A model generated the notes under the pieces. That model made no database searches. It saw only the letters and a list, made by a program, of their open reading frames with translations, and was not told where the DNA came from. Below, piece by piece: positions 1 through 64,000 of a DNA stretch of 64,000 nucleotides; the stretch's first letter is position 1; every line of letters starts with the position of its first letter. The stretch covers positions 10,153,837-10,217,836 of the forward strand of contig NC_087080.1 of assembly GCF_026151205.1 (NCBI RefSeq). Direction: 5' to 3'. The translations under genes were made by a program, and so were the position numbers. Source of the stretch: Bolinopsis microptera. Its lineage: Eukaryota > Ctenophora > Tentaculata > Lobata > Bolinopsidae.

Positions 1-1
1 G

Positions 2-508
2 GTTATGGGCAAGGTTCATCGGCACATTCCTTGCAATTACTGGCAAGATCTGATGGACTCAGATGACAAGCCAGATGTTGATACGACGTGGGCAGTTGGA
101 CAGCTTCATCAAGATCCAGCATACAATATGGTTCTTCCATGTGGGAATATGATCGGTATGGGTAAATTCCTGGAGGCTAAAAAGGAAAGTTTTTCTAGGA
201 TCAAAACTGGAGATCAAAGTTGGGGAGAGGGAACCGATTTCACTATGGGAACACTCCAGTTTAGTGATAAACCAACTGTTCATTCTTCAAGTGATGATGA
301 CGAGGAGAGCGGTGAGGAGAGCGGCGAGGATTGCAGTGATGAGGAAGATAGCGAGGAAGAAGAAGAAGAAAAAACAGATAAAAAGAAAGAGGGAGAGGAA
401 GAGTTTATGGATACTTATAGGTACAGAAATCTACCGAAACACAGTGAATTTATCGTGAAGAATGCTGATAACATAAGACTGGAGTATCTAGTACAAATAC
501 GTTATTAG
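2..508 (+). CDS. Unrecognised acidic protein, C-terminal part (partial at window edge)
   Basis: The frame is open from the left edge and ends with TAG at 506-508, giving about 168 residues. The first ATG is at 5, but the frame runs on upstream of it, so this is probably the last exon or part of a larger gene. The N-terminal half is mixed in composition and rich in aromatic residues and glycine. Residues around 95-135 form a Ser/Asp/Glu/Lys-rich low-complexity tract with runs of glutamate. The last 30 residues are ordinary in composition. I do not recognise a family. Long low-complexity acidic tracts occur in many nuclear and chromatin proteins, but that is not enough to assign a role. Coding status is supported only by ORF length and ordinary composition outside the acidic tract. 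Confidence 0.45.
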   Translation, partial: VMGKVHRHIPCNYWQDLMDSDDKPDVDTTWAVGQLHQDPAYNMVLPCGNMIGMGKFLEAKKESFSRIKTGDQSWGEGTDFTMGTLQFSDKPTVHSSSDDDEESGEESGEDCSDEEDSEEEEEEKTDKKKEGEEEFMDTYRYRNLPKHSEFIVKNADNIRLEYLVQIRY

Positions 509-2948
509 AATTTGCTTTTATCATTTTAGTTCCGTTAGGATTATTCTAAAGATATACGTAAGATGTTAATTATTACACACGTGTTCACTGTTCTCTGTTA
601 GTAATAGTACGATAGTGCAATATTTTATATGACAGTAACGAGGTTTATTATCACAAATGGTAGTTAATTGGCCTGGTGACATGGTGTGTACAAGTATCAT
701 CATTGATGTTAAATATAACTTATAAGCATATGTTTTGTCCTTACACGCTACGTTAATTAATAGGCTCAATATGATATCAGTAATTGCTGTTTACCTTTAA
801 AATGGCAGAAGCTGCTGGTTCTGGTTCTAGGGCCAGGGTTCTTTTTAAGATTTGTTAATTTCGGTAAAGAATAATTTATCATTTAAAATATTTAGCTACA
901 CTGGATTGTGTGATTTGTGATATCAGGTATACAATATACAGATTTCTAAAGTTTCACTTCATGGCAACTTCATGGCAGTCATGAAGTTACGGTTGTTGGT
1001 ATTATAGTAATTATAATCATATTCGCAGCGATAGTAAATTATGCTTGATTGTATATTATTAGCATTATTATAACAGTAATTATCATGGTTGATTTGTTTT
1101 AGAAATTTCAATTTGAATCAGATGTTCGTTCCTCTCATTCTATCACACTAAAATTTGTGAATTTTACGCAAATAAGTTCAAAATTTACATCTTAGTTTGG
1201 TGACTCAACAACCTTTGGTGCTAATTTGTGTATCCAGTAGTGAATACTGAATAGTGACGCGATATAGTGTATGGTGTAAGTCCTCTTAATTTCCAAATTA
1301 GTACAAGGTCTACTACAACTCAGTGCAGTGACGCGCAATGAATTTAATGCTATTGACTGTGGCGCGTATTTTGCTTTAATAAGCATCGTCTGTGACATAA
1401 ACACGTGAAATGTGCCCTGAAATATTAGATGTCAGATAAACAGAATCACACGCCTGAAATGATGAATACACCGCAGTATGATGTATGTACTATACTTTGA
1501 TACAATAAGCTAGCACCTGGATGCTCTATTGCTTGTATCTCCGCTCCGAATTTGCCTCTGATTACACATTTACAGACCACTTCTAAACAACCACTGCCTA
1601 CTAGACCTGAGTGAGTCCTAGTTGGATGAAATATCGTAAAAGTCTGATGTGCAACACCACATATAATCACACCCAAAAAGGAGCGGTATGTCCAGTGACT
1701 AGAGTCTGTGTAGGAGGTAGCTAGGAGCAGTTGGGGGGGGGGGGGGGACGATGGCATAAAATGGAGACTTTTTCTATGGAGAAAATGGAAAACCCCTCTA
1801 GTAATTCTCCATTTTATGCCATGAATTTTGATGATCGAGTTACGTATGTGGCACCTTACTTGGACACTCTAACATGTTTATTGTCGCATACCAGGCTACT
1901 CAAAGCTCATACCAAGCTACTTGAGACTCATACCAGGCTACTAGGGGCCGGTATGAGTCTTTCACATTCCACTCAATTTCACTCTGATAGTGATAAAATT
2001 TAGAAATCGATCGAAAATCCGGCTATAGTAAGCTAATATATATTATATATATATATACATATAAGTAGTTAAGAAGGTAATTGGCTGGATATCAATCAGA
2101 AATTTCATTCATTTTCAGGAAAAATGTTCGAGGGCTAGGTCCTGAAAAATATTTTCGGCTCATAATGATCAGAGTAACATGAACACTGGAGAAAAGTGGT
2201 TTCCAGGAAAACTTTTTAAATTTTTTACTTGTTGAAAGATAAATTTAAAGGGCTGAAGAGGTCAATGAAACATGTGTTAGAGTACTCAAAAAAGCTGAGT
2301 AAGAAATGTGGTTGTCCCTTCCACAATCTAGAAAAGGGGAGGGGAGAGAGAGAGAGAGAGACAAGCATTGGGTCAAGCTAGAAGTGCCGACTGTCCAGTG
2401 GACTTGAGCCCTTAGAACTGGTTGAATAGCAGGACCTGTTGCAAGTCTGGATACAATCTGGGGAGGGGAGGGGGATCGTGTTGGAGGGACAATAACGTTT
2501 ACTAAGGCTTAGGTAAAAGAGACTAAGGATGTTCGTAGAAATTTAGATACTTGGTAGCTCTAGCGAACCCCACAATGTTACTGATAGAACAGTTGCGTAC
2601 CGTTACAGTTTGTCGTCTTAATACATGTTCTACCTCAAGGACCACCAGGTTAGTTTATACTGACCGTTGCGTTACACAACAATAGCAGAAAGGAGATAGG
2701 AGAAAGTGAGGTTGGCGCCGCTAAGTAAGAATGATGAGTATTGCGGGAAGAATAAAATTACCCTGGGACCCCAGTGTTTAAAATATGGCGAAGTAAAAGG
2801 CTGATCGCCATCAAATAATAAAGAAATTTAAAATTTATTGTGATGGTTAACGTAAATGTTATGATTTCCACTACATAATATACGATTTTGAAGTGCAGTG
2901 AATCAGATGAAATTCAAGATTGTAGATGAAATTAAAGTACCTAATTTA
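509..2948. other. Gene-free stretch with simple repeats
   Basis: I see no convincing exon here. It contains a perfect 16-bp inverted repeat (1751-1766 with 1807-1822), a 15-G run at 1733-1747, an imperfect minisatellite of about 24 bp around 1880-1950, an AT-rich dinucleotide tract around 2036-2062 and a GA tract at 2341-2361. The short ORF across the G run looks like chance. Confidence 0.5.
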
Positions 2949-3105
2949 GGGGTAGTTCACATATTACGCAATCACTGAGCGGGGTTTCTAAATGATTCCG
3001 CTAGTGTAATTTTTACACAATAGCTATGTGTAAAATTTATTACGGAGGGGGAGGGGGTTCAAAATTGGCCAAAAAGTGATTACGTAACAATATGTGAACG
3101 ACCCC
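2949..3105. mobile_element. Short MITE with TTA target duplication
   Basis: This 157-bp element starts GGGGTAGTTCACATATTACG and ends with the near-perfect reverse complement, with arms of about 28 bp. TTA flanks it on both sides (2946-2948 and 3106-3108). There is no coding capacity, so it is a non-autonomous DNA transposon. I cannot assign the superfamily. It lies about 340 bp upstream of the coiled-coil gene start. Confidence 0.7.
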
Positions 3106-3108
3106 TTA

Positions 3109-3448
3109 TCAACAGGGGTCTGCTAAGCCGACACAGTTCGAGTTTCCATAGCTCCATTTTGAGGCCCGATGAAAGTTATCTGTGAGTAGTTGAGTGGTTG
3201 GCGATGGTTTTCTATGATTTCGTGTGCCAATGGTTAGCAAGAAGGAAAGTTTGGGCCAACCTTTTGAATGTTGGTCTCAGCAAGGCCAAGTCCAACGATC
3301 GTGCGAGACGCTGTGACTTGTGAGCTGTTGAGGGAAAAAAATGTACAACTGAGTAGGATTATTAACTGCCGGTTTCAGTATCTACTACTGTCGATTCTGG
3401 TCACTTTTTAGAATATTGTTAAACTTCACAAATTACAATTCTTAGGTA
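3109..3448. other. Probable 5' flank/UTR of the coiled-coil gene
   Basis: No further feature is visible between the MITE and the ATG at 3449. The promoter and 5' UTR of the downstream gene presumably lie here, but I could not identify a core promoter motif. Confidence 0.3.
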
Positions 3449-4250
3449 ATGGCAAAGCGGCGAAAAGGATCTGGCAACAAAGGCTCTGGTATGCGATATT
3501 CTTTTCATCTTTCTAACTAACTTTTCTAACCTTTCGTTCTATCATGAAGCTTTTTCGTTGGATTATTATTCAATAACTACCACTACATATTCACTATACA
3601 GGTGCAAAACGACAGAGGAAAGTAATAGATATAGAAAATGAAAATGAGTTAACTGCTACAGAATGTGCGGAGACAGTGCAAGAAGAATGTGAAAAAGTAA
3701 CTTCGTCAGATCAGCAGAAAATATCGTCGAACTTGGCAGTGAGTCAGGAAGCAGGAAATTTAGTGAAGATTCAAGAGAACTCTCAGGATTTCGATGAAAT
3801 ATTGATGAGTCCAAAAAATGGGAACAGAGATCAAGGAACCTATCAGTATCAAAGCGACACCGTGACGTAAGTTATTTGCAAGATCAACAGTCTTTGTTGT
3901 GAGAAGTATCCAATAGGTCTGAAGTGTATGGAGACTGGAGAGGAACATATCTGAATTTATCCGTACGAGCAATAAATAAATTAACTTTGATGGTATTGAT
4001 TTGCTTTCTGTCAGACAACTAAACATTTGCTATTTTCAGAGCCGACCTAGATGACACAGAAGAAGCCGAGAAAAACAAAAGTGCCATGTCTAAGTCGTTT
4101 AAAAAATTGTCCGATAATTTGGAGAAAGCTAAGAAAGATTTGATTCAGATTAGGGAGTATGTTGACCATTGGAAGAAACTGTTCGATCTGGCCAAACGAG
4201 AGCACAACTCTCTACTTAAAAACGATGTTGTACAAAAACAAACCTCGTGA
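3449..4250 (+). CDS. Small basic/coiled-coil protein, three exons
   Basis: Three exons join in frame: 3449-3488, 3602-3866 and 4040-4250, giving 171 residues and ending TGA. Introns are GT-AG (donors GTATGC and GTAAGT; acceptors after TATACAG and TTTTCAG), and phases 1 and 2 match. The first 20 residues are Lys/Arg/Gly-rich (starting MAKRRKGSGNKGSG) and could be a nuclear localisation signal. The middle is Ser/Gln/Glu-rich and probably disordered. Residues about 105-165 are charged, with a heptad-like pattern, and are predicted to form a coiled coil. I do not recognise the family. The start is the first ATG of the open exon. A small nuclear scaffold or kinetochore-type coiled-coil protein is possible, but this is inference. 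Confidence 0.7.
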
Positions 4251-4452
4251 TAACCGGGGTATATACGGGTGGATACGGCATCCTCATCAACTTTGCCCAC
4301 TTTCCACAATTTATTCCAGATAATTATGCGTGACTTATAACTTATCTTATTTTGCCAATAGATTTTTGTTGACCTTCAGGTTTTCAACAAAAACGTAAGT
4401 TGATAGTTATTCAGCTCAGTCTGTTGTGAATCTGACTCCGTTATTCATTATT

Positions 4453-4557
4453 TTTTCTACATAGCATAATATTTCAATTCAAATCATATTTTGGTAATTT
4501 TTAACTTGTTATTAAATTGTTAATTCGTATTTCAATACTCAATCTTAATCGTATAGA
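4453..4557. repeat. Left half of a short local duplication interrupted by the 4558-6656 element
   Basis: The sequence 4453-4557 plus 6657-6737 matches 7049-7234 almost base for base. It is one copy of a duplicated segment of about 185 bp, split by the insertion at 4558-6656. The intact copy serves as an empty site. Confidence 0.8.
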
Positions 4558-4623
4558 GGGGGGGTGTCACGTCCGTCTATGTCCGCTTGTCTCATAGAAT
4601 CCAAAAAGGACAGGACATAGGCG

Positions 4624-6390
4624 GACAAATCCTCCTCCTGAGTCCTCCTCCTGGGTCCTCCTCCTGGGTCCTTCTCCTCCTCTTCATCCTCCTCCTCTTC
4701 CTCCTCAGTCCTCAGTCTTCCTCAGTCCTCCTCCTCATCCTTCTCCTCAGTCCTCCATCCTCCTCCTCAGTCCTCCCCCAGTCCCCCTCCTCCTCCTCCT
4801 ATTCAATCCTCCTCCTCCTCCTCCTTCTCAGTCCTCCTCAGTCCTCCTCCTCCTCCTCCTCCTCTTCCCTCTCAGTCATCCTCCTCAGCCATCCTCCTCA
4901 GTCCTCCTCCTACTCCTCCTCCTCGTCCTCAGTCCTCCTCATCAGTCCTCAACAGTCCTCCTCCTCCCCAGTCCTCCTCCTCCTCCTGAGTCCTCCTCCT
5001 GGGTCCTCCTCCTGGGTCCTTCTCCTCCTCTTCATCCTCCTCCTCTTCCTCCTCAGTCCTCAGTCTTCCTCAGTCCTCCTCCTCATCCTTCTCCTCAGTC
5101 CTCCATCCTCCTCCTCAGTCCTCCCCCAGTCCCCCTCCTCCTCCTATTCAATCCTCCTCCTCCTCCTCCTTCTCAGTCCTCCTCAGTCCTCCTCCTCCTC
5201 CTCCTCCTCTTCCCTCTCAGTCATCCTCCTCAGCCATCCTCCTCAGTCCTCCTCAGTCCTCCTCCTGGGTCCTCCTCCTCCTGGGTTCTCCTCCTCCTCT
5301 TCAGTCTTCATCCTCCTCCTCTTCCTCCTCGGTCCTCAGTCCTCCTCCTCCTGGGTCCTCCTCCTCATCCTTCTCATCAGTCCTCCTCCTCCCCAGTCCT
5401 CTCCCAGTCCCCCCCTTCTCCTCCTCCTATTCAGTCCTCCTCCTCCTCCTTCTCATTTCTCCTAAGTCCTCCTGAGTCCTCCTCCTGAGTCCTCCTCCTC
5501 TTCCTTCTGAGTCCTCCTCCTGAGTCCTCCTCCTCCTCCATCTCAGTTATCCTCCTCAGTAATCCTCCTCAGCCATCCTCCCCAGCCATCCTCCTCAGCC
5601 ATCCTCCTCAGTACTCCTCAGTCCTCCTCCTTCTCAGTCATCGTCAGTCCTCCTCCTCAGTCTTCCTCAGTCCTCCTCCTCCTCCTCCTGGGTCCTCCTG
5701 GGTCTTTCTGATCCTCCCCAGTCCTCTTCCTTCTCCCCTCCTCAGTCCTCCTCCTACTCTTCCTCCTCGTCCTCAGTCCTCCTCATCAGTCCTCAACAGT
5801 TCTCCTCCTCCCCAGTCCTCCTCCTCCTCGGTAATCCTCCTCAGCCATCCTCCCCAGCCATCCTCCTCAGCCATCCTCTTCAGTACTCCTCAGTCCTCCT
5901 CCTTCTCAGTCATCGTCAGTCCTCCTCCTCAGTCTTCCTCAGTCCTCCTCCTTCTCCTGGGTCCTCCTCCTGGGTCCTCCTCCTCCTGGGTCCTCCTCCT
6001 TCTGGGTCCTCCTTCTCCTCCTCAGTCCTTCTCCTCCTCCTCCTCAGTCCTCTTCCTCCTCTTCCTCCTCCTCCTCCCTCTCAGTCATCCTCCTCAGTCA
6101 TCCTCCTCAGCCATCCTCCTCAGCCATCCTCCTCAGTCCTCCTCCTTCTCAGTCCTCCTCAGTCCTCCTCCTCTTCAGTCATCCTCCTCAGTTCTCCTCC
6201 TCCTCCTCCTAGGTCCTCCTTCTGGGACCTCCTCCTCCTCTTGGGTCTTCCTGATCCTTCTCCTCCCTCTCAGTCATCCTCCTCAGTCATCCTCCTCAGT
6301 CATCCTCCTCAGTCATCCTCCTCAGCCATCCTCCTCAGCCATCCTTTTCAGCCATCCTCCTCAGTACTCTTCAGTACTCTTCAGTACTCT
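4624..6390. repeat. Homopyrimidine minisatellite (TCCTCC/CAGTCC type)
   Basis: About 1.75 kb of the plus strand is almost pure pyrimidine, built from CCTCCTCCT, CAGTCCTCC, TGGGTCCTCC and CAGCCATCC variants. A higher-order block of about 350 bp occurs twice (from about 4638 and from about 4987). Such homopurine-homopyrimidine tracts can form triplex DNA; that is a property of the sequence class and is not shown here. The Ser/Leu/Pro ORF across it is a composition artefact. Confidence 0.9.
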
Positions 6391-6414
6391 TCAGTCCTCA
6401 AAATGTTTGTCCAC

Positions 6415-6560
6415 CAATGTCCGCTAATGTCCACCAATGTCCATCCAAGTCCGCCAATGTCCGTCCGGGTCCGCCAATGTCCGTCCGAGTCCGCCAATGT
6501 CCGTCCGAGTCCGCCAATGTCCGTCCGAGTCCGCCAATGTCCGTCCGTGTCCGCCAATGT
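6415..6560. repeat. 20-bp minisatellite (GTCCGYCAATGTCC family)
   Basis: The unit CCGCCAATGTCCGTCCGAGT repeats with a 20-bp period, with a degenerate start and point variants. It lies inside the TIR element. It is open in several frames on both strands only because it lacks stop codons. Confidence 0.85.
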
Positions 6561-6737
6561 CCCAAAAAACACGTCCGTTGTCTCATAGAATCCAAAAAGG
6601 ACAGGACATAGGCGGACATAGACGGACATGACACCCCCCCCCCCCCCCCCCCCCCCTATAGATATGGATTCTGGATAATAAAATGTTTATTTTTTTGCAT
6701 TGTTCCCAGTTTTAAACGAAACGTTCTACATTTTACT

Positions 6738-7048
6738 TACTACATAAGTACATATTTACTCAACATGTGTGAAATTGAGTAAATATTAGTATACCAACTT
6801 AAACACCCTATATTACGCACTATGGATCAATTAACAATATTTCAACCATACGCCGGTCATATAAATTATAATATGGCAGTGATATGTTAACATTGGATAA
6901 ATTTCAACACCTGAACAGGGTAAAAATTTGTAAATTTCGTCACAAACAAAATATTATAACTTTATTTGCTCCGTGTTGGCAAAATAACTAATTTATCGAC
7001 ATAGTGATGGTGATAAAGTAACATTATATACTAATTGAGGTATGATTC
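6738..7048. other. AT-rich spacer
   Basis: No gene or clear repeat is visible between the interrupted and intact copies of the local duplication. Confidence 0.4.
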
Positions 7049-7234
7049 TTTTCTGCATAGCATAATATTTTAATTCAAATTATATTTTGGTAATTTTTTA
7101 ACTTGTTATTCAATTGTTAATTCGTATTTCAATACTCAATCTTATCGTATAGATATGGATTCTGGATGATAAAATGTTTATTTTGTAATTGTTGCATTGT
7201 TCCCAGTTTTAAACGAAACGTTCTACATTTTACT
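7049..7234. repeat. Intact copy of the local duplication (empty site)
   Basis: This copy matches 4453-4557 joined to 6657-6737, with a single TATAGA at the point where the other copy carries the 2.1-kb element. It fixes the ends and the target duplication of that element. Confidence 0.8.
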
Positions 7235-7400
7235 GTGTTTTATTTTGTAAAATATAAAATCCATCCGCATAAAATTATTTCGCCGTCTCCAAAATCATAA
7301 ATCCATTTTCGTTCCATATTATTTTTGATCAATTTCCTTCACTGTTCAACTATTCGTGATATCATTCCACATCACTATTCACCCTCACCCTAGCTAGATC

Positions 7401-10400
7401 ATGTCCGAGGAGCCTCCCCCCTACAGTAAACCTCTTCCTCCCCCAATCGGGCAGATCACCTACTCTTCAGTCTCTGCTCCCCCTCTCCCGGAGTATGAAC
7501 AGGAGTACACTGAACCCACTCAACCCATCACAGGTTTGATATTTCTAATCTTATGTGGAGATATGAAACGTCGTATTTCATTTACAGTTCACTTTCAGTT
7601 TCATTTATCACCTATTTGGCTGTTATCTCTTGAGTGACGTGTACACAATTGTAAGAAATTAGCAAAGTTCGCCTGCCAAGTATCTATAGGTAAGGTCTGT
7701 GGTGTGAGGAATTTCTCCAGTCACCCCAAATTTTCATTTGATGTAATTGTAAGTTAACACATATATTCAGGTGATTGGGGTTGATCACCTGAGAATGTAA
7801 TGTTAAGGGGGCAGGGGGGTCTTCGTCAAAATTATCTCGAAATTGATTTTATAGCTGTTTATAATAGAGGGGAGTGATATCTATGAACTGCTTTTGGTCC
7901 CATGGAAAAAAAATTTTCCTAGCCGAAATTATCGCTGGTCAAAGGTCAGCGCTTTAATATGTTTAATTGTATTGGGAACATCGGATTTTTTTGATGCTTC
8001 AGCTTGACATGAAATTGTTCATTGAATCCTGGTGCATTTTTTGATGCCCTCAAAAATGTGTTTATTCAACTGAAAAGTTGATCTTTTGCACCTCAAAGCC
8101 AAACAACAAATTTAAGCACATTTTTCGTTTTTCATAATTTACAGATTTAAAAAAATTTCAACTCGATACCTCTGAAAGAAATGATAAGCTTCTAGCCTCT
8201 CCATGAAACAAATTGTGTTTTTGCATTTTGACTACAGAAATGAGTGTTCTCGAAATCAAATGTTTTGCATTTTTGGTTGGAATCGGTGCGCTAGGCCTAG
8301 ATGTGAGATGGTAACTGAACTTTCTGTGAGGTCATTTGGGTTGGCCGACACAAACCCCTGTTTTAGTGTATACATGCACTATACTCCCTTAAGTTGCCCA
8401 ATAGAAAACATTATCTGTACTACAACTATATGATGTAAGAGGTTCGCTATTTTTTATATATAATAGTGACTATCATGATAGTCATACGAAGAGAAACGTT
8501 GTGCCTGTGGTGCATCTCGCTGATCTACCGAAGTGCATCGCGCTACAAACAGATTGGAGAAACGCTGATTGGTCGGCTAGAGAACTGTGGTATCAAAAAC
8601 CAATAAAATGATCTCGCATAATATACGTAGAGCGTGAAAAATGCACAGCAAATTTTTCTTATTACCAACTGATAAATATTACTGGCTTTTAAAATTAAAA
8701 CTGGAAAAAGTATCTGTTCCCAACAAAGACTGTGAAACTGTTGATCCTCGCCCAGCATGAGCAGCTGTCTTCATGTTTATGTCGATATACTGTTATTCAT
8801 AGTTGGTTCGTGCGCACTTAACGTACTTTTAAAACATAACGCACTTAACGTACGAAAAAACGTAAAACGCACTTTTACCTACCCTCGCTGGGCCATTTGC
8901 GGTTTTTTCATTTTTGAATACACAGTTCAACTTCAAAACATCAGACAGTGTTATTTCCAAGATTTCACATAAACTGTCATTGGTGAGCCTTACAGTAGCT
9001 ATTTTTGGAATGCCAGTGTGCGTGTGCAGTGTTGCGGGCGTTGCCTTCAAGTGTTTTAATTGTTTGTCTCTCCAGTCTACAGAAAATGCTGGTGAATTCA
9101 ACGGTAAACGTAGTTAAACGCACTTTTAACGCACGAAATAATTCAAACGCACTTTACGTACTTTTCCCGAAAAATTGACGCACGAACCAACTATGCTGTT
9201 ATTGAAATGTAATTTATGAAGTCCTTAACTTCTACCTCGTATTCTATCTTTGTATTTGTCTCTGAATTCCTGGACATTTCAAAGTATTAAGTATGGCACA
9301 CCTGTTTACTGTTTACCAGTTTAGAAGCTGTCACCACTCGCCACAGTGATGATGGTTGTGATTGTGACTCATAGCCAAGCCCATTCAATTAGCACTCGAT
9401 AATATTCTTAACATACAATAGTGTATATGTGCATGCATATTGCATAATGCATAATGCATATTGTATATTGATATCAACCCGGAGTTTCTCATTGTGATCC
9501 TCACCATACCAATCTTTAGGTGCGGTTTCATATCAAATATTTACCGGCAAATTAAAGCTTGGAATGATATTTATAACTTTGGTTAACAAATGCAAACGGC
9601 GGATTCCATTACAATTATGTTAGCTTGGGTACTTACTATACAGGTGACATGTACATGTCCATTTAATTCCATACGGTCAGATCTCGGGGCCGATCTCATG
9701 TTAGATCAAACTTGAAGGATTTAGTAGTAGTACCGCGACGGGTAAATAAAGAAACATGAGTTGAATACTTTTAAACGTCTACCAACAAACCAATATGTGA
9801 GCATCTATATTTTACAACGAGTACGACTAAGTAGATTCTCTGTTCTGATGAGTAATTGGATGAATAGCAGGAAGTTGAGTTATGACTTTAAAGGTTGGGG
9901 CGTATGGGCACCTGGAGAAAAATTGCTCTGGAAAGTTTTCCCCATCAGCTTTAATTTATCTTATTCTTTCCCTAACTAATATATCAATAGACAGTTTTTG
10001 GGTTTTCCAAATAGTTTCTGATTATTCTGATTTGCGACAAATGATATTGCACTGTTAGGATAAACGACGTTTCAAAGTAACAACTTCTTATTCATGCTCA
10101 AATTATTTGTTATATAGTAGTGTTGAAAGTATTAATATATCAATATACCATAACCATAGAGTATAGACACCATAGGACAACTCTATGTTAATCTTCCTGT
10201 ATAACATGACAGTAAGACGAACCGTTTCTCAGAGAAGGTAGCAGCGACGGTAGTGCTACAGCAAGCACCAGTCCAACAACAGATAGTTGTGCAGCAAGCA
10301 CAGGTCCAACCTAGAGCTGCTGCATCTCCAAGATCCGCTTGTGAGTGCTTTTTAAACAGAAGATACTCTGACTCAGTGTGTTTAGTATAGAGTCTGTACC

Positions 10401-10990
10401 TAGCTGCCGGATGTATGTATAGGTTTTGAAACTAGGAAACTGCCGTGTGAATAGATTCCGGAGCTTCTTTCGGATAAAGCTTATCTACTCCAAGTATAGT
10501 AGTACCTACTAAGAACTACTATAACTATTAGATCTTTCTTAGATTCAATAATAACTCCTCCCCGGGCAGGTACCACCTCTCTAAACATAGTAATGTTGAT
10601 AGCACTGTTAGTGATAATACCGGCTGGAGCAGTTATGTGGTACCTGGGCTCTGTTAGAGGGGAAACAGGTCTTAAAATAGCTGGAATCTGTTTACAGGTC
10701 TGTCTTTTAAATGATATTTTGATAATATTAATATGATTTGATTATCCAGTCGTCTTATCACAGGTTCATTTATATAAGTATATTTAACTACTTACTGACT
10801 ACTGATCTGGATTCTGATTCTTTTTTTCCCGTTTAAATACTGTTTGTTATCATGCCACTTATCAGAAGTTATCTTATTTATATCTTCTCAGGGGTTCAGT
10901 TTTGTGGTGGTAGAACTACTACAACTGCTCTGGTATCTCCATGAAAAGAACGCATTTCTACACGCTAATCTCACCTTAGTTCGGCAATAA
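7401..10990 (+). CDS. PPxY-containing two-pass membrane protein, four exons
   Basis: Exons 7401-7533, 10233-10340, 10570-10697 and 10892-10990 join in frame (phases 1, 1, 0) with GT-AG introns and give 155 residues. Residues 1-80 are Pro/Gln-rich and cytosolic-looking, with a PPPY motif at 5-8 and a second Pro/Tyr-rich patch; PPxY motifs recruit WW domains of NEDD4-type ubiquitin ligases. Residues about 85-109 form a strong transmembrane helix, and about 116-144 a second hydrophobic segment. There is no signal peptide. I do not recognise the family. The start is the first ATG, 200 bp after a repeat. The end of exon 4 is included in the 572-bp tandem duplication, so the last ten codons occur twice in the genome. 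Intron 1 carries a MITE (8798-9195). Confidence 0.72.
8798..9195. mobile_element. hAT-like MITE with 8-bp target duplication
   Basis: The terminal inverted repeats are CATAGTTGGTTCGTGCG at 8798-8814 and its reverse complement ending at 9195. CTGTTATT flanks both sides (8790-8797 and 9196-9203). Subterminal copies of a motif like CGCACTTAACGTAC lie in both orientations. The element is 398 bp long with no transposase. An 8-bp duplication fits hAT, although P or Merlin elements also make duplications of this size. Confidence 0.82.
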
Positions 10991-11530
10991 TACCACAATA
11001 GGGTGTTGGAATCATCATTTCTAAATAAATGTTGGATACCAAGATATCAAGAAATTACAAAAGACGGTACTATACCGAGATCAGAATATGAAACAGTGAA
11101 TCTTACTTGGTGACTAATTTTGGTATGATATGTACGCGTACGAGACTGGGCCTGGATGGCCCACGAGAGTTAGAGATTGTTGCGACCTAAAATGAGAATT
11201 ACTTTATATGGGGCTCAATCTGTTGGTGCATTGAAATACACTTAATAACGTGTAAATTATTAGAAATACTAGCTTACCAGTTTATTGATCAAAATAACAT
11301 TGGAATAGACATTTTTGTTTAATAGTTTATTGATCATGATTGCTTTTGAAACTGACCGAAAACGGTGGACACAGCTTTGTTCTGTCAATGGCTATTTGTC
11401 TTGATAAATTTGTTACAACGGCACCGAGTTTAACTCCAGTAAAGTTCAGTGTTATCGTTAATAGCAAGTCGTCTTATTTGTGAAAAGGTATTCACATGGG
11501 GACAATCATACACAATTGTATCAAATCTTA
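10959..11530. repeat. 572-bp tandem duplication, copy 1
   Basis: This copy holds the last ten codons of the PPxY membrane protein and its 3' flank. It is almost identical to 11531-12106; the second copy has a 4-base insertion near 11642 and very few substitutions. It is either a recent duplication or two haplotypes placed in tandem by the assembler. Confidence 0.9.
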
Positions 11531-12106
11531 TACACGCTAATCTCACCTTAGTTCGGCAATAATACCACAATAGGGTGTTGGAATCATCATTTCTAAATAA
11601 ATGTTGGATACCAAGATATCAAGAAATTACAAAAGACGGTACCTACTATACCGAGATCAGAATATGAAACAGTGAATCTTACTTGGTGACTAATTTTGGT
11701 ATGATATGTACGCGTACGAGGCTGGGCCTGGATGGCCCACGAGAGTTAGAGATTGTTGCGACCTAAAATGAGAATTACTTTATATGGGGCTCAATCTGTT
11801 GGTGCATTGAAATACACTTAATAACGTGTAAATTATTAGAAATACTAGCTTACCAGTTTATTGATCAAAATAACATTGGAATAGACATTTTTGTTTAATG
11901 GTTTATTGATCATGATTGCTTTTGAAACTGACCGAAAACGGTGGACACAGCTTTGTTCTGTCAATGGCTATTTGTCTTGATAAATTTGTTACAACGGCAC
12001 CGAGTTTAACTCCAGTAAAGTTCAGTGTTATCGTTAATAGCAAGTCGTCTTATTTGTGAAAAGGTATTCACATGGGGACAATCATACACAATTGTATCAA
12101 ATCTTA
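11531..12106. repeat. 572-bp tandem duplication, copy 2
   Basis: Second unit of the tandem pair. It carries an orphan copy of the end of exon 4 without its splice acceptor, so it should not encode anything by itself. Confidence 0.9.
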
Positions 12107-12234
12107 TTGAATAATAATCGGTATTATTTTCAAGACAATAATATGATAGTGTCATTGTGCGCGATAGAGCAATAGAAATTAAAACATTTTGAAGTGTAAG
12201 AGTGTCGCCTACGCCGTACATTTAGTGAGTCATC

Positions 12235-12318
12235 CTGTTTCACTACATTACATTTCACTACATTTCATTACATTTTACTACATTTCACTACATTAAATTT
12301 CACTACATTTCATTACAT
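12235..12318. repeat. Short ACATTTCACT minisatellite
   Basis: Imperfect repeats of CACTACATTTCATTACATTT occupy about 85 bp. Nothing else is visible between the tandem duplication and the element at 12696. Confidence 0.75.
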
Positions 12319-12695
12319 GGCTGATGGCATCAATACAAAATCCTTGAATTTTTAAGTCTCTGGTCGTGTGTACCTGGTCTCCAAAATGCAAAGCTGTATG
12401 ACCAGCTTCTATAAAAGGTATTTTTGGTGGCTCCACTCTTTGATACGCTCACTAATTCAATAAATTAAAGACCATCGTGATTCGCGGGCATGATTGATGA
12501 TGAATTTATTAAATCCACTTAAAAATCACGGCTTAATATCCTGTGACTGTAGTTCTGGACTCTACTTTGGGACGTACTTTAGTTAGACAGCTAAATTTTG
12601 CTGGAAATCGCCTTTGTTGAAATCGCTGCGACGCTGCGTGTCAAAAATGGCTACGTGTGGAACTAGAATTAAACGTGTACCAGCTGTCTGCTGAG

Positions 12696-13312
12696 CAGTG
12701 GCGTAACGAAGGGCCCCGCTGTGCGGAGGGGGGAGGGGCCGTCGTAGGGGGCGCCAAATCGTCGTTTGAAATTGAATGTTATGTGGAACAATTTCGAAAA
12801 CTTAATTAAAGTACCAGCAAAACTGCGCGTTTTGCTCTAGATCGCTCCTTGTCCTACTAAATCGCTCGCCCAAATTTTAAGATAATTCTTGTAAAAAGGC
12901 CCTTTGGGCATGAAAGTGATCTAAATCGGAGTATTTTTGGACGCTGATTCCGATCATCGCCCCCCACCCCCATGACGTAGGGTAAAAACACTTCCTTGGA
13001 GAGTTATGGGCTTGGGTTAGGGTTGTGGTAAGGGTTATGGTTAGCTTCGGGGTTATGCATTATGGTTAGGGTTAGGGTCGGGATTCCGATTAGGGTTTAT
13101 GTATAAAATCGTTTTGTACGGCTGCAAAACCATAAAAACCAAAGTCACGTGACATTTTTGGGCGAGCGAATTAGTAAAAGCCGCTCCAGATACACACTTT
13201 TTTAGAGATTTTACCGACGTATTCTCTAAAATCACCTAATTTGTTCAATTTTAGGGAGGGGCGCCTTTTCGGCGGGGGGGGGGGGGCGCCAACAGGCAAC
13301 GTTACGCCACTG
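12696..13312. mobile_element. hAT non-autonomous element containing telomere-like repeats
   Basis: The ends are CAGTGGCGTAACG and its reverse complement, a typical hAT terminus. A perfect 8-bp duplication CTGCTGAG lies at 12688-12695 and 13313-13320. The interior (617 bp in all) has no transposase. It holds G-rich subterminal regions and TTAGGG-like repeats at about 13010-13100. A fragment of the same terminus lies at 39138. Confidence 0.88.
13010..13100 (+). repeat. Interstitial telomere-like GGTTAG repeats
   Basis: Degenerate units such as GGGTTAGGGTT, GGTTATGGTTAG and GGTTAGGGTTAGGGTC run for about 90 bp inside the hAT element. Animal telomeres are normally TTAGGG, so this is either captured telomeric DNA or a coincidental G-rich minisatellite. 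Confidence 0.7.
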
Positions 13313-13320
13313 CTGCTGAG

Positions 13321-14631
13321 TGATGTACCTATTCTCAAAACAACCCACGACAAGTTCTGAAAAGTTCTTCAGTCGCTTGACCAAGATAAGTTACGTGAAT
13401 TGCAACCCTTTATAACGTGATCTCCAGTGGTCAATCAAATCAGCTGAGACAACATCTCTCCCTCGTCCGCGAATACGATAAAATACTGGATTTTGGAAAT
13501 GGTTCTTTTGTCTCTTATCTGATCTGCAATCTGCGTAGGAGAATATAGCCTTTATTTTACAATATGATTTATTGATACAGAGCGTGACGTTGTTTGATGT
13601 TTCTGTTTTATATAATACTGCCCATCCCATTTTTCCTTTATCATGTAGCAGAGTATTTAAGTTTGGATGCAGTTTTATTGATTCACACCTGATAAGGCAT
13701 TTGACTGGGCTCGTCAGAAATGCAGGGAACCATGAAATTCTTTAAAACACTCCTTTTTTCCCTCCATCTGTCTGGGAATCTCTCTCGCCCTTACTTTAGC
13801 TCACAGGTTATTTGAGAATCTGGATCATGTGACCCTCTCTATGACCTTATAATGTGCACTTTTCTCATTCCCCCCCGCGACTCAGAGAGGTCCGATATAG
13901 AGAGGTATCACTATCACGATGACACTTTCTGCAAATTCAAAACAATAAGAAGAAATAAAAAGAACTTTGGGTGCAATCTGTTTTTATCACTTTATCACAG
14001 AAAACAAAGAACCATTTACGAGCTATTTATGGACAAGTAAAAACTGCACTGGAAGTTTTTTCGAGAATTCTTTGTTTTTGTTGCGTGTTATCATATTGCT
14101 GGACCACTTAAATTCTTATAAAACTGTACGGATTTTCTCAGTTCCCATTGGTCGTGTGTTATAGTCATGTGATAGTTCATTTTTTGGGGGAAAACTGTTT
14201 CTTTCTTCTTTTTTTGTTATCTTGATTTTCCAGTTTTTGTGCTTTAAATTGCGTTTTTGCTATATTCTATTTCTATGGAAACGATTGATCATTTAGAAAA
14301 GGGACCCATAAAAACTCACTCTCACTTTATGACTTTAGCCAAAGACCGTTGAGATCTCTCGTTCCGATCAGCCATTAGTAACGACTAAGTTGTAAGTCTT
14401 ATCGCTCGTGCGCGGCACCCGACTACCATGAGCCTTATGGCTACAGAAATGTGGGCTAACACTGTTCTATCGGAGCCCAAATGTTATTGTTATTTGCTTG
14501 AATAACCCATATAATTTCCCCTTGAATGTTGAAATTATATTGAATCTTATACCATTTCTTTAGAAATTTTTGTTTCAACTCATAACGAATAATTTTCCTT
14601 ACGACTACCCCTATATATAACTAAAGAAAAT
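13321..14631. other. Gene-free upstream flank of the GPCR gene
   Basis: I see no supportable exon. Short ORFs are present but lack splice context or family similarity. The GPCR promoter must lie here; I could not pick out a convincing core motif. Confidence 0.4.
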
Positions 14632-17600
14632 ATGTACCATCAGGAAGTAATGGTTGAACAACAATACACGGTCATTCATTTTGTGATTTCACTCATTCTG
14701 AGCGTGACAGCTGGTCCTGATATTGATGACTGTAAGTTATTTTAATAGAGATTTATCTTTTATAAACGTTTAGATTTAGATGTAGCTATTGGTAAAGTAC
14801 TCTGCGTCTACTTCTCAATATCGTAGTACTAGTAACACCTTGTTAATATCAAAGTTAGCAACTTTTCTCATTTTGCGTTAAAATTAGAAACTATTCAACA
14901 AAATTGCAAAATTTAACAAATTAATCAAAATTAATTTTACAGTTGGCAATACGTGTGAGATTAAAGAAATGCATGGCTTTCTTCAAGCTGTATGCAGTAT
15001 TTACCACGGTATTACCATGTACAAGTGCCCATTTTCTCCGACACAATATTATGTTCTGGAAAAACTAAGCTTCTCCAAGCAAGACACCTTCAGTACGATC
15101 TGTCCTAACGATCCGCTTGGATATCAGGTTTTTCTTATTTATTTCATTGAATTCTGTGAAATATTTTGCCGTTTTCTAATCGAAACTCGACAATTTGTTT
15201 AGTTTTTGTTGGATTAAGCCCGTGGTTATATCAAAGATCACGAATATTACAGGGCCACCATTCACAGTACACCCTTATTTATCAATTTGGTTTACTATTT
15301 TACTAAATATGAGAATTTCTCTGAAACCCTCCTCCGATCAGGTATGCGGCTCCACACCCAGTATGGTAATCTCTCCAGATAAGTACTCTGCCTGTGGGTC
15401 TCTGCTTTGTAAACCACTAAATACCAGCACTAATTCTTACGAACCCAAAACTGTCATTGATATATGCTCCAACAATACAATTTGCCCGAATCTTCCCGAT
15501 TTGGAGGAGATAGGCTGTTCTTCAACCGGCATCGTGAAATTGATGAGCGATAGAATTTGTAACGATGTTTGTGATGATTTTGACTGTGAGGACGAGAGTG
15601 AATGTAACGGATTTAGATACGGGATCATGTGTCAACCAATTCCATATCACGTGAGCACGGCTAACATTTGCGATGGAACCACTCACTGTTTGGGGAAAGT
15701 AATGAATGATAAAGTTGGACGTCAATATATAGACCCAGCATATATAAATTTTAAGTTAGATCCCAATCTAGGTGTTGACGAGATTTATTGCCGAGCTGCA
15801 ATACAAAAGGGTATGCCCTGGTGCGTAAGTGGAACAGATAACCGGAAGATAGTCCCTATATTCAACTTCACCCGGTGTGCCGCTATTTCCTACAACCGCG
15901 ATAGAATAGCAACCGGCAAACCACAGCCTTATTGTGCTAACTTTCACGACCAGACAAACTGCACAGATACCAGTAAGGTTGCAGGAAGATGTCACGTGAC
16001 GGGTTATGGAGTGAGCACTATCTCCAACGGTGTGGTGTGCAGGGGCAAGCAACTAGAAGTGGGTATCTGCACCAACCTGATGGACATTCAGTGTCACACC
16101 CTGTACCCTGGCTGTACTGTTCACAAGCACCAGCTCTGTGATGGGGTTCACGACTGTTCTGATGGAAGTGATGAGCTTGTTGCTGCTTGTAAGGATATGA
16201 GTATACAGAAGTGCTTGCGGAGTTTCAAGCACAATGCTGAGTTGCAGATACCTGTACTGTGGATAGTAGATGGTATTTCTGATTGTGTTGATGGTGTTGA
16301 TGAGAATTTATCTCTTTGGCCGACTTGCGGAAGGTTTGGAAGCGAACGGTATGTTAGAGATAACTCGACATGTCATGATATTTTCTTATGCATGGATGGA
16401 GCAATTCGGTTTATTAAAATGAACGAACTTTGTGATGGAATCGAAACATGCGGTAATGAAAACAAACTCTGCAGAATAAGCCGAGGAACACTTACCTTCT
16501 CCACGTCAAAGCAAACAATCGGATCTTCAAAATTTCTAAGCTACTGTATCGCTGGTCTTGAAGATATGCAGCGTAAGATAGGTTCATGCACATCTCAACC
16601 GTTTGACAAGTTCCGAGAAGACATATACGGCTTACCTCGAGAAAGGAATAGTATATCGTACCCTCAAGTAATGACAGACTGTAACCATTTCTTTGGTGAT
16701 GCTTATCTGTATCTCAGTTGTCTGGGAACGTGTCAGAACTCCAAGTGTCCCCTGGTACGGAAGGTGACATACAGTGAGTGTAAAGAACAGTTCGAGGCTA
16801 ACAGAGTCTACACCTTGGTCAATAACCAGTACCTCACCTTCGTTGTCAAGAAAGCTGGGGTCTACCACAATGATTTCTTTGTCTGTGAGAACGGGATCTG
16901 TGTGGAGTACGATAAAGTTTGCAACCTGGTGGATGACTGTGGAGACGGGTCGGACGAGTGGAGCTGCAGTAACCATTACCAATGCGACGAAAATCGCACT
17001 TACATTGCACTTACCCAGCGATGTGATGGCAAGGTTAATTGTGAAGATTGGTCTGATGAATGCAATGATCAATGTGGCACACAGATAATTAACGGCGTAG
17101 TACTGAAAGGCTCTGCTTTTGCAATCAGTTTTATAGCAATAGTGTTCAACATAGTCGTTCTGATTGAAAGCAGTTTGGACTTGCAGAAAGGGAACAGCAG
17201 GCGGCTGACCCTCATCAATAAGATCTTGGTTGCAATGATAGGTCTCGGTGATTTAGTGATGGGAATATACCTATTTTCATTAGCCGTAACAGACATTATA
17301 TACGGTACGTCGTTCTGTAGGGAACGAACCAAATGGCTCACCAGTAGATACTGTTCAATACTGGGTGTTATCAGTACGATTGGGAGTCTTATATCTCTCT
17401 TCTCTTTAACTCTTCTCAGTCTGTCTCGGGTTATTGGTATTAAGAGCAGCGTGATGCAGGCCAATCCTGGGTCCAGCGGGAAGACTCGCAGCTACAGAGT
17501 TGTACTTTTATCAAAACTAATTCTGTGTCTGGCTGGTCCTTTGGTGCTCGTTACAACACTCATAGCCACTGCACCACTTTTCCCTGTATTTGAAGACTTT

Positions 17601-18401
17601 TTTGTCAATGGGTTGGTCTACGATCCAGATATAAAGCTGTTTATTGAACCCATAGGGAAAGACACGCACTTTGACTTAATTGCAGGATACTTTGGAAGAG
17701 CAAAAAGACAGGACATAAAGTGGTCACTGATAGTCAGTCTTGTGAGGAAAATGTTTTCCAGTGACTATGGAAACTTAGACGGCAAAGTGCATCAGGTTGA
17801 TTTCTATGGAAATGACGGAGTCTGTCTGTTCAAATATTTTGTAAACAAACATGATCCTCAGAGAGTTTATAGCCTGTCTGTCCAGGTTATCAACATTATA
17901 TGTTTCGTTATAGTGGCTGTCTCTTACATCATCATTAATACAACAACCATCAATACATCAAACCTGCTGACAAAGACTAATAACCCCACTGCTAAGTTGA
18001 TTAGAAAAAGAAATAAAAAACTGCAAAGAAAAATTGCAGCAATTATCGCAACGGATTTTGTTTGTTGGATCCCTTTTGTTGTTATTAGCGGTTTGCACTT
18101 CCTCGAGGTTACAGATGCTTCTAAACTTTATGGAATCTTCTCTATTGTAATACTCCCTATTAACTCGGTTATCAACCCGTTCTTGTACAGTAAATATATA
18201 AGTTTATATGCTGTTAAACTCAACCCTACAAGTTATCTTGTGTCCAGATACTCTAAATTCAGAAAAAGAAGACAGTTAAGATGTCGAAAAGAGGGAAGAA
18301 GTGGTGAAATTCAGATGCAAGACATGATTGGAAGCAGCGATAATAAAGTGAAAACTACGGGTAGGGTGGCTGGGCCGGGTCTCCAGGTCACGCCATTATG
18401 A
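14632..18401 (+). CDS. LDLa-repeat rhodopsin-like GPCR, three exons
   Basis: Exons 14632-14731, 14943-15127 and 15342-18401 join in frame (phases 1 and 0) and encode about 1114 residues. The first exon gives a signal peptide (hydrophobic around residues 15-28). The large ectodomain is Cys-rich and contains several LDL-receptor class A modules with the acidic calcium-binding SDE box, clearest near residues 351-372, 615-642 and 642-672, and a degenerate one near 162-183. A seven-helix domain runs from about residue 680 to 1050, with CWIPF in helix 6 and NPFLY at the end of helix 7. The end of helix 3 reads LSRV instead of the usual DRY, and extracellular loop 2 is about 100 residues long. LDLa plus 7TM is the layout of relaxin-receptor-like and mollusc GRL101-like receptors; no leucine-rich repeats are evident. 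The ligand is unknown. The open frame extends upstream of 15342 into intron 2, but that part is non-coding. Confidence 0.88.
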
Positions 18402-19190
18402 TAAGTTTAAAAACACGACCCTAATTCAATATTTTCAAACATGGTTCAACTCAACACTGACTTCTTCTGGAGGGGGATTTGTTTGAAACATATAAGTGAT
18501 ACGAAAAGTTTTTTAGCACTGACTTCTTCAGTTTTTTTAAAACATTTAATCCTCTCAAGGACAAAATCTCTCGGGTAATGATAATTTATATAATCATAGC
18601 GTTTGTTATATCTTTACATATTTATGTACATTATACATGACATATCTAAACATATCTAATGTCTATGTTCTCTATCTATAAGTGAATTCTTATCATTTTT
18701 TTCTGGATGTGCTTGAAAATCCATTAAGTCACTGTCGAAGTATCCAATGCCCATTTACAGACCGTACTTACCAATTAGCAAAGTACAGCATGTGTTGGGA
18801 GATTGTGTAATTGTGCCTACATAACCATATATGGTATTTGATCCTGTTTAATAATAACAAGCAATAATTATAATTATAATTATAATTATAAATATAATTA
18901 TAATTATAATTATAACAAGTAATCATGTTACCTTTGAATTCCGTGCCAGTTGCCACCAATACAAATATTATCATTTCTTAACAACAAACACGAACAACTA
19001 TGATTTGGAAGTACAAAATTACATAATGCGGAACTCAAAAACACAAATACTAGATCAAATTTAAAATGTATTTAAAATTAAAAACATAATAATCAAGCAA
19101 ACATGTTTCTCTTTTACAGATCCAAGAATAACAAACAGTCGCTTATGGATTATCACGACACAGCCGATCGTACATCAGTTTTATTACAGA
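18402..19190. other. Downstream flank of the GPCR with a TAATTA microsatellite
   Basis: AT-rich sequence. A (TTATAA)n-type tract lies at about 18864-18917. No gene is visible. Confidence 0.5.
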
Positions 19191-19333
19191 TGTGGATTGT
19201 GGTGGGGAGGTGAGGCATATTTCGCTGACACGTGGTATCACTTAATCAATGAGCGTTTACTATTGACCGATCAAAACCCAGAGTCACTGTCACGTGTACA
19301 AAAATGTGCCTCACCTCCCCACCAGAATCCACA
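19191..19333. mobile_element. Palindromic MITE, family A
   Basis: The left end TGTGGATTGTGGTGGGGAGG and the right end are inverted repeats of about 43 bp that include CACGTG near the inner edge. The element is 143 bp and has no coding capacity. A diverged relative lies at 56799-56947. It sits 110 bp beyond the stop codon of the LITAF gene. Confidence 0.72.
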
Positions 19334-19442
19334 GACAGATGGACAATAACTCAGCGTCCTACCACGGACTTAAACCCTGATTCTCATCTTATTTGTAACC
19401 AACCAACTTTCTATCAGTGGTTTATAAATTATAATTGACCTT

Positions 19443-22400
19443 TCAGTCAGCTAGAGTCTTATCAGCAGACAAGATCTGTTCCTTGACCGTCTGGCTGCAG
19501 ATGGGGCAGTGGTGTATTGGCTGTTGGAACTTCTTAAACACGTGAGGGATAAAACACAGGCTGAAATAGATTATAGTTTAGTTTATTCAGTTCAAATCCT
19601 GACTTGATAACATGAAGATTCAAGATTGTAGAGTTAGTTAAGTTGTCTCTCAGTTGTATTAAAAATCACATACTTATCCCAGGGATGAAAGATTGTTGGT
19701 TGAACCGACGTTGGGATATCACAGTGCTGGCAAGCACGACCGTTGCATTTATTGTGGGTATACTATGTACCCCATTTACTATTATACCCCCTTTGGTACA
19801 CGTTACAAGCCTCTTTCGTGCACGCGAAGCGTGCACTCCGGCCGGAGGCGGCGGCCGAAGGCCGCCGCCTCCGGCAGGAGTTTTTCAGGCATTAAGACTC
19901 ATCGGAAGTCGTTCGACAGATTTATTTTTAGTTCAAAACATTCTAATTTGATGCCAAAGATGACACGAATAAAAAATAGTTATGTTGAGATTTTTAAGAA
20001 ATTTGCATAAAATACTCGCCAGCACTGTTATACGAAATTCGGTAAAAAACCCAAAATCGCCATATTCAGGTGCCTTAAAAACCATGTTACAATTGAGTTA
20101 GAGATCTGAAATTTTTTAGGACGTCTAGACGTTGACCAAATCGATTGCAAAAAAAGTTTCAAGTTTCAGGAGCATCGGGAAATGGGTTTTCTAGAACCCC
20201 TGTTTTACGACAGATTGTCGTGATACATACATACATACATATATTCAGGGATAGACGCTTTGCCAGTCAATTATAGGCTACATTCAGGTGTCTGTAGATT
20301 TGTACCTATAAAAGATACAGCCATTTCCGACCACAGGTCTTGCAAATAATTGTTTACACTTTAGTTTACATTGTATAACAAAATTATTTGACGTCATAAA
20401 CACCCCTTGATGACGTCATCAAGTTAACCGTTTTTAAAACTTGATTTTTGACAAAGTAATAACTTTTAAAATCAATTTTAAACCATTAAGATGTAATTTT
20501 ATTCAAAATCTGAGGAAATTTTCACCCTAGATAATTGTTCAAGCATTCTGAAAATCTACCGGAAAGTTTTTCTAGCTTGCTCCTTCATAAAGATATTCGT
20601 TATTGAAGTTTGTGCTTTTTTGAAGAATCATTTTATAAAAACGTCAATTTTGCGATTTAGTATTCTCTGGTGTTGGGCCATGCCTTGGGTTGTGGAGCTC
20701 ATTTCTGCTTCTTATAGGTATAAATTGTGCATTAGGCTAGTTTTAAAGTTGAAAATCGAAAAGTTGCACACGTGGGGACACGCCCAAATTGAAAGAAAAT
20801 TGCTAAAATCACTGAAAATTGCTGTTTTCTTCATTTTCTGTCAACTTTAGAGTGCCGTTGTGATTACAGTTCTTCTTGAAATACTTTGAAACTTTGCATG
20901 CTTATCAAGCTATATATAAAACAATTACATGCAAAAATTTACGGCGATTCAATATTGTATGCGCACGCAACGTCCGCTCAAAGTTTGCACGTGCGAAAGG
21001 TGAGAATTTTGCTCATTCGTGATTTCCAACAAATTCTGCTTTGCCACGACAGTTTTATGTCATTATATATATTTAATGCCAACTTGAATAAGTATTAAGT
21101 GGCATATTCAGTCAGTGATCGACCGATATGCTTCCCTAAACACAAGGATATGTTTTTAAAGGAAAAATTTCGAAATCGTTGAAACTTCCTCCTTATTAAT
21201 GAAGATATCAGTTTATATTTCGACTTTATAAAGTACCCTGACATTATAATCAAAAAGAGATGATATTTTACCAAAACCCATAATCATGGGTAGAGTGGAC
21301 CGCTGCCAGTGTCTCTCTTTCCCAAACAAAAGGAAATGATATTAACTTGATTGACCGTTCTCAAATGCAAAATGATACCGAGAATGAAATCGGTCGCTCG
21401 CTTTTCCCATTCATTTACAATTGTAATAGATTAAGAAGAACTACCCAAAGGCAGCTGTACTCGGCAATGAAGATTTAATAAACTCCAGCTTGTTCAATAA
21501 GTAATAACTACCACCCTTGTCCCTTACCCCGAAATACTAGGTATCGACCCGAACGCAACCCAAAGAGATTTTTACAGCATCTGATTGATGTAATCAATCG
21601 AAACTTATTTATACAATTCGTAAGCCGTGAATGAATGGGAAAAGCGAGCGACCGATTTCATTCTCGGTATCATTTTGCATTTGAGAACGGTCAATCAAAT
21701 TAATATCATTTCCTTTTGTTTGGGAAAGAGAGACACTGGCAGCGGTCCACTCTACCCATGATTATGGGTTTTGGTAAAATAGACTCATGATAATTTAACA
21801 GTAGGGTAACTATGGGGGGCCGGGGTTCCAACCTTATTGGAATGAGGCAGAATTAGGTCGGAACAACCCCCGGCCCCCAGCCCCTCCCCCCAACTATGAT
21901 AACATGTGTAGAGAATAGGAGGCGGTGAATTTTGAAATTGTTTTTAAAGTTCTCAATCTAAATAAACCTACCAGCAAGGCATCAAGAGCAAGGTGCACAT
22001 GTAGGTGAAGTAGGTCTTCCGGTGGATAACGTTAGTCATGATGTTCTCACCACAATGCTGACACGTCGTCTGAACCTGGGTGTGCTGTCTGATCTTCTGT
22101 GTCATCTGAAGGTCATATATTAGGTCATATATTAGGTAATGTAAATAATAAGGTGATACTATATCGAATGGAACGGGCTTTCTTTCCTCAAACTTCACTT
22201 ACATTAAGAACTAATATTTATCAGCGACTAGAGAGATGGACTTTATTACGTAGACTGTATTAGCACCAATATCTTCATTTTAGAATGACGCACTTAGCAA
22301 ATTTAACTCCATGAAGGTCCCATGAAACTCGTGTGACAGTGTTGCACGTGTTCCATGATGGAGTTACTAGGTTACATTAGTGGTGAGCCTGACACCCGCC

Positions 22401-25400
22401 ACGTTAACAATTGAGATCAAAGTTTTCCTAATCTTCAGTATACTGAAGATTAGTAGCACTCTATCATCTACGTTATTAGTCGCTAGCGTCTGTGTCTAAA
22501 GCTTACTTGTAGAGCAAATTGGTAAAAATGATGTAATGATGTAATGTCAAAGTTTATATGAGGGAAATTCCCAATAATAGAACAAAAATGGTTAATGTTC
22601 TTCGTTTTATAATTGTATTAGTGCCACCACCATTCTTAGCAGCAACAAATAAGACAATTTTGTTATATAATAGTCATTGTAGTTTGTATGTTTGATGGTT
22701 GTGGCCTCATGAGATGGTGTGGGAGTGTGAGGGGTATTATTATAGGACAAGTTATACAACTCCCGCCATTCTCCATCTTCACTCTCCTTTCGTAACCCTC
22801 GGCTCTCTAACACACATTCTACAGTTACACAGATTGCCATGGTGAACATTCAGTCTAGATCAAAGTTTGTCTGACCTATCTGTTTGCTTCTTGTTTTTTA
22901 TTCCTAAGTCGATCAGGAACTGTGCTTTCCGATATCGACCGTCTTGAAATTTGCGTGTTGAAGTTTGAACGGCAGGTTATATTCAACATAAAATCGTCGG
23001 TTTTGCTCGACAGGCAAAAGTAATATTTGATAACACTCAAAGTGAGACACGTTGTTAAGATGTTTTGGTTGAGAGGAACCCGGTTCAACTGCTACAAAGT
23101 CCTCACATCCTTTGTTTTTATCTTTACTGTCGCCTCGTTCTTCTTGTCTCTGTGGCTCAGAGCTAACTACGGTGAGTCGAGTATATAATATTATATTTAT
23201 ATACGTCACGTACCACTATCATGTATACATCACACATGTCTGTAGAATTCAAAACAAGTGCCGTAATTCTAAGTCGTTGTCGGTTGTCTACTGGCTATTC
23301 ATTTTTTCAATCGATATAAATATTAGCTCGATTAAATCAACATGGAGTTGCTCATGGTTGAAAGTTACAGATATATACACTATAGAGTATACACTACTGT
23401 ATTATTATAGCCCTCACTGAATCACAATCTATAAATCATACCTATACACATTTTTTCCTTTTCACCCTTTTGAAAAAAGGCAATAGTGAAAGGTTACGAA
23501 TGGAGGTTTTTGCAGAAAAACGTGGATTTTGGAGAACGAGATAGGTGGGTTTAAATATGTCGTGTGTCCTTCCTTCCTTCCGTTCGTTACCATGCAACGA
23601 AAAAGTTGGGCGCGCGCGAGGATTGCTTGCGGAGATGTGATGTATAGATAGCCTGTGATCTATGAATGCGCGGCGCGACTGTGTTTTAATGTATATGATG
23701 CATGTAATGTATAATATTACTATTAGGTAATACGCCCAATTTGTACGTGGCACGCGTAGTGTATTGATGTTTACACGAGTATAGTTTACCTTTGCTGATA
23801 ATTTCTTGAATTACAGATACAAGTTAAGTTCTACGGCAACTGAATTTCAAGTGTTTCCCGTATTTGATGCATAATTTATCAATATAATTATCATGAAGAT
23901 TGAAGTGAGCTGATTGGAGCTTATACTTAAATTTATAGTAAATGTGAAATGGAAATCTAGCGTCCGCCAAAACGAAACAACGGGCGCAATTCTTGTTCAT
24001 AAATAGTATCTGCATTGTGTATACGAGTATACGATTACGTCTGTACGGTGTAATATGCAGTATAATGAGCAATAAAAGCCCACAATTCTCAGGTATAATC
24101 CAAGTATCGACGACCCTGACACCGACCCAATATGTTCGGCTAGTAAGACGAGGTGTAACGGCTCCCAAACTGCTCTACACTCACCATAACTTCAGCATAG
24201 AGCAATCAAACCAGCTCTGCCATTCTCTCGCCCCGAAGTCGGGGAACAGGAACGACTTTGTGTTCTTAATGATTGTTAGTTCGTGGGAGAACTCTAAACG
24301 GAGAGACTATATTAGGAAGACTTGGGCGACATATCACTGGTTCTGGAAGAACCCAACCATGACGTACAGCTATAAATTTGTAATTTCTCAACCTGATCCG
24401 AACAGAAATTACACGGTTCACCCTACTGACTTGGACTCTCCGGATATAATCATGTCAGATCTCAACGAACATTATTATTTGCTGGACATCAAAGTTATGT
24501 GGGGTTTTTCTCACGTTCTCCTCAACCACAAGTTTGATTACATTTTAAAATGTGACGATGACACTTTTGTAAACCTGTGGCGACTGCCTCCTAAACTCCT
24601 CGCAAAAGCAAACACGGACTATTTCTACGGAGGGAAAGTGTTAGAGACCCACAACTGGGCGGGAGAGGGTATAAAGTACGCTGCAGGCAGTGGCTATGTG
24701 ATGAGTAGGAAAACTTTGTGTGCAGTTGTTCTGGCACATTCCGTATATTCCCTGGAGACTCCCAGGATACCTATAGAGGACGCGTACACGGGTCTGCTGA
24801 ACGCTCGGATGGGAATTAAAGTGACCCCCCTGAGTGGGTTTGCCACTGAGCATGAGAGTTGTAAAGATTTTACTACTGTTATTTTCCATCATATTAACAT
24901 GAAACTATTTGGAAAGCTTCTACACGCTGCAGTTAATGGAACCCATTTTTGTTAAGATTTGGGTTTGATTTCACTAATTTCCCATAACTATATGTATGAT
25001 ATTTTTCGGTTTTAGTTATTGTACTTATATTTTTACTAAAGTTTACAAATTAAGCTTAACACTCGAATTTGAGATGAGAAAACATGTCCACTTTGTCCAA
25101 TAATTACAATTGTGAACACATCAGTCATTAATTTTACTAATGTGTCTTACTCCAGCGGAAAATGAATTAGTGATGGATCAAATTTGTCAAGAAAGTTGTT
25201 CACTGTCCAATTATATTATGTCAAGCACGGTTCACGGAAACGAACTTCTATCCATTAAGCCAGATTATTTTTGTAAGTTTGCAAAGTTACTTAGCTTCAG
25301 TTACATGGAGTTTTCATGTATACACCAAATCTCGGTTTTGATTGTTGCTAGCAGTTTGGTTTTATGTTCTACTGCTGTGCTCGTAGTACTAGTACTACAG

Positions 25401-26023
25401 TTTGTATTTCATATCTCAGAAAGTTTTTTATTAACAACGAATTACGACCGTCCAAATAAGGGCCGATATCGGATATATAAGATACAAAAATAGTGCCTTA
25501 GCATAATTAACTATTCCATGGTATGTTCATTAATCAGAATCTAATATTAGAGCTTTACCTGTGATCCGATGGATTGACCACTCACTAACGAATCGTTATC
25601 CTTCTCCCCTGGTGACTTGTGAGGTACCATCATTCCCGGGGTAGAGGATTTAAATGCTATCTTGTCGTCTGTGTTGTGCCTTAGATAAAATTTTAAATAT
25701 CAATTTTAAATTTTGATCGGTTTTAAATCATGCCCCAATTAAGGATATTTTAACAATCTAAAAATACTCTAAATATACACTAGATTACTATAAGTATAAC
25801 AATATAATATGTTCATACTAATTTAAACTACAAATAGTAATTATATGTTAATTTAGTATGATGTAATCTGTCAGCCGGTAAATTCAGCAAATTCAGCCTA
25901 AGCTAACGTACAAGAATAAGAACCCAACTGTAATATGAACCTCAAGTTGTACCTTTTTGTGAAGGAGATGCTGGCTTGTTCCCGGGTTCTGGAGTCTGGT
26001 TCCAATGATGATGGTTCACTCAT
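19443..26023 (-). CDS. LITAF-domain protein, four exons (host of a nested gene)
   Basis: On the minus strand, exons 26023-25954, 25668-25559, 22105-21972 and 19560-19443 join in frame (phases 1, 0, 2) and encode 143 residues. Residues 1-60 are Ser/Pro/Asp-rich and probably disordered. The LITAF domain follows: CQHC at 75-78, a hydrophobic stretch at about 90-112 expected to dip into the membrane, and HHCPIC at 121-126, which together form the split zinc site typical of LITAF/CDIP proteins. Family members are monotopic proteins of late endosomes and lysosomes. No PPxY or PTAP motif is visible in the N-terminus, unlike vertebrate LITAF. The exon 1/2 junction is the least certain: I used the acceptor at 25669 because the one 11 bases upstream leads to a stop. 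Intron 2 contains the complete galactosyltransferase gene on the opposite strand. Confidence 0.82.
19818..19875. other. Pair of GC-rich hairpins with GAA loops
   Basis: Two perfect hairpins lie side by side in AT-rich DNA: an 8-bp stem at 19818-19836 and a 16-bp stem at 19841-19875, each closing on the trinucleotide GAA. They lie inside intron 3 of the LITAF gene, in a repeat-like region that ends in a CATA microsatellite near 20230. Confidence 0.7.
20225..20250. repeat. CATA microsatellite
   Basis: About six CATA units follow a short palindrome ACGACAGATTGTCGT. This could be the 3' tail of a SINE-like repeat that includes the upstream GC hairpins, but I cannot prove the unit. Confidence 0.6.
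21265..21780. mobile_element. Foldback element with 149-bp inverted arms
   Basis: Arms 21265-21413 and 21632-21780 are nearly perfect inverted repeats (few substitutions), separated by about 218 bp of unique sequence. I could not define a target duplication with confidence. The element lies in intron 3 of the LITAF gene. Confidence 0.85.
23060..24955 (+). CDS. Beta-1,3-galactosyltransferase family (GT31), two exons, nested
   Basis: Exons 23060-23171 and 24093-24955 join in phase 1 and encode 324 residues. Residues 12-34 are a type II signal anchor preceded by a short basic cytosolic tail, as in Golgi glycosyltransferases. The catalytic domain shows the GT31 landmarks: an FLMIVSSW strand, RRDYIRKTW near residues 107-115, the metal-binding DDD at 192-194, YAAGSGYVMS near 233-242 and EDAYTG at 266-271. 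This family transfers galactose or N-acetylglucosamine from UDP-sugar in beta-1,3 linkage in the Golgi; the acceptor here cannot be read from sequence. The exon 2 reading frame extends upstream of 24093, but that part is intronic. The gene is entirely inside intron 2 of the LITAF gene, on the opposite strand. Confidence 0.88.
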
Positions 26024-28215
26024 AGTTGCTCAGTCCAAACCAGCTTGTAGATAACTAATACTGTTAGTCTTCTTATCCCCAAGTGAGAGTTCGATTGGAT
26101 TATTATTACTTGACTATTGTCTACAAAGTCAATTTGGAACCAGATCAAGTCAAACTGGGATCGTGAACTTTTCTGCAAACGATCGTATCATTCAAATTTC
26201 AAGCATCAACAAACGGCTAAGTTGGAAGCAGTATTTCACTACTGGATACTGGTAGTGTTTAGTGAAACGTAAAACCGAACAAAAGATAAAAGAAAATTAT
26301 GTGAGCAGCACCGTAACTCAACACTGAAATCACGAAAGTTATGTAATACGAGTACGTGATATGTTGTGAGGGACAAGAGTAACATCATCCGACTATCATT
26401 AATGAAATATTGCACATCCTATTTTCTACAACAAATGTGAGTCAAAATTCAGAATCTGACAGCTGACGGGATATTCAATATTATAATATAATAATACCTT
26501 GGCTATTGAGTGCTGAGCGCGATAATTCCCGACAGCTTGCTGGAGGGAACGCGCGGGCACGAAATTGCCAAGGTGTTATGTATTATAATATTTTCCGGTT
26601 CCGAATTGGAAGGGGTGTAATCCGATACGTGCGCATGATACAATATAGTGTCTAATATATAGAACGCCAGTGTTATTTGTTTTACAACTTGCCGCCAGCC
26701 AGTCTGAGGTCTATGCTGATAATACCTTGGCTTCCCTTGCGGGATATATCGGCAAATTATCAGCTCTCAGTGTCCGAGACTTTTAGTGGATATAATTCCC
26801 GGAAGGTATTATAACATTTCGCATGTGTTGTTAAATGTAGCTACTGAGATCTGACTCAGTAGCTGATTTTAAAACTAAACTTCTTTCATTACAAAATTTA
26901 AGACATAATATAAACAGCACACATTCTCTAAACTACCCAGAAACTTTGTTTGCATCAGACAGCCTCACTGCTTCGATAACAAATTGAAATACTCGTATCG
27001 AAAAAGCTGTCAATAAATTTCAAAAATAAAAATTCTCCTAGAGAAAAATCTTGTCCGTGACTAATCAGATCGTAGCTAAATCAAAATGCTAATCATATGT
27101 CCATGAAAATGACGTTAAACAAAGTATTTCCTCAAAGTTCCTGTATCTACTTCGACAAGGTTGTTCCTGTTATATCGCAGAGTAAATATATTATATGCAC
27201 ATCTAGTTAGTACAAAGGTAAAGCAATCAGTAAATTGGTAGCTAAGCGACTCCTTAAGTTTAATTCAATAACACACATTGTTAGCGGTTACTGCGAAGGT
27301 TAGGTGAGCATGTAATTTCATGTGATCCACATTCCACACCATATTGACTGCTTTAACTTACTGAGTTACTGCATTAAGCACATGTTATATAATATATGCT
27401 GGTACGTTTTATTTCCGTATCTGAAATTAGCCCATCAGATATTGTCTTTGCTTTTGTGATCTGCTTTTGGGCTGCTTTTGTAAAGTTCTCAACTTCCCGT
27501 ATTTCTAAGCTACATTCACTACATCATTGCCATCACTGACAAATGACTCTATTTGAGGGGGGGGGGCTTGCAGACTACGGGCACCCGGAGCAGACATGCT
27601 CATATTTAGATTAATTTTAGTACAGTTATGCAGAATTATCTAAACATGCTCAACACCAAGCTTTGGGGTACTCTACTTGTCGCTACTTTGGGGTACTCTA
27701 TTTCTTGCTACTACCTGTCTCCTGAATACGTCCTTATCCTGGACTTATTGTTCATGAGTCGCCAGGACCTTCCTAAATAATAGTCCACATATTATAACTG
27801 TTAATTTGCTTGATGAACAGCTTTACAGATATACCTGGAAATGTTGCAGGGAGACGGTTGCTTGAGTCTAGTAATCACCTTATTTCAATTCCTGAATAAT
27901 GAATGGCACAGTCAGTTGTGTTACAAGTATACTGGCTGTTACGATGGATATTTATCCTTATTTCGCTACTGGAGAAACAGCAGAGGCTTCTATTTTTGTC
28001 GTTCTGCTCTGCACTTGTGGGTTATTGAAACTCGAAAGAGGGACACTTTTTGCATGAACAGATTAAGAAAAATAAAACATCCAAATCCGATTAACTTCTG
28101 AACAGTTTCCCCCAGATGGTCCCTTATATTTTCCTGATGCTAACAGTTCAAACAACACTTCTACACGTCGGTCATAGTATTCATAAAATAAGTTCTGAGA
28201 CTACTTTCTCACAGC
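26024..28215. other. Intergenic region with short inverted repeats
   Basis: A 116-bp MITE-like inverted repeat lies at 26477-26592 (ends AATATTATAATA and ACCTTGGC in opposite orientation), and another inverted pair at 26716-26763. A G run is near 27549-27557. Exons upstream of the LCCL gene may lie here, but I could not identify any. The ORF 27841-28101 has no recognisable features. Confidence 0.45.
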
Positions 28216-28661
28216 TGGACACCTCCAAGTGTAAACAGGTAGGGTCCGTATTTATATAATCTCACGAAACCAGATTTGACAATTTTTGCACGAACTACGT
28301 TCTGGTTTCCCGTCATTATAGTACATAGAAATCACTTTTTGACCGTGTTATTTTCATGCAATTACATTGATGTATGTACTATTTTGAAAAGATTTTCAAT
28401 AAAAAATCAATCAGATTCGAGGAGTTAGAGAAAGATGAGAAACTGGTTGTTTCAATGCTGCAACTTCCAGTAATCATCATAAATTAAGAATATTATATAG
28501 TTTTAGTGGTTAATCTGATAAATAAGATATTATTCCCGATCAGGTATGCTCAGTAGTTTGCGAAGAGGTACAGTTAGCCCAGTGTATTCATATCTACGGT
28601 AGTGGAATCTATTCTAAATACACAAAAGTCTGCTGTGCAGCCAGACAGGCAGGAGCCATCG
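28216..28661 (+). CDS. LCCL-domain gene, internal exons (partial)
   Basis: The exon 28544-28661 encodes about 39 residues with the core of an LCCL domain: two cysteines, then IYGSGIYSKYTKVC, AARQAGAI. In the family this core reads VYGTxxYxxxSxICxAAxHAG. It begins after ATCAG at phase 0 and a GT follows at 28662. A 24-base microexon at 28216-28239, bounded by TTTCTCACAG and GTAGGG, is in phase and would supply the preceding cysteine. LCCL modules occur in secreted and apicomplexan or animal extracellular proteins (cochlin, LGL1 types). The N-terminal exons, and the exon with the rest of the domain, are missing or lie in the repeat-filled region downstream. The frame also runs on into the GTCA minisatellite, which I read as intron. 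Confidence 0.55.
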
Positions 28662-28663
28662 GT

Positions 28664-28795
28664 CATAATAACAGGTCGATCAGTTTATGTCGGTCGGTCA
28701 GTTTGTTGATCGGTCAGTATGTCGGTCAGTCAGTATGTCGGTCGGTCAGTTTGTTGATCGGTCAGTAATTTTGATTGTCAGTCAGTCACCTGCTG
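28664..28795. repeat. GTCGGTCAGT minisatellite
   Basis: Imperfect GTCGGTCAGTTTGTTGATCG and GTCGGTCAGTATGTC units follow directly after the LCCL exon. Confidence 0.75.
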
Positions 28796-28959
28796 GTCAA
28801 TGTTTTCGTCAGCCTTCGTGTCGTTTTGTCAGTTATATTTCCAATTTCAATCGTTAACAACACTTCAGCTGATAAATCAGACAATCGGTAAAAAGTCTAA
28901 TTTTATTGTTTATCTGTATATGCATTATGCATCATGCACTAAAGCATGATAAATAATTA

Positions 28960-31130
28960 GTCGTGTAATTTGCCATCTATGAATGACTGACTAATTGGTT
29001 ACGGATGAGAAATTCAGTAAAAACTGTAAAACTTTTCGTTTTCTTAAGATTTCTGCTGTGAGCTTCCTCCGACCCGAATCAAACTTCCAGCACCTCAATC
29101 GTGTCATTTGGCATCTATAGTTGACTGAATAATTGGTTGCGGGTCAGAAATTCGGCCAAAACTGTAAAATTTCGGCCCTGGAAGTTTCAGCTTCAAAAAC
29201 TGAAAATGGGACAGAGTATGGGACAGTATGATTTTCCAATTTTTTCGAGATTTTGACTTCCAGTACCCTAATTTGGTTTCATACCATCATCAATTAACTG
29301 ACTAATTGGTTTGTGGGCAAAAACTTCATCCAATCTGTCAAATGTGTGTTCAGAAATTTTCATATCTGAAAATGGGACAGAGTTTTGAAAATACAACTTT
29401 TCGTTTTCTTAAGATTTCTGCTGTGAGCTTCCTCCGACACGAATCAAACTTCCAGCACCTCAATCGTGTCATTTGGCATCTATAGTTGACTGACTAATTG
29501 GTTGCAGGTCAGAAATTCGGCCAAAACTGTAAAATTTCGGCCCTGGAAGTTTCAGCTTCAAAAACTGAAAATGGGACAGAGTATGGGACAGTATGATTTT
29601 CCAATGTTTTCGAGATTTTGACTTCCAGTACCCCAATTTGGTTTCATACCATCATCAATTAACTGACTAATTGGTTTGTGGGCAAAAATTTCATCCAATC
29701 TGTCAAATGTGTGTTCAGAAATTTTCATATCTGAAAATGGGACAGAGTTTTGAAAATACAACTTTTCGTTTTCTTAAGATTTCTGCTGTGAGATTCCTCC
29801 GACCTGAATCAAACTGACAGCACCTCAATCGTGTCATTTGGCATCTATAATTGATTGACTAATTGGTTGCGGGTCAGAAATTCGGCCAAAACTGTAAAAT
29901 TTCGGCCCTGGAAGTTTCAGCTTCAAAAACTGAAAATGGGACAGAGTATGGGACAGTATGATTTTCCAATTTTTTCGAGATTTTGACTTCCAGTACCCCA
30001 ATTTGGTTTCATACCATCATCAATTAACTGACTAATTGGTTTGTGGGCAAAAATTTCATCCAATCTGTCAAATGTGTGTTCAGAAATTTTCATATCTGAA
30101 AATGGGACAGAGTTTTGAAAATACAACTTTTCGTTTTCTTAAGATTTCTGCTGTGAGCTTCCTCCGACCCGAATCAAACTTCCAGCACCTCAATCGTGTC
30201 ATTTGGCATCTATAGTTGACTGACTAATTGGTTGCAGGTCAGAAATTCGGCCAAAACTGTAAAATTTCGGCCCTGGAAGTTTCAGCTTCAAAAACTGAAA
30301 ATGGGACAGAGTATGGGACAGTATGATTTTCCAATGTTTTCGAGATTTTGACTTCCAGTACCCCAATTTGGTTTCATACCATCATCAATTAACTGACTAA
30401 TTGGTTTGTGGGCAAAAATTTCATCCAATCTGTCAAATGTGTGTTCAGAAATTTTCATATCTGAAAATGGGACAGAGTTTTGAAAATACAACTTTTCGTT
30501 TTCTTAAGATTTCTGCTGTGAGCTTCCTCCGACCCGAATCAAACTGACAGCACCTCAATCGTGTCATTTGGCATCTATAATTGACTGACTAATTGGTTGC
30601 GGGTCAGAAATTCGGCCAAAACTGTAAAATTTCGGCCCTGGAAGTTTCAGCTTCAAAAACTGAAAATGGGACAGAGTATGGGACAGTATGATTTTCCAAT
30701 TTTTTCGAGATTTTGACTTCCAGTACCCCAATTTGGTTTCATACCATCATCAATTAACTGACTAATTGGTTTGTGGGAAAAAATTTCATCCAATCTGTCA
30801 AATGTGTGTTCAGAAATTTTCATATCTGAAAATGGGACAGAGTTTTGAAAATACAACTTTTCGTTTTCTTAAGATTTCTGCTGTGAGCTTCCTCCGACCC
30901 GAATCAAACTGACAGCACCTCAATCGTGTCATTTGGCATCTATAATTGACTGACTAATTGGTTGCGGGTCAGAAATTCGGCCAAAACTGTAAAATTTCGG
31001 CCAATGAAGTTTCAGCTTCAAAACTGAAAATGGGACAGAGTATGGGACAGTATGATTTTCCAATTTTTTTGAGAATTTGACTTCCAGTACCCCAATTTGG
31101 TTTCATTACATCATCAATTAACTGACTAAT
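28960..31130. repeat. 365-bp tandem satellite, well-resolved part
   Basis: A unit of exactly 365 bp repeats about six times with 97-99% visible identity; landmarks such as TCGTGTCATTTGGCATCTAT recur at about 29098, 29463, 29828, 30193, 30558 and 30923. The leftmost unit is short and has an internal deletion. Units alternate between two subtypes (for example TTCCAGCACC versus GACAGCACC). The recurring 67-residue minus-strand ORF is a property of the unit and shows no sign of coding constraint. Confidence 0.95.
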
Positions 31131-34100
31131 TTGGGTTTTTTTGGGGGAAAAAAAAATCCAACTTCAAAAGGGTGAAACAATTGAAAGGGGGATTTTAAAA
31201 TACACTTTTCCTTTTTTTGATTTTCCGGAGCTTCCTCCCACCCCAATAAACTTCCAGCACCCAATCGTTCATTTCCCCCTTTTTAGGATTTTTATTGGTT
31301 GGGCGAAATTTTTTTCCAAAATTTTTTGGTAATTCCTTAAATAAATGTATGGGACGTTTTTTAAATTTTTTAGGAAGTACCCCAAGGTTTTAAAAATACA
31401 AAATGCTAATTGGTTTTGGGCAAAAATTTATCCAACTCTCAAAAGGTTAAAATTTTTTTTGAAAAATGGGGAAAGTTTTTAAAATAAAATTTTGTTTTTT
31501 AGATTTTTCACTTTTCCCCAACGAAAAATTTCCCCATATTGTTAAAAGGATCTTAGTTACCGACAATTTTTTAAAATTTGGAAAAAACTTAAATTTGGGC
31601 CCTTTAAGTTTACTTAAAAGAAAATAAAATTGGCAGAGACCTTTTTTGTATTTGATTAGTACCCCTTTGGGTTTTTACCATCTTAAAAACTAATTTTTGT
31701 AAAAATTTATTAAATTTAAAATGTTTTGAAATTTTTAAATCAATGGGACTTTTTTTCCAACCTTTTTTAAATTTTGGTCTTCCCCCAAAAATTAATCAAT
31801 GTTCAGGGTTTTTTAAAGGACTGAAAGGTTTTCGGGGGGTTGGCAAAAAAGAAAAAACGGTGAAATTTGTTCAAAAAACGGGAAAAAGGGCAAGTTTGGG
31901 CTTAAATTTTCCAATTTTTCGGGGGATTGACCCCCAAGTTTTTAAAAATTAACTGTTTTTTTTGTGGGAAAAATTTTACCCAACCCAAAAAAGGTTTTCA
32001 GAAAATTTTCTATCTGAAATGGGGAAAATTTTTAAAAACAAATTTTTTTTCGAGGGACCCCCCGACCGAACAAATTCCAACTTTATTGGCCTTTTTAAAG
32101 TTTAATGCAAAGGGGGGAAAACGAAAAAAATGTAAAAATTGGGAAGTTTTCTCCGGAAAATCAGAGATGGGACCATAGATTTTTAAATTTTTTGAGATTT
32201 TGCCCATACCCAAATTTGGTTTCATAATTCTCAAAAATGATAATGGTTTGTGGGGCAAAACACCTTGCTTTTTAAAAATTTCTTTTGAAAATGGGACCGG
32301 TTTAAAACAAATTTTTTTTCTTTAAGAGCTGTCTTCCTCGACCCATAAAAGAATAAGATAGGATTATGGAGACTAAGGTTTCGGGGCAAGGAAAAATTAA
32401 AATTTTGGCCTGGAGTTTTTTTGCCAAAAAATGAAAATGGGGGTTGGGGGTTTGAAATTTTTTAATTTTCTTTAAAGGTTTCAAAATATCTTAAATGACT
32501 AATTTTTTCAAAAAACCCTCGTTGGTTTGGGAAATTTTTATAGAAAAATAAGGTTTTTAAAAAAAAATTTTTGTTTTCTTTAAATTTCTCTTGAGTTTCC
32601 CCCGACCCCAAACAAACCCAGACCCCAAAGGGGTATTTGCATTTATTGAAATGCTTTTGGGGGTTTCGGGTTTGAAATTGGCCAAAATTTAAAAATTGTT
32701 GGGGAAATTTGCTTCAAAAAAAAAAAATGGGAAAATTGGGGGAGTTTATTTTTAATTTTTTGAGGGGTTTTTACCCCGTACCCCTTTTTTGGTTTTAATT
32801 CCATTTAAATTCGCTAAAATTTGGTTTTTGGGAAAAAAATTTTATCCCTTTTGTCAAATGTGTGTTCAGAAATTTTATTCTGAAAATGGGACAGAGTTTT
32901 GAAAAATACAATTTTGTTTTCTTAAGATTTCTGTGGGCTTCCTCCGCCCGAATCAAACTTCCCGCACCTCAATGTTCATTTGGATCTTTTGTGTGATAAT
33001 TTGGGTTGGGGGTCAAAATTGGCCCAAAATGTAAAATTTCGGCCCTGGAAGTTTCAGCTTAAAAATGAAAAAAGGGACAGAGTTGGGGCGTTGATTTTTC
33101 CAATTTTTTGAGATTTTTATTCCGTACCCCAATTTGGGTTTTAACCCCTCATCAAATTAAAATGCTAATTTGGGTTTTTGGGAAAAAAATTTCTCAACTG
33201 TCAAAAGTGTGTTCAGAAATTTTCTATCTGAAAAAGGGGAGAGTTTTGAAAATAAACTTTTCGTTTTTCTTAAAATTTTTTGCTGTGGCTTCCCCCACCC
33301 GAAACAAAAATTTCCCGCACTTTAAAAGTGTCATTTGGCATTATAGTTGATGACTAATTGGTTGCGGTCAGAAATTCGGCAAAAATGTTTTAAAATTTCG
33401 GCCCCGGGAAATTTCGCTTCAAAAATGAAATGGGACGAGTATGGGACAGTATGATTTTCCCTTTTTTCGAGATTTTGCTTCCGTACCCAAATTTTGGTTT
33501 TATACCCTTCATCAATTAACTGACTAATTGGTTTGGGGCAAAAATTTTATCCAAACGTCAAATGTGTGTTCAGAAATTTTCATATCTGAAAATGGGACGG
33601 TTTTTTAAAATTTCAACTTTTGTTTTCTTAAGATTTTGCTGTGAGTTCCTCGACCCGAATCAAATTCCGCCCCAATGTTTTTTGCATCAAGGATGTTGGG
33701 CGGGCAGAATTGGCCAAAACTGTAAAAATTTTGGCCCTGGGAGTTTTAGCTTTAAAAACTGAAAAAAGGGACGAGTTGGGAATAGATTTTCCAATTTTTT
33801 CGGATTTTGATTCAGTACCCCAAATTTGGGTTTTCCCCTCTCAAATTAAAGATAAAAGGTTTGTCAAAATTTTACCAATCTGTCAAATGTTTTCAGAAAA
33901 TTTTCATTTTGAAATTGGGAAGATTTTGAAAATAACTTTTCGTTTTTAAGTTTTCTTTTGTGTGAGTTTTGCCCAATCAAACTTCCCAGCCCTCAATCGT
34001 TCATTTGCATCTAAGTGAAGACTATTTGGTTTGGGGGAAACCCCCAAAAAAAAAATTCCCCTTTAAATTTTGCTTCAAAAAATGAAATGGGCAGAGTATG

Positions 34101-35775
34101 GGACAGTTTTGAAAATTTTCCCAATTTTTTTTGAGGATTTTGCTTTCCAGACCCCAAGGTTTCATAAATCATAAAATTTAACTGACTTTTAAGGGTGGGC
34201 AAAAATTCATCCAACTTTCATTTTGTGTTCAGGGAAATTTTCTTCTGAAAATAAAATTTTTTGAAAAATAAACCTTTTCGTTTTCTTTAAATTTCGGCTG
34301 TGAGTTTCCTCCCGAGAATCAAACCCAGACCAAGTTTTTTCATCTAAAGTTGATGTAATTTTTGGGTTGTTTTTCCCCCAAAAGGGAAAATTTCGGCCCT
34401 GGGAAGCAGCTTAAAAAAAATGGGAAGATTTGGGCATTGATTTTCCAAGTTTTGGATTTTACCAGTTTTCCCCAATTTGTTCATCCACACAAAACTGATT
34501 TTTTGTGGGAAAAATAAATTCAAATGTGGGTTTCAAATTTTCATTTAAAAACCGGGACGGTTTTAAAAACAATTTTCGTTTTCTTAAAATTTTTGCTGTG
34601 AGGCCCCTCCGACCAATCAAAACCCGACCTAAATTTTCAGCATTCTATAGTTACTGGGCTAAATTTTGGTTTTCGGGGAAATTGGCAAAACTGTAAAATT
34701 TGGTGGAAATTTGTTCAAAAATGAAAATGGGGGGATGGGGAGATAATTTTCAATTTTTTGGAGGGACCCGTACCCAAAAATTTTGGTTTTTTTTCCAACA
34801 ATAATGTTTGGTTTGTGGGAAAAATTTAACATTTGGTCAAAAAAATGTTTCAGGAAATTTTCTATCTGAAAACAGGTTTTAAAAACCCTTTTCGTTTTTT
34901 TAAATTTTCTTGGCCTCGCCCCCGAAAAACTTTCAGGCACCCTCGCATTTTGGATCTTTTTGACTCCTATTGGTTTGGGGTAGAAATTCGGCAAAAATTA
35001 AAATTTCCCCCTGGAAGTTTTGTTCAAAAACTGGGGAAAATGGGAAAGTTGGGGTTGGGTTTTCCAATTTTTTCGAGAGACCCCGTACCCAATTTTGGTT
35101 ACATAAAAACAAATTAATGAATTGGTTTTTTGGGGCAAAAAATTTTCCAATCTGTCCCCAAAAAGTTGTTCGAAAAATTTTTTTTTTTATTGAAATTGGG
35201 GGGAGATTTTGAAAATAAATTTTGTTTTTTTTTTAATTTTTGTACCCCCTCCCCCCAATCAAACTTCCAGACCTCAATTGTCAGGGCACATAGTTGACGG
35301 GAAAAAGGGTTCCCGGTAGAAAAAGGCCAAAACTTAAAAATTTTGGCCCGGAAGTTTCAGGCTTTAAAAAAAGAAAAAGGGCAGAGTATGGGACGTATAT
35401 TTTCCATTTTTTTCAATTTTATTTGAAATTTGGTTTATACCTCATCAAAAAAATTAATGATTTTTTGGTTTTGGGAAAAAATTTTCATCCCACTTAAATG
35501 TGTGTTAAAATTTTTTAAAATGAAAATGGGACAGAGTTTTGAAAACAAATTTTGTTTTCTTAAATTTCTGCGGAGTTCTCGACCCGAAAAATTTTGCACT
35601 TTTCTTCCCATTTGATTAAGATGCGATAAAAGGGTTGCCCCGGAAATTTTTGGGCCCCCAAAATTAAAATTTGGGCCCGAAGTTTCGCCCTTAAAAATGA
35701 AAGGGGCAAGGGGGGCAGATGTTTTTCAATTTTTTCAAGACTTCCCAGACCCAAATGTTTAACCACACTCTCTTT
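31131..35775. repeat. Same satellite in apparently corrupted consensus
   Basis: Words of the 365-bp unit (TTCGTTTTCTTAAGATTTCTG, GTGTGTTCAGAAATTTT, AAATGGGACAGAG) continue to recur at roughly 310-360 bp spacing as far as about 35600. Between them the text is full of inflated A, T, G and C runs and dropped single bases. That pattern is typical of unpolished long-read consensus. No ORF in this block should be annotated. Confidence 0.85.
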
Positions 35776-35975
35776 CATGATCAGGTACTCGTACTGACAA
35801 ACTTCCCGCATATAAATGATCTTTTTCTACTGTGATTTTAGCCAATAATAGCACTAGATTGATGACCGAAATCATTATACTGGTGCTTAATTTCAATTAT
35901 AACCACCACGCGAATGACCCTAACAATAACATAAACTTTCAACATGAAACTCCAACCAAATAACAACTGTTCCAG

Positions 35976-36185
35976 GAAGCCCAGCAGACAAAGTCAGTTC
36001 CAGACCCAGAAGAAGAAGAGTTCAGTGTGGATATAACCCTGACGAGAGGAGGGGAGTACTATTGCAAGGGGTGTGATGACAGGCACTGCTCTGATTCTAG
36101 AGTTCTTATCATATCTGGAGGGATCAGATCGTATTGGAGCACGTGGTGCTTCATTAATTTGTCCATTTTCGTTCTTTTAGTTTGA
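35976..36185 (+). CDS. Possible terminal exon with hydrophobic tail
   Basis: After a TTCCAG acceptor, a frame stays open to TGA at 36183-36185. In phase 0 it encodes about 69 residues: a Glu-rich stretch, a Cys-containing segment (YYCKGCDDRHC) and a C-terminal hydrophobic stretch of about 13 residues reminiscent of a GPI-anchor or short membrane tail. A second phase is open for about 42 residues, so the frame is not certain. It could be the last exon of the LCCL gene, whose intervening intron would then hold the satellite; this is inference. Confidence 0.35.
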   Translation, partial: EAQQTKSVPDPEEEEFSVDITLTRGGEYYCKGCDDRHCSDSRVLIISGGIRSYWSTWCFINLSIFVLLV

Positions 36186-36726
36186 GGAGATTTGCCAAAG
36201 TTTGATGACACTAACTATGCTTAAATTGAATTTAGTTGAATGATTATTGGTTCATATTCGACAAATTCACCAGTTGCTTATCTTAAACCCTTTTCGCTAG
36301 TTACCCGCATTTTATTTAAAGTACTATTCAAACAATGAAGTCACAATGAGAAAAATATATAACGAAATGTACATAAAGTTAAAACCAACTATAATTGAAA
36401 TATTCATACTCAAAAAATCTTAACTGAACAGAAAAATGTTTCAGTCGAATCATATGGAGAAGAGAAAGTTGATATTAGATCAAAGCTGTTGGAAATTATA
36501 CTTCACCAATATCATAAAAATGTAATTTAAATTTAAAATGTCTTTAGTTTTGGTGGAACAAAAAACAGTTCCACCTTGCCGTTACCATGGTTACTATGAT
36601 TATTCCTGCCAACATATTATAAATGTTTGGGCACTTTAGGTAGGCTTTCGCTCACATATTTTAGACAGAGGTCTTCAAAGACCAAGTCAGGACGAGAAGG
36701 TGGTTGAGAAACTTAGGCACGCTGTT
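36186..36726. other. 3' flank of the FUN14 gene
   Basis: AT-rich sequence without visible exons or repeats. The FUN14 3' UTR and poly(A) site (minus strand) should lie in its right part. Confidence 0.4.
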
Positions 36727-39700
36727 TCAAGCGAACAAAATACCAAGAGCAAATCCCACCGTAAAACTTCCTGAAACATTTCTGTAGATAAATCTTCAAT
36801 CGTCATTACGACGTTCTAAATGATGAACCAAACACTCTAGTGATAATCAATTTAACCATCAACCTTCGGACTCTCCCATCATATATTAACGGTATTTTAC
36901 TTAAATATGGAGGGTATGGTCAATGCACGCACCTGAAGTCGCAGCGTTCTGTTTGAACGCCTCATAAGCTCGTCTAGCTGTAGCCTTTAGCCTCCCCTCG
37001 TTCTCCAACAACAACGTGTCCTCGTCCGTTATTATCTCACTGATCTCATCCGTCAAATCTGCTAGTTTTTCCGTTAGGTCCTTTACGTAGCCCGCTGTGG
37101 AAATAGTGCAGGCTGTGCTTCAATCAGCAGAATAAAAGCAGGAGTTTAGTAAGTTACGTGGTGGTTAGTAAGTCACGTGGTGGTTAGTAAGTTACGTGGT
37201 GGTTAGTAAGTCACGTGGTGGAGGATAGAATGAGTGTGTTTTAGTAGAAGTGATGTTCTTTGGTAAATGGTAACAGTCGTATTATGGTATTGTAAATGTC
37301 GGTTATTAGTCATTTAACGAATTGAGTATTTCAGCTAGCGGTTTTGTCATGACCATTGACCTGTTGACCATCATCATCACATAGTCACCGTGAGTGGGAG
37401 TGCTAAAAGTAAATCATTCGGCATAATTAGCATTACGATAGTATTTATCAGGATCACACACAAAATAAAAACTACCAATCACCACACCCTACCTTCTTTC
37501 AGATCCTCTATTTGGTCGTTAACTTTCTTCCAGTTTATCTTGATGTATCCAGCTTGAGATGCTCCCTGAGGGGAAGTGAGATTAAATTAAAAGTTTCTTA
37601 ACTGAATGGGTTGAAGTACCCATGCATAACTGTGGCAATGTTATGTTCAGAGGGGGGGTGGCCACTATGTTTTTTGTCTTTTTTTGTCCCGTAATTTTTG
37701 TCCCGTTTGGGAAAACTGGCACGAGTCGAGACAAAAAAGGAAAAAAGTAGGAAATACTAGTGAATCGCAGGATGAACAAGAAGCTGGAGGCCACATGTAC
37801 CTGTTGAATTTATGTCATTCTATGTATTCTATAAATAATTTTAACTGTTTAACTACTTATTATGAATCATTATGAATCATTATGAATCATTATGAATCAT
37901 TATGAATCATTAAATCGTTGAATTGGTTGCAGCAACCAATGGTTGCTGTATCTATTGACAATACATGTATAATTTAATGAAATTATATTTAAATTTAAAT
38001 CACATTGTTAAATAAATTTTAAAAATCGACTTTAGTTTTCTGCATTAACCAGAATTTGTTGACTCTGTTAAATTTTGTCCGTGCTGCGCGAGAATGTTTT
38101 TATAACAACTACACTCTACAGTGTGCATTTGTCCACAAACAGATTTTGAAAAACGTGTTTTTCATCTTCCAGTATATAAACCTAAGAACACTTGATCGGC
38201 TCACTCCCCTTGCATTCCTTTGGCACGTACGTCTCACAATTCACATCCTTTGATACGAGAACCCCCCTTTAGCAAGAGCTCCCGTCCCTTATGTGGTCTA
38301 CGAGTCGAGCAGTCAGATCATTTTTACTTCTTAATGTACAGCTATGATTTACAGAATTGACCTACCTTATATCAGTATATCTAGCCCATTTCTGGGTCAA
38401 TCAAATTCTACTGATGGATCACATCACTACTGATGGATCACATCATTAATTATAGAAGATGTATCATGTTGTAGAAATCAGACCCTCAATTCCAAGAAAT
38501 ACTGGTTTCTTGATTGGGCAACTTAAACGAACACCGATGGGACATTAAGACAACATTAAGACAACAATAAGACAACAAACGATAAGACAACATTAAGACA
38601 ACATTAAGGCAACATTAAGGCAACATTTAAAGCAAACATTAAGACAACATTAAGACAACATTAAGGCAACAATAAGACAACAATAAGACAAGATTTAGAC
38701 AACAAACACCGATAAGACAACAAAATATGATAAAATATTAAGACAACATTAAGACAACATTAAGACAACATTAAGACAACATTAAGACAACATTAAGACA
38801 ACATTAAGACAACATTAAGACAACAAACTCAATTAAGACAACATTAAGACAACATTAAGACAACAAACTCGTTTAAGACTACATTAATGCAACAAAATGT
38901 TTAGAATATGTAATATACGGCCGGGATTTCATTGCCGCAGTTAAAAAGGAGAACAAGCTCTGATGTCGTCAAAGTCACGTTACCTAAGGCTCATAATCAC
39001 GTGACATCTGCAGACCCAGTCAATTGGGTTCTGGCCTGGTCAGCTCCCTGTTACCTGATCTTGAGGTGACGTACGACACCTCGTTATTGTTAACCTAATC
39101 AATGTTTGAAAGGCAGATCACCGTGACTGTGAGAGTCCAGTGGCGTAACGAAGGCCCCCGCTGACCCTGCTGTGCATAAAATTTGTGTAATCAAATATTT
39201 TTGTTTGTCATTTATAGCCTCTAGAAAAGAAAGGTCGTAAACAACCCTATCATCACTAATGGGTTAATCTTTCTGTGGTAGTGGTACACCCTGTATTTGG
39301 AAAAATGTCTTTCACCTTCTCAACTTGAGATCTTTCCTTCATAAGCCCGCTCATTGGCTGTGAAATAGAGGCTTCGTTGTTTACAATTACTGAGATTCGG
39401 CAGAGAGACGATGCCACCCGATAGTAAGCCGCTCAGAATATTCTAGAAGGTTGTGGAATATTTTATGAGTACGGGGTAGCCAAGCCTGCAGCCTAACAAT
39501 TATAACGAATAATTCGTTTATTGAATTTGCATTTTTATTGTTGCATATATGTTCATTTTCCACTCTATTGCAAGTTAATTATTATTATTATTTTAATCCT
39601 TGCACAAACTAGGGTTATGGATAAGACCGAGTTTGTTTGTCTTCGTTCTAGTTGCCCTTGATTGCATGATTTTTACAGAAGAATTTCCAGTACGGACATT

Positions 39701-42700
39701 GTGTGATTAAGCACTGGTATGGCATTAATTAATTAGGATGACTTAATAGGTATATCGCTAGCCACTAATTAACTAATTTATGAAGTTGAAGATATAATTT
39801 AGTGGAGGTCGGCGGATATGTAAATTATTTTCACTGTATCTCGAGTTATGTTTTCTTGGGTAAATTTCTATTGATTCCGTTTGATGCGACAAGGAAAAGG
39901 CTCTTATCAGGAAAGGAATTATTCAACATTTCAATGTATGTGACAACATAAATTCAAGCATGATAGGTGCTCTCCGAGCGATTCTCATGCCAGCTAGCTG
40001 TTCTTTCGGAATTGCACGAAGGGTTTCCATATGTTCAAAGATATTACCATTATGACTGGGTATTTCTTTCAGTAATGGTTTGAGGATGGTTGTCACCAGC
40101 CAGCTTAATCTCTCTGTAGGTGAGTCAACACAGCTAATAATGGGTCATACTTTCACCCGTTCTAGAGGAATGGTGTTTGCATAGTATAGTTTGCATAGTA
40201 TAGGTTGCATGGAAATATACGGTATTTTCAAAATCAATATTTGAAAAATCGTGATTTTTGCGGCCGCGGCACGGTTGAACCGTACAGAATTCATTTTGGT
40301 TCATTTTGGTTTTTGCATTTTGTAGGGAAACAGTTTCCCGATCAGATCATTTTAAATGCATCCTAAACCGAAATACTCAATTTTGAACCTAATATAGTAT
40401 GGTGGCGCACTGTGATATGTTTTCATCACAGATATTATTGAATTATTATCATATTATATGAATGTGCTAATCTAGCTAGGCACATTTGGGGCACACTTGG
40501 GGCACACCTGGGGCACACCTGGGGCACAAAATGAAAAAAAAGAGGCTCAGTTCTTTATTCCTCATAGTTTACAAGTAACAGCCCGTCTCTAGTTTATCAT
40601 TTTTATTAATATTCCCTCTTTATAGTCTTATACAAAGCCTAGATGATGACTTTTATTTGTTGTTCAAAGTTCCTCCTGCCTCCTCATTTCAGACGAACAG
40701 ATGTGCTTTATGTTTTTTGGACCAACAATTTGGAATGAACTATCCTACTCAGTGAGATCATTATCATCTGTAGAATATCAAATAACGGAGTAGTTCGCTG
40801 TTTATTAGTCTCATGATTGATTTATACTACTGAATCAGTGCATTGATGATCTATATTATAAGATCGATTCTTCATTTTAATGTAATACTAGAAAACCCGT
40901 GGTCACAGGGAGGAAGCTAATAATATTTTTTGTTAGTAAGTTTAAATCGCGTCAAAAAATATCCTACACATGAACCGAAGATACAGCCAATTAAAATGTT
41001 GCTCGCACTAAACACAACGTAATATCAACAAAACTGATCAAAATGACGTTAAAACAATCATTGCACGTGCACGTGCGTGTAATAATCCTCGTTAACATGG
41101 TTACTACGCAAGTTCATATTTTTCGTTTGATTTGCACGTGGGCGGTCGTACAGACAGACAACAAAAACAATTCTCTGAATTATAGTAGAGATATAATACC
41201 ATTTGATGTAACATGTATTCAGTTTGTGTCATTTTAATTTAGCATTTTTACTAACTTATAGAACCATTTATAACTGTATACTAACATTTGTACCAATTTT
41301 AGCCTGAAGATGGCGTTGACGCCGAAAATGTGCCTACATTCTTAACTTCCTGTTTCATTTGTCCTTGTCTCTTCCAACCGGATATTATCCAACTATCAGC
41401 ATCTGTAGAATGTATTTAAAATGCCCTAAGGACGTTTTATTTCCACCTAGCTTGTGATAATATTCCTAATATTTGTCCATAATGTCTGAGCTGATGTCTG
41501 AGCTTGATAATATAAAAGTGTATAACCTTGGTAATTTCATACTTTTTTATTAAATACTTTTCAAATTTTACAGAGTACAGCAATAGATGAATATAAAATA
41601 GAATCGTTCAAAATATCGCCCCCATCTGTAAAATATGATGGGCACCCAAACACGGTAAACACATAGTGAACTATGTCCGCAGTAACTTGGACCCATTACA
41701 TCGAATTAATCTAAATCCAAAAATTTATGAAAAACTATTTAATAACAAACAAATCCATGGTGAATAACTGTGGATATATAGTCAAAATTGGTATTTCAAT
41801 ACGTCAAATTCCAGATACATTAGATACAGGTCTGATATGGTCATTAATGTGTGAGGTGTGCGGGTGAAGTGTGATATGATGTTGAAAGTATAGGAAGGTA
41901 GATAAAAAATTAATAAAACAAAAATAATAATAATATGGGGAGCAAAGAGACTAGGCTAGGCTGTTGTTTCACTATCCAATAAACATTTCCATAGATGCTT
42001 AGTGACCTCAGCTTTGAAAACACTTGTAGACACAATCTGTCTTACCTGTAAAGGGAGTCCATTCCACAGTATATGAGTTCTGTAGAAAAATGATTTTGCC
42101 AGTGGGCTATTTGAGGTACATAAGGTGTGTGAATTCTGACTTAACTTAGGTAAAATTGATGACACAATAGACAGACTGTCGAGGTGGCAACGTCTTAGTC
42201 GAGAAGTGCCCTGATATAAAGTGAGATAGTGAGGCAGCCATACAGGAATTAAATTGTTCAGAACTTTGTGGAAAAAAATAAGATCATTCAAGTCAAACTT
42301 TTGAGACAAAGGGAGAATGTCGACAAGCTTGCACTTTTTGACATATTGCTCAGGTGGATAACTGCGGCCCTCTTCAGACAGAATCCATTTAATAGCTCTC
42401 TTTTGGAGACTTTCTAATTTATCACTAAGTGATTTATTACAAGGGCGCCAGATTATGGAACAATTTTCGAATTGGCTACGAACCAGGGAGAGGTAAAGCG
42501 CCCGGCGACGTTTCTGATCAATGACAATATGGCCATCTCTTCTGACCATACCAAGTTGTTGGCAGGCCTTAGTATAAATTCTGTCGCACTGACTATTCCA
42601 ACTGAGCTTAGGAGTAACATCGACTCCAAGATCTTTTTCTAACTCTACATACACAAGAGGAGAGCCATCAAGATTATATGCGAATGGAGGAGATAAAGAT

Positions 42701-45700
42701 GGTTTTCCTGAAACAATAAGCACTTTACATTTTGCTGGATGGAATCGCATTTTGTTTCTAAGTGCCCAGTCAGAGAGATAGTCTATATCCATTTGTAAAT
42801 TGGTATTATCAGAAGATGAATGTATTTTACGCCAGATTTTTGTATCATCGGCATACAAAACAATATCAGTATTATCCGAAAGGCCAAGAGGAATATCATT
42901 GATAAACAATACAAAAAGTAAGGGACCAAGGATAGAGCCCTGGGGGACACCAGAATTAACTGAGAGGGTAGATGACATCTCATTACCAATAACCACTCTT
43001 TGGTAACGGCCTTGAAGGTAATTGGTAAGAAATTTGAGAAGTGTACCATCAATGTTATATAAGGTCTTTAGCTTATGAAGAAGGATATCATGATTTACAG
43101 AATCAAATGCCTTAGCAAAATCAAAATACACAACATGATTGATAATGTTTTCGTTAAGAGACAATGCCAGGCTATCACAAAAATCAACCATATTGGTTGT
43201 GCATGACTTGTGCTCTAGAAAACCATGCTGCCTGGGATCAAGAAGGGTACTTGTCAAAGAAAGCAGTTTACGTTTAACAATGCGCTCAAAAACTTTCATG
43301 ACTAAACAAGTAAGGGATATTGGTCTATAGTTTTCAACCTCACTTTTCTTACCTTTCTTAAATATTGGGACAACATTTGCAAGTTTCCATTCTTGTGGAA
43401 TGTAGCCGCTGTTGTAGGATCCACGAAAAATGCATGTTAGAGGGTAAGCTAAACCTACGGAACAATTTTTTAGAATTTTACCGTGTATGCCATCTGGTCC
43501 CTGGGCTTTATTTGAATTAATATTTGAAAGAAGCTTACGAACATCCCGATGATCGAAGTCAATATCAAAATCAACATCATTGACATAGGAGATGTCAGTG
43601 TCATAAAGTGAAGGATCCGAAAACTGGTTATAAAAGAAAGAATTGAAAAGTTCAGCTTGATCTTTGGGATTGAACCGAAGCTGTCCAGAATAACTAACAC
43701 AATTAGGAATACGGCAGGAGTTAGATTTATACTTAACATGTGACCAAAACTTCTTAGTTATAAGCGCTGGATCATCACTATTAAAAAGATTATCTCTTAT
43801 TTTGGCTGATGAGAGCCTCTTAAAATCTTTACGGCTAGTAACAAACTTTAACTCATCAGAAATAGAACCAGAAATTTTAAATTTAGCTCTGAGTCTATCT
43901 TTTTTACGGCATGAAGAAAAAAGTTCACTATCGAACCACGGGGGTTGGAACTCTGATTTAATAATTACTTTAGGAATATGTATATCAACTAAATTCATAA
44001 TGCAGTCTTTAACTAACTTCCAAGACGAATCAGGATCTAGGCATTCTAGGACTTGCCAATTAATCGAGCATAATTCACGATTAATCATGTCCCAGTTTGC
44101 TTTCTTAAAATTATAGATTTTACGTTTAGGAGTTTTCTTACGGGAAAAGGAGCTTTTAATTGAAAAAGTGACAGGAAAATGATCAGATTTGCACACGGAA
44201 TGAGGATCACAGACATTCAAGTTATCGATTGTGTTATCATAATTACTGAGAAGAATGTCTAATGTATTACCACTTTTATGGGTGGGTGATGTGATCAACT
44301 GGGAGAGAGAAAGATCACTGAAAGAATCTATGAAGGATTGCTCAATAGGTACGGTACTGGATGAAGATAGCCAGTCTGTATGGGGGAGATTAAAATCACC
44401 AATAACATAGATTTTAGGGGGATTCTTTTTGGAAACTAGCTTGCGAATATAACTAACTATGACATCATGATTAGGTAACCCAAGAGTTCCTACTCTATAA
44501 CAAGTACAGATTACAATACTCTCTTTGTTAGGAAAAGAAATTTTAACGGCAAGCATTTCTGCACCTAGGCTAACTGGTAGTCGGGTTGTAGTGGCGTCGA
44601 GATCAGACCGAACAGCCAAAAGAACACCACCTCCATTTTCCCTAAACTTTTTAGGGTTATTAGGATCTTGAGGATGAGTCTTTCTCGTGCGGTCATTGCG
44701 GAAGATTTCATATTGAGAAGAAGGAAAGATTTCGTTGCTAGAAATAGATTTTTTGAGCCAAGTCTCATTTAGGGCAATTATGTCAGGCTGCTCTATGTTA
44801 GCAAAGGATTGAAGTTCGGAAATCTTATTACCATCAAGAAGGGGATGGGAGGAGCTTAGGTTACTGAAAGGAATGAGACCTTGGACATTTTGGTAGAGTA
44901 CAGATAGGGAGTTGGGACCTGGATTAAGCATAGAAGGATTAACAAGAGTTATCAAAAGAAAGTTAAGAGAGAAAACCCAAAGAATGAATAAAGAGACTAG
45001 ACGCCTGAGGCGGCTGGAATACTTGACTCTATTCATCTTACCAGGGAGAAGAACATTTCTTATAAACCATGAGGAGATAATTACAAAGAAAAGTTTGATG
45101 TGGGAGCAAGCAAGAAATGGTATAAGATAACGTGGGCTGTCAAGGAGTAGAGAGGAATGAATATTAGAATCTAGGGGGAATACGGTGTTCATGGACCTAA
45201 CCGTGGAGAGAAGAATTGGGAGAAAGTAAGTCATGATGAGAGAATAGAAGAGAAACATATGATTATGATAATTGTAGTTGATGTGTGGGGTGTATGGAGA
45301 CTTAAATGTGTAAATTTTGTTAGGTATAAACGTGTTGATATGTATAAGTGCATTTCTTGACTGTGTACGAGGCCTTTTGCATGCAAAAAGACCTATTCTA
45401 AGTCTAAACGATTCATTGTCTAACATATTGGAAAATGGACAGTGACCGAATGTACCTGAAATGGGAGGCATAAAATTGAGAAAAAGATTAAATCAGAGAT
45501 TTGTTTGAGTTTTAATTTTAGGCGCAACGTCTTAATCAAAATATTAAATGGAAGAAAAGATCAAAGATTTAAATTCCCAGAAGATTATTTACAACCCTGT
45601 CAAAACTGTGTTCGTTTACAACAAACTTAAGCCAAGTGGACAGTAAACCTACTCCTCTCATGTTGAGATGAAGCCAATCATGGTATAGAAGTTCATTACA

Positions 45701-48700
45701 TGATCTAAAGTCTCGAGTTAAAAAGACTGAGAAACAGTCTAAGAACACGCAATTATTATTTAGGCATAAGTCTTTAAGTAGATTATTAAAATCTAGAACA
45801 TTCTTTGCTATGTAGGAATATAAACATTTAATAGGAAGACAACATTGGATAATTATAATTGCAGCGGGAAATAACTGCTTAGTGGTGTCAATTAATTCAG
45901 TAAGATACTTCCTAAGGAACTGAACCCCATACTTAGAATGTTTAATGTCATTTGTACCAACACTCAATATAATTTTTTCAATATCGTCAGCTTCTGCAGC
46001 TGCATGAGTTTTATGAAAATTATGAATGTTTTCAGTGATGTCTCTAATTTTTGCACCACTTTGAGACACATTGATTACTTTCCTTCCCCGGAATCCCAAC
46101 TTATTTGTCCGTACGAATTTTGTCATTGACGTACCAAACAGGACAGTGGTTTTCCTGCTCTTCGGTTTTCTTGGAGTATTTCGGTAGTAAAGGGTTGGTG
46201 TTGAGGTGGTGGTGGGCGGCATAGGAATTGTAGTGCGGGCAATCTGCTCCTTGACTACATTTGTATCTGTCTTCGGTATCTGGCAGCGAAAAGATAAGCT
46301 ATACCGAGTCCCCTTAACTGAGCTCTCTGCACGAACCTTGTGAAGACAATATTCCTGACACCCCGGTTTCATAATATACAAACTACAGTCCTTTGGGGTG
46401 ATATAGCATTTACTGTTACATCGCTTATCCCCATTTTCTGGAATTATGTCGATGGTCCTCTCAGCTCCAAATGAAACTACATAAATACCTTGCGACTGGT
46501 CAAGAGACACCTCGTCGTCGTTGTGGTACCTAGTTGCACAAGAACCAGACTTGTACATGCTTGCTAGGCATGAGTTTAGCTTGCAGCCAAACTTGGAGTT
46601 GATATCATGCATAAGCTCTGATATCCCAGGATAATTTAAAATATCGATTGGCTCCTTAGTCGTGGTGTGTCCATTTGAGGAAGACCATACATATTCTTCT
46701 CCAGTCGAAGTGAGCCACTTTGTGGCAGTTTTCACAGCAGTTTGCTTGGCCATAAGTGTTTCAAGTTCAGACATCAACGTGCCATGTTGAACACTCTTGT
46801 TCTGAACAAAATCTGAATGCAACTCCAAGAAGTCCTCGCATTTAACAGAATTTCTCTTAAGTTTCATGACATTCTCAACACTGGCCTTGAGAGCTTTCAG
46901 CTCATTTAATGAAAACGAGTTTAAAACATTGGTAACAGAATTCAGATCCATAGTGATGTGAGGAAGAGGGAGGAGAAAATGGCGGTGAGGGAGGAGAAAA
47001 TGGCGAAGTCAATACTGTAGCCCAGGAAGTAGATGCGTTGCTTAGGATACAAACGGTCACGTCATAGTCTCTTCTATCGCTTTGACATTGGGACCTAAAA
47101 TTATTTGTTATATAGTAGTGTTGAAAGTATTAAAACTGATAAAGTATTAAAACTAATATTTGTCCATAAAATTTGAACTGATAAAGAAGTCCATAATCTT
47201 GATATTTCAACACTAAGTCTCGCTTGAATTTCTCAAATGTACATTTTTGTTGGTATATTTTAATGTCGAAGCCTCGAAGGGGATGATATTTGTTTAGACC
47301 TTTCTCTAATCGAACGTCACAATACCACCACTATGCAGTTATATGTGAATTTTCTTTTGATTTAAATTTTTTTTCCCATTTAGCCCGTACCCATTTTGGC
47401 CCGTTAGATTATTAAGAAATTGTACTAATAAATATCTCAGAATGAGTCTGTGTGACGAGGAATACACCGTAGATCAACTCTACGATATTTCACTCCATCC
47501 CGACAAACTGAAGTCCTATCCTGGTTTCCAAAACTTGCACAAATTGACGTCTGGTACTATTACTTTTCACTACGATCTACCATACGATGATATAAAGGAA
47601 TTTGTAGAGGAGGAGAAGAAAACTATTTTAAGTAAAGTCCCGGAGGATGTGATAAAAAGCAATGGAGTAAAGTGGGAGCATGTCGGATCTACTTCCATTA
47701 AAGGTGATCAACTTAGGAACGGGGTTGAAGGCTAATAAGATCTCAAATCAATTTGTTGATCTACTCTGTTACAGTTCAGTTTGCTAATTTTAAAGACTGA
47801 TAACTGAATAGGCGCCTGCATTTTAAGATTAACACTTTATGCATTAGGAATTCGCAGCACTGAAGACAACATGCAAATAGCGTGAATTACTATTAGTGGT
47901 ATTAGTCAAACGAGGAAATAAGTTAGATATACCGGCAGCCAGGGTTTGTTAAGCCAAATATCTCAGGTATGCCAGGCACAATATTTCCAGATTCCTTAAT
48001 CCTTTTTGACTGCCTGCCGATTCCAAAACCTATTTTCACTGCCCTGATGGATTCAGGATTCTCGTTCGTCGGCTCCAGTTTTCATCACCAAGATGATATT
48101 TGGTTCATAAAGCAGGTTTAAACAGCTTCTTCGGTAAAACTAAATATAATTATCAAATAAATTAATTTATAACCATATTCATAAGTAGTTGCAAATGTTG
48201 CCATAACTAATAAACCACTAATAATAGGTCACATTACATTTCAGATAACTAGAGATGGATCTAGACTGGACAAACAATTCTTCATAATACACGTTACCCC
48301 AGCAACCTTAGGGCTATCAAGAGTTTTGGTTGAAACCAGAGACAGATGCAATGAAAATCAAACAGATTTTGAGACCTATAAGGTATTTTTGAAAATATCG
48401 GCTGGTTGTATCAAATTGTCACATGACTTTATATTCGGGTTGACATGATCATCAGTTATCGATATGGACGCTGACATTCATTTGACAAAAACAGTCTTGA
48501 AACCGCAAATTTTAATCCCCAGGAGGCAAAAGTGAAAGCAGCAAAACTCTTGATGGAAGAAAACGTTATCGGTTACAAGATTGAAAAAGGATCAAACAAG
48601 CTTTTTGCAGAGCTTAATGAAAATAATCCAAACTATTCTGTGCAGGGAAAGTAAACCTCAGAGCAGTATGACAAATCACCCGCGACAGGATGAAGGATAA

Positions 48701-51700
48701 TTAATTTCAAACTAACATGTTTTAAAATTTTATATAAAGTTGATTAATGTGTCGTGTAGGATATATTTATGAGTCAATACTTCACATTGGAAGTTTCATC
48801 TTAGACTGATTTGGATTTCTATTTTCGCCACTGCGAAAATCCAAATTTTGATTTACTTTGGTTTGAAAAGTTGCTAATATATCAAAGTTATTTTTAATAT
48901 GTATTTTAACATGTAATAATTTATCTACAAATTATAACAAAAATCGAACTGTTTGTCTTATTTATTAGCTTTTGAGATCCATTAAAAATGTGGAAAAGAG
49001 TCCTGAAACACCCTGTATAAACAGGAATGAGGGAAGCCCAGAAGTAACTGCCCAGTGGCCACACAGCAGATAGGAGTCGGCTATTTTGGCTGTATTTTAA
49101 CCTAAACTTGTTGGCCCTTTTTGTGGAGTTGTTGTGTCTTGAAGATGTTTGTGTGTCGGAAGTTGCTGATTGGTTGAATCTTCAAAGGTAGGTTTATTAG
49201 TTGAGGATTATTTGTTTATTAGTTGAGGATTATTTGTTTACACAATGCTGCACAGTATTTGGTAATAGAATGTGTAATTAATATTACAGATAATCAAAAC
49301 AATAATAACATCCCACACAATTAAACAAGAGTTTGTGAGTTCACATGATCAGGAGAAGATCAGTAATTTCCTAGCTCAAACATAAACCTAATTAAATCAT
49401 TGTGTGTAAAGAATTTGGGGTAAAGATGACGTTAATTAAGTGTATGGGGTCACGCAGGCGTCGTGAATCAGGTGTGTCATGTTTACAAGCAATGCAAACA
49501 TCGTAAACAGATGTATGACTTCTTCAGTTAACGTTAATCAGGTGTCGTTAATTAGGTTCATGACCTCCTACAGTAGGCGCTAATTAGGAGTTGCATGCTG
49601 ACAACGAAATTTCACTGCTTAAACTACAGTATAAAAACCTTCCACCAGATTTACCGATATCCCGTTTATCCTCTGTTTGAAATTAAGTTGTTAAAATTTT
49701 GACTTCAAGCCGCATATCACAAATATGTACAGCATGATTCACGTGCATGAATTGACTTATTTGCTGTTTAATGAGGTCTTGTAGTTTAGATTATCTTGCC
49801 GTGCATGCAGTGAGAAAGTTATTGACTTGTTTTTTAAATTTATCCTTTAATTAGTTTCTCACGGGTCATAGTTTTTCGGTCAACTGCTATCTCGAAAGCC
49901 AGTTTCACAAAACCCCCAGATATACTGAGATTGGGTGTATCAAGCCGTATCTGACATGAAAATAAAATCAGCAGGAAATAAGCTTATTTCTGATACGGCA
50001 CCAGTTTGTCGGGCACGTGGAGTGACTCAGTCACGAGTTGCCGTCACTTGATAGATAACGTGACCTATATGATCTTTAAAATACAGTACTCAATAAATAT
50101 CAATAACCAAATTGTCACGTGACCAAAGTGCGCTGTCCAATAGCAGTTAGGTAAGCTGTCATGTGGCAACCACGAGAGTAACACGATGGTAGCAGCATGG
50201 CAGGATGCTCATTGGACAATGAACACTTTGTGTCGGAAGTAGATACAGTTTTTTGCCTATTTGATACCAGGTCAGGAGTTCTATAACTTACCATAGTACA
50301 TATGTGTGTCGCGTATGTGAGCACAAAACTGTGCTCTTTGGTTCACCTTGCTTACTTTTCACTTCCCTTTATGTTTTGGATATGTATTCAACACAGATAT
50401 TATTGAATTATTATCATATTATTATTATATACTGAGGCTCTGTTCTTTATTTCTTATAGTTTGCAGTCATAGTCTGTCTTCGTTTTAATTTTCTTTCTGT
50501 TGTAGTTGCATAAATGTATTTCAAGATCTTCTAAATTGATGCATTTTACATCTTGAGTCCCCGAGCATAGCTAAACTATTTTTCTGTTGTAAATGTACAC
50601 GTTCTAAAAACCTAGAAACACACTAACAGCAAACCATTCTTAAATGGTAGATATTAGCTGTATGTGGGCAAAGTTGTTTTAAAATGCTTCTCCTACATAG
50701 CCGTAGCCAATAGCCATGTCATGTTGATCCTTAGATTAGTAAGAAATTGTACTAATAAATATATCAGAATGAGTCTGTGTGACGAGGAATACACCGTAGA
50801 TCAACTCTACGATATTTCACTGCATCCCGACAAACTGAAGTCCTATCCTGGCTTCCAAAACTTGCACAAATTGACGTCTGGTACTATGAATTTTCACTAC
50901 GATCTACCATACGACGATATAAAGGAATTTGTAGAGGAGGAGAGGAAAACTGTTTTAAGTAAAGTCCCGGAAGATGTGATAAAAAGCAATGGAGTAAAGT
51001 GGGAGCATGTTGGATCTACTTCCATTAAAGGTGATCAACTTAGGAACGGGGTTGAAGGCTAATAAGACCTCAAATCAATTGTTGATTTCAAAGACCCATA
51101 ACTGAGTGAAGCCTGCAGTACTCTACTCATATAGAGTACATATATCAGTAGGCGCCTGCATTTTAAGATTAATACTTGATGCTTTCGCATGAATTGCTAC
51201 AGTGATATTAGTGGAACTAAAAAAGAAGTTAGATAGTTTTAAACTAATTACAACACTACAAATCTATTACATTTATTGAGGGAGTTATAGAAGGAACATA
51301 TTTAATGTAGTTTGAGGAGTCCTCACTTTTCTCACGTCCGACAATGGAGAGGCTAATATGCCTGCAGCCAGGGCGTTGTTTGTTAAGCCAAATATTTCAG
51401 GCATGCCAGGGACGATATTTCCAGATTCCTTAATCCTTTTTGACTGCCTACCGATTCCAAAACCTATTTTCACTGCCCTTATAGATTCAGGATTCTTGTT
51501 CGTCGGCTCCAGTCCTCATCACCAAGATGATATTTGGTTCATAAAGCAGGTTTAAACCGCTTCTTCGGTGCAACTAAATATAATTTATCAAATAAATTAA
51601 TTTATAACTATCTAACATAAGTAGCTGCAAAGTGCAAATGTTGCTATTACAAGAGTATTATACCCAACATTGACCGGCGAACTGATAGCTACTTCAGAAG

Positions 51701-54700
51701 CAATGAAACTACAATCTTCTAGATAAAATGAGTCATAGTACTTTCAGCCGGAGCCATCATAAGTGACATAAATCTAAAAGATAGTATGGTTAGTTTCTAA
51801 ATATAATAAACTCAAACTCTGAAAAGGAAACTGCCGTGAAATATGAAACATCAATAAAAGGACCTATTATTTAAAAAAAATAATTTATGGAAAGCCCCTC
51901 AGACAAAATAAAAATCAATTATGCAATAAAGGAATCTTAAAAGGGTTTGTACTATTCATTCCTGAGGGGCGGAGGGAATTTAAGGCATGTATATATCGGT
52001 GCTCCTTAACATCTAAACTACTAGGACTTGAATTTTCTAGGATACACACTGAAACACTATTGTTAAAATTTTCCTTCTGAGTCAGTCCATGCTCTATATG
52101 GAGGTGGAGTCCTACGCAGTTTGAGTCATCATCCGTGTCAACCTTTTGCCCACTGATGATCTTGTAGAATGCTCTTCTGTGTTCGCCAAACCTTACCCGT
52201 AGCATTCTGGTGGATTTGCCTACGTATGGTTTCTCACACAGTTTACATCTGATCAAATATATGATGTTGTAAGTGATGCATGTACCTGGTGCTGGTTTTA
52301 CCCGTTTCCCATTGATGCTGATTTGTGTAGCACTATCAATAGACTCACACGTTGCACAGTTCTTCTTTCTACACGGCCTTGTTTGACCATGCTTATTCCC
52401 CAGAGCTATTTCTTTCACCTTAACCAACCGGCTTTTGAGGTTGCTTCCTGTTTTCTTGACAAATTGGAAGAACTTTTTGCCATTCTTCTTTTCTTCAAGG
52501 GTGTTACTCTGTTGTTTTGAGTCACTCAGGTTACAAAAACTTCTGGTCTTCTTTAAGTTCTCCTCATACTTTTTCACTGTGGTGACAATGTCAGAGTCAC
52601 TTCCGCAGGTTGAGACAACCCTTATTGGTAGGATCTCTGGCTTCAGTGTGTTGTCCTTGGGAGGTCTTCGTTCAAGGTTTCTTTCGGAGTTGAGAACTTT
52701 TTTGCTAATGTTGTTCACCATTTTTGAGGGATAAGCAGCTGCCTTGAATGCTTGGCTTAATTCACTCAATCTGGTTTCCAGTCGTTCTTGTGAGTTGATT
52801 ATTCTCCTGAGTCTGATACACTGGCTGTAAACTATTCCACTATAAATGTGGTTTGGATGTGCACTGCTAAAATGTAGATAGCTCCTTGAATCTGTTTCCT
52901 TGATATGGAGGTCAGTTTGTAAGTTTCCCTCAGGGTCGAAACAAAACTCGATATCTAGAAAAGCCACAGGCGTGCCAACTTCCTTCCATTGGGATTCGTC
53001 AATGAGTAGCCCATATTCTTTCAAGGATTTGTTTACATCGGAAATCCACTGGTCAAATTTCCTTTCAGTGCTGTAGAAGAAACCTGCACCATCGTCAATG
53101 TACCGTCTTACAGTCCTGACTCTCTTCATCATGTCAGTGTTACTGTAAACGCATTTGTTCATTACATAAAATACAGTTATGTTGGCCAACTGCACACACA
53201 GACTTCCACCTGTAGGCACTCCGTTCTTTTGGACGTACCACTTGTCTTCGAAGCATCCAATAGAGGATCTTAGACTGATATCAACGAGGTCGACCAGCCA
53301 ATCACAGAGTGCTGGTGTCCAGTCTGGTCTGGTGGTATTCATTGCATGATGAACGGCTTCCTTGACAAGTTCAGGGTTTAATGAGTCGTAGAGAGCTTTG
53401 AAGTCGAAAGTGAAAGCTCGGAGGGCTCGTTTGTCTGTTTCAACTTCATTGCATACTTCAAGCCATCTCAGTGCGTCCGTTGAGTCAGTCAGTAAGTCTT
53501 CGCAATAGTCCTTTTCAAGATTTTTGAAGTACTCACTGGCCAAGAAGACATCACTCCTTTTTGCTATTCCTTCCTGTAGTGCAGTGACTAGTCTCACAGG
53601 GGGCTCTATGCCTGGCACAAGGTCTTTTCTCTTCAATTTGTGGATCTTCAAACTCGGGTAAAAGTAGGCTTTTCCTGGCTTGAAATGTGAAGAAGTGCTC
53701 TTTGCATTGGTCTTATCTTTCCCCTCTTTTGTGCTATCATTATCAGAAACACCCATGACACTTTTTGCAGTCATCGGATGGATAAAACCTTTCTCTTTAC
53801 CTTCAACCCATTTGAGGAATAACTCATGGTGTAATGTTTGGGTGAGATCTTCCTTCAGTTCAGTATAGATATTCGGGTTTTGGAGCTTCTCAAGTGTCTT
53901 CTTCCTTAGTGTCTCTGGGTTGATAATGATCACTGCACCTCCTTTATCAGCTTGAACAACGGATAGTTTTCCCTCATTGTTCATGCACTCAAGCCATTTT
54001 AGGCCCTCAGTCTCTTCCTTTGACAAGTTCTTCTTTGTGTCGCCTCTTGTAGTTTTCTGAATGGTCAATCTCTGGTCAAGGTCCGCCTCCATACTCTTCA
54101 CAATATCATTAACACTACTGTCATCTGATGACTGTGATGAATAGTATGATTTTTGGTAGAGTTTTGGTGGTATTTGGGGCAGATTCGGGGTTTCAAGGTG
54201 TAGGTACAAAGCCCAACCCTTTTCCAAGTACACACACAGCCCCGGGTGGGACAGGTTCATTCACAAGGATGACAACACTTCCGTCCTTTATGAGTCTTTT
54301 GGCTTCTTTCTCAGTTCGTCTTCTGTTTATCTGCCGTCGGTTCTTAAAATTCACACGCTTCTTATTTCCCTCAATGAGTTGAAGAGTTTTTAATGTTTTT
54401 CTTGGCCACCTCTTCCACTCAGTTTCCTCTTGTTGTTTGTAGAAATCAAGTTTGTTTTGGTGTTTCTCCTTGGTTCTCTTAACCTCAGAGGGGACTAACG
54501 GGATTTTTTCGTGTGCACCAGCCTTAAAAACAGAGGCCATGTGTTTGATTTCATTCAGTTTGTTTTTGATGGCCTCTCCTAACATCAGTGTCTCTAGTAC
54601 AGAAAAATGTTTAAGTTTAGATGCATCAGGGATAGTAGGGGCTCCTTTAACCCGAAGGGATGGTGGTGGGTGTTTCAATTTCACGCAGTTTCTCAAGAAT

Positions 54701-57700
54701 TTCAGTTTCATTTTCAGCAACTGAAGTTTCTGGAAGACTGTTTTTTCTCCTGTTTGAGAGTTCTCTAAGAGGTGGCTTTCATCATTTTGATTCACAATGG
54801 GTTGGGTCTTCCCATTGTCTAGAGAAAAATCGGGCTCCAGAACCATAAGCGCCAGGTTGTCCAAAACGGTTAAATCACAAGAGTATTATACCCAACATTG
54901 ACCGGCGAACTGATAGCTACTTCAGAAGCAATGAAACTACAATCTTCTAGATAAAATGAGTCATAGTACTTTCAGCCGGAGCCATCATAAGTGACATAAA
55001 TCTAAAAGATAGTATGGTTAGTTTCTAAATATAAACTCAAACTCTGAAAAGGAAACTGCCGTGAAATATGAAACATCAATAAAAGGACCAATTATTTTTA
55101 AAAAAATCATAATTTATGGAAAGCCCCTCAGACAAAATAAAAATCAATTATGCAATAAAGGAATCTTAAAAGGGTTTGCTATTACTAATAACCCACTAAT
55201 AATAGGTCACATTATATTTCAGATAACTAGAGATGGGTCAAGACTGGACAAACAATTCTTTAAAATACACGTTACTCCAGCAACCTTAGGGCTATCAAGA
55301 GTTTTGGTTGAAACCAGAGACAGATGCAATGAAAATCAAACAGATTTTGAGACCTATAAGGTATTTTTGAAAATATCGGCAGGTTGCATCAAATTGTCCC
55401 ATGACTTTATATGGGTTGACATGATCATCGCTTATCGATATGGACGCTGACATTCATTTGACAAAAACAGTCTTGAAACCGCAAATTTTAATCCCCAGGA
55501 GGCAAAAGTGAAAGCAGCAAAACACTTGAAGGAAGGAAACTCATTGGGTTACAAGAAGGTAAAAGGATCAAACAAGCTTTTTGCAGAGCTTAATGAAAAT
55601 AATCCCAACTATTCCGTACAGGGAAAGTAAACCTCAGAGCAGTTTGACAAATCACCCGCGACAGGATGAAGGATAATTAATTTTAAGCTATCATGTTTTA
55701 AAATTTTATATAAAGTTGATTAATGTGTCGTGTAGGATATATTTATGAGTCAATACTTTACATTGGAAGTTTCATCTTAGATTGATTTGGATTTCTATTT
55801 TCGCCACTGCGAAAATCCAAATTTTGATTTACTTTGGTTTGAAAAGTTGCTAATATATCAAAGTTATTTTTAATATGTATTTTAACATGTAATAATTTAT
55901 CTACAAATTATAACAAAAATCGAACTGTTTGTCTTATTTATTAGCTTTTGAGATCCATTAAAAATGTGGAAAAGAGTCCTGAAACACCCTGTATAAACAG
56001 GAATGAGGGAAGCCCAGAAGTAACTGCCCAGTGGCCACACAGCAGATAGGAGTCGGCTATTTTGACTGTATTTTAACCTAAACTTGTTGGCCTTTTTTTG
56101 AGGAGTTTATCCGAGTGAGCATTTAACCACAAACGTACAATTGGTATTTCATTTTGGGTTCTAGCCGATGTCAAGATGTAAAATTGTTCGGCACTATGTG
56201 AGTTTTATAGAGTAGCACAGAACTAAGCAAAGTAATTGGGAGACTTATTTTGGGAATTCCATAGAATAATTTCGGACAGCAGACTGTGCACTGCAGGGAT
56301 CGAATCAAATTATATCAATTATAATGACGTAAATATCATTACGAGAAATCAAGAGTTCAAAAATTGCCCGCTCCTTCCGGCTTTATGCTTATGTAAACGG
56401 TCGCACTATAATCTAATATGCTGAACTGATTGTTGGGTTGTAATCGACTTTGAGCGGTAATCGACTTTGTCTGTGTTTACAGATGCAAGCTATATTTAAA
56501 GCCGCCATTTTAGTCATATAAATAACTAGCTTAATTCAGAGCATCACAATGCAACGTGCGCGAATATCTGATAATGCGTACGCGCCAAAATAGGGGTCCT
56601 TTTTACATTGAAATGTCTTTCTGTAATGGCGCGCAGAAGATGAAAGGCGCGCTGGAGGTTGAACACAGAATTCCACGTAATATGGCTGTAGAACTTCTTG
56701 TTCCAAGGCCTAACATTCTACTAGAAAACTCGATATTAACCTGGCACTTTCGGGAAGGAGAATATGAATATAAAATCACAAAATATGGCATTTTATAGAT
56801 GTGGATACTGGTGGGGAGGTGAAGCATATTTGTTTTGACACGTGACAGCAATTCAGGGTTTTGATAGGTAAATTCTGGAAACTGGTTAACCACTGGCAGT
56901 CTGGCACGTTTCAGAAGAAATATGTTTCACTTCCTCACTAGTATCTATTAAGTAAGCCAACATTACCTGAACAGCAAGATATCCAACCACAGCAGTAGCA
57001 GCAGCGTACTTGCTCACTTTCTTGAACAAATAACCAGAGCAACTGAGGAAATTAACATGAATTAGCAATCTAGGTAAACTATAGGTAAAAATATAATATT
57101 AATCATAAGCTAAAATGTACTAATCTTTGTATTCTAAATGGGGAAAAGAAGAAACATTGTCAGTCAGTCGAAAAAAATTGTCAGTCAGGCTATATGGCAG
57201 CTTTGTAGATGTTGTGACAATGCTAGTGGTGGTCCCAGGCTTGCGACTGGAATTGAAAATGTGACGTTGTGACGCTGTTGTTGTTGATTTTCCACAAAAA
57301 CCAGTACACAGTGAGACAGATTCAAACCTTATATTGTGACTGTTATCACGGTTTATATTAGTGCTGATTAATTAATTAATTGAAAGGCCCTTTAAAGGTC
57401 TGATCGGTGTATGGCTAGTCTTCACGAGTAGACGCGAATTGGATATTACTGATGAGCTTCACGCCAGTTTATTATTAACTTGTAATTAATTTAATGGGTA
57501 ATTAAATCTCGTGAATAACAAAAATTATATACAATTTAAAAGCTATGTACCTCCGTCAGATTCTTTGCTAGCAGTTACAAAGTTGATAAGGATTATACAT
57601 GTTTTTTAACTTACTATACAAATAATCGATTTGAGTAGTGATACTGAAATCGGACGATAAGGTTTGGATAAGGTTTGGACATTAGTAATTTTCCATTAGC

Positions 57701-60401
57701 CGTTCGTTTACTCATAGAGTAGCCGGGGGAAATCAGTAATTCCAATACTGAAACTTATAAGAAATCGAAAGTCGAAAGTAATATTTATGACTTACTATAG
57801 ATCATTATTATATTTTAATACTAAAGACCTAACATAATTATTTCCACCAGAGTAACGATGCAACACAAGTAAGTAACCTATCTGAGCAGCAGTAGGTAAC
57901 CTATCTGAGCAGCAGTAGGTAACCTATCTGAGCAGCAGTAGGTAACCTATCTGAGCAGCAGTAGGTAACCTATCTGAGCAGCAGTAGGTAACCTATCTGA
58001 GCAGCAGTAGGTAACCTATCGGAGCAGCAGTAGGTAACCTATCGGAGCAGCAGTAGGTAACCTATCGGAGCAGCAGTAGGTAACCTATCTGAGCAGCAGT
58101 AGGTAACCTATCTGAGCAGCAGTAGGTAACCTATCTGAGCAGCAGTAGGTAACCTATCTGAGCAGCAGTAGGTAACCTATATGTGCAGCAGTAGGTAACC
58201 TATCTGAGCAGCAGTAGGTAACCTATCTGAGCAGCAGTAGGTAACCTATCTGAGCAGCAGTAGGTAACCTATCTGAGCAGCAGTAGGTAACCTATCTGAG
58301 CAGCAGTAGGTAACCTATCTGAGCAGCAGTATGTAACCTATCGGAGCAGCAGTAGGTAACCTATCGGAGCAGCAGTAGGTAACCTATCTGAGCAGCAGTA
58401 GGTAACCTATATGTGCAGCAGTAGGTAACCTATCTGAGCAGCAGTAGGTAACCTATCTGAGCAGCAGTAGGTAACCTATCTGAGCAGCAGTAGGTAACCT
58501 ATCTGAGCAGCAGTAGGTAACCTATCTGAGCAGTAGTAGGTAACCTATCTGAGCAGCAGTAGGTAACCTATCTGAGCAGCAGTAGGTAACCTATCTGAGC
58601 AGCAGTAGGTAACCTATCTGAGCAGCAGTAGGTAACCTATCTGAGCAGCAGTAGGTAACCTATCTGAGCAGCAGTAGGTAACCTATCTGAGCAGCAGTAG
58701 GTAACCTATATGTGCAGCAGTAGGTAACCTATATTAGCAGCAGTAGGTAACCTATCTGAGCAGCAGTAGGTAACCTATCTGAGCAGCAGTATGTAACCTA
58801 TCGGAGCAGCAGTAGGTAACCTATCGGAGCAGCAGTAGGTAACCTATCTGAGCAGCAGTAGGTAACCTATCTGAGCAGCAGTAGGTAACCTATCTGAGCA
58901 GCAGTAGGTAACCTATCTGAGCAGCAGTAGGTAACCTATCTGAGCAGCAGTAGGTAACCTATCTGAGCAGCAGTAGGTAACCTATCTGAGCAGCAGTAGG
59001 TAACCTATCTGAGCAGCAGTAGGTAACCTATCTGAGCAGCAGTAGGTAACCTATCTGAGCAGCAGTAGGTAACCTATCGGAGCAGCAGTAGGTAACCTAT
59101 CTGAGCAGCAGTATGTAACCTATCGGAGCAGCAGTAGGTAACCTATCTGAGCAGCAGTAGGTAACCTATCTGAGCAGCAGTAGGTAACCTATCGGAGCAG
59201 CAGTAGGTAACCTATCGGAGCAGCAGTAGGTAACCTATCTGAGCAGCAGTAGGTAACCTATCTGAGCAGCATTAGGTATCCTATATGAGCAGCAGTAGGT
59301 AACCTATCGGAGCAGCAGTAGGTAAACTATCTGAGCAGCAGTAGGTAACCTATCTGAGCAGCAGTAGGTAACCTATCTGAGCAGCAGTAGGTAACCTATC
59401 TGAGCAGCAGTAGGTAACCTATCTGAGCAGCAGTAGGTAACCTATCGGAGCAGCAGTAGGTAACCTATCTGAGCAGCAGTAGGTAACCTACCTGAGCAGC
59501 AGTAGGTAACCTATCTGAGCAGCAGTAGGTAACCTATCGGAGCAGCAGTAGGTAACCTATCTGAGCAGCAGTAGGTAACCTATCTGAGCAGCAGTATGTA
59601 ACCTATCGGAGCAGCAGTAGGTAACCTATCTGAGCAGCAGTAGGTAACCTATCTGAGCAGCAGTAGGTAACCTATCTGAGCAGCAGTAGGTAACCTATCT
59701 GAGCAGCAGTAGGTAACCTATCTGAGCAGCAGTAGGTAACCTATCTGAGCAGCAGTAGGTAACCTATCTGAGCAGCAGTAGGTAACCTATCTGAGCAGCA
59801 GTAGGTAACCTATCTGAGCACTAGTACTCCATCTAACTACCCTAAATTAATTTAACCGTAATTTGATTTAGCAAGTGACAAAACTTAAATGAATATGGAT
59901 CTCTTAATAGCATTTTGGACTTGAGCCCAAAATGACTTAACAAATGATCAACAATATAAACTGGAAATGGAGTACATATGTTAACCATGTTGATAACTCT
60001 GTGATCAAGGTAAGGGAATACCCACTACTCTATTGATCGATGTGAAAGAGCTATGAAGTCCCTTTGCCTAAAAACCAATGACAGACATACCCTTAATTGT
60101 ATTATTGTATATCTTAATTTTATAAATGAAAGATAGTTCGGTAATTTCCCTATGTTCTAAATTCCAAAGTCAGGGATGACCCTCGATCAGTCAGTTATCA
60201 CAACAACTGATATATAAGTTAGAAGAAAATTAAAGCACACGAATTTTATTTTAAATAACTATGTCATATTTCATGGATTTAAACAATAAAAGGTTAAGGA
60301 CTAAAGTAAATAAAGTAAATCACAGTGTGAAAATTCACATACATTCCTGCTAGTGCCCCCGTGGCAATCTCCTGCTGTGTTGGTTTCGACTCTTTCCCCA
60401 T
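36727..60401 (-). CDS. FUN14-domain protein (FUNDC family), five exons over 23.7 kb
   Basis: On the minus strand, exons 60401-60343, 57042-56967, 37565-37493, 37094-36933 and 36770-36727 join in frame (phases 2, 0, 1, 1) and encode 137 residues. Residues 11-45 (QQEIATGALAG, CSGYLFKKVSKYAAATAVVG) are the first half of the FUN14 domain, and GYIKINWKKV (about 50-60) the second. A charged helical region then replaces the usual linker, and the protein ends GSFTVGFALGILFA, matching the terminal membrane helix of FUNDC proteins. FUNDC1 is a mitochondrial outer-membrane mitophagy receptor. Here the N-terminus is only about 10 residues before the domain, so the LC3-interacting YxxL segment of vertebrate FUNDC1 is absent. 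Intron 2 is 19.4 kb and contains a LINE, a Penelope element and two GrpB genes. Intron 1 contains the 23-bp minisatellite. Confidence 0.87.
37147..37221. repeat. 19-bp repeat, four copies
   Basis: TTAGTAAGTTACGTGGTGG alternates with a variant reading TCACG, in intron 3 of the FUN14 gene. Confidence 0.85.
37861..37910. repeat. 10-bp TATGAATCAT repeat, five copies
   Basis: Five perfect copies of TATGAATCAT in tandem, inside intron 2 of the FUN14 gene. Confidence 0.9.
38545..38895. repeat. 11-bp minisatellite (ATTAAGACAAC)
   Basis: About 25-30 units of ATTAAGACAAC, with interruptions such as AAACTCG. Located in intron 2 of the FUN14 gene. Confidence 0.9.
39138..39172 (+). mobile_element. Solo hAT terminus
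   Basis: CAGTGGCGTAACGAAGGCCC and the following bases match the left end of the hAT element at 12696. No partner end is found nearby, so this is a truncated copy. Confidence 0.65.
40428..40800 (+). pseudogene. Truncated LINE remnant (ORF2 C-terminus)
   Basis: The segment 40690-40792 reads, in one frame, FFGPTIWNELSYSVRSLSS and then a stop. This is the conserved C-terminal signature of many LINE ORF2 proteins (GPxxWNxLPxxIR). Upstream, 40428-40640 is shared with 50388-50490, so both are copies of one repeat family. It is degenerate and clearly non-functional. Confidence 0.6.
40485..40530. repeat. 11-bp GGGGCACACCT repeat
   Basis: About four units of GGGGCACACCT within the LINE remnant region. 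Confidence 0.8.
41956..45471 (-). CDS. LINE ORF2: AP endonuclease and reverse transcriptase
   Basis: 1171 residues. Residues 1-180 are unusual for ORF2: three hydrophobic segments (about 72-92, 115-142, 157-178) followed by NPGP at 183-186. The AP-type endonuclease spans about 190-440, with N194, E236 in ALNETW, GDFN at 358-361 and SDH at 429-431. The reverse transcriptase spans about 650-920, with GPDGIHGKIL, the DFAKAFDSVNH motif, SGVPQGSILGPLLF and the catalytic YADD at 873-876. The C-terminal 250 residues end in the LWNGLPLQVRQ signature. The motif style places it in the CR1/L2/Jockey group. It starts 97 bp after the ORF1 stop, and an internal Met may be the real start. All catalytic residues are intact. 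Confidence 0.93.
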   Translation of the reverse strand: MPPISGTFGHCPFSNMLDNESFRLRIGLFACKRPRTQSRNALIHINTFIPNKIYTFKSPYTPHINYNYHNHMFLFYSLIMTYFLPILLSTVRSMNTVFPLDSNIHSSLLLDSPRYLIPFLACSHIKLFFVIISSWFIRNVLLPGKMNRVKYSSRLRRLVSLFILWVFSLNFLLITLVNPSMLNPGPNSLSVLYQNVQGLIPFSNLSSSHPLLDGNKISELQSFANIEQPDIIALNETWLKKSISSNEIFPSSQYEIFRNDRTRKTHPQDPNNPKKFRENGGGVLLAVRSDLDATTTRLPVSLGAEMLAVKISFPNKESIVICTCYRVGTLGLPNHDVIVSYIRKLVSKKNPPKIYVIGDFNLPHTDWLSSSSTVPIEQSFIDSFSDLSLSQLITSPTHKSGNTLDILLSNYDNTIDNLNVCDPHSVCKSDHFPVTFSIKSSFSRKKTPKRKIYNFKKANWDMINRELCSINWQVLECLDPDSSWKLVKDCIMNLVDIHIPKVIIKSEFQPPWFDSELFSSCRKKDRLRAKFKISGSISDELKFVTSRKDFKRLSSAKIRDNLFNSDDPALITKKFWSHVKYKSNSCRIPNCVSYSGQLRFNPKDQAELFNSFFYNQFSDPSLYDTDISYVNDVDFDIDFDHRDVRKLLSNINSNKAQGPDGIHGKILKNCSVGLAYPLTCIFRGSYNSGYIPQEWKLANVVPIFKKGKKSEVENYRPISLTCLVMKVFERIVKRKLLSLTSTLLDPRQHGFLEHKSCTTNMVDFCDSLALSLNENIINHVVYFDFAKAFDSVNHDILLHKLKTLYNIDGTLLKFLTNYLQGRYQRVVIGNEMSSTLSVNSGVPQGSILGPLLFVLFINDIPLGLSDNTDIVLYADDTKIWRKIHSSSDNTNLQMDIDYLSDWALRNKMRFHPAKCKVLIVSGKPSLSPPFAYNLDGSPLVYVELEKDLGVDVTPKLSWNSQCDRIYTKACQQLGMVRRDGHIVIDQKRRRALYLSLVRSQFENCSIIWRPCNKSLSDKLESLQKRAIKWILSEEGRSYPPEQYVKKCKLVDILPLSQKFDLNDLIFFHKVLNNLIPVWLPHYLTLYQGTSRLRRCHLDSLSIVSSILPKLSQNSHTLCTSNSPLAKSFFYRTHILWNGLPLQVRQIVSTSVFKAEVTKHLWKCLLDSETTA
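45569..46951 (-). CDS. LINE ORF1: AlkB-like dioxygenase plus SGNH esterase
   Basis: 460 residues. Residues 1-80 are helical and charged, possibly a coiled coil for multimerisation. Residues about 83-224 look like an AlkB-type Fe(II)/2-oxoglutarate dioxygenase: MYKSGSCATRYHNDDE gives the HxD pair H143/D145, then H204 in CLHKVRAE, then RYSLSFR with R216 and R222, matching the R-x-N-x-TFR signature of AlkB. Residues about 268-448 are an SGNH/GDSL-type esterase: block I GTS with S275, block III GTND (332-335), block V DWLH with D425 and H428. An esterase in ORF1 is known for CR1-like elements. The AlkB module would repair or demethylate nucleic acid, plausibly the element's own RNA, as proposed for AlkB domains of plant RNA viruses. 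Activity is inferred only from motifs. Confidence 0.85.
   Translation of the reverse strand: MDLNSVTNVLNSFSLNELKALKASVENVMKLKRNSVKCEDFLELHSDFVQNKSVQHGTLMSELETLMAKQTAVKTATKWLTSTGEEYVWSSSNGHTTTKEPIDILNYPGISELMHDINSKFGCKLNSCLASMYKSGSCATRYHNDDEVSLDQSQGIYVVSFGAERTIDIIPENGDKRCNSKCYITPKDCSLYIMKPGCQEYCLHKVRAESSVKGTRYSLSFRCQIPKTDTNVVKEQIARTTIPMPPTTTSTPTLYYRNTPRKPKSRKTTVLFGTSMTKFVRTNKLGFRGRKVINVSQSGAKIRDITENIHNFHKTHAAAEADDIEKIILSVGTNDIKHSKYGVQFLRKYLTELIDTTKQLFPAAIIIIQCCLPIKCLYSYIAKNVLDFNNLLKDLCLNNNCVFLDCFSVFLTRDFRSCNELLYHDWLHLNMRGVGLLSTWLKFVVNEHSFDRVVNNLLGI
47170..47404. other. Spacer between LINE and GrpB copy 1
   Basis: No feature is visible. The GrpB duplication begins at about 47405. Confidence 0.4.
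47405..49125. repeat. Segmental duplication, copy 1 (contains GrpB gene)
   Basis: This 1.7-kb segment matches 50733-51640 plus 55186-56098 with high identity, including introns and 3' flank. It shows that the second copy was interrupted by the Penelope element after the duplication. Confidence 0.85.
47442..48654 (+). CDS. GrpB-family protein, copy 1, four exons
   Basis: Exons 47442-47703, about 47943-48115, 48245-48382 and 48523-48654. Exon 1 ends in KWEHVGSTSIK, the hallmark of the GrpB/UPF0157 family, a nucleotidyltransferase-like fold of unknown substrate. Later exons carry KPNISG, DDIWFIKQ, FFIIHVTPAT and RDRCNENQTDFETYK, as expected for that family. Compared with copy 2, exon 2 lacks 5 bp at its start. 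With the copy-2 acceptor (at 47938) the frame stops at once, but the AG four bases further (47942) restores it and gives about 234 residues reading STSIKGFVKPN. So the gene may be intact with a shifted acceptor, or it may be a pseudogene. GrpB proteins are common in bacteria and scattered in eukaryotes. Confidence 0.65.
48655..50732. other. Spacer between the two GrpB copies
   Basis: No exon is visible. It contains part of a repeat family (50388-50490) shared with the LINE remnant at 40428 and a short direct repeat near 49196-49240. Duplicated 3' flank ends at about 49125. Confidence 0.4.
50769..55630 (+). CDS. GrpB-family protein, copy 2, four exons, with Penelope element in intron 2
   Basis: Exons 50769-51030, 51368-51549, 55223-55360 and 55499-55630 join in frame (phases 1, 0, 0) and encode 237 residues. 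The start MSLCDEEYTVDQ is preferred over the upstream in-frame ATG at 50664 because it is shared with copy 1, while the upstream part lies outside the duplication. Family landmarks are EHVGSTS (79-85), KPNISG, WFIKQ and IHVTPATLG. The exon 2 acceptor may also lie about 20 bases upstream without changing frame. The intron between exons 2 and 3 is 3.7 kb because it carries a whole Penelope-like element; in copy 1 the same intron is 129 bp. If splicing tolerates the element the gene is functional. The biochemical role of the family is not known. Confidence 0.72.
51915..54260 (-). CDS. Penelope reverse transcriptase and GIY-YIG endonuclease (main part)
   Basis: 781 residues. The reverse transcriptase includes FTFDFKALYDSLN, GVPTGGSLCVQLANI and the catalytic YIDD in RRYIDDGAGFF. 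The C-terminal endonuclease reads IYLIRCKLCEKPYVGKSTRM then RVRFGEHRRAF, the GIY-YIG pattern with the Cys pair typical of Penelope/Poseidon-type elements. The true N-terminus lies in the overlapping frame 54193-54864; a single-base shift near 54193-54200 separates them. The first 30 residues of this ORF read in the alternative frame and are probably not part of the native protein. The C-terminus extends into the left terminal repeat. Confidence 0.92.
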   Translation of the reverse strand: MNLSHPGLCVYLEKGWALYLHLETPNLPQIPPKLYQKSYYSSQSSDDSSVNDIVKSMEADLDQRLTIQKTTRGDTKKNLSKEETEGLKWLECMNNEGKLSVVQADKGGAVIIINPETLRKKTLEKLQNPNIYTELKEDLTQTLHHELFLKWVEGKEKGFIHPMTAKSVMGVSDNDSTKEGKDKTNAKSTSSHFKPGKAYFYPSLKIHKLKRKDLVPGIEPPVRLVTALQEGIAKRSDVFLASEYFKNLEKDYCEDLLTDSTDALRWLEVCNEVETDKRALRAFTFDFKALYDSLNPELVKEAVHHAMNTTRPDWTPALCDWLVDLVDISLRSSIGCFEDKWYVQKNGVPTGGSLCVQLANITVFYVMNKCVYSNTDMMKRVRTVRRYIDDGAGFFYSTERKFDQWISDVNKSLKEYGLLIDESQWKEVGTPVAFLDIEFCFDPEGNLQTDLHIKETDSRSYLHFSSAHPNHIYSGIVYSQCIRLRRIINSQERLETRLSELSQAFKAAAYPSKMVNNISKKVLNSERNLERRPPKDNTLKPEILPIRVVSTCGSDSDIVTTVKKYEENLKKTRSFCNLSDSKQQSNTLEEKKNGKKFFQFVKKTGSNLKSRLVKVKEIALGNKHGQTRPCRKKNCATCESIDSATQISINGKRVKPAPGTCITYNIIYLIRCKLCEKPYVGKSTRMLRVRFGEHRRAFYKIISGQKVDTDDDSNCVGLHLHIEHGLTQKENFNNSVSVCILENSSPSSLDVKEHRYIHALNSLRPSGMNSTNPFKIPLLHN
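54193..54864 (-). pseudogene. Penelope ORF, N-terminal part separated by a frameshift
   Basis: 223 residues. The N-terminal domain is Lys/Arg-rich and ends with VLGKGLGFVPTP and a stop. The xxLGLxFxPTP motif is the normal entry into the Penelope reverse transcriptase, and the expected continuation is found one base out of frame in the 51915-54260 ORF. This is a frameshift of one base, either a real inactivating mutation or a sequencing error. Confidence 0.8.
55186..56098. repeat. Segmental duplication, copy 2, right part
   Basis: Matches about 48200-49125. It contains GrpB exons 3 and 4 and the shared 3' flank with the palindromic block GGATTTCTATTTTCGC and its inverted partner. The left part of the copy is 50733-51640. 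Confidence 0.85.
56799..56947. mobile_element. Palindromic MITE, family A, diverged copy
   Basis: The left end GTGGATACTGGTGGGGAGGT and a degraded inverted right end near 56947 match the family found at 19191-19333. It ends about 20 bp from the splice donor of FUN14 exon 2. Confidence 0.65.
57869..59822. repeat. 23-bp minisatellite, about 85 copies
   Basis: The unit GTAGGTAACCTATCTGAGCAGCA repeats with a strict 23-bp period for about 1.95 kb. The main variants are CTATCGG, CTATATGTGC and AGTATGTAAC, and they recur in patterned blocks, suggesting higher-order expansion. There are no unique spacers, so this is not a CRISPR array. It fills most of FUN14 intron 1. Read on the gene's strand, each unit contains CTACTGCTGCTCAG, which resembles a 3' splice site. 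Confidence 0.95.
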
Positions 60402-63180
60402 GATTTATCTACGGAAGTTAAATTTTTATGATATTACATGGATTGCTAGAGATGAATAAAAAACTAAAATAAATGCTGAAAACATAAAAATCATATATTA
60501 TTTGAAAGGATCTGAAACAAAAACCTTGTTGTATCAACTATATATGTTTTCATAACCCCCTAAATAAAAATAAATGAAATGGAAACAATAAATCAGCCTG
60601 ATTTATTAGAAACGTACCACCACTGGTAAAGTTATATCAAGTTATATCATTATACAGCCCAAAGAATATTCTAGAATTTGTTACATTACACCACAGTGGT
60701 CATAGAGCCTAAAGGAGAGCCCTTTGTTGTGTTAATCTTGATGGATGTGTTGCTGTTTAGCAACTTTGACATGTACTAAGTACTTGTGCAATGTGCCCAC
60801 ACAAAGGCTTCAGGGTAATGAATTTCCACTGAGATTCTTTTTAGTATCGATTGTTACGATCAACTTGAAAATGTTCACACCATAGAAATATATTCAAAAG
60901 TGTAGGTACACTATTATTGAAAACGTAGGATTATTGAGAACGTAGGCTAAATCAAGTTCACACAATCGAATAAGATTGAACGGCATGAAGCCAACAAGGC
61001 TAAGGGGTTCCCAGACAAAGTTTTCCTCTGGTATCCCTGGCAGCAATCAGTACAAAGCGAAATAAAATGCTAGGTTATAACAAAACCCAATAAATGCAAA
61101 TACTCTTGTCCTCTCCTGACAGAAAACCTTAACACAATTTGTCTAATGCCTCTATTTACTAACAATGCAGGTGGTGTCAGCCACTTTCATTGATAATTGT
61201 GACGTTCTAGTTCAAGAAGTCTAAGCTTAATGCATAGTTGCTCATGGCTCGATCAAAATGATCGTTCAAAGATTAGTTTCATACAACGAATAATCATGTC
61301 AAGCCGATTTTATAGAAAGTTTCCTAATCTTTACACTATCAGTTCTATGAAGGTAGTTCACACTCTATGGACAAATACAAACACAAATGTTTAAGATGCT
61401 AGTTATAAAATAACTTTAAAAGTATGAAACCTCTATTTCTAAAACTTGGATTGTGCTGAAAAAGAACCCAAGTTTTAGAAATAAAACTTGGGTTCCAGCG
61501 AAGGTACAAAAAGCTTCATAAGTTGAATATTTCGATCAATAGCATGCTTGTGACGAATGATCACAGCACCAAAAAACGGAAGGAGGTTTAATTCTTAGCT
61601 CTACAATTGTTATCGCTGTGGAAGAATCAGTAGATAACAAAAGCAAGCTTATGCACTAGAGTTGTTAGAAGTATTTTGTAGGAATTACGTAGCGCTCGAT
61701 TCAGTAAGCATTCGCGATTAACTCCATGGTATAACATTGCGCGGCGTAAAGTTTTTTGTTGGTCATAGTTTTAAAATATGGATTGTGTGTCGTAACTAAA
61801 TTTCAAATTAACGCCAATATATGATAAGTTATTTGTATGTTAATAGTTAAGTTATTTTGAATACACTAATTATATTTTATATCAGAAGACCAAATAAAAA
61901 GATGGACCATGGAAGACTGAAGACGTCACCGCTTCGACGCGCCGCGCGCATTATTATGTTAGCTGTGTGCTGTTCGCTTCTAATAAGCAGTTTTGACAAT
62001 TATAGGATCATAGTTCCAATTGATTGACGATGTCAATCCGTCGAGATCGTTGCTTTGCTTCGACGACGGTGGACGGATTCGATGCGAAGCAAGAATGCTA
62101 GTTTGCGCGGCGCGTCGAAGCGGCGAAGTCCTCCAAAGTTCCAATTTTAACAACTAGCTTATAACTGATAAAAAGGTTGGCAATTTGGCATCATTAATCA
62201 AAAAGCTTTGTGCCAGCTAGATCGGCTAGATCGGCGAGATGCGCTACTGTGCCGCGCCGAGCTGCCATGAATTGACATCGTCAATTAAAGGTTCATGAGG
62301 CTATACAATTACAAATAATCACATTGCACATTATATATAAATTAAATTCAATTTTAAAATATTAGCTATCAGGGATTTAAATATATTGTATTCATACCAC
62401 GAGCAAGCAACAATTAGTAATTATACGGTGATTTTCCACTTTACTTATAATATGGACTCATAATTGCACAATTAAGAAGCAACTATAGTTATGTATGGTA
62501 TAAAATCACTTTTGAATTTTGGCCGTAAATATGCAACGATGATACGACAGTACAATAAATATAATTAAACAATGAAATTTTGATTAAATCTATTAATCTA
62601 TAAATATGATTGGGCGTTTTGTTTTACTAAAATCGTTGTTTTATTAGTTATTTTATATTATAGTTATATATTTAAAAATAGTAATATGTCACATAAATAT
62701 GAAGTAAAGTGCAATGTGTAAACAATAAACTTGCTGTACGCATAAAATAATTTTACTGAATGTCACCAATTTATTTTCTGTTCCGCCGAATCTTTTGGAA
62801 ATTAACTACTACTATGTGAAAGTCTGAGTACCCGGGCGACAATATCTCAGATTCATTTATGCTCTATCCAATGAAATATATTTCGTCAATCTCAGTTCGA
62901 TTATATCAACTGCTTTGCCCGTATTTGACGCCGCGCACGCTGAGTAAAGAGAACAAGCGCAAATCGGCTTAAATTTTTTCGCGTTGGATAAACGTGCTCA
63001 TCACATGGCTCACGTGAATCAAAATTTTAGGGGCGTTTTCGACCGGAAATCGGTTTTTAGACTACTATGACCCGATCTAAAAGTGTTATAGGTGATAGGA
63101 TATGGTCTAAAACATATCTCGAGAAAATCCTCGAAAATTGGGCGTTTTTTGGCCCCATTACCATCTATGGGCATTGTCTT
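60402..63180. other. Intergenic region between FUN14 and JUN
   Basis: The two genes are divergent, 3.1 kb apart. No exon is visible. Inverted repeats lie at 61434-61482 (CTAAAACTTGG arms) and 61930-61947 with 62105-62122 (18-bp GC-rich arms); a smaller pair is ATTGACGATGTCAAT at about 62024 with its complement at about 62273. The FUN14 promoter should be in the left few hundred bases. Confidence 0.5.
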
Positions 63181-63198
63181 TTCATGGTTCGGAAGTAG

Positions 63199-63368
63199 TG
63201 ACGTTAGGTCACGCGCCTCTACGTAGTGGTCATATGGCCGTTTCTCGCCTGTGACGTAACGCAATTGAATCTATTGAAACGCCGCGCCTGATTTGAACAG
63301 CCAATCAGAAAGGGCGATGAGTTCACATCTAAATATAGAGTGGGAGAGCACATAACGATTCATATATA
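63199..63368 (+). promoter_or_regulatory. JUN promoter: CRE/TRE-like, CCAAT and TATA-like elements
   Basis: TGACGTTA at 63199-63206 and TGACGTAA at 63252-63259 are CRE-like sites, a CCAATCAG box is at 63301-63308, and TATA-like AAATATA (63331) or CATATATA (63361) follow. The ATG is at 63508. Vertebrate JUN promoters use CRE/TRE-like sites for autoregulation by JUN/ATF dimers; the same logic here is inference. Confidence 0.55.
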
Positions 63369-63507
63369 CAAGACGCAGACTCAGCAATTGCTTACTTTTC
63401 GAACCTGTGCTATCTTACGTATCGCTTGAAGTTGATTATTAGTTTTTAGTATTCTTGTGTGTTGAGTCATATCAACCAAACTGAACAGCAAAACCCTGAA
63501 ACGCAAA

Positions 63508-64000
63508 ATGATGGAAACCATGTCTCTTAATCCGGAACAGTTTTACAAACCTGAAAAGAAGGACGAGAAACCTCAGCTGAAACTCAACTTGAATCTCGGC
63601 ATGGATGATCGATGGAACTCTGTGCATCTTTCATCTCCCGACCTCAAAAAGATCGCTATCAATACACCTGAGCTAGAGAAGATGGCATTCAACAGCTTGA
63701 ACAACTACAGCACCTCAATGCCTCCCCCGTATTCTTCACATCACGATGATGCGCCAGTCCAAGGACCCACCCTTGTCGAAGAAGACCCAGATCAAGTTTC
63801 CAGAGGATTCATCGCCGCTCTCAGAGACATTCACAACCAACACGATTTCAAATCTGAGACCTTCAACATCCCAGCTACAGTTGCTGGCCCCGCTGTCTCC
63901 TACGCCGGAGAAAACCCTTACTCCAAACCTCAGATCCCAGAGTGCTCGCAGAGCTGGCCCAACTTCTCAGTTCCAGTGTCTAACTACAACAGCTACACCC
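63508..64000 (+). CDS. JUN: JUN transcription factor, N-terminal part (runs off the window)
   Basis: The frame from ATG 63508 is open to the right edge (164 residues, no intron, as in animal JUN genes). Residues 22-60 match the JNK-docking delta region and the following phospho-sites of c-Jun: HLSSPDLKK with S43-P44 and INTPELEKMAF with T53-P54, the equivalents of Ser63 and Ser73. Residues 92-110 (EEDPDQVSRGFIAALRDIHN) match the conserved EGFVRALAELH segment. The bZIP domain would lie beyond the window. JUN forms AP-1 dimers and binds TGACTCA or TGACGTCA. The second phospho-site is threonine, not serine. A second ATG follows immediately; I used the first. Confidence 0.9.
   Translation, partial: MMETMSLNPEQFYKPEKKDEKPQLKLNLNLGMDDRWNSVHLSSPDLKKIAINTPELEKMAFNSLNNYSTSMPPPYSSHHDDAPVQGPTLVEEDPDQVSRGFIAALRDIHNQHDFKSETFNIPATVAGPAVSYAGENPYSKPQIPECSQSWPNFSVPVSNYNSYT

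What the first reader, a model, noticed from the sequence alone, without database searches (positions are those of the whole stretch)
45569..46951. LINE ORF1 that fuses an AlkB-like dioxygenase to an SGNH esterase
The ORF1 product of an apparently intact LINE has the complete AlkB ligand set (H143, D145, H204, R216, R222 in RYSLSFR) followed by a complete SGNH triad framework (S275, GTND 332-335, D425/H428). Esterase domains in CR1 ORF1 are known. I do not recall an AlkB domain in this position, although some plant RNA viruses carry AlkB. An element that repairs alkylated RNA, or erases N6-methyl or N1-methyl marks on its own transcript before reverse transcription, would be a new strategy of retrotransposon self-protection or evasion of host RNA modification.
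Basis: partly seen in the sequence, partly recalled or inferred. Interest (0 to 1): 0.88.

Follow-up and report, generated by a model that had tools for sequence, protein, structure and literature searches.

The report
LINE retrotransposon carrying an AlkB dealkylase
A jumping gene in what looks like an animal genome carries, in its first protein, an enzyme of the kind that strips unwanted methyl groups off RNA and DNA, joined to an esterase, and the joined pair is kept in many diverse relatives, which suggests that the element cleans its own RNA before copying it.

The parts
41483..47152 (-). whole LINE insertion, 5,670 bases, between the two target-site-duplication copies
47153..47169 (.). 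target-site duplication, copy at the 5' end of the element
   Evidence: exact 17-base repeat; 2 matches in the window at up to 2 mismatches, 0.05 expected
41466..41482 (.). target-site duplication, copy at the 3' end of the element
46952..47152 (-). 5' UTR; holds two 19-base direct repeats (46966-46984, 46987-47005), each with AAAATGGCG on the + strand, a YY1-like core (name recalled)
45569..46951 (-). ORF1, 460 aa: AlkB-like dioxygenase fused to SGNH esterase
46274..46846 (-). AlkB-like domain, residues 36-226
46517..46525 (-). H143-x-D145, iron ligands (role by homology)
   Evidence: H and D in 81 of 81 rows; in 89 of the 89 homologues that have a residue there, 6 of 95 being gaps
46511..46513 (-). 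E147, the acid of HxDxE, shared with ALKBH2 and ALKBH3
   Evidence: 81 of 81; 88 of 89 with a residue; printed alignments
46340..46342 (-). H204, third iron ligand (role by homology)
   Evidence: 81 of 81
46286..46306 (-). R216-YSLSF-R222, 2-oxoglutarate-binding arginines (role by homology)
   Evidence: R216 80 of 81, R222 81 of 81
46154..46273 (-). variable linker, residues 227-266; disordered at 238-257; basic PRKPKSRK just before the esterase
   Evidence: pLDDT under 50 at 238-257; mean column conservation 0.20, columns that are mostly gaps scored 0
45614..46153 (-). SGNH hydrolase domain, residues 267-446
46127..46129 (-). S275, catalytic serine (GTS)
   Evidence: 80 of 81; one A
45947..45958 (-). 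GTND 332-335 (block III; N334)
   Evidence: N334 81 of 81
45668..45679 (-). D425-W-L-H428, catalytic Asp and His
   Evidence: H428 in 77 of 77 rows with a residue; D425 in 64 of 77
41956..45471 (-). ORF2, 1,171 aa
44926..45261 (-). three hydrophobic, transmembrane-like segments within ORF2 residues 71-182
   Evidence: hydropathy threshold only; one further segment, 846-865 in the RT, also passes it
44914..44925 (-). NPGP at ORF2 183-186 (NPSMLNPGP), 2A-like in its last four residues only
   Evidence: found in 104 of the 120 ORF2 homologues listed, by the pattern used
44170..44850 (-). AP-type endonuclease domain, ORF2 208-434
   Evidence: PF14529 8.6e-13, PF03372 3.7e-7
42718..43350 (-). reverse transcriptase, ORF2 708-918, with YADD at 873-876
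   Evidence: PF00078 1.2e-28; YADD invariant in 17 rows
41483..41955 (-). 3' UTR; ends in about two copies of AGCTCAGACATC (41483-41504), no poly(A)

Best explanation
ORF1p of this LINE is a working Fe(II)/2-oxoglutarate dealkylase of the ALKBH2/3 kind, tethered by a flexible linker to a LINE-type SGNH esterase. Supported by computation: both domains, their catalytic residues, their conservation together, and the intact LINE around them. Inferred: the protein binds the element's own RNA after translation, oxidatively removes Watson-Crick-face methyl groups (N1-methyl-A, N3-methyl-C) that would stop the element's reverse transcriptase, and so raises the chance of full-length target-primed copies of the 5.7-kb RNA. 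The AlkB module would also supply the nucleic-acid contact that known esterase-type ORF1 proteins lack as a folded domain. The esterase would bring the RNA-protein particle to membranes or act on lipids, as proposed for the zebrafish ZfL2-1 protein.
For: Sequence: ALKBH3 7e-8 alone; profile ALKBH3 3e-18, ALKBH2 1e-15. Fold: pLDDT 91.7; best Z for ALKBH2 23.1, ALKBH3 21.9, ALKBH6 19.1, AlkB 18.8, ALKBH5 18.3. Constraint: H143, D145, E147, H204, R222 invariant and R216 in 80 of 81 rows, while mean column conservation is 0.20 in the linker against 0.56 for AlkB and 0.57 for SGNH. All 95 homologues: AlkB set complete in 88, SGNH set in 86, both in 79. Pairwise AlkB and SGNH distances (80 of 81 rows kept) correlate at r 0.86; 0 of 2000 permutations reach it. 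The acid of HxDxE is present in ALKBH2 and ALKBH3; that it reads the damaged base is recalled. Mechanism: in OTTR, which uses the RT of the non-LTR element R2, AlkB removes m1A and m3C and raises capture of most 3' tRNA halves, and the authors conclude that m1A affects cloning efficiency (PMC12140624, passages).
Against: No biochemistry and no demonstration of expression. Pfam misses the AlkB domain in this copy at curated thresholds. The residue that aligns with the Asn of ALKBH2 NRY and ALKBH3 NLY is Ser here, and Asn in only 3 of 81 rows, so cofactor binding may differ. In the OTTR work the gain for intact tRNAs was modest and R2 RT still copied modified tRNAs untreated. The ZfL2-1 ORF1 protein is dispensable for retrotransposition in HeLa cells (PMC3905857, passage), so ORF1 functions of this type may matter only in some settings. 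m1A and m3C are, from general knowledge, rare in mRNA, so the benefit of removing them is unproven. dN/dS could not be computed: no relative's DNA was found and the genome search did not complete.
Confidence: 0.5

Rival explanations
1. The AlkB module erases N6-methyl-A from the element's RNA to escape host m6A readers or granules, as proposed for the orchid Gypsy protein.
Against: No ALKBH5 or FTO chain among the 31 PDB sequences matched by the AlkB-domain profile at E<=10. HxDxE matches ALKBH2/3. Human L1 gains from m6A, and ALKBH5 overexpression cuts its mobility about fourfold (PMC7873242, passages).
Confidence: 0.17
2. It repairs alkylated DNA: the single-stranded target or the new cDNA during target-primed reverse transcription, or host DNA.
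Against: It sits in ORF1p, the RNA-binding protein of LINEs (general knowledge), not on the endonuclease/RT protein. ALKBH3 is the closer match by sequence.
Confidence: 0.15
3. The AlkB fold is only a nucleic-acid or protein binding module, standing in for the missing RRM; catalysis is not used.
For: Esterase-type ORF1 proteins in RepBase carried no structural RNA-binding domain (PMC3905857, passages). The Asn of NxY is mostly lost.
Against: Iron ligands are invariant and the 2-oxoglutarate arginines nearly so across 26-96% identity, which binding alone would not require.
Confidence: 0.12
4. The AlkB module modifies host RNA or a protein to disarm a defence, rather than the element's own RNA.
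For: Raised as an option for AlkB-bearing plant viruses and the orchid element (PMC9289625). A membrane-associated esterase partner would allow sites away from the RNA particle.
Against: No direct evidence either way. LINE ORF1 proteins are generally thought to act in cis (recalled).
Confidence: 0.06

Closest known systems
ALKBH5-like ORF of Phalaenopsis Ty3/Gypsy LTR retrotransposons (PMC9289625; passages and discussion read)
   Same: A retrotransposon that captured an AlkB-family dioxygenase and kept its cofactor residues.
   Different: LTR element; separate extra ORF; related to RNA demethylases of the ALKBH5 kind; one Phalaenopsis element family. Here: a LINE, ORF1 itself, fused to an esterase, ALKBH2/3-like, relatives down to 26% identity.
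SGNH esterase ORF1 of CR1/L2/RTEX LINEs, e.g. zebrafish ZfL2-1 (PMC3905857, passages; PDB 4c1b)
   Same: SGNH hydrolase in ORF1 upstream of an endonuclease/RT ORF2; 4c1b matched at 2.8e-5 alone and 7e-13 by profile.
   Different: Those have coiled coil plus esterase and no structural RNA-binding domain (passages). Here an AlkB domain precedes the esterase.
Human ALKBH3 and ALKBH2
   Same: HxDxE...H...RxxxxxR, same fold, closest by sequence and structure.
   Different: Host repair enzymes without an esterase. The Asn of NxY is Ser here.
AlkB domains of Alpha- and Betaflexiviridae and Closteroviridae (as summarised in PMC9289625)
   Same: A genetic parasite with its own AlkB, proposed to repair its RNA genome.
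   Different: RNA viruses, no DNA stage. In the BFVD matches of plant viruses the AlkB part lies inside long polyproteins or replicases.
GDSL-esterase ORFs of bdelloid LTR elements and Athena (Penelope-like) elements (PMC5408684, passages)
   Same: Retroelement-borne SGNH enzymes.
   Different: Independent captures according to that paper's text; the word 'oxygenase' does not occur in it.

Membership tests
AlkB superfamily of Fe(II)/2OG dioxygenases | iron facial triad HxD...H | tested here: met
   81 of 81 rows
AlkB superfamily of Fe(II)/2OG dioxygenases | 2OG-binding RxxxxxR | tested here: met
   R216 80 of 81, R222 81 of 81
AlkB superfamily of Fe(II)/2OG dioxygenases | AlkB-type fold | tested here: met
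AlkB superfamily of Fe(II)/2OG dioxygenases | dealkylation activity | not testable with these tools
   needs purified protein
ALKBH2/3 repair subfamily | HxDxE acid after the first iron ligands | tested here: met
   E147 81 of 81; ALKBH2 and ALKBH3 alignments printed
ALKBH2/3 repair subfamily | NxY 2OG-contact asparagine (role recalled) | tested here: not met
   S131 here; N in 3 of 81. So called ALKBH2/3-like, not a member.
ALKBH5/FTO m6A erasers | closest sequence relatives are ALKBH5 or FTO | tested here: inconclusive
SGNH (GDSL) hydrolase | S, G, N, D/H in blocks I, II, III, V | tested here: met
   S275, G299, N334, D425, H428; PF13472 3e-12, above cut-off
LINE esterase-type ORF1 (type IV) | SGNH domain in ORF1 upstream of endonuclease/RT ORF2, sequence relation to 4c1b | tested here: met
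LINE esterase-type ORF1 (type IV) | coiled coil before the esterase | tested here: inconclusive
   helices 3-11 and 15-34 precede the AlkB domain in the model; no coiled-coil program was run
APE-type LINE | AP endonuclease plus reverse transcriptase in ORF2 | tested here: met
   PF14529, PF03372, PF00078 above cut-off
APE-type LINE | target-site duplication without LTRs | tested here: met
   17-base perfect duplication; longest direct repeat listed for 41000-48500 is 30 bases (20 of 23 families shown)
CR1, L2 or RTEX clade | RT phylogeny | not tested
   no named clade references in these tools

The most novel reading that the evidence does not exclude
A whole lineage of LINEs carries its own template-cleaning enzyme: ORF1p strips reverse-transcription-blocking methyl lesions from the element's RNA in cis and delivers the cleaned RNA, by its esterase, to membranes where a membrane-anchored ORF2p (hydrophobic N-terminus) waits. 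This would be a natural version of the AlkB-plus-non-LTR-RT reaction now used in tRNA sequencing.
Probability: 0.3. Interest if true: 0.9.

Novelty: new variant of a known kind. Interest (0 to 1): 0.74.

Why it matters
It would put an RNA-dealkylating enzyme in the core RNA-binding protein of a LINE, and so make testable whether alkylated or methylated template RNA limits retrotransposition in nature. Together with the orchid Gypsy element and plant RNA viruses it would show repeated capture of AlkB enzymes by RNA-templated parasites, here apparently with a different substrate class. It may also yield an enzyme of practical use for reading through modified RNA.

Tried and rejected
Chance motif: rejected by profile, fold and conservation. 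Frame artefact: the plus strand reads with many stops; the ORF is on the minus strand. Degenerate enzyme: rejected on conservation, though activity is untested. Same-contig pairing of ORF1 and ORF2 homologues by equal longest-contig length: 2 shared lengths against a mean of 1.2 for shifted lengths, so it is not evidence. The fusion in prokaryotes: no relative confirmed in genome contigs by the ORF1 or the ORF2 alignment, but each scan rested on one or two short peptide patterns. Viral contigs: one locus, L001, whose match to residues 39-229 (22%) lies in a 251-aa ORF, too short to hold the esterase; the other scans confirmed nothing. Standalone AlkB relatives (best 120 of 124 listed) include named bacterial ones from 3e-15; they do not settle whether the domain came from an animal or a bacterium, and no tree was built. 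Copies elsewhere in the genome: not completed; within the window tblastn finds one copy. Clade of the RT, host identity and dN/dS: not done. A canonical 2A peptide in ORF2: rejected, since in the 104 matches printed the four residues before NPGP never fit DxE plus one residue. Two full-length ORF2 homologues (P0125, P0153) did not match the NPGP pattern at all. Paper searches. No listed title or abstract start reported AlkB in a LINE. The library holds only open-licence papers, lists were capped, and I opened only PMC9289625, PMC4120745, PMC3905857, PMC11431407 (one word search, nothing found), PMC12140624, PMC5408684 and PMC7873242, none of them in full.
Full report
What is there. The ORF is on the minus strand, 46951 to 45569, 460 codons. 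Ninety-seven bases further on, ORF2 runs from 45471 to 41956 (1,171 aa) with AP-type endonuclease and reverse transcriptase domains above Pfam cut-offs and a YADD motif. A 17-base sequence occurs exactly at 47153-47169 and 41466-41482 and nowhere else in the window even at two mismatches; shuffles give 0.05 matches on average. Between the two copies lie 5,670 bases, so this is a full-length, coding-intact and, by inference, young LINE insertion. The 3' end is a short AGCTCAGACATC repeat, not poly(A).

The fusion is conserved. 95 proteins matched the ORF1 at 96% down to 26% identity. Counting all 95, the five AlkB residues are complete in 88: of the seven misses six are gaps in proteins of 261-320 aa and one has Leu at 216. 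S/G/N/H are complete in 86: of the nine misses seven are gaps and two have the Ser replaced (P0048, P0082). 79 have both sets. In the 81-row alignment 16 columns are invariant, ten of them in the AlkB domain: H143, D145, E147, G162, R165, M194, Q199, H204, S220 and R222. Mean conservation is 0.56 in AlkB, 0.57 in SGNH and 0.20 in the linker, where gappy columns lower the figure. Pairwise distances in the two domains (80 of 81 rows kept) correlate at r 0.86, with no permutation of 2000 above 0.31. The two domains have therefore been inherited together and both are constrained. This is protein-level evidence for purifying selection. dN/dS was not possible, since no relative's DNA was found and the genome search did not complete. 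That the database relatives are themselves LINE ORF1s is inferred from similarity and length; equal contig lengths between ORF1 and ORF2 hits are no better than chance.

Which AlkB. The AlkB-domain profile finds ALKBH3, ALKBH2, then AlkB, then weakly ALKBH1; no ALKBH5 or FTO appears among the 31 PDB sequences at E<=10. The acid E147 in HxDxE is in ALKBH2 and ALKBH3 in the printed alignments and in 88 of 89 homologues with a residue there; its role in reading the damaged base is recalled, not from a call. W79 (77 of 81), Y87 (79 of 81) and an aromatic at 89 (79 of 81) are also kept. A difference: the position of the Asn of NxY is Ser here, and Asn in only 3 of 81 rows. I therefore call it ALKBH2/3-like and do not file it in that subfamily.

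How it most likely works. LINE ORF1 proteins coat the element's RNA (general knowledge of LINEs). An ALKBH2/3-like enzyme in that place would remove N1-methyl-A and N3-methyl-C, which interfere with common reverse transcriptases (PMC12140624, introduction passage). The same paper is a laboratory parallel: with the R2 RT, AlkB treatment removed m1A and m3C and raised capture of most 3' tRNA halves, although the changes for intact tRNAs were modest and R2 RT copied modified tRNAs without treatment (passages). A long RNA that must be copied whole should gain more from this than a short one (inference). The m6A alternative is weaker here: human L1 depends on m6A and is hindered by ALKBH5 (PMC7873242, passages); but in plants the opposite is cited for ONSEN (PMC9289625). 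Esterase-type ORF1 proteins lack a structural RNA-binding domain (PMC3905857, passages), so AlkB may also be the missing RNA-binding unit. Against a strong role, the ZfL2-1 ORF1 protein is dispensable in HeLa cells (same paper, passage). The substrate, cis action and the membrane step are inferences.

What is known. Metcalfe and Casane surveyed 448 Jockey-superfamily elements; their Table 1 lists PHD, RRM, CCHC, Tnp22, coiled coil, leucine zipper, zinc finger and esterase domains, and no AlkB. They found esterase-type ORF1s only in two vertebrate groups (PMC4120745: abstract, first part of the results with Table 1, and the functions section), whereas PMC3905857 reports them also from cnidarians and sponges (passages). 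Orchid Ty3/Gypsy elements carry a separate ALKBH5-like demethylase ORF, and plant RNA virus families carry AlkB (PMC9289625, passages and discussion). My ten paper searches listed no paper on AlkB in a LINE; the library is open-licence only and most listed papers were not opened, so prior description elsewhere, for instance in Repbase entries or subscription journals, is possible. I rate it a new variant of a known kind.

Other features of the element. ORF2 has three hydrophobic segments before the endonuclease; the same threshold also picks one segment inside the RT (846-865), so these are candidates only. Of the 120 ORF2 homologues listed (of 1,443 matches), 79 have at least 140 residues before NPGP; all 79 have two or three such segments there, and 75 have one ending within 12 residues of NPGP. 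NPGP was found in 104 of 120 by the pattern used. Of the 16 misses six start at or shortly before NPGP, eight are other proteins of 876-1,007 aa, and two are full length (P0125, P0153). The motif resembles the end of a 2A peptide but lacks the DxE, so ribosome skipping is doubtful. A membrane-anchored ORF2p next to a membrane-binding ORF1p would be a consistent picture but is untested.

What changed on checking.

Noticed in passing
window 44914-45261 (minus): ORF2 N-terminus with three transmembrane-like segments followed by NPSMLNPGP, 2A-like in its last four residues; seen also in most of the 120 ORF2 homologues listed.
   Followed up: partly
window 46966-47005: Two 19-base repeats just before ORF1, each with AAAATGGCG, a YY1-like core (name recalled); the pattern AANATGGCG has 6 matches in the window against 1.3 expected.
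   Followed up: partly
window 51915-54260 and 54193-54864 (minus): Penelope-like element (label by recall): open 781-aa ORF with reverse transcriptase and GIY-YIG similarity, both below Pfam cut-off, plus an upstream ORF.
   Followed up: no
window 47440-47740 and 50770-51062: Two similar copies, about 3.3 kb apart, of a short coding stretch (MSLCDEEYTVDQ...VGSTSIKGD), with more similar sequence downstream; read by eye. The 132-aa ORF has no Pfam match at 0.01.
   Followed up: no
window 57868-59820: 23-base tandem array, about 85 copies, 97% matches.
   Followed up: no
window 29030-31131 and 32553-35588: 365-base tandem satellite (5.8 copies, 97% matches) beside a diverged array of the same family.
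   Followed up: no
window 15195-18401 (plus): 1,068-aa ORF with LDL-receptor class A repeats and a rhodopsin-type 7TM domain, pointing to an animal host.
   Followed up: no
protein P0078 (database homologue): 706-aa relative with what looks, by eye, like a second AlkB-like stretch before the AlkB-SGNH unit; Cys at the E147 position.
   Followed up: no
alignment A2 members; protein P0241: Seven of 81 members match the Oskar OSK domain model (best 7e-5), and P0241 carries AlkB, OSK and GDSL annotations; bears on the kinship of Oskar's OSK domain with retroelement SGNH domains.
   Followed up: no
L001 9830-10585: 251-aa AlkB-like ORF in an IMG/VR contig, too short to hold the esterase.
   Followed up: partly
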